Positions 1 through 64,000 of a stretch of 64,000 nucleotides of DNA are shown here, piece after piece. This stretch comes from Sistotremastrum niveocremeum HHB9708 (taxonomy: Eukaryota > Basidiomycota > Agaricomycetes > Sistotremastrales > Sistotremastraceae), in assembly GCA_001630475.1 (NCBI GenBank), contig KV419423.1:310001-374000 (forward strand), read 5' to 3'. Position numbers and translations under genes: made by a program. Under the pieces are notes generated by a model, which was given only the letters and a program-made list of their open reading frames with translations, had not been told where the DNA came from and searched no databases. Position 1 is the first letter of the stretch, and each line of letters starts with the position of its first letter.

Positions 1-428
1 AAGACCTATTCTTTATATTCCTGACGAAATCTCTGGATAGCAATGTCAAAGATCTGGGGACAACTTTAAATTCGGTATTTATCACGAGAAAACGAAAGAT
101 TAAACGATCTCAGTCCCCGCATCACAACCCGGCCCTCATGGCCCCCGATAAGTACTCATGAGGGCTGACTAGTCTATGCCATCAGACCGTTATATATTTA
201 TCCTAGGTTCGCATGCTCTTCAGTACCTGTGAGTTGGTTCGACAGACCTCTTTCTGGCACATGACCTCGAACCTAACTGTATACTCTGTATTGAAGAATG
301 ACGAGGCGTGACCTGCTGGCTGATTACGTCCATCATGATGCGCCTGAGCTCAGTCTACATAAATGGACGTCCCAAAGACTCCCCTCTGACCAGAACGCCA
401 GTATCTTGCGCCTCGATTCCTGCTACTA

Positions 429-3400
429 ATGTCCTTCAAATTGTTATCTCACATTCGGGATATTCCTGTTGCCGAACTATTCATTGGAACTGGGACTCTC
501 AACCCAGATCGCATTTTCGCCAAAGTGATGAATGGCGACATCGCTAATCTACCGGTTGAAGAAGTCGCGTGGAAGACGCTACTTGAACACGCCCATGCTG
601 TTGCCATCGACCTCGCCAAGGAAATCAGCCCGAGAGCTCCAGGCTCGCCTGCTCGTGCAATCAGCATTTTAGCGAGCCATGGATACAACTTTATCGTACA
701 CATGCTAGCCGCCATGTTCAACGGATGGACGGTAAGTCTCACACGATTTTTACTGGACGCGCCCCATTAAATTCTTCTAGGTCTTGATGATCTCTCAGAA
801 GAATAGTCCAGCGGCTATCGACCACCTCATTGAGGCATCCAAATCCGAATGCATACTTATAGATCAGGGTTCCCGTTTCCAGATCCAGAGCTGCTTATCT
901 ACTATTCCCATCCTCGAATTCCGCGACGTTTCGTCTTTGCAACGCTATGGCTTACCAGCTTCGCGGGTGTTGAGCCCGGAGGAGTTGGCTTTGGAGCTTG
1001 AGACTCCTGCAATCTATGCCCATACTTCAGGATCCACTGGACATCCGAAGATCGTACCATGGGTGAGCGTTTTATTCTCCTGGGTTGTCCCAGATACAGA
1101 TTCTGACTGGTGCCGACTCGCGACGCCTCTAGACTCATCGTTTCTTTTCACAAGCTGTAGACGCATACGTACCTGATGCTGAAGGTTTCAAGGGTCACTT
1201 ACTTTATTGTCTGGGACCCATCTATCACGTACGCCAGATTCTTACAAGATTACTTCGTCATTAATTTCCTTTTGAAAAGGCAATGGGTACCTTGATGGAC
1301 CTCGCTGCGGCGCCGGTATTGGGGTGTCCCATTTTGTTGGTCCATTCCAATCGTCCATTGACGGGAGAGGGATTCCTTCGGTACCTTGATCCATTTTCTG
1401 AGGTCATCGTTACGGCCATACCATCGGTCTTGGAGGAAGTCGCAGAGGCTGGCCCGGAGAGCATGAAGAAGTTGGCCAGCAAAGTCAAGGCCATATTCTG
1501 GGGCGGAGCTAACCTTGATCGGGCTGCCGGAGAGGCTTTAACAGCACACGGCGTGCCCCTGGTGATGGCATATGGAATGTGTGTTTTTCGGTATATCGTC
1601 GACGTCTGAATATCTCACTGAACCTATCAATATATTAGGACTGAAATCAATGCTGGATCAAGATTCAGAGTTCCCGATCACATTCTGGCTCACGATGAAT
1701 GGCGTTATGTCCAATGGAGGAACGGCTACAAATATCATATGGTTGACATGCAGGATGGAACTGGGGCAAAAGAACTTATTATTTCAGTGAGTGCCGATCG
1801 AGATTTCCATACTCTAGATATTCATGAACATTTTCAGCCAGATGTAGACACTCCGGCAGTCATCAATCACGAGAATCCCAGAGGATTTCGCACAAAGGAT
1901 CTGTGGATCGAACATCCTCAGAGGCCCGGCTGGTGGAGGCACGCCGGTAGGACAGATGACATCACTGTTTTGAGTAACGGGGAGAAGACGAATAACAAGC
2001 AACTTGGTAAAACCTTATGATTAAACGTTCGATTTCTTTCGTTGATTAACTCGACACTTACAGAGACTATCCTGCTTCGCGATCCCCTTATCGAACATGC
2101 CATAGTTTTTGGGCAGGGAAGGTCCCAAAATGGAATTATTGTCAACCCTTCAAGAGGCGCATCAGATCCCAGTTCATTCCTCAATCAAATTTGGCCAACT
2201 ATCGAGATACTCAACAAAGAAGTCCCGATGCATTCCCGCATAGTCAGGGAGCTCATCATCATTGCCAGTCCGAACCGTCCATTCGCTCTCACCGACAAGG
2301 GCACCGTACGCACTAAAGTCACGATAGCGCTGTACGAGAAAGAAATCGAGGCCGCATATAAGGCTCTTTCAGACGCTCAGCAATCTGATTGGGATCTTCC
2401 GAGCACCTTCGACTTTACAGGGATTCAAGAATTTCTGCGTAACGTTCTGAGGGGAACTTTGGGTCACGACGTCAGGGAGGATGACGACTTCTTCTCGCAA
2501 GGTGAGCTCAAACACTTTCATCATCGAAGCAAGCACTAAATAAAACCAGGAATGGACTCTTTACTTGCCGTGAGGGTTCGATCTGCGTTGCTTCCGCTTA
2601 TCAAGCAGTCCGCGGTCCCCGATCTGAGCCTTCCCCGAAATATAATATACACATTTCCGACTATCAACTCCCTGACAACTTTCCTGGTGGATAGCCTTAG
2701 CCTTTCATCTCATCACAATCAAAGAAGCGAGCATGATAAGGTTTATGACACCATTGCTAAATATTCCAAGAACTTCCCGGCACGGATTACCGATGCGTCG
2801 CTCGCTTCAGCAGCTGGTCTCTTTGTTGCTGTCACTGGCACCACAGGAAGTGTTGGATCCTTTTTACTGGCTCAGCTTCTTGAGCACGCTGATGTTCGGA
2901 TGGTCTACTGTCTGAACCGGAAATCTTCGAAACCAACCACCGAAAGGCAGCGCGAAGGGTTGGCTGATAGGGGCCTCGATCCGCTGATGTTGGAGCAGAA
3001 CGCACAACGGATCCAATTCCTGGACGTCGAGCTTTCGGATGCGCGCCTTGGTTTATCGACTGATGTCTACGAGAAGGTAGGATTGACGTCTGCAAGGTGA
3101 TAAACGTTCACTTGACCTTGTTTGTAACAGCTTCGGGCAAATGTCACCCATATAATCCATTCCGCGTGGCAGCTGAATTTCAATATGGTTCTGGACAGCT
3201 TCGAGAAGGTTCATGTTGCAGGGGTTCGACACCTCATCGATCTGGCACTTCGGTCACCCCGAGTGAAATGCCCAAGACTGGTCTTTCTTTCTTCAATTGC
3301 CACGGTCTCTCAGTACAATAGCGGGGGGAAGGTTCCCGAGACCCCATTTGAAGACGCGTCCATCACGAAGATGGGCTATGGTGTCTCCAAGTTTGTCGGG

Positions 3401-4068
3401 GAGCGCATCGTTGTAAATGCAGTAAATGCGGCCGGGCTTAACGGCACTGTAGTCCGCATTGGTCAAATATCGTGAGTCATCCTGGCAAAATCATCGAACC
3501 CACCTAAATTCTTTCAGCGGTGCAACTATCGGAACTGGGGCCTGGAGCACTTCGGAACACATTCCTATACTCCTCAAGTCAAGTGTGGCGATAGGTATGG
3601 TGCCCGGTGATCTTCCCGTGAGTTTCAACAATATGCGTCTTGTTGGTAGGGATCAAATCTTGAACGCGTAAATGATAGGACCCTCGCTGGATCCCAGCAG
3701 ATGTCACGGCCCATGTTATCATTTCTCTGTCCTTCAACCCTGCAGCAAAAGCCCTCGATTATTTCCATCTCGAGAACCCAGACGTAACACCCTGGGAGAA
3801 TATCTGTTTAGTCCTTCGATCTCACGGAAGTCGCGAGATCCATTCCGTTCCCATGAAGGACTGGATAACAGAAGTTAGAAGGCGATCCCAGGACCCAAAT
3901 TTCAATGCTGCGGATATTCCAGCATCCCGACTGTTGGAATTCTTCGAAACCGAAGCGTCAATCCCAGTATTGGATGTAGCTGAATCATTGAAGGTGGCAC
4001 CTGAGTTACGGATTGGTTCAATTCCGCCAAGTCTGATCGAGAAATACCTTGATTATCTTGGACTTTAA
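429..4068 (+). CDS. NRPS-like adenylate-forming reductase (A-T-R)
   Basis: Large multidomain enzyme expected to adenylate a carboxylic acid, load it on a carrier domain and release it by NADPH-dependent reduction to an aldehyde or alcohol. Seen in order: an adenylation domain with the AMP-binding core YAHTSGSTGHPKIVPW (about 1015-1060), GGANLDRAAGE (about 1505) and RTDDITVLSNGEK (about 1950); a carrier domain with the phosphopantetheine serine in GMDSLLAVR (about 2552); and a reductase domain with the Rossmann motif TGTTGSVGSFLL (about 2835) and YGVSKFVGE (about 3378). The last exon ends in YLDYLGL and a stop. At least eight short introns interrupt the reading frame, for example after NGWT near 731 and between DDDFFSQ and GMDSL near 2500. 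There is no condensation domain, so it is not a peptide-forming NRPS. The 5' end is the weak point: coding-like sequence upstream of 429 (310-415) may be an extra exon. The substrate cannot be read from the sequence. Confidence 0.88.
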
Positions 4069-4438
4069 TACGCACACTTATGATGAGCACATCGGGCTCG
4101 GATCCGGAAGTGAAAGTAGTCCTGGACGTTGATAGCTATCGTCGTATAAATGTGTGGACGCGAAACACGCTGCCTTGCCAGTGCAGCTTCGGTAGCAAGT
4201 ATATCACAATGACGTGGACTGTCAACGTTGTCAACAGCTATCGACCAAGCTGTCGAGCCGTCGTAATAGCGATGGGCTGGGGAAGCAAGAGGGCATCCGG
4301 AATCCGATTATCCTACCGGTACTGGCAACCGGCGTTCCCAAATTGAGCAATCTGGGCAACCGTCAGCCGGAAATCTTGCCGGAAATACACCGTTCTTCAA
4401 GCGAGTCGTGACTGACCTTATACCTTGTTGATTGTTGT
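4069..4438. other. intergenic, no gene seen
   Basis: Short open frames only, with no domain, codon pattern or splice-consistent exons. It probably contains the 3' UTR of the upstream reductase gene. Confidence 0.5.
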
Positions 4439-4573
4439 TCTTCTGCTGCTCCTCCGCTCTCATATAGAGCTGGACAATGATATAGGATCTGGTGGATGGG
4501 CCCAAGAGCACAGCTCACTGAGCCTCGCCCAGATCCTAACACACTGCCGCAGCCCAAAAAAAAAAAAAATCAA
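4439..4573. repeat. interspersed repeat A, copy 1, with A-rich tail
   Basis: The first 63 bases (4439-4501) occur again at 4924-4986 without a difference that I could find. This copy continues through a GAGCCTCGCCC-like stretch and ends in a run of about 14 A near 4557-4570. An A tail suggests a SINE-like retroposed unit, but I see no convincing pol III A and B boxes, so the class is open. Confidence 0.45.
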
Positions 4574-4761
4574 TATAATAGACTGAATATTATCATCACA
4601 ATGCCAATGCACGTCGGATCGGATTGCATCCTGAATGAAAGAAAGCAAGATATATTATTGTAGTTATATCGAGGATATTGCCAATGATGTATCCTGATGC
4701 AGAGCATAGAGCTCTAGTTGCTTGAAAACTATTCATAAGGAGTGGGTGGGCGGGACAATCA

Positions 4762-4923
4762 AAAATCTAGAATGAATGATCTTGTCGCCAGAATCGTGCG
4801 CAGCATGCAGAGCGCGAGCGAGAGGCAAAGAAGCGCCTATATCAAACAACTACAAACACGCGACTACTACTAAGTATCGCTCCGTCGCCCGAAGACCACT
4901 GACTTTCTGGGAAAGTCATCCCG
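4762..4923. repeat. interspersed repeat B, copy 1
   Basis: A 162-base segment repeated in the same orientation at 7437-7598 with no difference seen. It contains the near-palindrome TGACTTTCTGGGAAAGTCA close to its end. In this copy it runs directly into repeat A, making a composite repeat. No coding role is evident, since the frame it opens is short in both copies. Confidence 0.7.
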
Positions 4924-5105
4924 TCTTCTGCTGCTCCTCCGCTCTCATATAGAGCTGGACAATGATATAGGATCTGGTGGATGGGCGAGAAGAGCTCGGG
5001 CGGGTGCCCGAGCCTCTGGGTGCGAGGCTCAGATCGTCGACTCACCCCTCCGCCGGCGGCCGAACAGGCGACGAACCTGAGCCTCACCCCCTACGGCCGC
5101 AGTGT
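4924..5105. repeat. interspersed repeat A, copy 2
   Basis: Bases 4924-4986 repeat 4439-4501. The copy then continues with a GC-rich part that contains GAGCCTCACCC and CGGCCGCAG, resembling the shorter equivalent part of copy 1, so copy 2 may be the longer form. It abuts repeat B exactly at 4923/4924. Confidence 0.5.
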
Positions 5106-5601
5106 ATCAGGTATTTAGAGATATATAAGGACTTGAGCTTGCGCTGGGAAACATGAAACCAAAAATCAAGGATGCAAACAAGCACGACAGCAAGCCCAAA
5201 GATGGCAAAGAACTTGAAAGAAGAAACCAATTTAGATCCCTATATGTACTAGCTGTGTGACAACGACCAGCTAATGGGGCTGATATTGTCAATGAATCGG
5301 AAATCGTCATGGGTGAACGTGGATTTCATCAAGTCTGTAACGGTCTGTTGTCTGGGACATTGGCTGCACAAGAACCATGCCAAATATTCAGGTGAATGCT
5401 ATGTCAAGTAATTGCAATTGCCCAGGCCAGTCGGCATCTCGATTTAGCATACAGATGATGATCAATGACCTCGGAAGTCCTTCCAATCGCAAGGATCCGG
5501 ATGTCAGAAGTATTTTTGACATGGTCAAATGAGATGATCATTGCATATTATTATTTGGATAGGATATTTGAGCACGTCCATTGGACGGCCGGATTTGTGA
5601 T
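5106..5601. other. intergenic, no gene seen
   Basis: No supported open frame, repeat or RNA gene was recognised here. Confidence 0.4.
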
Positions 5602-5604
5602 TTA

Positions 5605-6488
5605 GGGCCCGTTTGGGGGCAGGATTTTCCGCGAGATACCGTGATTTTGTATTTTGTATTTTGGTCTCGAAATCCAAATCTCGCGAAATCTTCATTTTCC
5701 AATTCCACCAAAATATCGCGCCGCCAAACGCGTTGTCGGATGCACTGAATATTTACGCAATTTATCATTATAATTCCAATTAAGCTGGACAATGGCTGGT
5801 GACCAAACCAGCCTCTGGAACCTCACGAGTAGCTCAAGAGATATGGAGAGAGACATCCTGGAGATGACATGTGAAGCGTTGACACTCATACAAATGGTCG
5901 TGGGCGGCGATGGTGGCGACAGCAATGGTGGGGATAGGGTTCAACGCAGCGAGTCGCCAGCGACGGTGAGACGATCGATTCACCGCACCGTTTATCATGA
6001 TCCTGCTGCTACCCACGCAATCTGTCCGTCATTCATCGATCTCCCCGGCCACACCGTTCATTGTTGGCAGCACCTGTTCCATCATCCAGATTCATCCTCA
6101 TCCTCAGCTCATCTTCTCCTGAGTCTTCTCCCTCTGCTCCAGCATACGCCTTGATTTCTTATTTTGTTTTCTTGGTGTCTATTTGAGCCATCTCCGTTAT
6201 CCAGTAGTCGTAGAAGGAGTGTGCGCAATGAATATGAGTGTGATAGTGACCGTGAGTATGCCGTGTGCAGGAGCCGAAGCTCGTGAGTCGTGATTTTGCA
6301 GAAAAAACAGGGGGGGAGGTGTATTTTGATTGACAAAATTTCACTATGTAAAATAACATTCACACGATCTCGAGCAAAATACGGTTGATCAAAATTCTGG
6401 AGCCGCCAAACGCACTTTCCGCGGAATTTTGGCCAAATCACGATTTCAACTGAAATCGCGTCCGAAATTCCGGCCGCCAAACGGGCTC
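5605..6488. mobile_element. PIF/Harbinger-type MITE with TTA target duplication
   Basis: The left end reads GGGCCCGTTTGG and the right end CCAAACGGGCTC, so the termini are imperfect inverted repeats. Both are flanked by TTA (5602-5604 and 6489-6491), the 3-bp target duplication expected for PIF/Harbinger elements. Subterminal copies of GCCGCCAAACGC occur near both ends (about 5720, 6404 and 6473). The element is 884 bp and has no transposase. An open frame at 5792-6154 of about 120 codons begins MAGDQTSLWNLTSSS and ends in a His/Ser/Leu-rich stretch. It could be the leftover 5' end of an autonomous parent, making this a deletion derivative. Confidence 0.75.
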
Positions 6489-6489
6489 T

Positions 6490-6670
6490 TAAGATTTAGG
6501 ATTTAGGATTTAAGATTTAAGATTGAGATTTATAACTTGGGAAGGGAATTGATACGGATATGGGATGAGATTGAGATTGGGATTTTGGATTTGAGATTGT
6601 ATTGTATTGCATTGCATTGGGATTGGGATTGGGATTGGGATTGTATTGGGATTGGGATTAGATGAGATTT
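6490..6670. repeat. GGATT/TTTAGGATT-rich simple repeat
   Basis: Degenerate tandem units such as TTAGGATTTAGGATT at 6490-6525 and TTGGGATTGGGATTGGGATT around 6615-6660. A short related patch, ATGGGATATGGGATTGG, lies near 6935-6955. It borders the MITE immediately and looks like slippage-generated low-complexity DNA. Confidence 0.7.
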
Positions 6671-7023
6671 AAAGGATTGGAGAACTTGTTTGGATTTAGG
6701 ATTGACTGATTTATGACTGATATCGCCAGCAGACAACAAACGCGCCGGAGGAGACGACGTTGTAAGCATATCCAACGTCTAGTTTGGATGACATTGTCAT
6801 CATGTCATTATTTACCTATAGACTTCCAGCGACTGGTTGGGCTGAACCAGAGCTAACGGTGATCGAGCGTTCGCAACGAGAGATGGCAGAGTCAGATGCG
6901 TATGATATCGATATGAGTAGCGCGGATTAGACATGGGATATGGGATATGGGATTGGATTGGCACTTTGTCGGATTATGAGTGGATTGTATCGGGCATGCA
7001 AGTGATGTCGGCTCTGTCGAGAT

Positions 7024-7133
7024 CAGTGACACCAAGTCACTGCCCGAAAACGTGAAAGGGCGGGATGGCTAACATGAGTGACGCCAAGTCACTCATATCG
7101 CTCGAGCGTAACGACAAGCACCAAGCTTGTCGT
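7024..7133. other. three stem-loops sharing an RCCAA loop
   Basis: Three perfect hairpins lie in 110 bases: CAGTGAC-ACCAA-GTCACTG (7024-7042), a 9-bp stem around GCCAA (7074-7096), and ACGACAAGC-ACCAA-GCTTGTCGT (7111-7133). Stem sequences differ, strongly so in the third, while the 5-base loop is kept as ACCAA, GCCAA, ACCAA. A further stem GCCC/GGGC lies between the first two and the palindrome CGCTCGAGCG between the second and third. No gene is adjacent. Function unknown. Confidence 0.7.
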
Positions 7134-7436
7134 CTCGACTCTTTATCGCCAAAGGATGTTGCTTGGAATTAGGATTGTATTGTGATTGTATTGGATTGTC
7201 ATCAGATGGTAGTCGTCAGCAGCAATCCTGTGTAGAGGGGTGTCAGTAGTAGTAGTATTCCAACAGACACGAGAGCGAGAGTCGTCCGCCGTGAAATCGT
7301 CGCGAAAGCTGTGATTCGTTGCTCGTATTATACTTGTATGACTACGATGAAGGTAGATTGTTCGCAACGAGAGACGGCAGAGTTGGACGCGCATGATAAG
7401 AATATGAATCGCATGTATCTTAGTCGAAAGGAAGTC

Positions 7437-7598
7437 AAAATCTAGAATGAATGATCTTGTCGCCAGAATCGTGCGCAGCATGCAGAGCGCGAGCGAGAGG
7501 CAAAGAAGCGCCTATATCAAACAACTACAAACACGCGACTACTACTAAGTATCGCTCCGTCGCCCGAAGACCACTGACTTTCTGGGAAAGTCATCCCG
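7437..7598. repeat. interspersed repeat B, copy 2
   Basis: Direct repeat of 4762-4923. This copy is not followed by repeat A; it continues into unique sequence beginning ATTCACCTTTTG. Confidence 0.7.
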
Positions 7599-7711
7599 AT
7601 TCACCTTTTGTGCCGCTCACACGAAAACCTCTTGAGCAGTCAACAAACCACCCGCCTCTTTTTACAAGCAAAGTTTCAGTTCGCCCATGTCCACTCACAT
7701 AGTACCCTATA

Positions 7712-8109
7712 TGTAACGGAGAGGCCGTTGGAGGAAGAGAAGGTCAAGGTGGTATATATAAGCCTCTGAGAAGCCCGACTCTCTCTTTTGCTCTGGTTCA
7801 TTATCACTTAATTCTGTTCCCCTCTGTGTTTTGGTTCTACTGTAAAGTACAGACACTACAAATATACTATCTTTTTCACATCCACCAACAGCCTCTGTAG
7901 CGACCGGCCCGATGTTCATACACTTGAATGATTTCTCATTACATTGTACGGCTCGTGTAAATCGGTATGATCAATCAAGGACTACGAGTTCGCGAGCCTG
8001 TATTGGTTCGGAGGCTCGGGTGTTTGCGTTTGTTCCATTTGTTGATTTAGCAAGAAATGGTCTGATTTCGCCGCCACTAATAATGTCGTACGACTGAGTT
8101 ATGAGTTAC
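7712..8109. mobile_element. probable solo LTR upstream of CYP51
   Basis: A 398-bp segment begins TGTAAC and ends GTTAC, an almost complete LTR-type terminal palindrome. It is flanked on both sides by CCTATA (7706-7711 and 8110-8115), a plausible target duplication. Internally it has a TATATATAAG box near 7750. No internal retroelement genes are present, so it would be a solo LTR left by recombination. The family is not recognised, and its ends were called by eye from the flanking duplication. Confidence 0.55.
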
Positions 8110-8118
8110 CCTATAAAC
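8110..8118 (+). promoter_or_regulatory. TATA box of the CYP51 gene
   Basis: CCTATAAAC lies 42-50 bases upstream of the ATG at 8160 and is followed by a pyrimidine/CACACC-rich stretch typical of a fungal 5' UTR. The TATA is part of the duplicated target of the preceding solo LTR, so the insertion landed on it and regenerated it. Confidence 0.5.
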
Positions 8119-8159
8119 CCTCGAGCTCTGTTTTCTTCACACCCACACCCTATTGTCCC

Positions 8160-10222
<2,063 letters not shown>

Positions 10223-11712
10223 TGTAGTCTCGTCAGTCGAGGGGGCCAGTAAATCCGCCGTCAATATATTAAACAGCACGCAAGCAGACGGAGACAAATC
10301 CAGACTGGAGACCCGCAGAATAAGTAGCTGACGCAACTTTCGATCAAGATCGTGAATATGAGCAGCGTTCCGAGCGTCAGGCTTCTAAATTAGCCTGTCA
10401 TTCGGGAAACATCGTTCAAAAGGTTGGATACCAGGCACTGGAGAACTCGTAGAATATCTCTAGTTTAGATTTGTATTCCAATGAACACTGTTCCTATATG
10501 TCAGCATCGGTACTGAACGAAGATATTAAGCGCGCACGAGAGTTTCCATCCGGTTTGGGATGTGGCACATTCTCCGCCATATGTCACTCTCATGTCGTCT
10601 TGCGGACACCCTTCAATCAAATTTCGTGCATTTTTCCCCTAATGAAGAAGTTTTCAATCGGGTCCATAGTTCAGGTGTCGTACTTGCTATGTCGCTCGAA
10701 CAGAGATTGATGGCTCGGGCTTGTGAATTGATGACCGTGATGGAGCAAGTGCCATAATTGGTATTCTGATACCCTCCGTTAGGGGCAATCAGATATGAAC
10801 CTCCTAGCATTTATCAGATAACGTTCTTCGCGTTATGACGGAGAGCTCTCACCATTCTGTTCGAGAAATTGGATGGCTTTGTTGCATTCCGAAGTCATCA
10901 GCCGATTTTGGAGCTTCGAATTACAACAAGCCTTCCGAAGGTCACCTGAAGCAAGCTGGATTCAGTCCAGAAGACCGCCTCGTAATACAAATGTTTACAC
11001 GAGGAGCCACACTCAACACCTAAATCAGGAGGAGCGTCCAAGGATTGTTGTGTCATCTGGCTTCTCGCCGGGAGAGTAGGGAAACATGTGTTTTGAGTGA
11101 TATTGAATGACTCCCCCGAATGGATAGTAACGACTCGAGTCTCTGACACGAGTGTTCCGGGACACCTTGGGTATGCTGCAGGAGTCGAGGTCGAGGGTGA
11201 GCTAGAACTCCAAAACACGAGATCGAAGAAGTAAAACGAACCTTCTCCTCCTTCCCGAGCGAAGCTTAGCCCGAAAAGAGGGGACAACAGATACAAGGCA
11301 GTTTTCATGTTTCTTCGAAGAAGGCCGGAAACGTTATGGATAGAGCCTACGAGGCTTCGAGTCCTGGACAACCTCAAGCAAGGAAGGCGTGTTACAGGGG
11401 AGACTCAGTTGTCGCCAGCTCGACGCATGTTTGCGCTGCTCTTTTGAAGAGAGCAGCCCTTGCCCAGACACGCAGCATGCTGTACAGGTGACCTGACATT
11501 GGTGTACATGTACATGTCTTATTCGCATCAGGCAGGAATCGGGATGGGCGCTTATGCAAGAAAGCCAGGCGCCAAAGCAGGCGAAGTTCAAGGCTACCCG
11601 AATTCATACAAAGGCCACATGCATACAGTTAAGATAGAATTGTATGTAGCATTATAAAAACATAAAATTTCCACGATACATGTACGAGGAGAATAAAAGA
11701 AGATCATCAATC
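10223..11712. other. intergenic, no gene seen
   Basis: About 1.5 kb between two genes that end facing each other. One minus-strand frame near 11090-11310 begins MKTALYLLSPLFGLSFA, which resembles a secretion signal, but the rest is not protein-like and no family is recognised. Confidence 0.45.
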
Positions 11713-13936
11713 TCAACTTGGAAGCGGCGGTCTAGGCGGAACCATAGGACTGGCACTGCGTCGACTTCTCGAGGAAGGACTATGAGCCAATGGCGACGTA
11801 TCTCTTGCAGCGCCTGCCGAAGGCGGTTGCGCTTGCCCTGATGAGTAAGGAGGTAAGCTCTGATAGCTCCAGGTACTAGGACTCGAGTTGCTGGCGCCAG
11901 GAATAGTCGGAACGGGCATCAGTGGAGGTCCACTGTCAAGGTCGCCGTATGGACTTGAATCATGGTGGTAACCGTTTCCGAAGCCACCGAAGCCTCCTCC
12001 ACCTCCACCTCCAATACTGGGCATGGGCATAGCCATCCCGCCTGATGGCGGTGCGTAACTTGATTGATAGTCCAAGTCCGAGGAGCCCGGGTAAGGGTTG
12101 GGATATGTGTCGTGATGCTGAGGTGCCTGAAGATATGGCGGAGAAGTATGTGAGACAGGTGGAGGTGAATACGCGGGTCCACCAGGATACGTCGAAATTC
12201 CTGACGGGGGATATAGAGGGAAGTTAGATGAATTAGGAGGACTGGGCCCACATCCTGGCAACAAGCCTGCCGGCGCATGCGGTGGTTCGTGATATGAAAT
12301 AGTATGATTTCTGGGATCAGGTCGCAAAGAGAGCGGCGGTGAGGGATATGAAGATCCAGAACCCCAGGGAGCTTGAGCCGTCGACTGTCTAGGTGACAAT
12401 GTAGATGCAGAAACGGGCTGAGAGTCCGGATTAGTGGCATAAAACCCGGGCGGAGTCTTAGCATCGCGACGTGGCGATCTAGGAGGTGGTGGAGATGAAG
12501 GCATGGCAGGCATGGCAGGAACTCCATGTGCAGCAGCAGTTGTCTTCGGGAACAGAGGTGGCCGAGACTCGTATTGAGACTCGAAACTATTTATGACTGG
12601 ACCCGGAGAACCTCGTTTAGTCACGAGTGGGGGACTGTATAGAGATCCAAAACCATCATCATGAAGATGCGAATGTTCGTGATCAGGTGTAGATAGCGGA
12701 TCTACCACATCCTCGAAGAAATCATCTCCTGTTGCCGAGGAAGATGTCGAGGGCGTGGGCGGCGGGGTCTCCGCATCGTCAAACAGAGGATTCTTGTTCT
12801 CCGGTGTCCGGGGGGTAAATGAAGGCTGACGCGCGATCGACCCGGATTTCTTAACGATCTGTAATGGGGCAATCGTAGGAGAGCTGGCTAAAGGTGCTGA
12901 CGTCGGAGGAGAGTTGTCTATGGGCTGATGAAGACGAAGAGTGGGTTGTGATTGGGGAGCGGGAGGCTTCGAGGGTATGGGAGGTGGCGCTGATTTCTCG
13001 GATGGTGTGCCTTGTCCAGGCGAAGTTTCCAACGTAGGGGCAGGTGGTAAGACGAAGGGAGCTACGACGTGCTCCATATCTGCAGGAGGAGCTTTCTTGC
13101 TCTTGAAGGATAATCGCGATGCAAGGGAGGGTGTTGTGGGCTTAGGGTACGAGCTGGGGGGCGTTTGTTCCAGTGGCTTGTCGGGCAGCGTGGGGGATGT
13201 CGTGGTCTGGGGTTTGAAGCGACCTGCAGCGATAGTAGGACCGGGTGGAGTCAAAGGCGTTCGAGTTTGCATCGTCTCGCTGACGATCCCTAATGTACTG
13301 AACTGGCTCGACAAGTCAACTTCAGGGTTCTTCTCCAGTTGTTCTAACTTTGGGTGGCATTAGATCAGAATGGCAAGCGACGAAGAGCGAACCGGCTTAC
13401 CAGGGAAAGAATCCTATGCCTTGTATCTTCAAGGCTGGCTACAGTGTCCCTTTCCCTGGCCTCTGCACGAGATGCCTCCAAATATTCTTCTTCTTCCTTA
13501 GCCTTCCTCTCTCGAAGAGTTTCCACGCCTCCAGGCATGAGCTTCGCCTTCCATCGTTGAGAATGAGATCTTTCGATGTCCGCGTACTCTTTGTATTCTT
13601 TCTGCCTAATTGAAAGGAAAATGAATATATGGCCGATGTCTCGTGAGGGCAAGATCAGACGTACTTGATCTTGACAAGCTGTTTCAATCTCTGCTCTCGC
13701 AGTTGTAGTTCACTATCGATATCATGAAGCTTTTCTTGAAGTTCAGCTACCACCGGAGGCCTATTAGTATCGACAGGACCAGGCATTTCTGAGAAAGTGG
13801 GTGGTGACGCCAGGAGTCAGATTATCGGCGTTGTTCGTCGTTTTCGGAACAACTTGAACATACGGGAAATGCTGCGCCCAGGCTGTGTAGAACTTTCAGT
13901 GGGCACTGCGACAACAGGCGGTGGCTCTTGCGACAT
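11713..13936 (-). CDS. coiled-coil protein with long proline-rich tail
   Basis: Not assigned to a family. Read on the minus strand from ATG at 13936 (MSQEPPPVVAVPTESSTQPG), with introns near 13860-13790, 13665-13608 and 13400-13340. The N-terminal 160 residues are highly charged and helical (KLHDIDSELQLREQRLKQL, then a long Glu/Lys/Arg run around ERKAKEEEEYLEASRAEAR), a probable coiled coil. The remaining 530 or so residues are one long exon rich in Pro and Ser, with PPPTPS, PPPPRSPRR and a GGGGGGGFGGFGNG patch, ending PMVPPRPPLPS. This composition suggests a disordered scaffold with SH3- or WW-type binding sites, perhaps at membranes or the cytoskeleton. The reading frame is intact. The next gene upstream, encoding a RING protein, is on the same strand. 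Confidence 0.75.
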
Positions 13937-14328
13937 AGGATTTTATAATTGGAGATGGTGGACAAGAAAGTAAGCCGAGTAGGTCAGAGGGCAGGGGCAT
14001 CTCGAAAGTCTTTACACTGTCTTGACTCAGTCCTCAATGGCGCTCGTAGAGTTAGGTAGCCGGCAAGTGCATCCCGAATGCGACACTCTCACCTTGTGAA
14101 CTAGCCCATCGATGAGAGAAATTTCCCATAGTTCCTCGGCCAACGTGTCAGTGAGTGCACCGTTACAAATTCCTGAGAAGGCGGAAATGAAAAGCTCGTG
14201 GTCCAATATATATTGTTTTAGGAGGCCACACATCCGTATAAAGTTACATCTTAGCCAGTCCAATAAATTCCGTGAAAAAATGAGTGACTATGTACCGAAA
14301 CATCCCGAAGATGTCTTCGGGGAATGGC

Positions 14329-15464
14329 CTACTGAGGCCGTTGAAGTTGCAGAACTACGTTTCGAGCATTGGCGTCACGGAGTATGTCGATCAGTTGAAG
14401 GAGACGTGATTCATCCATCCAAGAGCAATCCTGATAAGGGATCGCCAACCCTTGTCCCAAAGGCGGCAATTGTGTATCATGCTCTGGAGCTCTCGTCGCG
14501 CGACTAGGAGAGACCGGAGGACTTGGAAGTGCGCGCCTTGCGTGTCGATCTTGAGCCCGGTGCCGTGCGGTGGAAGTTTCGAGTGGATCAGTTGCTGGCC
14601 GGGAGGGAGGACTGGCGGCAGGAATGCCAGTCCTGGATGAAGAAGGATCGTCCGAATTTGATGGAGAAGGTATTGTGCCATTTTCTTCAGCAAATGCTGC
14701 CGCAATGATGCGCTGCTTAATATCTCTGGCCTAACCATCACAATCAGTATGAAAAGTCTATCTGATGTTGATAACACTAACTTGACTGTGAATCCAATGA
14801 GTTCAATTAAATATGACGTCACGCTAGGGTGAATAAACGTACGTTTCGAGCTTGGCTTCCAATTCAACAACTCTGGTTCTCAAGCTCAGTTCAACTGCAG
14901 CCTCCTTGGTCTTTCCTTGGTGGTCGGTAATATACTTTGCCGCTAATGTCACAGTAGTTCGGAGAACCAAATGCTATAAGTTTTTTAGTATTGATATGAT
15001 GAGACACGGTGCAGAGGAAGACTGACATCATCCCGTGGTTGTTCCTCGAGCCATTCAACGATATTGTTAACCAGCTTCCTCGTCTTTGTTACTGATCCCG
15101 AGTATTTCAGAGTGTCAGCAAGTTGAAGCTCGTACGCCCGCGCACGTGCTCTTGCTGCTTCTCGTTCATCGCCCAACAGTCCTGCACCGGTTGCCGTAAC
15201 ATGACAGTGCAACTTTCGAATGTCTCCCGTGGCAAAGCCAGTGCGGCACCAGGAACACGAGGCTCCTCGGGGTTCCACTAGGATTCGAGCTAAGCACGAT
15301 CCGCAGCTAACATGGCCTTGGTTGCATCCCATCAGACACACGACTCGGGAGTAGCTCAGAATGACGTCGTACTCACCGCATGGCAGGAAGTGAGGGGCGA
15401 CATCAAAGCCGTTGTACAGTCTCAGACACAGGTCACAGGTCGCTGATGAGTCGAGAACGAGCAT
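14329..15464 (-). CDS. RING-finger protein
   Basis: Probable E3 ubiquitin ligase or RING scaffold of about 290 residues. Exon 1 starts at ATG 15464 (MLVLDSSATCDLCLRLYNG) and ends FLPCG. After an intron the frame continues HVSCGSCLARILVEP then CSWCRTGF. Together these give a C3HC4 RING: CDLC, CxH, CGSC and CSWC. Exon 2 carries a charged helical region (GDEREAARARARAYELQLAD) ending EEQPRDD. Exon 3 is a likely coiled coil (AAVELSLRTRVVELEAKLET). Exon 4 is Pro/Ser/Arg-rich and ends NVVLQLQRPQ with a stop at 14329. The internal TTG upstream of the ATG is not a credible start. No substrate is implied by the neighbours. Confidence 0.75.
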
Positions 15465-16106
15465 TTGCAATGAAGCAACAGGGAATTGCGGCGATTACGA
15501 ATGGATGCAGGTTGAAGATGGAGGTGGAGAAGAGAACGAATGACACCCTAGAAGACGGCAAAGTACATCAGATACTGGTCGTCGGCATCGCAGTTCATAG
15601 TAGCCAAACTTGATCTTCGACTAATCGAAGACATCTGCCCGAAACAAGTGGAGCGCCCCTGCAACTCACCTGTGCTTGACCGCCTCGACGAAATAGACAA
15701 CGAACGTAGCAAAATATGAAGGAGAGAGATGGCGGAAGCTGTGGGGGTTAGGGACATCAACCACATGTTGAAGCGGGAATAAAAAGCACTCTCGGGTTCA
15801 GGAAAGAGAAATTTTCTGTGCCCCAGTTTCGTTGGGATCACGCCCTGACCGTGAGAATGAGCTAGGATTATCTTCGCCAATCAGTGACTTTGGATAGTTC
15901 CACTCGGCTAACAGTCAAGCCAATCACAAGCCTGGGATACTCAAATGCAGGTATCCAATGCTCACGAACATAATTCTCCGGTTCTCGGCCTTCTTGGACG
16001 GAAGCAAAGTGGACCGGACTCCTTCAAACCGAACCAATAAAAACACGAAAGGGCCTATTAGTTCTGTTATATAATCTGCTGTGGGGCCCTTTGGTATCCC
16101 CCAAAA
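15465..16106. other. intergenic, no gene seen
   Basis: Region between the RING gene start and the 3' end of the ABC transporter. A minus-strand frame at 15548-15880 exists but shows no domain or splice support. Presumably it is the promoter of the RING gene. Confidence 0.45.
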
Positions 16107-21586
<5,480 letters not shown>

Positions 21587-22011
21587 CGAGTCTGCTTGAA
21601 CTGGGATCTCTCCCTCGCGAAAACCCGTGGCACGAGTCTTGCCAGAAGAAAAGGTGCTCAGTGGACGCGTATCGAACGGTTTATAGCGATCATATAGAGT
21701 GTGCTATATAGCATTAGTGCCTCGATGGAATTGAAGCCGACGCAGTCATCGGAGTCCGTCGGGTCCGACTGCGACAGAAGCACTGCGGCGCCGAAGGTTG
21801 ACGTTGACTTTGATGCCGTTTTCAAATTGTCTTTTACGTGGCTCAAGAAGGAACCCAAAAAATCTGAAAAAAAATGGTGGGGACGAAGGGTTTTTGTAAC
21901 TTGTTCAACACGATCACGATGATGAACCAGAGCCTTGGACGACAGATGTCCTTAAAGTAATAGTTACTACTGGCAAACCTCAGAGATCTTGTCAAGCATC
22001 GAGTCTTGCTT
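21587..22011. other. intergenic between ABC transporter and dehydrogenase
   Basis: Holds the ABC transporter promoter and the dehydrogenase 3' end. A coding-like stretch at 21590-21705 continues the ABC frame upstream (Thr/Ser/Gly-rich), so a first small exon may lie here. Confidence 0.4.
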
Positions 22012-23140
22012 CTAAGAAGGTATAGCAAGGCGGCTAACAAGCGCTTCCTCCGCAAGAATCTTGTCTTTCCAGTCCCTTTCCACTTCACCCAGATCCCAAG
22101 TCGAAGCGTAGTATCTCCAAAGATTGATCAGCATTGATTCATCGCGAGATGAATGACATATTCTCACCTGCCAGAGAGCCAATCGTATTTTCCCGAGGTA
22201 AGTTGAAGCATAGTTCCCGCCGCTAATTGAGGCGAATCAACTAGTAAATGGTGGATTTGAGGGACTATAGCAGCCATAGCTGTCTTAACACCGCCCGGAT
22301 GGACGGCAATGCTTTTCACCTTGGGATGTTCTGTGAAAGATTCATGAGAACGCATGGCAGAATATTTATCATTTTCGAACGGACCAATTTTGATGAACTC
22401 GTTCAGTCTCCCAACGGCATGCTTCGAGATGGAATAGGCGCTGGCGTTCGGTCGACGACCTTGAGCTGCGCGGGAGGACGTGGTGATAAAGTATCCAGAA
22501 GTCTGGTCAAGATGTGGCAAGGAGTAACTGCACGCATATATTAGCAAGACATTGTGAAGGAAGTGGGTTGACGTACTGTGCGACATTATACACTCCACGG
22601 AGATTCACTTCGATCGTATTCCACCAATTATCAGGATCGCTCTCTGTAAAGGCTATATCACGAATGTCAGTTCACCGAGAAGATACGTCATGAATTCGAT
22701 CTGACGTTTCTCCCATGGGTCCCCTTTTCCCGCATTCGCAATAACAATATCCAGCTTTCCATACTTCTCTACAGTACCGTTCACAGCTGCTTGAACTTCG
22801 TTAATTTTGATCACATCCGCCACGAAGGTGATGATGGCAGCTACTGGAGCCTGCTTCAGGATGTTGTTGCGGACTTCATCGAGGGTGCTTTGTTGACGAG
22901 CGACAAGTGCTAAAGACGCGCCAGCTTTCGCGTAAAAGAGTGCGATCTCTTCGCCGATACCCCTCGAAGAGCCTGTAATGAGGACGACCTTATCTTTGTA
23001 GGTCTGGTTCGTGAAGATTTGATGAGGATCGATCTCAGGATATATACTAGACAGTTGTCAAAGATGTGGAATAATCTATCTTCAAGTGAGGCTCACTCGT
23101 GTCGCATCGTGACAGGGAGTTCTTCGTTTGGAACGGCCAT
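22012..23140 (-). CDS. short-chain dehydrogenase/reductase (SDR)
   Basis: NAD(P)-dependent oxidoreductase of the classical SDR type, about 300 residues, starting MAVPNEELPVTMRH at 23140. Motifs in order: cofactor site VVLITGSSRGIGEEIALFY, the structural IVIANAG, NWWNTIEVNLRGVYNV, catalytic serine in YFITTSSRAAQG, YSISKHAVG with the catalytic Tyr and Lys, and VHPGGVKTAM. The last exon ends EEALVSRLAIPS with a stop at 22012. Introns lie near 23095-23055, 22690-22655, 22580-22530 and 22170-22115. Intact. Its position beside the ABC exporter and on the same strand makes a shared pathway possible but unproven. Such enzymes act on many alcohols and ketones, so the substrate is unknown. Confidence 0.9.
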
Positions 23141-24448
23141 GCTCGTCAATCAGGCAGAGAGTGAGTAGGGGTCTGAGATAGAGCCAAATGGATGAGAATC
23201 TCGTGTATAAATATCATGGTCGTTGGAAGATTTGTGTTATCGTGACGTCGACGCGCAAACATGCCGTTGTTGCCGTTGACTCTGATTCACTGTGAGCTCG
23301 GAATCCACATGTTTTGTAGGGTTTCGCAAACCTAGGGTTAGGATCGGTGGATTAGAACCACCGAAGTCATCGGAAGCGAGGACTCGGGAAAGCGACACGT
23401 CAAGAATTTTCGCTAAGTCCCTTCGGTCGCTGGTATCATCAGGAAAAGTGCAAAAACGCAATCACGCGTGGGACCCCGTGATTGCGCTCGGATGGGCTAG
23501 AATCCCGACGGATGGGCTTGGGCGGCCTCGAATGGGCTCGGAGCGCGACTTGGACGTTTTCCGCGTCGCGTCTTGCCCTTCTTGCTGATCTCAAGTCCGT
23601 GACCGGGCGTGACATGTTCGTCTCCAACCGCCACGTCAGTCTCGTCTCAAGTTTTCCTTCATCGCTATCGCTGCCTAGGATATCCAAGAGCTTGCCAATC
23701 TTGCACATACAGTGTACAAAACCTCAACTCTGAGTCAGACGGAAGTTGGGAGCACTAGGGATCTCTTGCACTCGGTCGCTGTTCTCTGCATCCAAGTTCT
23801 CGATTGCAACTTCATCCTCGTCCTCAAATTCTTTGCGGGTTATTCGACGCAGTGCGAGCCTGAGCAGAACATTTCAAGATCATCATATTCCTAGTACATT
23901 GTCAAAGGTAAGTTTTACCCTGCTCTATCCCGGCTCGTATTCATCGGCGTCTTATTATTGCGTAGGATTTCAGTTTAGCAAAACTTAAGTCGATTCTCTT
24001 AGTATCATCTTCTCGTAAGTTATCATTCGGCAAGCTATCATAATTCAAGAACTCAGCAATCGGTGCAGTAGACTATTGAATTATATTGAGGCACCGTCGG
24101 TCTCAATCCGGTCAAAGATTCTATCGCTGTGAGTCACTTCATCCTCCCAGATTCCCGAAGATCACGTAGCTCACTTATCTGTTAGGTGCCCTCAATTGGC
24201 GATGACAAAGATGAAGTACGGTATCTGAAGTGCAGGGACGACAGAGCTTGTAGGAAAGGTCAGACTGGTAAGTCAATGCGCTAATACTAGACTTCCAACT
24301 CCATATTCGTAGTATAGCTAGTAGTATTGTAGTGATTTTGTACCAGAGACGACTGGAATATACAATTGATTATAATCTATCATTTTCTACCGGTGTGATT
24401 CAGTACGAATCTATTCGAACGAAGCTGATAGAGGCATTCTAGTACCCT
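23141..24448. other. intergenic, old repeats, no gene seen
   Basis: No supported gene. A 21-base string at 23442-23462 recurs in inverted orientation near 25147-25167, outside the Mutator-like MITE, so the two flanks may belong to an older, decayed element. GATGGGCT is repeated three times around 23490-23540. Confidence 0.4.
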
Positions 24449-24458
24449 GTCACGCCCT

Positions 24459-25058
24459 AGCCTGAGAATCTCAAGCTCGTTCTGCGAAAGGCACTCTCGG
24501 AGATAAACTCCGATGTATTTTCATGTTTGGCTTTCGCGCCAAATATGGAAAACCTTCGCAGAAGGGCTTGAGGCAAGTTCATTAGAAGGGGGGGCATACA
24601 TTGTCGAGCGGTTTCAAACTCTCTGATGACCTCGGGATCCCAGGATTTTTTGTTTTTCTATACTTCTGTTCTATATACACCTTCTCTGGAAAAAATAATA
24701 ATTTAATATTGGGTCCAAGTACTGTATCTGATACAACCACATTGTTGACGGAAATCACCCAAACCACCCAGCAATTTGTCTGAGAACTCTCCGAAATTTA
24801 CAGCCAATGTCGGATACATCTCAATATGCCTTAACATAACCATTACTGATACTTGCAACTACCAGGTGAAAATTAAAGGGATGGGTCGTAATAAAGTGTT
24901 TGAGGCAGCACAGCAAGTATGCCCCCCCTTCTAATGAACTTGCCTCAAGCCCTTCTGCGAAGGTTTTCCATATTTGGCGCGAAAGCCAAACATGAAAATA
25001 CATCGGAGTTTATCTCCGAGAGTGCCCTTCGCAGAACGAGCTTGAGATTCTCAGGCTA
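24459..25058. mobile_element. Mutator-like MITE with long terminal inverted repeats
   Basis: A 600-bp element whose ends are inverted repeats of about 140 bp (24459-24601 and 24917-25057), both starting AGCCTGAGAATCTCAAGCTC when read inward. It is flanked by a perfect 10-bp duplication, GTCACGCCCT (24449-24458 and 25059-25068). Long inverted repeats plus a 9-10 bp duplication are characteristic of Mutator-like elements. The 315-bp centre has no transposase. The arms are nearly identical by eye, so the insertion is probably fairly young. The transcript would fold into a long hairpin. Confidence 0.8.
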
Positions 25059-25068
25059 GTCACGCCCT

Positions 25069-26293
25069 CTACATGAACGAGCTCAATCACGCTTATCCCC
25101 TTTTTCGAGTGTGGACGCGCTCGAAGCCGCTTGATCGGCCTCGATCGCAGTTTTGCACTTTTCCTGATGATCGAGCCATTTCGTACATTCAAACTCCGCC
25201 TCATCTCGTCGCGCCTTCCTTCCATCCACCATCATCCACCTTCCCATCGACATTTATGCCTTCCCAGACTCGAGGTCTCAATAACTCGAGCTCACACACT
25301 CACATCAAGCTAATCTGTCTCAATGATGCGGTCTCGGGAAGTCTGTATTCGATATTGTTGGCTGGGTGACAACGGGTTTGGATGTGGGTACGTCCTCAGC
25401 GAAACCTCTTCCGGCTTCGTGCTATCTCGTACTGATACCCATACTTGATTCAGATTGCTCTAACACTGCCTCACTTGAAAACCCTGCATCCTCATGCTCC
25501 AAATAGTTTGCGTTACCAAGGTCTGTTTGTTTTCATCACTGTCACTTCATCATCCTCGCTCAAAGTCTTTCGTCAGTCGCTTCCTCAACATGCTTCTCTG
25601 TGCTTTCAACCACTGCGCGCTTAGGTCAGTTGTAATTCCCTTTCCCCTATTGCCTGCGTTTACTCATTCCCGCTTGATTCAGTTATTTGGAACAGTATGT
25701 ACTCGAGAAGACAAGGCCTAAGGACAGGTGTTGCATAAGGAGAGAGCTTGATAATGACGAACGGGATGCCACCAGTGGTTTTCTCAATTAGACTAGATGG
25801 CTATGTACAGTAAACTCGTCAATAAACTGATTTCTCAACAATAATGCATTTGTGGGATTTTAAATACACCGATCCTAGCTAAAAAGCAACCGGTGCGCTC
25901 GCTTACTCGCTCAAAAACCACACAACGAACGCAGAATTCCAGTCAAGTTAGGTGGTTATACCGGTGGTTTCGGATTGGGTTAGTGACTTCATTGTGGGGG
26001 TTTCTCACTCAAACTCCCCGAATATGTAGGGTTAAACCCCACAATACCTGTGCTTGTACCCCCACAAAACATGCGCTTTCCGACCTCACAGTGATTGATC
26101 GCTAGACGACGCTAGCAGCGCTTATTGATGTTAGCGCTCGTCTTATTAGCGCTCGCACTGTAAGAACGTCTCGTCCAATTGTTTGACATTCTGCTTCGGG
26201 ATCTTTGGGTAGTCTGAGGAACAGAGAGCACCACATAATCTAGAGCGTATTGGTACCCTAGGTTCCTCTCTTTGTTTAATATAAAATGGAGTT
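25069..26293. other. intergenic, no gene seen
   Basis: Only short frames. A GTGGGGGTTT/CCCCAC-rich palindromic patch lies around 25990-26065. No RNA gene or known repeat recognised. Confidence 0.4.
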
Positions 26294-26429
26294 TACTGTA
26301 GTAAAACGACCATAGCGGCGTGTCCCCTGTCCCCAGGGACCGCCGCGCCGCTATATTTTCAAAATGTCCCTTGTCCCTTCTGATGTGAATGAATATATAA
26401 ATCATTAAAATATTCGAAAAAAATCCTGG

Positions 26430-27280
26430 TGTAGAGTAGCATAGCATTATGTATTAGTCATATCCGTCAAATAATCGAGTCGAAAATCACACGCGGTCTA
26501 TAGCATCCATTACGTCATCTCAACGTGATCCCGTTGACTTTCAAACACGCGTCAACACCTCTTCCAGCTGCTATATCCTCGATCCCTCCCTTCGTTCCTG
26601 ACCTCCCTATCCCAATCATTTAATCCTTTCTCATCAGAATACTTGCATCACGCAATCTCAAGATCCGGATCTCGATTCGCTCGAATCTCGGCCCCCAATC
26701 AAATCTCGATCGCAAGGCACCTCTCGGCTAGCTAACGGCTAAGCGAACGGTTACGCCTCCAGCCTCTCTCAACTCATTCTCATTCGTCCCTTTCGACATT
26801 CACGCATTTCCATTGGCTGACGCCTCTTATCGTATCACGCCGAGCCCCTACAACATACCCCTGCCTTTTCCCCATCCGCCACATACAAAATACTCGAAAA
26901 TATCGCTTACGCCTTTCTTGGACATTATCCTCGTTCCTTTTCGTTTCTTTCGATTTCTTTCGTGTTTCAGGACTCTCAAAATAGTACATACGATTGCTTG
27001 GCATGTGTCTTGTGATTCTATGGCGTGATTCACTGATTTCTCCCTTATACCTTTTGTCCTAGATTTTTGTGCCTTAGCTAGTGCTCCCCCCACGAATCTA
27101 TCATTGTTATCCCCTCTCAGACACTCGTTATCACTCAGAAACATCGTATTCGACCTCAAGAACATATCAACAAGACTACGCTACGCTTCAGAATCCTATC
27201 CGCACGCCAAAACCCCTCCAACTCTCTCTGCTGCTACAGCACTTCCCCCCTTCGTTGACCGTGTGTCAACGAACTCTTCA
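26430..27280 (+). repeat. 5' LTR of the Gypsy element
   Basis: 851 bp, beginning TGTAGAGTAGC and ending AACTCTTCA. The same sequence recurs as the 3' LTR. Confidence 0.92.
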
Positions 27281-27828
27281 TTTGGTGACCGACGCAGGGG
27301 TAGGCAGGATAACCTCTGAATCCTCTTGCGCAGTCCCATTTCGCCTCAGTCTCTCAGTGATCAGTATTCACTCAAGCTTCAAGTCCCTCCTTCAGTACAG
27401 GAGGTTTATTAGTCAAAATCGTCGCCTCTACCCGTCAGTCAGGGAGACGCACTCGATCCCAGTTCAGTTCAAGCAACCCTCTTCCTATACTAGCCCTCCC
27501 CACGCCCAGACGGCGTGCCCAGACCAAGAAAACCGAAAAATCGAAAGCAGTTGCTACAGAAGCGACTACTTCTAGCTCGTCTTCGAGTGCCCTCACATCA
27601 CCGCCCCCTTCCCCTTCCGCTCCCCTTGCTCCAGTAGCAAGTATCACATCCCCTCATCGTTCCTCTTCGCCCCCACAGTTCTCAGGACCAGTTCCTGATT
27701 TTCTTCTAGATCCAGATCCCCTCTCTGCTCGTCGTCGAGCCCTAGCATCCCAAAACACTATTCCATCTCCAGTCTCGTCCTCACCACCTCGTCCTAGTAC
27801 TCCTCCTACTCCATCGCCTCCGATAACC

Positions 27829-30201
27829 ATGACCACTCCTGCAATGATCAGTCATCTTAAGGACACTGCTCCTCGTTTCAAGGGCAATCCTCAGCGACTC
27901 AAACGATTCCTTACTGATTTCGAGACCTTAGCCGACGAAGCCAAGCTTACCGATGTGCAGAAATGTACCTATCTCCCTCGCTATGCGACTCATCGCATTC
28001 AGCAGCTTTGGGAAGGCTTGGAATCATTTAAGAAACAAGACTGGAACAAAGTCAAGGACGAGCTTTACGCTCTCTATCCCGTCACCTACGATTCTTATTC
28101 GTACGAGTCCGAGGATCTCGAGGCTCTTGTCAACAAGTCGAAGGTTACTCCTATTGGATCAGTCGAAGATTTCGCAGCCTATCACAGGATCTTCTCTCAG
28201 ATGTCTACCTTCCTCACCGCTCAGAAACGCCTCGGAGAGAAGGAATGTAATAAATTCTATTACCAAGGCCTTCCTCCCACCTTCGCAACCGAAGTTCTCG
28301 AGCGTCTCAAACGCAAATTCACGGACAAGGACCCCAAGCACATCTGGACTATGGAAGAAATCCATGATGCTGCTATTTTTGTCCTCACCGAGCGCACCAG
28401 TCTTTATTCGACCAAGCCCATCACTCGCAACTGGTTCCACGAAAGCGACTCCGAATCTGTCTATTCAGATAGTGACGATGATCGCCCACGGAAATCCAGA
28501 CGCAGGAAAGAAAAGAAATCCGCACCTGATCCAGTTCCCGTGGTCAAAGTCGAAGCCCCTCCCACTCAGATCTTCAAAGATCTCATCGCCCGGATCGATC
28601 AGCAGCAGGCTCAGCAGAATCGAGAAATCACTCAGCTCACTCAGGTCCTTTCGACTCTATCCAACGCTATCACTAATCGCCCTCCGGCTCCATCTTCGTC
28701 TCAAAATTCTTATCAACCTCGGCAACAATATGTTAATCCGAATTCGTACTCGAGAGCCCCTCAGTCGAATCCTAATGGTTATTCCCAGCCCCGAAGATGC
28801 ATCTTCTGCGGTCTGGATGATCATCTTATTGCTGCCTGTCTCACTGCCGACGATTACTTGAAGACAAACCGAGTCAAACGAAACGAGACCGGGCAGTTTG
28901 TCTTACCCAATGGCGATCCTATTCCTCAAGGGATCCGTGGACAATTTTTGAAGGATCGAGTCGACGTATACCTCAAGCAACTCCAATCACTTTTCCAGAG
29001 CATCGTACCCCTTCCTGACTCTAATTCGACTTCATCTGCCACTCGTCCGAACTCCGCCCCTGAATCCGGCAGCATGGCTCTCATCCTCGAGTGCGAGCCT
29101 CTACCATTCTCGGATATTCAAGATGATCGAGCAGAAGTTTGCATGAGCTACGAGCCCGTCGTATCAAGTGTGGTAGAGTCCGTACCGAAATATCATCTCG
29201 TCAGCGAACTCGAGAAGGACCGACTAGCAAAATCCCGCGGATATAAGCCGCAAGCCCCGCCTACGCATATCATGAAAACTCGAGCTCAGGACAAGGGCAA
29301 AGGACCTTTGGAACACCCTCCCCAGCCTTCTAGCACGTCGACTCAACGTTCCCAAGAAGATCTATCGAAGGAACAGCCGTCGCAAATTTCTCAACCTCGT
29401 TTTCAACGAAAGGCACCAGCCGAAGAAAAGCATCTCATTGACGAGCTTCTTCGAATGATTCTTGACGGAACTCTCTCCAACATCACTCCCTCTCATATTC
29501 TTGCAGCCAGTCCTACGATCCGTGCCCAGCTCGTTCACTATCTCCGAAATCAAAAAGTCGAAGTCTTAAACATCACCGATGTTTCTCCAGACGAAGAACG
29601 TAATCTAGTCGTCGCCCATGATTCACTACCACTTCGAGAAATCGAAGTCATGGTTAATAATCAAGTCACTGTCAAGGCAGTCGTCGATGATGGATCTCAG
29701 TTAGTCACTCTTCGTCAGGACGTCTGGAAACAACTCGAAAACTCCCCCGTATTCCCAGCTCATCGCACTCAGCTCGTCTCGGCAGATACTGGCACGTCTC
29801 AGACACTCGGTTTAGTCAAGGACTTACCCATTCGAGTCGGTCCCATCACGTACTTCGTCCAAGCTCAAGTCGTACGAGACTCACCGGTACCGTTACTACT
29901 CGGACTTCCATTTTGGGCCTTAGCGCAGGTTCATAAGGATGTTTATCGAGACGGTTTCATGACCCTCACAATGACAGATCCTAACGATCACGATACTGTA
30001 ATCACCGTATCGACTACAGCCCGTGGATCTACTCGCTCTGGCAATTCAGATAGCAGATCTGAAGATCTTCGAGAACCGCCTATGCCACCAATGACCCTCC
30101 TTCAAGGCCTCGATTCCAATTTCCCCAATCCCTCTCGTCCTCAAGCTCTTCGAGCGATATCTGCTTTATCTGATCCGCAGATCCGACATTTTTTCCATTA
30201 A
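27829..30201 (+). CDS. gag: Gypsy element Gag with protease-like region
   Basis: Open frame of about 790 codons from the ATG at 27829. The N-terminal half is capsid-like (PRFKGNPQRLKRFLTDFETL). A basic linker is followed by a CCHC zinc knuckle, CIFCGLDDHLIAAC, near residue 324. Near residue 620 VKAVVDDGSQLVTL resembles the active-site region of a retropepsin. The frame may also be open upstream of the ATG. Fossil-type element; described only as a part of the retrotransposon. Confidence 0.85.
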   Translation: MTTPAMISHLKDTAPRFKGNPQRLKRFLTDFETLADEAKLTDVQKCTYLPRYATHRIQQLWEGLESFKKQDWNKVKDELYALYPVTYDSYSYESEDLEALVNKSKVTPIGSVEDFAAYHRIFSQMSTFLTAQKRLGEKECNKFYYQGLPPTFATEVLERLKRKFTDKDPKHIWTMEEIHDAAIFVLTERTSLYSTKPITRNWFHESDSESVYSDSDDDRPRKSRRRKEKKSAPDPVPVVKVEAPPTQIFKDLIARIDQQQAQQNREITQLTQVLSTLSNAITNRPPAPSSSQNSYQPRQQYVNPNSYSRAPQSNPNGYSQPRRCIFCGLDDHLIAACLTADDYLKTNRVKRNETGQFVLPNGDPIPQGIRGQFLKDRVDVYLKQLQSLFQSIVPLPDSNSTSSATRPNSAPESGSMALILECEPLPFSDIQDDRAEVCMSYEPVVSSVVESVPKYHLVSELEKDRLAKSRGYKPQAPPTHIMKTRAQDKGKGPLEHPPQPSSTSTQRSQEDLSKEQPSQISQPRFQRKAPAEEKHLIDELLRMILDGTLSNITPSHILAASPTIRAQLVHYLRNQKVEVLNITDVSPDEERNLVVAHDSLPLREIEVMVNNQVTVKAVVDDGSQLVTLRQDVWKQLENSPVFPAHRTQLVSADTGTSQTLGLVKDLPIRVGPITYFVQAQVVRDSPVPLLLGLPFWALAQVHKDVYRDGFMTLTMTDPNDHDTVITVSTTARGSTRSGNSDSRSEDLREPPMPPMTLLQGLDSNFPNPSRPQALRAISALSDPQIRHFFH

Positions 30202-30275
30202 GGCCGCCGGCGAAAGACGAAGTTTCAACATACCCAGTCACCTCAGAAACTCTCGTCAACACAAAATATAAGCCG

Positions 30276-33200
30276 GTGGCTCTCAAAATTCGTCCTGTAC
30301 CAACTACGCTTCCAGAAAATTACAAAATCATACGAAAAATTCCAGTCGATCCGCTTCTTTCTTTACCGACTCTTCCCACTTCCCAGATACCCGAATTCAT
30401 TCCCGGTGTACGGCTTACTCTTGATCGATGGCTTGCAATAAAATCGAAATTACAAAAAGAAAATTTCTTATGGCCTCAGGAGATCGAACTTATTGGATGG
30501 ATTCTTCGTCAAGACGAATTGGGGCTGGCATGGGACGATTCTCACAAGGGCCAGTTCCGTTCGGATTATTTCGAAGACATCAAATTTCCAGTTGTCGAGC
30601 ATATACCTTGGAGCGACCGAAACATGCGTATTGCCCCATCTATGCACGACAAGCTCATCATCGAACTCAAACGCAAAATAGCCACCGGTGTTCTTGAGCC
30701 GTCTAATTCCTCATATCGATCTCGATGGTTCACGGTTCTCAAGAAGAATGGCGATCTTCGAATCGTTTTGGATGCTCAAAAAGTCAACGCCATCACTATT
30801 CAAGATCGTGGCACTCCTCCCATTGTTGAAGAAATCATCGAAAGCTTTGCTGGTCGAACGGTCTATTCTCTAGGCGATTTATACATCGGATACGACCATC
30901 GAGTTATTCATCCGGAATCTCGAGATTTCACCACAATTCAGACGCCTCTAGGCCCCTTTCGATATACGACTCTACCTATGGGTTGGACAAATGCGGTTAC
31001 CATTTTCCATCAGGATGTCATGTTCATTCTTCAAGAGGAAGTTCCGGACAAAGCCCAACCATTCATCGATGATGTTGGCATGAAGGGACCTCAATCCTAC
31101 TATTATCTACCGGATGGTTCGTTCGAGACCATTCCTGGTAATTCAGGCATCCGTCGGTTCATTTTCGAACACCTTCAAGATTTCCATCGCATTATCTGGC
31201 GAATTCTCTGCGCCGGAGGCGTATTTGCAGTTCACAAGCTCATTATATGCACTCCAGAAATCACCCTAGTCGGTCATACATGCAATTTCTATGGCAGAAA
31301 ACCCGACTATTCGCATATCAAGAAGATTCTTGATTGGCCCATCCCTTCCTCTCTCACCGAAGTCCGTGGTTTCCTAGGAACCATGGGACTTGTTCGCATT
31401 TTCATCAAAGATTTCTCAAAGCATGCTTCACCTCTTGTTGCCCTCACTCGAAAGGACGTAGAGTTTGTTTGGGGCGCAAATCAACAACTCGCTTTCGATT
31501 TTCTAAAAGAAGCCGCCACTAGTGCACCCGCTCTCAAATCCCTTGACTACAAATCGTCCAACGAAGTTATATTTGCTGTTGATTCATCCTATATCGCCGT
31601 CGGCTTCATTCTTATTCAGCTCGACGACAAAGGGAAACGACACCCCGTTCGCTTCGGTTCGATAACTTGGAACGACCGAGAATCTCGTTATTCTCAGGCA
31701 AAACTCGAGCTTTATGGTCTTGCAAGAGCTCTGAAAGCCTTCAGACTATATCTCATGGGTCTCCCTCGCTTCACAGTCGAAATCGATGCCGCATATATTA
31801 AAGGCATGCTCAATAATCCGGATGAAATTCCCAATGCGACTCTCAATCGTTGGATATCCTATATTCAGCTCTTCACATTCACTCTTCGTCACGTCCCTGC
31901 CGAGCGTCATCAAGCTCCGGACGGACTTTCTCGAAGACCTCTCGCTTCAGAAGAAGAAATCGATGATCCTGAAGATTTCGAAGACCTCGTCGATAAGAAG
32001 CTCGAAGCTTTCGTCTTCCAGAGACCCACTCCCCTCTTCATTCTTTCGACTTCGACTCCAGAAAAGCCCTCGCCTCTCATTCCAAGATCCAAATTCGCTA
32101 AACGAAGAGATATCGAAATATCTTTTATTCGATATTACCTTGAGAATCTCAAATGGCCAGGCGAAATCTCACAGGCTCAGAAACTCAGTCTTGCCAATCA
32201 AGTTTCGAGATACTTCATTCGAGACAGCTCGCTTTATCTTCGAGATATTACTGGGCAACATCGCAAATATATTCCTCACGCAGATCGCATCCCCCTCTTG
32301 AAGACAGCTCATGACGAACTTGGTCATCGAGGCTTTTTCCCCACTCAACGCCTTCTATCAGATCGATTCTTTTGGCCTAGCCTATCCGACGACATCAAGT
32401 GGTACTTAGTAACTTGCCATGAATGCCAAAAGCGAAAAGAACTCCAACTTCATATCCCTCCCACAGTCCCTACGCCAGCTTCTCTATTCTCGAAGTGTCA
32501 TATGGACACCATGTTCATGCCAGCCGCCGGTGGCTTTCGTTATATTGCTCACGCTCGTTGTTCTCTTTCGGCATGGCCCGAGTGGCGAGCGTTGCGCAAG
32601 GAAAATGGAGATACACTTGGGAGATTCATATTCGAGGAAGTTCTGTGCCGTTGGGGATCTCTTTCAGAGATTGTGACCGATAATGGCAAGCCATGGATAT
32701 CCGCCGTCGATTATCTGTCCAAAAAGCACCATATCAATCATATTCGCATTTCCCCCTATAACTCGCAGGCTCAAGGTGTCATCGAACGTCAGCATAGGAC
32801 CATTCGAGAGTCTTTAGTCAAGGCCTGCAACGGAAACCTCTCAAAATGGCCATCCGTCGCAGCGCATATCTTTTGGGCCGACCGCATCACTACTCGCAAA
32901 TCGACCGGACACTCTCCCTACTTCATGGCTCACGGCGTAGAGCCTGTATTCCCATTCGATCTCGCTGAAGCAACCTATCTTGCCCCTTCGCTTTCAGAAG
33001 CTGTTTCAACCGAAGACCTTATCGCCATCCGAGCTCGTCAACTCGAAAAGCGCCCATCCGATCTTCAAGAGATGCATGATCTCATTTATCGCTCCAGACT
33101 TGAGTCAGCCGAAGAATTCAGCAAGAACTTTCATTCTACTATACGGCAATACGATTTACCACCCGGTCAACTCGTGCTTGTTCGAAACTCACAAGCTGAA

Positions 33201-33440
33201 ACCGATCTTGGTCGAAAATGGCTCCCTCGGTACCTTGGTCCCTATGTCGTTCTCTCCAGAAGCTCAGGCGGATCCTACACCCTTGCCGAGATGGACGGCA
33301 CTCCCTCCAAACTTCGCTTCGCTGCAAAGCGAATTATTCCTTATTTTCTTCGGCCAGGCACCATCATCCCTGACTCCACCACGCCAATCGACGAATCCAA
33401 TCTAGAGCCTTCAGACCCTGACAACGCGTCAGATTCGTGA
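30276..33440 (+). CDS. pol: Gypsy element Pol (RT, RNase H, integrase)
   Basis: Open frame of about 1050 codons in a different frame from gag. Reverse transcriptase has TTLPMGWTNA and the active-site string PFIDDVGMKGP; RNase H has VIFAVDSSYIAVGFIL; integrase has the HHCC zinc region ending CHECQKRK, then a core with HMDTMF, TDNGKP and a downstream Glu in GVIERQHRT. The C-terminal part looks like the small barrel common in Gypsy integrases. In this family Pol is normally made by read-through or frameshifting from Gag. Confidence 0.92.
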   Translation: MALKIRPVPTTLPENYKIIRKIPVDPLLSLPTLPTSQIPEFIPGVRLTLDRWLAIKSKLQKENFLWPQEIELIGWILRQDELGLAWDDSHKGQFRSDYFEDIKFPVVEHIPWSDRNMRIAPSMHDKLIIELKRKIATGVLEPSNSSYRSRWFTVLKKNGDLRIVLDAQKVNAITIQDRGTPPIVEEIIESFAGRTVYSLGDLYIGYDHRVIHPESRDFTTIQTPLGPFRYTTLPMGWTNAVTIFHQDVMFILQEEVPDKAQPFIDDVGMKGPQSYYYLPDGSFETIPGNSGIRRFIFEHLQDFHRIIWRILCAGGVFAVHKLIICTPEITLVGHTCNFYGRKPDYSHIKKILDWPIPSSLTEVRGFLGTMGLVRIFIKDFSKHASPLVALTRKDVEFVWGANQQLAFDFLKEAATSAPALKSLDYKSSNEVIFAVDSSYIAVGFILIQLDDKGKRHPVRFGSITWNDRESRYSQAKLELYGLARALKAFRLYLMGLPRFTVEIDAAYIKGMLNNPDEIPNATLNRWISYIQLFTFTLRHVPAERHQAPDGLSRRPLASEEEIDDPEDFEDLVDKKLEAFVFQRPTPLFILSTSTPEKPSPLIPRSKFAKRRDIEISFIRYYLENLKWPGEISQAQKLSLANQVSRYFIRDSSLYLRDITGQHRKYIPHADRIPLLKTAHDELGHRGFFPTQRLLSDRFFWPSLSDDIKWYLVTCHECQKRKELQLHIPPTVPTPASLFSKCHMDTMFMPAAGGFRYIAHARCSLSAWPEWRALRKENGDTLGRFIFEEVLCRWGSLSEIVTDNGKPWISAVDYLSKKHHINHIRISPYNSQAQGVIERQHRTIRESLVKACNGNLSKWPSVAAHIFWADRITTRKSTGHSPYFMAHGVEPVFPFDLAEATYLAPSLSEAVSTEDLIAIRARQLEKRPSDLQEMHDLIYRSRLESAEEFSKNFHSTIRQYDLPPGQLVLVRNSQAETDLGRKWLPRYLGPYVVLSRSSGGSYTLAEMDGTPSKLRFAAKRIIPYFLRPGTIIPDSTTPIDESNLEPSDPDNASDS

Positions 33441-33769
33441 TCTGGATCTCGGAAAGCCCTGTGCCTTTGGACTCGCTTCTAACTTCACCTTCCTTTTCTG
33501 GTTTTATGTTTGATCGCTTTATTTTCACAGTTTTTCCACCGTTCCTTTCTTTCCAAAATATTCTTCCATTCCCTTCGACTATCAGGCACATCACGCCATC
33601 ATCAGGAAACCCAAAAACATCATCAAAACCAATTTAAAACCCTTAGCAATTTCGATTTCCCCTTTTCCTTCTTTTATTGAAAAGGCATCCCCTAGATCGC
33701 ATTTTCCCCAGTATACCAATCCCAACACCCGTTTATTATCTATCCTTCACATATCTTCACATTCCGTCA

Positions 33770-34666
33770 ATGCCTCGTGCACCTCGCCGTCATTATCGCA
33801 ACATCGCCGACCCTCACCCGCCACCTGGCCCGGTACACATCATGTTGAAGAATTTCTCTCAGAGACGTCTCGAGGAACGCGCAGCTGGTTATAGAGCCAG
33901 AGGGATAAATACGGTTGAGATCTTCAATCAGTATTTCGCTGATTTTCTTCCATTGGCAGAGCAGTGTTGGGCTTATGGAGGCATGAATACCAGAAGAATC
34001 ACCTCTATATTCCTCTCGGCCATTCATGAAGATTATCGAGATCACCTTCGAGATGCTATTGGCAGCCAACCCTTCACCAACAACTTCCATTCCCCAGCCC
34101 TCATCCATCACATCTACGAGTCCGGTCGAGCTGTCTTCCCTGTCATTGCTGTTGAACGTCCCATCAATCGCAACTTCACTACCATGCGCCAATTCCCACC
34201 CGAATTCGACTTTCACTCCGAGACCTTTCGAGGTTTTGCGTATCTCGTTGATGAAGCTTTCACCCTCGTCGCTCACGAACCAATCATCACTCGCCGACAT
34301 CTCACTATCCTTCGCCAGCGCATTATCGACGGACTTCGAGACTTTGGCAGTTGGGATCCATCTATTAACGAGATCACTGCTCTACACCATGCCTTAGGAC
34401 CCGTCCTAGCCGTCCCTCCTCCTCTTTCCAACAACCTCGCCAACGAGCAGCCACCACCTTTAGCCGACCTCGAAGGCCCTGGTGCCTCCGAGTCGTCTGC
34501 CGATCAGTCGGCTCCGGCATCTCCTGCTTCCGATTCCGCCGAGCCCGGTCCAGACACCAATGACGTCACCATTCGCTACGACAATATCCCTAAAGTCGCC
34601 CTCGACTTTATGCTTCGTCACTCGCAAAGTGTTGATCAGGATATTCTTGACGATGCAGATGCTTGA
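33770..34666 (+). CDS. extra open frame of the Gypsy element, unknown role
   Basis: 298-codon frame between Pol and the 3' LTR, starting MPRAPRRHYRNIADPHPPPG. The basic N-terminus is followed by a helical, Gag-like or DNA-binding-like middle (GYRARGINTVEIFNQYFADF) and a Pro/Ser/Ala/Glu-rich tail ending DQDILDDADA. There is no signal peptide or membrane helix, so an envelope role is unlikely. Most fungal Gypsy elements lack a frame here. No homologue recognised. Confidence 0.7.
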   Translation: MPRAPRRHYRNIADPHPPPGPVHIMLKNFSQRRLEERAAGYRARGINTVEIFNQYFADFLPLAEQCWAYGGMNTRRITSIFLSAIHEDYRDHLRDAIGSQPFTNNFHSPALIHHIYESGRAVFPVIAVERPINRNFTTMRQFPPEFDFHSETFRGFAYLVDEAFTLVAHEPIITRRHLTILRQRIIDGLRDFGSWDPSINEITALHHALGPVLAVPPPLSNNLANEQPPPLADLEGPGASESSADQSAPASPASDSAEPGPDTNDVTIRYDNIPKVALDFMLRHSQSVDQDILDDADA

Positions 34667-34725
34667 AGAGCCACTCGCATTTCCGGGTTCAACTGGGGAC
34701 AGTTGATTTTCAAGTGACCCGGGGA

Positions 34726-35576
34726 TGTAGAGTAGCATAGCATTATGTATTAGTCATATCCGTCAAATAATCGAGTCGAAAATCACACGCGGTCTATAGC
34801 ATCCATTACGTCATCTCAACGTGATCCCGTTGACTTTCAAACACGCGTCAACACCTCTTCCAGCTGCTATATCCTCGATCCCTCCCTTCGTTCCTGACCT
34901 CCCTATCCCAATCATTTAATCCTTTCTCATCAGAATACTTGCATCACGCAATCTCAAGATCCGGATCTCGATTCGCTCGAATCTCGGCCCCCAATCAAAT
35001 CTCGATCGCAAGGCACCTCTCGGCTAGCTAACGGCTAAGCGAACGGTTACGCCTCCAGCCTCTCTCAACTCATTCTCATTCGTCCCTTTCGACATTCACG
35101 CATTTCCATTGGCTGACGCCTCTTATCGTATCACGCCGAGCCCCTACAACATACCCCTGCCTTTTCCCCATCCGCCACATACAAAATACTCGAAAATATC
35201 GCTTACGCCTTTCTTGGACATTATCCTCGTTCCTTTTCGTTTCTTTCGATTTCTTTCGTGTTTCAGGACTCTCAAAATAGTACATACGATTGCTTGGCAT
35301 GTGTCTTGTGATTCTATGGCGTGATTCACTGATTTCTCCCTTATACCTTTTGTCCTAGATTTTTGTGCCTTAGCTAGTGCTCCCCCCACGAATCTATCAT
35401 TGTTATCCCCTCTCAGACACTCGTTATCACTCAGAAACATCGTATTCGACCTCAAGAACATATCAACAAGACTACGCTACGCTTCAGAATCCTATCCGCA
35501 CGCCAAAACCCCTCCAACTCTCTCTGCTGCTACAGCACTTCCCCCCTTCGTTGACCGTGTGTCAACGAACTCTTCA
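34726..35576 (+). repeat. 3' LTR of the Gypsy element
   Basis: 851 bp, matching the 5' LTR by eye. The short open frames inside both copies translate identically. Confidence 0.92.
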
Positions 35577-35786
35577 CTGGGAATATTCCTATGCATGCGG
35601 AGACAGCATATTGACTTGCCTGAGGCATTAAGAGGTCGAATTCAACTGAATTCTAGCAATTTCTTGTGTTTTGAAGCCATTTTATTTCATTTGTCCCCCG
35701 TCCCGGACCCTGTCGCCGCAGCGCCGCAGTGTGTTTTTGCTGTCCCTTGTCCCCACCCCCGCCGCAATGGTCGTTTTACTACAGTA

Positions 35787-36540
35787 ATTCAGACTTTGCT
35801 GCGACCTGGTTAAATGAAGACAATGGCCGAGAAAGTCCGGTACTATGAACTTCGGTGGCGTCCACAAGCTCGTCCACTGCATCAAAGCCCTTGATACGTA
35901 CACTACTCTTGCGAAGGCGCTTTCTCTTGATGGCAATGAGGACTAGTTTAACACCGCGTGACTCCGGACCACAAACATCACCGCGAAAAGTAACTTTCGC
36001 ATCGGTTTTGAGGCCCACGAGTTGCCCGTGTCTCGTGGTAAAAAAAACTCTACAATATCATCGTTGGCCTGACATGCATTCATGGAGTGTCGACATGGCC
36101 CTAAAGTCCTGTCGTCTGATCTTAGACACATGTTCATAACAGTCCGTCGGGAGCCCCTGATTTCACGTCTGGCAGAGAAATATGATTGCTCCTTCCGCAA
36201 GTGGCGGACGACCCTCGCAAGACTCGTTGCCATAGTGAACATTTTTCCAAGAAGAAGGTGTTGACAGTACAGCGCATCCCATCGAGGGAAGCGAAGGCGG
36301 AGCCAAATTGCAGACGCTCCCCACGCGTCCCGGATTTTCCAAGACTCAATACAAGATATAAGATTGCGAATCCTATGACCCCGCCACACGATGAATTCGT
36401 GTTCGGATGAGATTGGTGATGTCGAGGGTGTTGTTGGGGCAGATGCCGGGTCATTGTTATCCGGTAGGCAGTTGGGACATAAGTCTCTCCGATTCTCTAG
36501 CTCAATCATCGCAACCACTATGACGGGGTACTGGATCTAA
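35787..36540 (-). other. uncertain coding-like stretch, minus strand
   Basis: Minus-strand frames are long and partly protein-like, for example VTFRGDVCGPESRGVKL at about 35960 and HEFIVWRGHRIRNLI near 36380, but they lie in different frames and no consistent splice model or start was found. It may be a decayed gene or an unrecognised one cut at 35786 by the MITE insertion. No family assigned. Confidence 0.25.
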
Positions 36541-37185
36541 TGGCACTCAGCGGACTTCTCCAGGATGGATGTTACGTACATCTTCGCAGATAAAATTCAT
36601 GCTTCGATGTCTCAATGGCAGAGTGGTGAACCCCACGAGGTCTGATAGCGTATCATTCTAGTACTTTTGGGGGGCTTCGATCGCGACGCGGCGACGTGTG
36701 TGAGAACAAAATACAATGGTCTTTACGAGAGTTAGGAAAGAACATCCAACAGATTGGCTGGTTGAGACATCTTCGGAGAATCTGAAGCGTGATAAGTGGT
36801 GCGCGAGGTTTCTGATCGATCGAGAAAGAAATCAACATACAGTTCTTTCGTCCTCTAGCTTCATGCGAACAGATTCGAAGTTAGACGTATGAATTTCTAT
36901 CGATTCACAAAAATGTCAGAAAGATATCTCCCGAAATGTCTCTTGAGAAGGACAGGTAGCTGTTCCGTAAGAGCGCAAAAGGTCAATAAAAAAATGAGTG
37001 GTGAGTGGTAGCCGAACAACAAGCGAGGCAAAAGGAGAACAATACAATCAGGAACAAACAAGAGCGCTCAACGCCCCTAACCGAATCCGGAAGCGAAGGT
37101 CGTCGAGGGCAGCGACCTCGAAATCCTTTATAATGTCAATGTTCCCATCACCCTTCGTATCCTCCTACCACCATCTCCCCCGCAC

Positions 37186-39420
37186 ATGTCATCCATCCAG
37201 CTCCCCCCTCTCCTTCAGGAAGACCCAGGGCCCGGGCACGAGCATCGTCCTCCTGGGCGGCTTGGGCCAATCACTTACCAGATTTTATTGGAGCCTAGTG
37301 TGAATGGGTGGTTATCTGGACCGCCGAATCCTTTCAGCGTGCCGACGCTGGAAGGTCGTCGTCCGATGTTGGAGATGCCCGAGTGGGTTGAGCTTAACCC
37401 ATTCGTTGCCTTTCAACGACCGTATCGAGCCACCCAGTCACCCACTCCCCACGAAAATCATGACATGACGAACCCTCCGTCAACCAACAGAACAACTGTA
37501 CAATCTTTTGCACAACGGTCTCTTGGCCGAACAGCAAGAAGCGTCTCGCCTTTGGAGTCTCAGGCAGATGCTGCCACAGGACCCCTTGCTCCGTCCTCGA
37601 GCTCTCAGGCCACTACTCGTCAGCACCATCCTTGGTCTTATATACACATGCACTCACCTCCGCAGCAGCCCCAACGCGCAAGAGGCGAGGCCGACAGCCG
37701 TACTATCGACGTGTGCCCGTCGAGGTATGTCCGATAACTGACCTTCACCGGGCCACAATGGCGCGGTTGTTGAGTCTTGTTTTCTGACTGCTTATATTTT
37801 CCCATGATTCATAGGCTTCTTGTCCCTCTCCTCCTGATACGCCGCAAGAAGACGGTCTACACCATTATCGGAATGCAGTGGCAGGTGAGCACAACTACTC
37901 CGGCTTTGTGATATTTTTGACAACTTATTTTTGACGACTTTGAAAGCCAAACGTCCTGCTCCTGAACCTACCGCCAGCGCCGCACTCGATCCGTCGGATC
38001 TATCCTTCCGACTCAATCTCAGCGATTGTCGACCAACTCGACCCAAAGTTGCCGAAGGCGAAAAAATTGTCCTCCACTTCGGAACCCCTCAGACGATATC
38101 CGTCTCCAAATTATATTTACAGGACTGCCGTGAGCGGGCATTCGAAATCTTTGCGACCAAGCTCGCTGGAATAGGAGCCGCTATTGAGAAGAAGTCAGTA
38201 CAATACATAGGTTATCTCTCAGAGCATCCGGATCTGCCACAATATGCTATCCCGAAGGCGAGGCTCGCGTTGCTCCTTTTGGTCATTTACTATGGCCATG
38301 CCAATCCTAGACCATTTGTGAGTCACTGTCCATCGATCTTATAATCGGTTTACACCTGACTTTCGCCTCTGCAGCCCGGAAACCCTTCGGGGTTGTCTGT
38401 CGACCCTCAGACGTTCGGCCAGTTCCTCATCGATGCGGCACAGAGTCTCCTCAATTCGCTAGACTGGGAAGTTATAAAGAGCGACCCCATCATTGGCATC
38501 AACCCCACGTACGTCCCGAAAAGCAAAGATCCTCAACATATTCTAGCTTAGAATGTCTGATCAAAACATCAGGTTGCTCTACGGCTATTACTGTTACGAG
38601 AACAAGGAGAATTGGCCCGCTTTCGAGCCTATTCTTAGGAAAGCGATTGCAGCGGATCGGCTTCCGATCTCAACAAAAATTTCACCAAAGAAGCGGCAGA
38701 AGGATTCATATGTCGCTGAAGGGGATCCTACAAGATTTCATAGTGGGAGTCGAGAGCAAGAGGTGCGTCCCATGCCATCCATGATACATCCGCAAAAGCT
38801 GAAATGAACTCGTCATAGATCCGGAGGAGGGCTTCATATGCACTCATCGTACTGGCGTCAATGGGGAATCTGAATCAGTACAAGATATCTCCTACTGAAC
38901 TGGAATTGCCTCCTCCGGTCGATCTACGCTACAAAGACATCGTACCCGGCAAGGATATCGCCGAAACTCTTGGAGAGTTGGGGGACGTATCCGACGTCAG
39001 CCTTCTCATCCTGAACGGGCGGATGGCCATCGCGAAAACCAAATTGGTGAGTCATAGTAGTGAGGATGACTTCAATTTCGCTCAACATGGATTGTTCAGC
39101 TCAACATTCTCAAACTATTCGTCAAGAGCAATGAGCCAATTGGCGCAAGCTGCATTTCGGGGACAGTTCTCCCTGCTATCACAGCCTACCTTACAGCGTC
39201 GCGAGCCGCTGTCACCTCGATATCGCAATATCGCTCCCCATCTTTCGAGACGGCGTTTACAGGGATCGAAGGACTGTTGCATATCAACGAGTAAGTTCAT
39301 CTGACACCATCCCTACCCCAGTATTCAACATTTCTCAGCCGCTTGCTTGATTTGCCAAATTTGATCACCCTCGTTAAACGGATTCCTCTCGTTAACTTCC
39401 TTCAGTCGAATAGCTATTGA
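37186..39420 (+). CDS. unrecognised protein family, paralogue 1 (inverted pair)
   Basis: About 500 residues. ATG 37186 starts MSSIQLPPLLQEDPGPGHEH, and a TTATAA box lies about 55 bases upstream. The N-terminal 150 residues are Pro/Ser-rich and disordered, with a basic patch APTRKRRGRQPYYRR. The rest looks folded and helical: CRERAFEIFATKLAGIGAAI, LALLLLVIYYGHANPRP, YYCYENKENWPAFEPIL, SLLILNGRMAIAKTKL, SCISGTVLPAITAYL, and a C-terminal LITLVKRIPLVNFLQSNSY. The last exon is reached by a 48-base intron (39291-39338); its 5' site overlaps an apparent TAA, which would otherwise end the protein at 39294. No domain is recognised. A homologue of the same exon layout lies inverted at 44835-47022. It is probably a lineage-specific family. 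Confidence 0.72.
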
Positions 39421-39513
39421 GTGAAACGGCTATGTACTGATTACATAAGCAAGTTCGGCGAAGGAGTAATAGGAAGCATCCGGCCCGGGTTCTTGGTCGT
39501 CATCTATATACTA

Positions 39514-41176
39514 TCATGCTGAATTGTTATGGCCATCGAGTGTAGTGCTAGGCGTGCATGTAGACGCCATATCGATGTCACTCAGCTCGGGAACGAAAGA
39601 GAACGAGGGTTGAGATAATAAAGGTGGAGAACCAGAGTCCGCGATCTCGCGATGGAAATGGATAAGAGAAGGGCGAGTGGTGCAATATAGCATGACGTTC
39701 AAAAATCCGGAAGAAGAGAGGAAGACGCCAGATATGACGATTCCCGTACCGGAAGGAGGATGGTCGGGATGAGAGAATTGCCACAGTCGCATGACATTGG
39801 TAGGTAGGACCTGAATAAAACTACGTGAGATAGGTAGAAGCATACACGGTTAGGCCACGTACGCAGATGAGATAGAACACAGGGTACCTATGTGCTATTA
39901 GACACAAGACATTTTCCAAAGACAAAAGGAAAATCCTACCAAATCATTTGGAATGCGACTTTGCGCATGCTTCGTTGCCTTCTACCAACTTGATAGCCGA
40001 CGGTCCGAAAGTTTGTGGAATCTCGCATGATTTTGATCGCGATAGAGGTATAGACAAGCAGGAGACACCCTGCGACTATCCAATACCACACGTAGACAAG
40101 AGCTGCAAATATCGACGTCTGAGTGGCGTCACTAAAGTGAGAAATTAAGTACCTATGGCTCCAGGAAGGGTGTACGGAGGCCTAATGAAACACCCTAATC
40201 ACGGCTTTTAGAAGTTTTCACACTCTTGATATTACAGTAATACTGACAGTATACCGTGCTCCCATAGAATGAGGATGGGGCGTGCACGAAGTAATTGATC
40301 ATGACGACCGATAAGACAAAAATCCATATAGATGCGGTGACGAACGCCGTAATCTTCAAGGAAGGGGGTGACCATTCGCGAACAACACAACCCCATGTGC
40401 TCACGGCCATCGCCTAAGATAGGGAATTTAACGCTGTATTCGTATTAGATGAAGTACCAGACATACGAGATTGCTGGGAGTTCATAAAAACAAGCATTAG
40501 TAAGAGACCAGGAGTTCTGGATTTGAAATGCTTGCAAACTTACCCGAGAGCCAAGCCGGCAGATCCGATGACTCTGATAATGCCTTCAGCAGTACAATAT
40601 GGTCCCTCGGTGATATGCTATGAGATATGTGAGTGGGTGGTTTGGCAGAGTTGAAGGTCAGCGTACCCCTGTCTGTATCCATTGAATGATCATGATGGAG
40701 CCTATCAACAGGAACAAAGCGTTGATGAGACAAATTCGTATGTCCGGCAATTTGACAACTGACTAGTCGCTTCGAAAAGCTCAGCACAGAGTATAGACAC
40801 GAGGTAAGCGTGAAAATGAGACAGGGTGGTGTGTGGTCGTTTTGAAAGACGAGCGCGGATGATTTGGATCTTTGACGAAAGGTTACGGCGGGCTGCTCAA
40901 ACAACAACAGCAACCCACCAAAAAATATGTGAAGAGGCCGAGAATGGAAGCGGTTGATATACAAGCCATTTGCACTTTGAGGGTCAAGCCGACCCGGACT
41001 GCAAATGAGTATGAAGCCGGTGCGCTTAACGGGCCAGTAGAAATATCGATTTCTATTGAATTGATGTGTGGATTGGTACGAGGAGAAGCGTTGCAACGCG
41101 AGGGTCTGAGGGGTGAATGGGTGAAGGGAGTGGCGACATTTATGTGAACCCAACGATCTGCTGGCGAGGACGGCAT
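39514..41176 (-). CDS. seven-transmembrane receptor (fungal GPCR type)
   Basis: Minus-strand gene that, once spliced, gives about 440 residues with seven hydrophobic segments, for example VQMACISTASILGLFTYFL, LKITAFVTASIWIFVLSVV and YVWYWIVAGCLLLVYTS. Family-like landmarks of fungal cAMP-receptor/Git3-like 7TM proteins are present: ELFEATSSIMIIQW, GPYCTAEGIIRVIG with the conserved Cys, VYWCFIRPPY, WYPVFYLICFIQVLPTNVMR and GFLNVMLYCTTRP at the end of helix 7. The tail is cytosolic and Ser/Pro-rich. A 7-base micro-exon (CAATCTC, about 40467-40473) joins ALG to the MAVSTWG exon in frame. The start at 41176 (MPSSPADRW) is a choice; 41227 is the alternative. It would sense an unknown ligand at the plasma membrane. 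Confidence 0.8.
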
Positions 41177-41179
41177 CGG

Positions 41180-42614
41180 TTCAGGTTCAAGTTCTGGAAA
41201 GGGACTAGTTACGTGTTGGCGATGCATGCGACGTTCTTCTCGTGAGCTTTGAGGTTGAAATCTCTTGGCTGAAACCACAGACGCTTGAGTTGCCGGCGAC
41301 TCCAGTTTGTGGAGCTTCAGGTACGAATTGATACAGTAGGTAAATGGACAGAAAGAGAATCTAGAGAGAGATGAGACGTGGCTCTGGGACGATGTAAGAT
41401 TGCGCAACGAAAGCTCACTCCTTGATGTTCATTGACAGTGTACAGTCTTGAAAACAGAATTGCAGGAGCCTCATGCTTTGTGACGAGGCGTTCTGAGGCT
41501 GCTTAGGGTAATGAAAGCTCCGGTAGATAAGCTAAAATTAGCTTTCGTTGAGCCACTCGGAGGTTTCAAGTTGCATGTTAGACGAGTCATACATTCTCCC
41601 GGAAACCGAATAGGATTGAAGGCGATGCACTCATAGGGCCATCGTCTCACCATCGGCATATTCGGATCAAAGCGAGAGGTTGTCTCTGAAGGTCTAAGAA
41701 TAGATATATTGAAGAGGCCGAAAAGAGGTCGATTGTCCAATTGATCCCCCGTATAGAGATATCAGGCCTTGCAACATGATTTGTTCATTGGCGGGTGTCC
41801 GAGCTTCACCCGATGGCCTGATAGTCCAGCAAAAGCGCAAACTTTGGTACTTTGTTATAGAGGAGCGCATGTGGACGCCAGATCCTATGGCTGAAAGCCA
41901 AGACATGAGATCTACATTAGACCGCAAGATCACAGTGCATCAACTGCGATCGAAGGTCAACGGAACCATCCGACGACAGTCCAAGGTTCAAGGCACAGGG
42001 TTGACCGGTCACCAACGGCACAGTCGTAGTCGGCGCACATTTCGTCAGTGAGTCCGAGCATGTCAATTCTTACACAATCCTCTCTGGAGCAGCTTTGTCC
42101 ACGGAGTGACCGGCGAAGCAAGGTGCGAAGCCTGAGTGTGCCGCCAGGCACATTGAATCAATTGGCAAGGAGTTTTTTTTTGGTAGATGTGAATTCTGAG
42201 AAGGCAATTACTCCCGAAGAGTTCGCGTTTATGGGTGTGAGTCAAAAGTTCCAGTGGTCGTTACGCCCTAGCTTGCAAAAAAAGGACCATCATGATCGGA
42301 GTTTCAATTGCCAGTACACGAGTGTCGTGGAGGATTTTCCGATATAGTCAACAATTTTTGGTGTCTTCCAGTGACCTTCTTATTGTTCACATAAGATTTC
42401 GTCGACAGTCATTCGAGACGATGCAACTTACAAACAGAGAATGATTAAAATTTCGAGTCGAAGCATCCGAATCCCGATCCGACTGGTATGAATTGAAACT
42501 TTCCGCCAGTACGGACTGTCAGCCAAGGCTGCTCTTAAATCACCGCATATTCCTTGAATCAAGGAATTGAGGCACTCACTGAGCCTATTTAACTGCCTTG
42601 TGTCAGGAATAACC
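41180..42614. other. intergenic, uncertain minus-strand coding at 41471-41933
   Basis: Two overlapping minus-strand frames (41471-41740 and 41694-41933) read protein-like stretches such as MVRRWPYECIAFNPIRFPGE. I found no convincing start, splice or family. The remainder shows nothing. Confidence 0.25.
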
Positions 42615-42893
42615 ATGTCGGAAATCACAGAGCCTATCGAGGTCATGGTGGGACGCGAGGACATCATCAACATGGCTGACAATCCAATGTCGGACCTGGC
42701 GAACCTCATTTATTGGTCAATGTTGGCTTGCACGACTGTCCTGGTGCTAGCACTTCTCTTGCAGTTGATGATCATGTCTCTGGATTTTGATCTAGGAGAG
42801 CTCTTTCTCGTGCCCAGTGCGGTTTTTATCACCGCATTCGTCGTATTGTTCGGATTCATCATGGTCAGAGCCTGGCTAGTATCGCTGGAATGA
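42615..42893 (+). CDS. small two-helix membrane protein
   Basis: Single-exon frame of 92 codons from ATG 42615: MSEITEPIEVMVGREDIINM, a polar start, then two hydrophobic helices (LIYWSMLACTTVLVLALLLQ and LVPSAVFITAFVVLFGFIMV) separated by an acidic turn, ending VRAWLVSLE. It is not recognised as a known family. The topology would put both ends on the same side of a membrane. No neighbour suggests a partner, apart from the 7TM receptor gene about 1.4 kb away. It could also be an exon of a longer gene. Confidence 0.45.
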   Translation: MSEITEPIEVMVGREDIINMADNPMSDLANLIYWSMLACTTVLVLALLLQLMIMSLDFDLGELFLVPSAVFITAFVVLFGFIMVRAWLVSLE

Positions 42894-44100
42894 TGCTAAA
42901 AGCGTGGCTTGGGTCTTTGAAGTCGGGATGTACTGCAGTAAGTCGTTCGATATGCTTAGGCGACATTTCCCGTGATACTGATCAAAAGAACTCCCTTCAG
43001 TCCAAGGCTGCCGCGCCTCGAAGACGTCACACCTGTTTGACACGTGCAATCTGCATCTTTGCTGCTTTGCGACCTCTTCTAAACCCCCCCTCTCCGTCGA
43101 GATCATCGGAGGACAGTGCAGCTCCTTGAATTGTGGATATACTTCCTTGTGCCACCCGCTCCGAGTCATCGTGGCATTATCATGATGAAAATTCTTGGTA
43201 GGCTCAATAAGTGAGTAGTCCACCTACCGTCGCCTCTGATTGATTGCTTATAATCGTTCGAGGACAGCTTGAAGCTGTTCACAACCTGTCTAAACCAAAC
43301 TTCTACTGTCAGAGGGCTCGCTCGTGACGGCGTTCTCTTGATGCGATTCTGCTCGTATCACTTTCGGAAATTGGAGAATTCAAGTCTATCGCTGCTTCCT
43401 ATCCAGTCACCAAGGTCGTACATAAAAACGCTTGGGATCATGAGGAAAAACTAGTCGTCTTTGATCAGCTATGCTATGGTTCGTGAGACGACAACGCTTC
43501 TTAGAATGGAATATTTTCCCAAAAACGCCTGGGAACCGATTGCGCTCATCGTGCACGCAGCACTTCTATCTACCGTACCTGCCGAAAGTTGAGGCTCCCC
43601 CCAACATTCTGCGTCGTTTCTGCGAATCGATGGCACCGATGTCTCCTACATGTAAATCCTCAGCCTGTTCCGCGTCTACGGAAATGAAAACCGAGCCACG
43701 TGGTCCAGGACATCCAACTTCTATCCAACAAGGAGATAGCCGTGAATGGGGCCATTCACGCCTGCCTTCACGCCCGTGGTACCGACGCAATTGGCCTTCG
43801 TTATCAGCAATCGCTGAAAGTGAATAGCAAGCCTCTTCTCCGTCAACGGCATTGGACAAGCGTCTGAAGGAAATGAACTCGAGAATTACGGGGAGGATTG
43901 AATATCGGACCCGCCCGATTCTTCGATCTTGCCGTAGGCCTTGCTATGTGCAGACAATCAGTGATATTGCTCATTGTCAATGACGGGACTTGAGGCAATC
44001 GACTCTTTGAAGTCGATGCCGGTCATCGATGGACACGATAACGGCGATATGATTTTTCTTCGTCTCTTCTTTGGGGGCAGGGATAGTTGTATATAAGTCG
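42894..44100. other. unassigned, some coding-like frames on plus strand
   Basis: Around 43340-43450 one plus frame reads LSEIGEFKSIAASYPVTKVV and on to VVFDQLCYGS, and 43560-43820 reads HFYLPYLPKVEAPPNILRRF. They are in different frames, without a coherent gene model, so a decayed gene is possible. No family assigned. Confidence 0.25.
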
Positions 44101-44156
44101 AACATGCGTCGACGAGGTTGAAGCACCATCCACACACCACCCCCATCATCTGCATC

Positions 44157-44452
44157 ATGCCTTTCTCCACTGGTACTATGGGTAACCTGAACGTCTCTGG
44201 CGCCAACCATGGCACCAACAACTTCGGTGATGGCAACACCAGCAACATCACTCACGACTCCCATAACACAAATAACTCGAAGCACGCCAATATTACCAGT
44301 ACGTGTATATAGTGTCACTTCGTCGATTTGCATTGAATTTCGATGTAGCGGGTAACGGCGGCAATGGATACGGCGGCCATAGCCACGGACGCAAGGGACA
44401 CGGTGGCCGCGGCGTCGGCGGAAGAGCCGGAGACGTTCATTTCAGCCAGTAA
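44157..44452 (+). CDS. small Asn/Gly-rich motif protein 1
   Basis: 82-residue peptide from two exons with a 50-base intron at 44299-44348. It begins MPFSTGTMGNLNVSGANHG, continues TNNFGDGNTSNITHDSHN, and has a Gly/His/Arg-rich C-terminus (GNGGNGYGGHSHGRKGHGGR) ending GDVHFSQ. Residues 15-42 carry the motif G-x-N-[YH]-G-x-N-N-[FLV]-G-[DN]-x-N shared by five genes in the next 11 kb. A paralogue with the same intron position lies at 51313. A TATATAAG box is about 65 bases upstream. No signal peptide. Asn/Gly density and repeated N-x-G spacing suggest a beta-forming, prion-like segment, but this is inference; no database family is known to me. Confidence 0.75.
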
Positions 44453-44834
44453 ACTGTAAGTGGTCTACCCCTGCATTGACGAGGACGGTGAACTGACAGT
44501 CATTCTGCCCCGATCTAGCAGACTGTTGTACGGAAAGCCAACATATGTAACCTGGCCTCCTTCGTTCTGTACTAGTTGTAGTCCAGGCCTGATGAAATAT
44601 GAATCTCGTTCGTGCGTCGTGGTTATTGGGATTATAAGGATGCAACGAAGGCGAAGTCAATATTTTTAATCAAAAATTGTCAGCGATCTGCGATGACAGT
44701 GGGCCCAAACATATTTTCATGCATGTCACTTTGCAGCCCAGTTGGATGGCACAAGAAACAGAGGCAATGACTAGAAGTGGTACACAGCAAAATCTCGGGT
44801 TTGCTTTTGAGGATCATTTTCGAAATTAGCTTGC

Positions 44835-47022
44835 TCAATATTTATCTGACATGAGAGCATCCACGAGAGGGAATCGCGCGACCAGCGAGATTAATCTCCG
44901 AACATCGAACGAGCTTAAGAGGCGGCAATTAGAGGGAGCCGGACTGTATCGGATGAACTTACCGAGATAGCTGTGCTACTTCCTTGACTTCCGTGAGCGC
45001 CTGCTCTTGGGACGGGAAGGTGTGTGTCGGAAGTGAAGCGAGAGCATCTCGCAATTCTGCGTAACAAACTTCTACGGCGGGAAGCACCGTCATGAAAATG
45101 CAACTGCGGCTAATTGGCCCTTTGCTCCTTGCGACCGATCTCAAAACATCGAGCTAATGATTCCCATTTGAGCTGGAGTCCCACGGAGTTCAACATTCAA
45201 GAGATATAACTTACCAGTCTGCTCTTTGCGATAGCCAGACGCCCGTTCATAATAAGAAGGCCTGCGTCAGATAATTCTTCCATTGCTTCGACAGTCTCGA
45301 GGATATGATTGTTCTCTTCGATATCCGTGTACCGTATATTGAGAGGAAGTGGCAACTCCAATTCAGCCGCGGAGATCTCGTAATGGGCTAGACTGCCCAG
45401 AGAAGCCAACACGATGAGAGCGAATGTAGCTCTCCTCCAAATCTATCATGGGCTCATGTTGGATTTTCCGTGCGGTGTCTAAGTGAGGTACACACCTGTT
45501 GTTTTAGACTGTTGGAGTGAAATAGTGTTGGATCTTCTCCAAGTGCATGTAGACTCTTCTTCTTCTCTGTTGACGTCGGACTTCGATCCGCGTTTATCGC
45601 CTTCGTAATAATTGGCTCAAATGCTGGCCACTTTTCTTGGTTCTCGAAGCAGTGAAAGCCGTAGAGCAATCTATCAAGCGGATCAGACATATTGGACCGT
45701 AAATCACACTGAAGACGCACATGGGATTGATGCCGAGTAAGGCGCTTTTGTTACTGATGCATCCCCAGTCCAGGTCCTTGAGCAGGTTGTGAGCCTCGTG
45801 AAGCAGAAGCTGAGCGAATGTCTGAGGTTCGACAGACAGCCCGGAAGGATTCGCAGGCTGTGTAGACAAGGTATGAGGGCACAAATACAATCTCGATAAA
45901 CAGTGACTTACAGATGGTCTGGGATTAATGTGTCCATAATATATGACCAAGAGAAGTAACGCTGTCCTCGCTTTGAGTGTCGCCAGCTTTGGTGGATCCC
46001 GGTGCGTCCAGAGATGGCTGGTGGGAAGCACAGAACGCTTTTCAATCGCTGCCCCTATTCCCGCGAGCTTCATCGGGAAGATTTCGAAGGCTCGCTCGCG
46101 ACAGTCCTCCAGATACGTCTTCGAAACAGATACAGCCGGATGAGTTCCGAGCGGTAGGACCGCCTTATCATTTCCAGTGGTTCGGGGTCGGCCATCGCTG
46201 AGCTTAAGTCGAGATGGAACCGCATGGATGCCTGTAGAGTTGTTGGTAGGTACAGGATGAGGACGTTTATCTTTCAATGCTTTTAGAGCATATTGGAGCT
46301 GTCAACAGGGAATGCTCACCTTGTGCTGAGTTCCTTCCTAGAGCGTATTCCTCTTCTGCTGATGCATGAGGCTGAGAGATGTGATTCACCTAGAGAATAG
46401 CAGATTAGAGAAGTCAGAAAACAGAGCTCAACAACGGCGCCATGGTGGCCCGGCGAAGGTGTCTTATCGGACTTACTTCGACAAGCTCGCGTGGCGGGTA
46501 CGGCTGATAACCTCGCCTCTTGCGAGTTGGGGCTACTACGGAGGTGAGAAAATGTGTATATAATCATGGAAAGTACTGACGAGTTGTGGCCTCAAAGCTC
46601 GAGGATGGACTGAGGGGTCCTGTGGCATCAGCCCGAGACTCCGGAGATGAGACGCTCTTCGCTGTTCGGCCAAAAGACCGATGCGCAAAGACTTGTGTAT
46701 TGGTTTTTGTGGTTGACGTGGGCCTTCTCCCGTCACGACAATCGGTGAGAGGAGGTGACTGGGTGGGTCGAGACGGTGGTCGAAATGCAACAAATGGGTT
46801 AACAGCGACCCACTCTGGCGTCTCCAATCTGGGACGACGACCTTCCTGCGTCGACACGCTGAAAGGGTTTGGCGGTCCAGATAACCACCCTTTCACACTA
46901 GGCTCCAATAAAATCTGGTAAGTGATTGGTCCGTGCGGCCCAGGAGGGCGATGCTCGTGCCCGGGCCCTGGGTCAAGCCCTGGGTCGTCCTGGAGGAGAG
47001 GGGCGAGCTGGATGGATGACAT
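44835..47022 (-). CDS. unrecognised protein family, paralogue 2 (inverted pair)
   Basis: Homologue of the plus-strand gene at 37186-39420, with matching exon order. It starts MSSIQLAPLLQDDPG at 47022; SFIMS-type sequence just upstream is also shared, so the promoters were duplicated as well. Shared blocks include HEHRPPGPHGPITYQILLEP, the basic APTRKRRGYQPYPPRE, CRERAFEIFPMKLAGIGAAI, LLLLVIYYGHINPRPS, LLIMNGRLAIAKSRL and SCIFMTVLPAVEVCY. The last exon (RSFDVRRLISLVARFPLVDA to the stop at 44835) follows an intron starting at the apparent TAA near 44959. The middle part has diverged more than the N-terminus. Function unknown. The frame appears intact. Confidence 0.7.
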
Positions 47023-47737
47023 GTGCGGGGGAGATGGTGGTAGGAGGATACAGAGGGTGATGGGACCGTCGACATTATAAAGGATTTCGAGGTCGCTGCC
47101 CTCGACGACCCTCGCTTCCGGATTCGGTTAGGGGCGTCGAGCGCTCTTGTTTGTTCCTGATTGTATTGTTCTCTTTTCGTGTCGCTTGTTGTTCGGTTGC
47201 CATTTTCACTTGTTGACTGATCCATTCTCTCTGTACTAAGGTGAAAGTCAACTTCGTTTTCTGAGTTTTTTTGGGAATAATGCTTCTCGCGTTTTTCTAT
47301 ATTGTCCCAGTTCAGACCTCTCCAGTCTTGGCCTCTACCCGGTACGATGAAACGACATCCTTGATTCAGCTCTTCACGATCGATCAGAAACCTCGTTAAC
47401 CACCACTCACCACTCTTCGGATTCTCCGAAGACGTCGCGACGAGCCATCTTCTTGGACGTTTTTTCCCCGATCTTTACAAAAGCTATCATACTTTTCTCA
47501 CACCAGCCGTCATCTAAGGACCCAAAATTATGGGCTGGCGCCTTGTCGAGCCTCGTGGAGCGCACCACTCTCCCGCTGAGTCCAAAAGTACCGGCCTCGC
47601 CGTTTTCAGGAATAAGACTACCCCAACAGAAGTCAAGACTTACCTCGACAGGCGTGCGGAGCTGTTTTCCTCGCCTCCTGCAGGTTATTATGATAGCGCG
47701 CTCACAATTGACAAACCAGAGGTCGACTCTGCGGATT

Positions 47738-47860
47738 TCATAGATCCTGCGGCATCTCCACGTTCTGCGAGCCTGAGAAGCTATTTGCTTTTCGGCCAGA
47801 GGACTGGTGCGCAATTGTTTGTTCATTGGTTCTATTGGTTGACATGTGAGCCTGTCTCGC
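47738..47860 (-). pseudogene. fragment of a third copy of the inverted-pair family
   Basis: A minus-strand frame reads STNRTNEQTIAHQSSGRK and continues KANSFSGSQN, closely resembling STNRTTVQSFAQRSLGRT plus ARSVSPLESQ of the gene at 37186 and the equivalent part of its paralogue. It ends soon after, and the surrounding 47.4-48.05 kb does not give the other conserved blocks. It is read as a tandem remnant lying directly upstream of paralogue 2. Confidence 0.55.
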
Positions 47861-48118
47861 CATGGTAATCTCGAAGAGAGAGCGGCGAGGTCGCAGTGCG
47901 CACTGAATGTGGCAGGATCTTTCAACACGTACAGGGAACAACAGTGACGTACGTGACTGGTCTCGAATCGACGAGACCATCGCCATGACTTCCAAAACTG
48001 CGACTAAGGAGTCCTGGACACATAAACAGTACATGCTAATATACAACGACGACCGCGATACCTGGAATGGAATGACAAAGCAGTGAACAAACCCTAGTAC
48101 AAGTGAAGAAAAGACCTT

Positions 48119-49001
48119 CTAGAAACCTAATTTAAGGCCGAATGAACCCAACAATGGCAGCCCAGCCCCAACGTTCAGGTTAAATAGACCATCATTGCGG
48201 TCCTCGCGGTAGCGGGCTTGGCGGTCAGGCGCTCGGTCGTGATAGAGATCACGAACCTCATGCCTTTGACTGTACCGAGGTCCCCGCCGATCATCCTCGT
48301 AGACATTATAGTCACGTCGAACGGAGCGTTCATGGTAGACGTCGTCTTCTTCGTCATCCTCAGCGTCGGCGTTGGATCGATTATCGTACCGAGGCCCCGA
48401 TTCATCGCTTTCGCCAACACTGGAGTCGTTATCTTCCTCGTCGCTGCGCCCGCGACCAGAACTCGAAGTTATCCTACGCCTGAAATTTCATGATCAGATG
48501 CGGTCTGCCCCATGCGAATCACGAGGCTTACTGTGGCGGGCGAGGATAATCTGCGCGTCTGTTCGATTGACTGACTTCACGATTGCTCGCGTATCTGTCG
48601 TCACGATATCTTCCGGAGCCGTCTGAGTGGCCGTTAAACGCGACAATGTGGTCGAATGGACAAAACGCACCACCGGAATGTTTGTGCTTCGAGATATATA
48701 CTTGCTTCGAGTTGTAAGTCCTGGCACCATCCCGCCAGTTCTCGATGTTCTTGATACGCTCCGAATTATCGACATTGGAAGAGTTATCGGAATTGTCAAT
48801 GTCGTGCGAGTCGTGTCTGATGTTCGTCCGATTGTTGTCTCCAAGATTGTTGGCACCATAGTTGGTCCCCAGATTGGTGTCTCCGCGACCATACCTCTCC
48901 TCCTGGACACTCGTACCGGCTGGATAGCCTGTTTGCTCGGGATAATAGTGATTGATTATCAGTGTGTTGGAGGTCGTTGGGACGGAAGGATAGCGATACA
49001 T
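48119..49001 (-). CDS. disordered protein with the shared Asn-rich motif
   Basis: About 277 residues in two exons, intron near 48481-48530. It starts MYRYPSVPTTSNTLIINHYY at 49001. The shared motif follows at about residues 44-72: GTNYGANNLGDNNRTNIRHD, then SHDIDNS. The remainder is strongly charged and disordered (Arg/Asp/Tyr-rich, for example EDDEEDDVYHERSVRRDYNV), closing with a short hydrophobic Gly/Leu tail LPLLGSFGLKLGF. The N-terminal string NTLIIN is also present in the next gene of the set (49442-50243), which supports common descent. No catalytic domain. It could be an adaptor or aggregation-prone signalling partner; this is inference. Confidence 0.72.
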
Positions 49002-49441
49002 TGTGGTTTTGCGTCTTTACGAGGGTCGTCTGAGTGACAAGAGAGTCGATAGGGACTGGCAAACTCTGTCGAGTAGACTTTCACTAGCTATAGCATACTC
49101 AGATCATCGCCCTTTGTCCTGAAGGTTAGGGTTCCTAGCACGATCCAACGGATCTGGGTAAATCAGATCATTGTCCATGAGGCTCCGATATGATCCAAGA
49201 ATACTCATTATCTATTGAAGCTTCGATGAATGAGATCGCGGATGATCTGAACTCAACCTTCATCTTTGCGACTCTCAAAACGCGACAATGAGTCCATCCG
49301 GGTTCATCACAATCGGCTACGCCCGAGTCAACTTGAAGGTCGTTGTAAACAATCGATCGCGATGCCGAGTTTCAATAGGTAATTTCCGAGACGGAGAAGG
49401 AGGACAGCAAGAGTCCATACAGCTTGAATCAACATCTAGAT

Positions 49442-50243
49442 TCAGCCTTGTACACCACCGTGCCGTGTCCGTTCGAGCCATTGATGCCCGTGATCGCTTC
49501 GATCACAAGTTACAATAACAGAATTTCTCGGACCGCGAACGAACTTCACGGGGCTATAGGGTCTAACAACATCCACCACTTTCACGACTCCATCGATGAC
49601 TTTGACGACCTTGATTACATTTCCCCGGCGGTCTGGGGACGTGGATGACTCCAAATCTCCAGAATCATTGAGATCGGAAGCAGACTTCGTCTTGCTCGTG
49701 GCGGTCACGTTGTCGGCCATCGGGGCGCTGGGTTTGCCAACAACGCCATCGGCATCAGAAGTATGAATGTTGGCCAAGCCAGGGATATCGGCGGCAGGAC
49801 CAATCAACTTTTGTCTGAGCGGGCATTTAGACGTCGACATGAATTGTATCGAATTTTAATCAACTTACTGACTGCGAGGATACCCCAAGCGTCTCTGCCC
49901 CTTACGAGGCTGAAAGTAATCGGCGCTCCCGTTGACTCCATTACCGCCTATTAAAATTGAGAGCAGACGCACATATATGAGACATTAGCTTACCACCGGA
50001 AGTTATATATGTCGGGCTATTATAGGTATTGCTTGAGTTATTCGTACTCTGCGAATGACTCGAATTGTCCGTGTCATGCGAGTCATTGCTGATGTTGGTC
50101 GTGTTGTGATCACCAAGATTATTGGCTCCGTAATTGCTTCCGAAAGTCAGATCCCCCGCTCCGCGACTGACAGCAGGGAAACCCCAGCCTTCGGGAATGT
50201 TTATGATAAGCGTATTGGACGGAGGAGGAGAAACAACGGCCAT
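49442..50243 (-). CDS. motif protein with Val/Lys-rich C-terminal region
   Basis: Starts MAVVSPPPSNTLIINIPEGW at 50243. The shared motif is GSNYGANNLGDHNTTNISND plus SHDTDNS at residues 35-61, followed by a Ser/Asn run. Exon 2 (from about 49947) reads GNGVNGSADYFQPRKGQRRL. Its apparent stop at 49865 overlaps a consensus GTAAGT; splicing 49868-49815 (54 bases, usual for this genome) joins in frame to a third exon, QKLIGPAADIPGLANIHTSD, ending at 49442. That exon contains VIKVVKVIDGVVKVVDVV, a strongly beta-prone repeat. Alternatively the third exon is a separate gene starting at ATG 49840, and the first protein is about 110 residues. Both forms are possible. Function unknown. Confidence 0.6.
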
Positions 50244-51270
50244 TGGAAAGGACTTTGCGCAGGGACCGTTATGAAAGTAAACCGCGAGAATTTATCATTC
50301 TATGCTCGACCATATTGCCCTGGCCCTATCATGAATCTCTTCTTCCCCTGGATCCAGTTGGAAAAGGGTTGCGACAGCTTTTCCGGGATAAGTTTATCAG
50401 ACCATCAGCGTTCATAGAATCTCAAGAGAATATTGCCAATCCCAGAATTAAATTATCGTAGAAGATTGAATAGAAAGCCTCGAGGTAAGTCAGACGTGTT
50501 GTCAGGTATTTACGAAGATGGTACCATTACATCGTTGCCTGCCACCGAGACCGAAAACCACGAGGACAGATAATCAACAGATGATTTAGGATCGGGATAC
50601 TGCGAGCCAGCCTTCACTGGCAGGCTCATTCGATTTGAATGTATGACACAACATGAGCAGAACACGCGTGAAACCGCAAGCCTTAGATGGAGAACATGCG
50701 AGTCGAGAATGAGACCGAGTAATGCAGAGATTAAAGACTCGAAACGGCGAACGCAAGCAGGAGAACCACTGAAGGCAAAAACGTCGTAAAAGATGGGGTC
50801 ATGATAGGGCGCTAATTAGGAAACTCCGACCGCGCCGACTTTCTTCTCTCGACGTCGATGCTCCTGCAACGGACTGAACTGCTACAAAAGCTCTGTTGTC
50901 TTTAAGAATATTTGGCCCATGAACACTAATACCTTCCTGTCATCGAACTTCTTCATTCAAATGTCTAGTTCCCTGTTAGTCATCATGAAATCGATGAGAT
51001 CTGTCGGGCTTCAAGCTTTCAAGTTTTGCAGTTTGGGCAGAGGGATCAACCAGCTGCCGAATATATCGATGGTCCGGTGTCAACGTTCTCCTTTGGAAAC
51101 TTGATGTTCTCTCTTGCCATGTCTATTAATGAAGCGCGGTCACAATCCATGCCGTACGACATGTCATCTAAGTTCATCGATGCATCAACTCCAGGCACCA
51201 GCGCTCAGATCTTTCCAGTCCTAGATTAGTAGAAAGCATTCCACGGTCCAAGGGCAAGACATAGGAACGT
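50244..51270. other. intergenic, no gene seen
   Basis: Promoter region for the divergent motif genes. A plus-strand frame near 51020-51228 reads DQPAAEYIDGPVSTFSFGNL and may be a remnant, but it has no supporting structure. Confidence 0.4.
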
Positions 51271-51312
51271 GTTATATACGACAGCAGTGAAGGAACTGCG
51301 TCCTCAGTCAAC

Positions 51313-51610
51313 ATGCCTTTCTCTACCGGCACTATGGGCGATCTCAACGTCTCTGGCCCTAACTATGGGGTTAACAACTTTGGTGATAACAACCAGTCTA
51401 ACATCACCAGAGACTCTCATAACGTTGACAACTCGAAGCGCACCACCATAAGAAGTACGTCAGTTGCGAATCTGTCTGACACCGCCACTAAGTTGTGTCC
51501 CTGTAGCCGGCAATGGAGGCAATGGCTACGGCGGTCATGCATACGGTCGCAAAGGACATGGTGGCCGCGGAGTGGGCGGCAGAGGTGGCGATGTCCATTT
51601 CAACCAATAA
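51313..51610 (+). CDS. small Asn/Gly-rich motif protein 2
   Basis: Paralogue of the 44157 gene: 81 residues in two exons, intron 51455-51506 at the same codon. It begins MPFSTGTMGDLNVSGPNYG, with VNNFGDNNQSNITRDSHN and VDNSKR; the second exon reads GNGGNGYGGHAYGRKGHGGR and ends GDVHFNQ. A TTATATAC box lies about 40 bases upstream. Both ends of the protein are kept between the two copies while spacer residues vary, which points to selection. Same orientation as the first copy, about 7 kb away, with two related longer genes between. Confidence 0.75.
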
Positions 51611-51965
51611 GCTCAAAGCCCTCATCCTTCCGCTCCATCGGTGAATATATATTATCAGTCTTCGCAATTCTCAACCTGATGATGTATCTAGATGATATCT
51701 CCCAGCCTCGCTTGAGATTAGATTGCATCGTTTGATTTGCGTTGTCTAAGAATGTCGGTTATGTTCCCTAGGTTGCAATAGAGCTTGATTTTTGCCTTTC
51801 CATCTCATCCGACGTGCGGGGACCAAGACTCTGTTATGCCGGTGGGAAGTGGGAGTAGCGCAGCAAGTATGTTCACGAAGAAATTACATGATCCAGAAAT
51901 ACAGAAAAGAGAGAAATATGGAAATGGTGTGAAAGAAAGTGGCCGCTGGTGTGTGTGTGTACCTC

Positions 51966-52805
51966 CTATGACGATGAATCGTTGTTCTTACCACACTGGT
52001 TAAGACCGGCTCCACAGAATCCCGCGATGATCAGATAAATAATCAGCTGTAGAAGGAATAAATGGCACGCGAAGACGAAAGCGCTTGAAAGGACATACAA
52101 TGCCAACACCTCCACTCAGCCACAGAATCTTTTGATTTCTCCAAAATTGTCGCCTTCTCTGAGCCCGTGCACCCCGACGGAAAGCCACAGCTTGAGTTGC
52201 CATGTTATCCGTCTTATCCACCAACAAGTCAATCCGTTCCCCTCGCGAAAGGATCTGTTCGACGTTGTGAACCATGATATCTTTCACCTGATTCAGCTCG
52301 TTCTGAGCATTTGTCAGAGCGTCTTTGCCAGCTTCATTAGGATTCTCATTAAACTCTTTCATAAGCTTCTCGAGTTTGTCGCCGTAAGTCAGCTGAAGAC
52401 CATGATGCGAGGATTCCGTCGAGAGGGCAGTAGAGGGTGGCAAGAGGGCTTGAAGTCGGGTAAGGAAGGTGAATGGTAGTCGACGTCCCACACTATCGTC
52501 AGCCATGACGAGGTAGACAACGCCTGACTCGGCGACATAATGGAATAGATATTGTTCCCATACATCTGAGGTTCCAGGATGAGCATGGTCACTTCAAATA
52601 GTTCTCTTTGGAGACACACAGGTCAATTTCGAATTATTGGGTGGAATCTTGGACAAGATAGTCTGCACGGCTATGACGAAATTGAGCCGCAGTCAACCAG
52701 GAACAAGCATAACGAACCTTGTGAGAAGTCTCGCTTGCCAGTACTCGATTCTACTAAGATAGTAGACGATTCTGCATTGGCAACCAATGCATGGATAAGA
52801 GACAT
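51966..52805 (-). CDS. R-SNARE of the VAMP7 type (longin, SNARE, TM)
   Basis: Vesicle SNARE for fusion at endosome, vacuole or plasma membrane. From ATG 52805 it reads MSLIHALVANAESSTILVE, then ILSKIPPNNSKLTYVWEQYL and FHYVAESGVVYLVMADD of the longin domain, a SNARE helix (EKLMKEFNENPNEAGKDAL, NQVKDIMVHNVEQILSRGER with the central Arg, IDLLVDKTDNM), basic RRGARAQRRRQFWRNQK and a C-terminal membrane helix (LIIYLIIAGFCGAGL). Four exons; introns near 52723-52679, 52635-52582 and 52097-52051. Length of about 230 residues fits VAMP7. The last residues NQCGKNNDSSS could instead be ended by another intron. It is divergent from the Sec61-beta gene. Confidence 0.9.
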
Positions 52806-52914
52806 TATGCGTAGAACCTCGTGTTTAGCAGCCGGGAGTGTTGGTGTGAAATTCAGGAGCGTAACACGGTGACACGTCACACTCCTCTTCGTCTAAACTT
52901 GCTGCCAGCGAACC
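52806..52914. promoter_or_regulatory. 109-bp bidirectional promoter, VAMP7 / Sec61-beta
   Basis: The start codons of the two divergent genes are 109 bases apart, so both 5' UTRs and promoters must share this stretch. It has no TATA box; GTGACACGTCAC (52869-52880), a near-palindromic CACGTCAC/GTGACACG site, is a candidate activator site in the middle. Confidence 0.6.
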
Positions 52915-53474
52915 ATGGTGAGTACTCGAAAGCCTTTGGGTCTTGCAGGTCTCTAATAATTTGCTGACAATGGTATTATCAACGACAGTCTGGCTCTAGT
53001 CGCCCCAGTTCACCTATTGCCAATGGTCGTGCGAGCCCTGCGGCGAGTGCAGTCGCAAAGCCTCCCGGAGCTCAGGTTCGGTGAGCCACTCAGCTATCTC
53101 TGTTCAAAACATGTTCTGATCATTCCATATGCCATCTTCTCCCTATTATCACCCTCCTTTTTGCCCCATCCTCCAATTTGACCTATCAATGAAAATCACA
53201 GACGACGTGCGACGGGCTCAAGCGTAGCTAAACCCAACTCTTCACGTGCTGCCGGAGCAGGAGGAAGCTCTAGCACAATGTTGCGTCTGTACACTGATGA
53301 CTCTCCTGGGCTCAGAATGTGCGTAACCCGTTGCTCCGTAAAGCTATAGCCGAACTGACTTATGAACACGTATGCAGTGATCCTTTCATTGTCATCGTCC
53401 TCTCGCTCTCTTTCATCGCCTCCATCTTCTTCCTTCACATCTCTGCCAAAATCATCCGCAACTTCTCAAAATAG
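52915..53474 (+). CDS. SBH1: Sec61-beta, ER translocon subunit
   Basis: Tail-anchored beta subunit of the Sec61 protein-conducting channel. Spliced from four exons it reads MSGSSRPSSPIANGRASPA, ASAVAKPPGAQVRRRATG, RAAGAGGSSSTMLRLYTDD, SPGLRIDPFIVIVLSLSF and IASIFFLHISAKIIRNFSK. The GAGGSSSTMLRLYTDDSPG block and the single C-terminal helix are diagnostic of Sec61-beta. About 100 residues, normal for the family. Unusually, exon 1 of the coding region is only the ATG: the first intron begins at 52918, directly after the start codon. A minus-strand open frame across exon 3 and 4 is only its shadow. Confidence 0.93.
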
Positions 53475-53905
53475 AGTAACGGATGCAAAAGGCGATCACA
53501 AGCACTGAATGTGCGGACTGAACGTCCCTTGGCTATAAATCAGCCCTTACCCACATGGATAACTTCTTAATTATGCAGCGTAAGCCAGGCTGTTGCTTGT
53601 ACCATCGATGCAGTTTGTCTGCATTCTCGTAATATATTTCGTCCATGTGACACTGTCCGGTCGTTTCAGACAAGCTACTCCTCGAGGTTCTCTGAGGTTC
53701 TCTCGTATCGTATCTCCGTGCATTCGCAGAGCTTCAAAACTAAAGCGATGGGACTACCGGACACACGATACCGCTAATATAACTTGACATCGAAAGATTT
53801 CGCCATCTCGAGCCACCCTATGACAACAGAGAGTTTTGACTTGATACCTTCCGGGATTGCCGTTGAGATCGAGCAGTCTTCTCCAGGTTCCTGCACAATC
53901 AGGGG

Positions 53906-55447
53906 TTAAATCACGGTCAGATTGTGAGCGAACCTTTCACGTACATTATCGGGAATCTCATCGATGATCGATTGGGCAATCTCTAATCCGTTCCAAACCC
54001 CTCTCATACAGGCAGCAGCATCGTCGAACCTCTGCCTTATGAATTCTAGGCTTTCTTTGGTAGCAAAGATCACCAGAGAGTCGACCCGGGATGCCTTCAC
54101 CTTGTAAGCTAAGGGCCACATAAGTACACACCTTCCAATGAAAATGAGAACGAAATCACCATCAAAACCAAGGGCTCTTATCAACTAACAACATTTATGA
54201 AATTTGTTAATGAACGTATATGGTAGCCCTCACCAAATGCAGCGTCTGAAATGGACTTGGTTAATAAACCTGGCTTGGTCTTGATAAAGTCATACCTGCT
54301 GAACACTTCTGTACAATGCATTTAGAAATGTCAAACAATGACTCGAAAATATAAATTCTATACCTAGTGAGATCTTGCAATAGAACATCGAGAAGTGCCG
54401 GAACTTCATCTACCGACACTGGTTCCATGGAGCTGTCAAGATTGGGAACTAGTTTGACCTTCTGCTCCAGGTTTGTGATGAGAGTCAGCACGTCGCTACC
54501 AGATTTTGAGAGAAACTGGTGGATTTCTTTGGAACTCTAGATGCTACTTTGATCTGTGCTGGGGAATAGAGAAGGTGGGAGACTTACGGCCATCATCTCT
54601 CGCACTACGATTCGGGCCCTTGATAGATCTAGCATGTTCTCTGGTTTGTCATCCAGTAGCCTGTTAAGATTCCCTTCCACTTCTACCCAAGGATAAGCTG
54701 GGTTGGTGCATCACGGAGAAATTGAGACATACCAGAAAGCGCGACTATAGATATCTGGGATGTAGCACTCATAGATGAAGACCAAGCCTTGAGTTCCTAA
54801 TGAGAAGTGACGTGAACAACTTGATCTGAACACCGAACGGCCAGGATATCTCTCCTCACATTATTGATGGAGTCATAATCCACAAGGATTATCTGTTCCC
54901 GAATTAGGGATTTATAACGCCACAACAGGTTTGGAACGCTGTTTGATACAACACGATTATTGTCGGCCAGATGTGATTCTGCATCCATGGGCAGGAGCCG
55001 TTCAGATGCCGGTTTGGACTCGGAAACATCTGGATCGTGCTGGGAGGAAGACTCGGAAGTTGGGAAGATCGATAGTCGGGCGTTTCTTGCAGTCTCTACA
55101 AGCTTTGACACTAGAAAATACAAAGAACTAGGACTTCGACAATCTGACTTGAGATGAGTTGGAGATCGAGGTGGTGATCATGGAGAGCACTCACCTGGAT
55201 TAGAAAACAGCGCTGGGACGCAAGAATAGTATTTATCTTCGATGACTATCGAGGCCTGGCCGATTATCATGGTTGAATGGTGAACGATGTTGGTAGTGTG
55301 AAGGTCCACGTTCACTCGTAGAGAGTTGTTTATGTTATCACAACCGTTGGCAATGTGGGTGTTATTGCTATTACCAACGTTATTTGCCCCATGGTTAAAT
55401 CCTGAAACAATCGCATTGGGATCGGCCTGACTGGTGGGGGGTGACAT
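53906..55447 (-). CDS. motif protein with a helical C-terminal region
   Basis: The ATG at 55447 gives MSPPTSQADPNAIVSGFNHG, running into the shared motif GFNHGANNVGNSNNTHIANG and NINNS, then DLHTTNIVHHSTMIIG. After an intron (from about 55194) come a Ser/Asp-rich linker and NLLWRYKSLIREQIILVDYD. Several further small exons are helical, for example VEGNLNRLLDDKPENMLDLS and LITNLEQKVKLVPNLD. The last exon reads FVLIFIGRCVLMWPLAYKVK and ends NVRERFAHNLTVI. About 430 residues in total; exon edges in 54.2-54.8 kb are uncertain. No known domain is recognised. The plan, an N-terminal motif followed by a helical body, resembles fungal effectors or receptors with amyloid motifs, but the resemblance is one of layout only. 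It lies next to a GTPase gene on the same strand. Confidence 0.6.
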
Positions 55448-55754
55448 TTGGGTGAACGCAGGAGATGCATTCTGAGTCGAAGTCTTGACTCGGAGTGGCA
55501 ATCCCACCCCCTTCGCCCTAGATTACACAGCAGCTGGTGTCATAGATGGCAAGAGCCAGACGTCGACGCAGCCTAGGGCAAATTTATAGATGCAATAGCC
55601 CATAAATTCGAAGCGACGGGACCGAACTCGACGACAGAGCGATTCGGAAGCAGAATAATATTTGCATTTGTTGTGGAACCCTACTAATAGGTCTAGACCT
55701 TGCGTAGTTCATTCATTGATTCATTGCAACTGCTGACTATTAAAACTGCACAAG

Positions 55755-58196
55755 CTACTCTGCATCACTCTGAAGAATCCTAAGTTTTTCTTTGAGTTGG
55801 GCAATGCTGTCCTCGATCCCTTGTATGGTGTCAGGATCCGTTTCCTTGCCCTTTATATTCTCAAGATTCATCTCGAGCACTTTGATCGCCTTGTAAAGCT
55901 GAGCCGAAAAGCTACCGGAGAGCGAAAGACTGGCATAAGCTTGAGCTTGAGTGCGAATCTCATTTGTGGCGTCAGCGAGCTCCGAATCCAATCTTTTGAT
56001 CTGCTTGCTGTGCCACGTTCTCATCCATTCGCCTCCACAGCGGTCAAGCAAAGCTTGCTTGAACTTTGCCTTTGCCTCTTCGTCAACAGCTCTCACTGCC
56101 TCCTTGTGTTCCTCCCATGTATAGTAGAAATGCCTATGGTCCCGGTACGAGTGTCCACATTTATTGCATGTGGTCTTTTTGCCGTCATCGAAGACCGTGC
56201 ATTTGAGGAGAGCTTTGGGATCGAGATGAAAATTGAGATTGCAAGACTCGTGGCAGTTCGAGTGGCATTGGGGATGAACGCAGAGAGTGTTGTAATCAGA
56301 TGTCTTCTGAGTCACCATGATAGACTGTGCCACAACCGATTCGTAGTTCCTGAGAGCGTTCAGATTCTGATGAGATAAGGTGAGTGCGATGGACACCGTG
56401 CAAGATTTTGGTCGCTTACTAGAGCTTTGTTCTCAAGATCACTTATCATGCGAGTCAGTTTCTTCTTCAATTCCGAGCGACGTAAGATCTTGGACATGGC
56501 TTCATGGAGCCGCATCTCTATGGCCTCGGATTTCTGGTAGAGGGACACGATCTCGTTCGTGGGCTGAGGCTTACAGTCCGCAGCCCAATTAAAGAAATCG
56601 ACGAACGCGTCCAACGCGTCGTTATGACTCGTGGCGACAGATGCCGTCAGACGTCTCAAAATCTTGGCGTCAGCCTTTCCTTCCCTTTTGATTTGAAGCA
56701 ATCTCTGCTGCATGGCGACGGGGTTGTCGAGAGAATATTGTGGAGCCTCGGCGAGCACCTTGGGTAAGGAATTCTTATCGAAGTTCCATGCAAGGGGCGT
56801 CGAGACATTGGTGAACATGAACGCGATGTTGGAAGCAAGAGATCGGGGAAAGATCGAAGACAGAACGGAAAGTGTATAATCGGTCGCGACACCGAGTCTC
56901 GGGAGTGTGCCGTTTGCAAGAATGAGGACGGCATTGACGAAGGGCATGTGAGCTTGAATAGTTTTGGCAATGTTGGCCTTATGTTCTTCGTCTTTGGCCA
57001 AGCCACGAGTATCGGCTAGACCGGGCGTGTCGAGGATATGGATCGTAATGCCATTATTGCTAACGAATTTGTAGACCTTGGCCGACATGGTCTGACTATG
57101 CTTGCCGGATAAACCAGACTCGTTGGCGGGATCGTAAACGGTTTCGTATTCCGACGGAGAATGGCCTTGGAGGATGTTGGAGATTAAGGAAAGAAGACTG
57201 GTCTTCCCTACACCGGTCTCTCCGACCAACATGATGCGGAGTTCTGTCTGGTCTCCAATAGTAAGGTTGCCCTCAGCCAAAGACTCGGCAACATTATTTT
57301 CGAGCACTTGAGCAGAGATTGACTCCTCAGGCTCTTCGATGGTCACGACGCCGTCTTCGGGTCCTTCCTCCACCGTCACCGTTCCACAAATAAGCGCCGA
57401 GGATTCGGCGTCGTCGGTATTGGAGGAACGAGCCGAAGCTGCACTGCGAGACCGGAAAAAGGAAGTGAGTGAGACGACAAACTGTGATCGATGAGAATCT
57501 TACCTAGATTGATTCCATGTGATATACCGTTGCTGATTGTCAAGACCTTTCGGAGCGTCATCCCAGTCGTCCTGGAACTCTACTCTTTTGAATTGTTGTC
57601 CATAGGTAGCGCCTAGTTGTGTGGATGCTTCAGGGACAACCACAACCCTCGCAGGAACGACCTGGGATGATGCTTCCATATCAACTTCAGTCCACTCCGA
57701 GCGATCTGCAGCGCCAGGCGACGTGTTCGTCTGGCGCGGCGCGGAGACCGCGCTGCCTTGAAACTTCGAATGTTCCCATTGTGATCTGTCCGTCAAGGGA
57801 ACTGAATAGTAGGGTTCGCTTCCAGGGAGCGTGCTTGCCGGCACGATGTATTTCTCTGACACTTCAGCTACAGAGGTTCGGACATCTCGGAGGCAAATCA
57901 CTCGTACCTGTTCGAGTATAAGCCGACACAATATTGGCTGATACGGTTTGGCTGAAGACTATGAAGCAGCTCAGATGTGAGCGACACAAAGCCAGACAGG
58001 ACAGACTGAACCTTCAGTTACTTCTTTCGTCCCTGCAAACAGAGAGAAATGTCAAATCAATGCGAATTCGAAAAGAAAAATCATACTGACCATTTATCGA
58101 GTCGCCAGAAACGATTCTAGTCTGCTTGGAATATGTTTGAGGCTTTCCGTTATAGTAAAAGGCTGGTGCCTCAAGCAGAGCGGTGGTCGCAGTCAT
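55755..58196 (-). CDS. GIMAP/AIG1-like GTPase with Cys/His-rich tail, copy 1
   Basis: About 690 residues. The start MTATTALLEAPAFYYNGKP is followed by a low-complexity N-terminal region of about 240 residues. The G domain has P-loop IMLVGETGVGKTSLLSLI, switch/Walker B HILDTPGLADTRG, and FVNAVLILANGTLPRLGV with NIAFMFTNVSTPL. A helical stretch (RLHEAMSKILRRSELKKKL) leads to a Cys/His-rich segment, CVHPQCHSNCHESCNL and CNKCGHSYRDHRHFYYTWEE, and a C-terminal coiled coil (IEDSIAQLKEKLRILQ). GETGVGKT plus DTPG fits the TRAFAC GTPases near AIG1/GIMAP and septins. A paralogue lies at 61205-63626. Such genes are common in mushroom genomes and mostly uncharacterised. All G-domain motifs are intact. 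Confidence 0.82.
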
Positions 58197-58240
58197 GTTT
58201 AGAGTCTAAGCGAAAGATGGAGTGGCGTTGACAACTTAAG

Positions 58241-58316
58241 GACGGAGCCACGAACCTAGAACTCTTTAACAGCCTAGAGCTCGAGAAGACGCGCTGTTCC
58301 ATTAGACCACTCGTCT
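58241..58316 (-). pseudogene. possible tRNA-like sequence
   Basis: The minus strand has a perfect pol III A box, TGGTCTAATGG, and a half-conserved B box, GGTTCGTGGCTC, 76 bases in all, with GACG/CGTC able to pair at the ends. However, the T-arm does not fold, and neither the acceptor nor the anticodon stem is regular. It is either a decayed tRNA or chance. Confidence 0.25.
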
Positions 58317-58399
58317 GAACGAAATTGACAGAACACAGATAATTGGCGAGGGACGAGGGTACAACACAGCAGTATCCAATCAGATAGTTCTTCCATGTA

Positions 58400-59513
58400 C
58401 AGATGGGGGCCCATGAATAACCCATCATACAGATGTGCGATAGGAAGGGGAGGATGCGTGGCAGTTGTTGCCGCGGGCCCTAGGCCCAAAGTCTGATTTC
58501 TCCCCACCCCCTAAGAAATGCGCGCAGAGCCACGCACGAGACTCATGCCAATGATGCCACCGGGGCCCCGAGTTAATGTCCAGTTCTTCTTGTTATTGGG
58601 CGATAGTCAGGTCTAGTGTTCTTGCGGAGAAGATCGACAGGAGTGGGCTAGAAGCGCAATATCTGACATCGTCATGAATGACACCTTACTATGATTTGAT
58701 CATGGGTAGGCTTACAGGATATAGCAGGCCTTATGGCAATGGCAACAGCACCACTACCAATGATATTGAGATATCGATGTGAAAGGTGATCGTACAGAGA
58801 GCTTGCAAATGGTCCGGATCATGAGTTCCAAGAGTCAATAGCTAAACCCAGAATGGATAACGTAGAAGCATTAAACGTGCGCATCCAAGTCGTGGAGAAC
58901 GTAGTACATTCGACCGAGTTTTGTAACATACTTCTGCAATTATGAGAAGAAGGCAAGCCCTCAAAGATAATCATGGTTGGAGAAGCGGATGGCTTGTTAT
59001 TCGACCGAACATGCGCGTTGTAATACAGTAGGTTCGAGGATGAATTTTTCCGCCCAGCTGGCGCGATTGAAAATGGCAAGTTGTACACGCAGTGGTGCCA
59101 GCCTGAGTACGAGGTTGAAAAGGGAGAAGGAAGAAATACTAATCGGAAGAGTGCCTTAGTCGGGATTCGGAAGAGGACTTGCTTTGTCGCTGCTACTTTC
59201 ATGGCATTCAGGTACTGTATTCAGAACCCCAACTCACGTTGTTATTAAGGAAAATGAATGAATGCTTGCCCGCGCCTACCTGGGATAACTGAATGCTTCT
59301 TAATCTTCGAGTGGTACACTACTCGCGCCGCTGCGTTCTGGTAAACTCTGAACCTCACTCTAAGCTTGACCATGGGTGTCGAGTTCCCTAGGCCCTGGCA
59401 CAAGGGGTGCTAAAGCATCGCGATATCGATCCTAATGTATTTCAGTTTAGATCATATTATAAACCATGCTATCAGACTAACGATACTTTTTCCTACAGCC
59501 GACGGTATTGCGA
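58400..59513. other. intergenic, no gene seen
   Basis: Short frames on both strands without domains. Nothing else recognised. Confidence 0.4.
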
Positions 59514-60363
59514 TGCCTTTCTACGTCTACTTGAAGTGGTCCAGCCCCACCAACATTCATAGAGCTGATTATGGTCGCCATGTCCTGAGCTGAGAATCTC
59601 GCTATGCTGCCGATGAGTTCTTTCGCGCGCTCCAAGAACTGGACGATCGACACGGAAAACCACGCTTCACGCTCTTGAAGCGCAGTTCGGCTCAATTTTG
59701 GTGCTATGACACGGCTGAAGGTACTTGATCTGGTTTTCATAATAAGTGTGAAGTTGTGCTAATACCTTGCGTAGGAGATCCTTGGTGGCTGATCGTGAGG
59801 ATCCTCAGGGACAATGCGATCCCCGAGGCCAATTTTAAAATCATGAGCACCATCCTGCAAGACGCGTACGTCCTCAGGAGTCCTTCAAAAAGTACTATTG
59901 CTGATGCCTCTCCACAGAGCTGGGGATGGTCGTCCTTGGCACTTTATAAAACCCGTTGACGGTCCTGATTGGACGAACGGAAGCACATTCTTCATTCGGA
60001 ACAAACGCCAACCCAATCTCTACTGGTCCGTCTCGGAAGTCACTCCAGATGCCACTATCGTGATTTCGGATACCCAGAACTCGAAATTCCGCATCTCTGG
60101 CGTCGATCGAGACCCCAAGGACCGCGAGAAAGTGTTGATCCGTGGCGATCGTGTTACTATCAGTCCGGCCAGCAGCGAAACAGGGCCGAAGGCATTATTC
60201 ATCGGTCCTAGTAAATGCGAGACGGACATCGTAGTCGTAGGCAGTGAAAAGAGCGAATGCTTTCGGTGACTTATCCGGTGGATTTGGAACCATCTGGAAC
60301 AAAGATGTGTCCGCGGAACCTTTGACCTGCAACAAGGTAGATGGCGATGAATGGGAGCTTTGC
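59514..60363 (+). CDS. unrecognised beta-rich protein, frame unclear near 3' end
   Basis: Exons visible: ALQELDDRHGKPRFTLLK with SSAQFWCYDTAE (to about 59720), GDPWWLIVRILRDNAIPEAN to ILQDA (59774-59865), and, after a 52-base intron, AGDGRPWHFIKPVDGPDWTN with GSTFFIRNKRQPNLYWSVSE. The many short hydrophobic strands and Trp/Asn/Gly turns suggest a beta-trefoil or lectin-like fold; this is inference. The main frame stops at about 60270 after SEKSECFR, while a neighbouring frame continues FGDLSGGFGTIWNKDV to a stop at 60363, so a 1-base frame change near 60257 or a missed splice is likely. The 5' end is uncertain; 59514 is an approximate limit. No family recognised. Confidence 0.4.
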
Positions 60364-60639
60364 TGATTTTCGGGTTCCATTCTATACGGACACAAAACGG
60401 GTTGCATCTACATGCTTTTCTTGATCCAGTGATCACTGGTCGTGAAGCCGACAGCCAGCGCCAGTGTACGGCGCAGCAAATCCGGAGATCCAGTATTGGT
60501 CAAATTGCTTGCTCCAATATTTGAGCTGGGCTTTGACATCGACGTCGATCTGGATCTGAACCCGAACCCTCTCTGTAAACCAAGCTGCATGATGGGTTTC
60601 GAACTTCTACTAGTATTTCTGAAGCTTCGAATTGGCTCG

Positions 60640-61204
60640 TGACAATAAACAACGCACTATCCAAAACTTGCAAATTTTAAGGCTCTGCGTTCTATGATTG
60701 CCCGCGACTCTCAGCTACTCTCCAGTAACTCTCTCATTAGCCCCAGATTAGCGCTGGTACTCAGGCTAACTCAGCGGTGTAGCCGCGCCGGCGCCGCTGT
60801 AGCGTAGGGCGACCACTGGAGCCTACTTCGTTTCTTGAATCACATCGTCTCCTAATACCGTCTACATCTGAGATCACTTCTGAGCCCATGCATATGGGCG
60901 CACGCCTTCCGGACTTCAAGTTGACGTCCAAGCTTCTGTCGCCGTCAGTGCTGTCATTCCAGCGTTGTCAACATGTGCCAATGGTAACATCTTGGTTCAT
61001 GGAAATGTTATCATGTTCATGAGGACCCCGTGCATATCTTGCTAAACTGATACTGATTCGGAGGGTTAGGGTTATCTGGATAGAGCTCTAGAGCCAAACA
61101 TAGAGCCAAATTTGCCGTCAAGATAAAGGCTGATTGGATCAAGGACTGGGTCCAAAAAACGATCCTCATCACCTCGTCATCCTCATTCTGCACTCAGTGA
61201 CCGC
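60640..61204. other. intergenic, no gene seen
   Basis: It contains a GC-rich near-palindrome, AGCCGCGCCGGCGCCGCT, around 60780-60797, reminiscent of the GC-rich ends of the split MITE at 26.3 kb, but no ends or target duplication could be defined. Confidence 0.4.
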
Positions 61205-63626
61205 ATGTCCTCCACCGCTGTATCAGTCAAGGGTACCAATTTTCCACGTGCCCCCCGAGGAGTCGATAAATCTGGCGACAGTAACCTATCCTTAATCACT
61301 ACTAAGGATTCGCCTGTTGTTGAACCACCCCCTTGGGCCCTTAAATTTAGCAAACGTTTCCTTACTAATGAGGGTAAGTAGTGAACTTGCTCTCTGACCG
61401 TCAAGCTTCTTTCTAACGCTCGTTCATGTTGATAGGCAGAAAGTTTATGAACAGGCGTTGAGTATCATGAAATGAGCATCGCCCATGTATCCTTAACATA
61501 TACTAGTTCACTTGCCATCTGGCTCAACACATGGTGATTCGTCCATCAGCCTGTTGGGGAAGCGCGTTGATTCAGGTGAGAAGACGCTGGAAGGCTCCAA
61601 ACATTCCAGCATGCAAAATATCTGACAATCATTCAGTTTTTTCCGCTGAACCTAGCAGTGCGGAGGTTTTCTGGTCAGGAAGGCCAGAATTTCCGCCACC
61701 TGCAATCTTTGCTTTACCAGGTGAAAGTGACGCGCCACATCCTCCAACACTTTGGCCCTTCGATCAGTTGTGTTCCTTTTACGAAGTAGCTGACGAAACA
61801 GACTTGGATGCCGACATGCCCTACGTCGGTGATATCCCGTTGCATGTCGATAGCGGGTGAGACGATTACAGTCTACCACAGAATCTTCGTACTCACGATT
61901 TCATGACTACACAGCATAATAGCCCCTTCAATGCCAAAACTTAATACCGTCAACGCATTACGTCGCGGTCACATCGAAATAGGAGCCCACCAATCAGAAC
62001 TTTGCATCATGTTGGTGGGAGAAACCGGAGTTGGCAAAACCAGCATGCTATCTCTCCTCGGGAACATCCTTCAAGGCACTCCTCCGGGAGATTTTCGATC
62101 AGTACACGATCTTGCAAACGAATCTGGGATGCCAGATAAGCACACTCAAACCATGTCAGCGAAGGTATACGAGTTTCATAGCCTGAATGGGGTCAAAGTC
62201 CGGATACTCGACACCCCTGGTCTGGCAGACACTCGGGGCATAGCAAAGGATGAAGAGCATAAAGCTAATATCGCGAAGATTATACAGGCTCACATCCCCT
62301 TTGTCACGGCTGTCATCATTCTTGCCAACGGCACCCAACCCCGGCTCGGCGTTGTGACAGACTATACACTTCATACACTTTCCTCCATTTTTCCCCGTTC
62401 TCTCGCTTCAAACATAGGCTTTATGTTTACCAATGTTGCGAGTCGACTCTCCTGGAACTTCGATCTTACATCCTTGCCGGACATACTTCTCAAGGCCAAG
62501 GCTCCTCGCTTTCTGCTCGATAACCCGATTTCGCAGCAGCAAAAATTGCGTATCTTGCAGGACCAGAATACCCCATCAGATCAAATCGCTGAACTAGAAC
62601 CGCTAGTGACCTACAGCTACGAGCAGGCTCTAAAGACAATCTGCGAGTTTTCAACTGGATTGGTCAATGCCAGCCCCAACCTACTAAGGACATTGTCACA
62701 CTCTACAAAAAATCTGAAGATATAGAGAGAAGGTTGAAAAATGCGATAGCAGGGATAGAACAACGGGTCGAGATGAAGAAGCAGTTGAATCAGATGATTA
62801 CTGATCTCGAGAATGGAACAACGGTCAGTACCTGCCTTTCGACTCTGGCAGCCAAGCTGATTCGTTGGCGTCGTAGACCATGGAAACATACAAGGATTAC
62901 GAGACCATTGTTACCCAATCCAACTGGGAGCTCGCAAAGGATTCAAGCCACAATACTCTCTGCTTCTATCCTCAATGTTATACCACTTGTCATCCCTCAT
63001 GCAGCCTCCCGTTTTTCTTCAGATCTCGTCGTCTCTACTTGTGCTCCGCATTTGGTCGCCAGAAAAAAGCTAAATGCCGAGCTTGCGACCATCTGTATTC
63101 AGAGCATCGTTACACGCGCTCAACCTGGAAGGAATTAAAGGAGGAGGTGACTGAGGTTGATATGGAGGCAAAGAAAAAATTCGAGCAGGCCCTGAACCAT
63201 CATCAAAGAACGGAAGTGTTGAAGCAGCAACTTGATAGCAAAATTAGCCAAATTGACGCACAAACGAGCTCCGCAACAGCAGAAATCCGTGAGCTGGCGC
63301 AATCGTATGCTGGTCTCTCTCTTTGCGGCTCGTTTTCATCCCAGTTGCACAAAGCGATCAAGCTGCTCGAGGTGCATCTTCAAGCCTTTCGAGAGAGAGG
63401 GGTGGACTTCGCTGTCGTTCGAAGTGTTGAGGACGGCATCGAAAAACTGGCATTGAAACTCAAGATCTTGGAAGGCACGACGTCTGCATTGGCATCAACG
63501 GCAGTCATACGGTTTCCGGATGCCAGTACTAACTCCCAGCATCAGCTGCCTCCCTATACCCCCACTAGTATTAATACTACTGATAGTCGACGAGTCATGC
63601 TGGATACCTCTACTACATCACGCTAG
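61205..63626 (+). CDS. GIMAP/AIG1-like GTPase with Cys/His-rich tail, copy 2
   Basis: Paralogue of the GTPase at 55755-58196. Exon 1 from ATG 61205 reads MSSTAVSVKGTNFPRAPRG. Exon 2 (61637-61858) is Pro-rich, with VFWSGRPEFPPPAIFALPG. The G-domain exon (from about 61929) has IMLVGETGVGKTSMLSLLG, RILDTPGLADTRGIAKDEE and NIGFMFTNVASRL. The frame is shifted by one base near 62650: the text leaves ICEFSTGL, and the neighbouring frame carries the homologous QPQPTKDIVTLYKKSED, so this copy may be a pseudogene or contain a sequence error. The last exon has CFYPQCYTTCHPSCSL and CRACDHLYSEHRYTRSTWKE, a coiled coil and a Ser/Thr-rich tail ending DTSTTSR. The N-terminal region is shorter than in copy 1. 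Confidence 0.75.
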
Positions 63627-64000
63627 TGGTACATAGCTTGGTACAAATGGTACATGGTCAGTGTTGATACATGTAAATACTTATACGATGATCGCGTTCA
63701 AAGCGATTCCAACTCCGCTATCTCGACTTGGCAACCTGGTCCGATTCCAGCACTTATTTTATTTTCACGCAAAGCTCATTCATTATAAGGAAATGAGACA
63801 GCAAGGGCGCGATTACGCCTGGAGACAAGTGGATACCTCAAATATCGAGCGATAAAGGCCTAGCTTAGGCTTAATACGCTGCTCCGAGGTTCTGGGATTT
63901 GTCTGGGATACACAGTCTAGGATACATGTCTAAAGTCGCAGCCGCTTTATCAAGGATTTATCAAATTTGGACCGAATAATTCATCTCATGGCGAGGATGA
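63627..64000. other. window end, no gene seen
   Basis: Downstream sequence of the GTPase gene. No further feature recognised. Confidence 0.4.

What the first reader, a model, noticed from the sequence alone, without database searches (positions are those of the whole stretch)
44157..55447. Five clustered genes share an Asn/Gly motif: candidate new prion-like signalling set
Genes at 44157 (+), 48119-49001 (-), 49442-50243 (-), 51313 (+) and 53906-55447 (-) all encode G-x-N-[YH]-G-x-N-N-[FLV]-G-[DN]-x-N followed by [TS]-[NH]-I and, in four of them, D-S-H-x-x-[DN]-N-S. Outside the motif the proteins differ: two are tiny paralogues, two are longer and disordered, one has a helical body. A short motif shared by otherwise different neighbouring genes is the hallmark of fungal amyloid signalling (HET-s/NWD2-type pairs in Podospora). 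The regular N-x-G spacing would suit a beta-stacked fold. The motif is not HET-s, PP or RHIM-like as far as I can judge. Function as amyloid is inference; the shared motif and clustering are seen.
Basis: partly seen in the sequence, partly recalled or inferred. Interest (0 to 1): 0.82.

Follow-up and report, generated by a model that had tools for sequence, protein, structure and literature searches.

The report
Shared N-terminal tag on fungal GTPase cluster
A fungus carries a cluster of otherwise different genes that all begin with the same short asparagine/glycine tag, and one of them is probably a GTP-driven switch protein, so the tag may be the plug by which the switch gathers its partners; this is untested at the bench.

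Summary
The five motif copies are real and not low complexity (leave-one-out profile 26.6-67.8 bits; best shuffles 5.9-15.0). Seven genome searches found nine copies: seven in 26 kb of this contig, two elsewhere. In my models all nine motifs lie in a first coding exon ending in phase 1, before different bodies. Between the species that motif is 37/37 identical, the linker 104 of 146 aligned residues, the GTPase part 293/311.

The HET-s/NWD2 reading is only partly supported: none of 57 NACHT matches is on the motif contigs, no effector domain was seen in the bodies scanned, the PP pattern is not met, and amyloid formation is untested. Best explanation (0.5): a lineage-specific N-terminal recruitment module shared by a GTPase switch and client proteins, resembling bacterial "effector-associated domains". 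A GTPase-gated amyloid is the boldest reading left (0.2).

The parts
44157..44452 (+). Gene A, 81 aa; exons 44157-44298, 44349-44452; motif core 44199-44237; Gly-rich tail
   Evidence: paralogue of D, dN 0.16 / dS 1.47
48119..49001 (-). Gene B, 260 aa; exons 49001-48671, 48622-48532, 48479-48119; motif core 48869-48831; charged body, disordered by eye
   Evidence: no Pfam match
49442..50243 (-). Gene C, 233 aa; exons 50243-49994, 49947-49869, 49814-49442; motif core 50141-50103
   Evidence: Sistotremastrum suecicum relative P0004 matches exon 1 and a read-through of intron 1 at 98%
51313..51610 (+). Gene D, 81 aa; exons 51313-51454, 51507-51610; motif core 51355-51393
53906..55447 (-). Gene E, 379 aa in an 8-exon model; motif core 55402-55364; body helical by eye, with a relative on contig C13 that shows no motif in the sequence held
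   Evidence: no transcript support, short middle exons uncertain
55755..58196 (-). AIG1/GIMAP-type GTPase 1; modelled first exon (58196-58091) ends in phase 1; no recognisable motif
   Evidence: Pfam AIG1 34.8 bits, cut-off 27; models; S. suecicum relative P0005
61205..63626 (+). AIG1/GIMAP-type GTPase 2; modelled first exon 61205-61373 (phase 1) with a weak motif-like stretch; reading frame broken near 62650
   Evidence: Pfam AIG1 27.9 bits; 6.1-bit motif match, E 4.7 among 8822 ORFs; as a query this exon does not find the motif genes; frame switch

Best explanation
The motif is an N-terminal recruitment module, lineage-specific as far as the database shows, carried on a phase-1 first exon before different bodies. 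One carrier is a GIMAP/AIG1-type GTPase that acts as the switch. When it binds GTP and dimerises or oligomerises, as described for relatives of this family, its N-terminal motifs are brought together and gather the other motif proteins (A, B, C, D, E, F, H, I) by motif-motif contact: an analogue of the bacterial effector-associated-domain principle or of fungal NLR signalosomes, with a GTPase in place of the NLR. SHOWN: shared motif, common first-exon structure in the models, clustering with the GTPases, an annotated motif-GTPase fusion in a second species and a matching in-frame path here. INFERRED: that the motif binds itself, that GTP controls it, that the clients are effectors or regulators, and any link to non-self recognition or cell death. 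Whether the assembly is amyloid is left open.
For: Nine motif copies found in the genome by protein queries, 7 of 9 within 26.3 kb. 9 of 9 modelled first exons end in phase 1. S. suecicum protein P0007 (546 aa) carries the motif at its N-terminus and the GTPase behind it; in this genome the same stretch joins in frame through GT-AG introns, L011 6359-6590, 6758-6796, 6847-6991, 7050-8166. The 3 GTPase genes found by similarity to GTPase 1 all lie in the cluster. Against the genome, without a gene model, P0007 is identical at 37/37 motif residues, 37/41 of the rest of exon 1, 104 of 146 aligned linker residues (11 of 157 unaligned) and 293/311 of the GTPase part. A and D are under purifying selection, dN/dS about 0.11. 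The GTPase model matches GIMAP7, GIMAP2 and Toc34. The E body has a relative without the motif in the sequence held. A review describes GTP-induced dimers and possible scaffolds of GIMAPs (PMC8201404, passages); one copy on the NTPase and the rest on distinct effectors is a reported bacterial EAD layout (PMC8195603, passage).
Against: No self-interaction data. Only the GTPase has a recognisable domain; the other bodies scanned match no known effector. Of the three GTPases one has the motif clearly, one at best weakly and with a broken frame, one not. Among 124 database proteins scanned, 119 lack the motif, including 119 of the 120 GTPases listed (of 350 found), many of them cut at the N-terminus. 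The exact exon 2 of the fusion gene is uncertain here. The motif exon has no predicted structure. A shared exon can also arise by plain duplication followed by loss of the old body.
Confidence: 0.5

Rival explanations
1. An ordinary fast-evolving paralogous family. The first exon with its promoter is the retained part of an ancestral gene (perhaps the motif-GTPase itself), copied in tandem and joined to new 3' parts. The motif binds one common target or places the proteins in the cell, and the proteins do not bind each other.
For: Same phase-1 exon end in 9 of 9; A/D are full-length paralogues, H/I share exon 1 and a 31%-identical body, B/C resemble each other in exon 1; GTPase 2 may have a decayed motif in the same exon position.
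Against: The motif is kept better than the GTPase linker (37/37 against 104/146) although most bodies differ; two copies lie on other contigs.
Confidence: 0.27
2. HET-s/NWD2-type amyloid signalling: NLR with N-terminal motif plus pore-forming effector with C-terminal motif.
For: Short N/G motif, clustering, no predicted structure of the monomer; amyloid-like motifs at NLR N-termini are reported for Agaricomycetes (PMC9815663, sections 19 and 28 read).
Against: None of 57 NACHT matches on C30, C7 or C37; no motif match better than E 0.67 in the 30 scanned loci; no HeLo, Goodbye or other effector domain in the bodies scanned; motif N-terminal in 9 of 9; PP pattern absent in 9 of 9. NB-ARC genes were not searched, and NACHT genes with an N-terminus more than 1.5 kb from the domain were not covered.
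Confidence: 0.05
3. RNA-binding or condensate-forming proteins: Asn/Gly-rich heads with Gly/Arg-rich (A, D) or charged (B) tails that phase-separate around RNA, unrelated to the GTPases next door.
For: Tails of A and D are Gly/Arg-rich and strongly constrained (tail dN 0.07, dS 2.0).
Against: Does not explain the motif on a GTPase nor the clustering with the three GTPases found.
Confidence: 0.1
4. Largely relics: a decaying cluster in which few copies still work.
For: GTPase 2 has a broken frame; GTPase 1 has no clear motif; exon 2 of the fusion gene differs from the S. suecicum model, and the nearest acceptor gives stops here.
Against: A/D dN/dS about 0.11, with dS near saturation; 37/37 identity of the fused motif between species; open frames for A-D.
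Confidence: 0.08

Closest known systems
Effector-associated domains (EADs) of bacterial conflict systems (PMC7159879, passages read; PMC8195603, section 5 and passages read)
   Same: Small non-catalytic terminal module in several copies in one locus, one fused to an NTPase switch, others to different bodies; some of those systems use GTPases of the septin/GIMAP-like clade as switches or an AIG-type GTPase as an effector domain
   Different: Fungal; an Asn/Gly motif of about 30 residues without predicted structure, where most EADs are folded helical domains; bodies match no known effector; no relative of the motif confirmed in one pattern scan of 84,980 prokaryote genomes
Fungal NLR amyloid signalling motifs: HRAM (HET-s/NWD2), PP, sigma, PUASM and the agaricomycete NLR05/08/22/29/44 group (PMC9815663)
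   Same: Short motif at the very N-terminus, neighbouring genes
   Different: The recognisable carrier is a GTPase, not an NLR; no C-terminal copy found; PP pattern not met; the published profiles of the agaricomycete group, HRAM and sigma were not available to compare
GIMAP/AIG1/Toc34 GTPases
   Same: Pfam AIG1 above cut-off for GTPases 1 and 2; Foldseek ranks GIMAP7, GIMAP2 and Toc34 first; VIA-align ranks Toc34/Toc33 first, with GIMAP2 tied with mitofusin and EF-Tu
   Different: N-terminal motif exon and long linker on the fusion GTPase, which scores below the AIG1 cut-off (18.1 against 27) but above that of MMR_HSR1 (22.7 against 21.9)

Membership tests
HET-s/NWD2-type amyloid signalling pair | NLR (NACHT or NB-ARC) with the motif at its N-terminus, encoded nearby | tested here: not met
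   0 of 57 NACHT matches on the motif contigs; in 30 of 57 NACHT loci scanned no motif match better than E 0.67. NB-ARC not searched.
HET-s/NWD2-type amyloid signalling pair | Adjacent effector with HeLo-like or other known domain and C-terminal motif | tested here: not met
   Motif N-terminal in 9 of 9; no Pfam effector domain in the bodies scanned (D, B, C, E, part of F, H, I)
HET-s/NWD2-type amyloid signalling pair | Motif forms templating amyloid | not testable with these tools
   Needs fibre and seeding assays
PP motif (RHIM-related) | Core pattern NxGxQxGxN (as given in PMC9815663) | tested here: not met
   0 of 9 motif sequences; a recalled RHIM-type tetrad pattern also 0 of 9
Agaricomycete NLR05/08/22/29/44 motif group, HRAM and sigma | Match to the published motif profiles | not tested
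   Profiles are in figures and supplements that I could not read
AIG1/GIMAP GTPases | Sequence match above the curated cut-off | tested here: met
   GTPase 1 34.8 and GTPase 2 27.9 bits, cut-off 27; the fusion protein P0007 18.1, below it
AIG1/GIMAP GTPases | GTPase fold with P-loop and DTPG | tested here: met
EAD-type system | Several copies of a terminal module, one on an NTPase, others on different bodies, in one locus | tested here: met
   7 of 9 copies in 26.3 kb, one joined in frame to a GTPase in my model and in the S. suecicum annotation
EAD-type system | Homotypic interaction; bodies are effectors | not testable with these tools
   No recognised effector domain in the bodies scanned

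The most novel reading that the evidence does not exclude
A GTPase-gated amyloid signalosome in basidiomycetes: GTP-driven oligomerisation of a GIMAP-like GTPase templates a new Asn/Gly amyloid motif, which is then propagated to several partner proteins from the same cluster. This would be amyloid signalling without an NLR, with a motif outside the patterns tested here.
Probability: 0.2. Interest if true: 0.85.

Novelty: new variant of a known kind. Interest (0 to 1): 0.58.

Why it matters
If the motif does mediate homotypic assembly, it would place GIMAP/AIG1 GTPases, linked to immunity in animals and plants, in the role that NLRs play in fungal signalosomes, and would be a fungal case of the architecture described for bacterial effector-associated domains. 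It also gives a compact testable set: one switch, eight tagged partners, invariant Gly/Asn positions to mutate. Relatives of this GTPase are many (350 database hits; the named ones among the 120 shown are mushroom-forming fungi, taxonomy recalled), yet two full-text searches pairing AIG1 with Basidiomycota or Agaricomycetes gave one paper, unrelated by its title, and none.

Tried and rejected
Rejected: (1) generic low complexity - shuffles score far lower. (2) Only full-length tandem duplicates - true for A/D, not for the set. (3) NLR partner nearby - none by NACHT search. (4) Solved-structure relatives by sequence - none for the motif profile (E up to 10) nor for P0007 (E up to 0.001); gene E gave one weak hit (E 0.09). 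(5) Bacterial relatives of the motif - 19 pattern stretches, none confirmed. (6) The first protein search with gene D alone found nothing; the nine-sequence profile found four proteins among 328 candidates. (7) For the fusion gene, the acceptor nearest to the S. suecicum one gives stop codons in this genome; a longer first intron gives an open frame; my scored path search listed other in-frame paths and not this one. So exon 2 here is uncertain. (8) The folded motif exon gave no structure. (9) The literature search was too broad to inform. (10) A first linker identity of 90/157 came partly from my gene model; I replaced it by a model-free count.

Weak points: gene models have no transcript evidence. 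Genome searches start from shared words, so more distant motif copies or GTPases may be missed; the AIG1 family profile itself was not run on the whole genome. The GTPase 2 motif was first seen by eye and then scored; two unrelated ORFs score as high or higher (L047 8.8 bits, L013 6.1 bits), and the exon as a query finds no motif gene. dN/dS could not be computed for B/C and H/I (synonymous distance undefined). P0001 and P0002 are unnamed near-identical fragments and not independent species evidence.
Full report
OBSERVATION. The five motif copies are present at the stated places. The strict pattern occurs five times in six frames of the window and never in 30 shuffles. A profile built without the tested copy, and without its partner for the pairs A/D, B/C and H/I, still finds that copy at 26.6 to 67.8 bits, against 5.9 to 15.0 for the best of 500 shuffles of the same residues. 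It is therefore a conserved sequence and not composition.

GENES. The genes are spliced; all models are mine, without transcripts. A (44157) and D (51313) are 81-residue paralogues: motif exon plus Gly-rich tail. B and C share the start of exon 1 and the motif, then differ. E has the motif exon followed by about 295 residues that look helical by eye, in an eight-exon model. A relative of the E body, covering residues 169-279 and 319-376 in order, lies on contig C13, with no motif in the roughly 770 bases held upstream of the match. That fits a motif that is separable from its body, but the upstream stretch is short.

MORE COPIES. The window is part of a 34.7-Mb genome in 111 contigs. Seven protein queries (genes or exons of D, I, E, F, C and G, and the GTPase 2 exon) found four more motif genes: F and G just past the window end on the same contig (window equivalents 64247 and 70359), H on C7 and I on C37. 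The E exon found only itself and the GTPase 2 exon found no motif gene. In the nine models the start codon and motif lie in one first coding exon that ends in phase 1 (about 1 in 20,000 if phases were random and the genes independent, which paralogues are not). For gene I only the donor was placed.

RELATIVES. In the 5.8-billion-protein database the motif was found only in S. suecicum (P0003, P0004, P0007) and in two near-identical unnamed fragments (P0001, P0002); the search needs shared five-residue words. P0004 (relative of gene C) and P0005 (relative of GTPase 1) both list a contig of 38,880 bases, so the clustering probably holds there; this is inferred from the equal contig length. The window species is thus probably a close relative of S. 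suecicum, an agaricomycete; the species itself is inferred. Of the 120 GTPases listed (of 350), only P0007 has the motif, though many are cut at the N-terminus. No prokaryotic relative of the motif was confirmed.

AMYLOID READING. Nothing here tests fibre formation. Against a HET-s/NWD2 pair: no NACHT match on the motif contigs (0 of 57), no motif match better than E 0.67 in the 30 of 57 NACHT loci scanned, no effector domain in the bodies scanned, and no C-terminal motif. The PP pattern is not met. The motif exon has no predicted structure as a monomer (pLDDT 47), which is uninformative for an amyloid motif. In the four motif segments measured, Asn+Gln make up 21-30% and hydrophobic residues 14-28%.

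MECHANISM. The best-supported reading is a recruitment module shared by a GTP switch and its clients. GTP-induced dimers and possible membrane scaffolds are described for GIMAPs (PMC8201404, passages). Bacterial conflict systems can have the same layout: one copy of a small module at the N-terminus of an NTPase and the others on distinct effectors (PMC8195603); GTPase switches of the septin/GIMAP-like clade are named there, and AIG-type GTPases occur as effector domains in related systems (PMC7159879, passage). The steps from layout to function are inference.

LITERATURE SEEN. PMC9815663: outline, passages, sections 19 and 28. PMC8195603: section 5 and passages. PMC7159879, PMC7889193 and PMC8201404: passages. 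PMC4344463: search listing only. No paper on this cluster turned up in the searches (10 of 28 listed; 8 of 13 listed) and 90, judged from the listings.

Noticed in passing
window 36735-38942 and 45319-47467: Two inverted copies of a roughly 2.2-kb stretch, 69.5% identical, flank gene A; each holds an open frame of similar sequence.
   Followed up: partly
window 27361-33437 (+): Long open frames that look like a gag-pol retrotransposon on the gene-A side of the cluster (by eye only).
   Followed up: no
window 52003-52593 (-): A synaptobrevin/longin (VAMP-like) gene sits between motif genes D and E.
   Followed up: partly
C7:373297 and C37:267123 (L015/L016, L017/L018): Bodies of motif genes H and I are Thr/Val-rich behind a disordered-looking stretch; 31% identical to each other over 93-271, otherwise only an E 0.12 match in the genome and no Pfam match.
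   Followed up: partly
whole genome, e.g. C43, C52, C11, C20: 57 NACHT matches, 52 above the curated cut-off, several in runs on the same contig: a sizeable NLR set.
   Followed up: no
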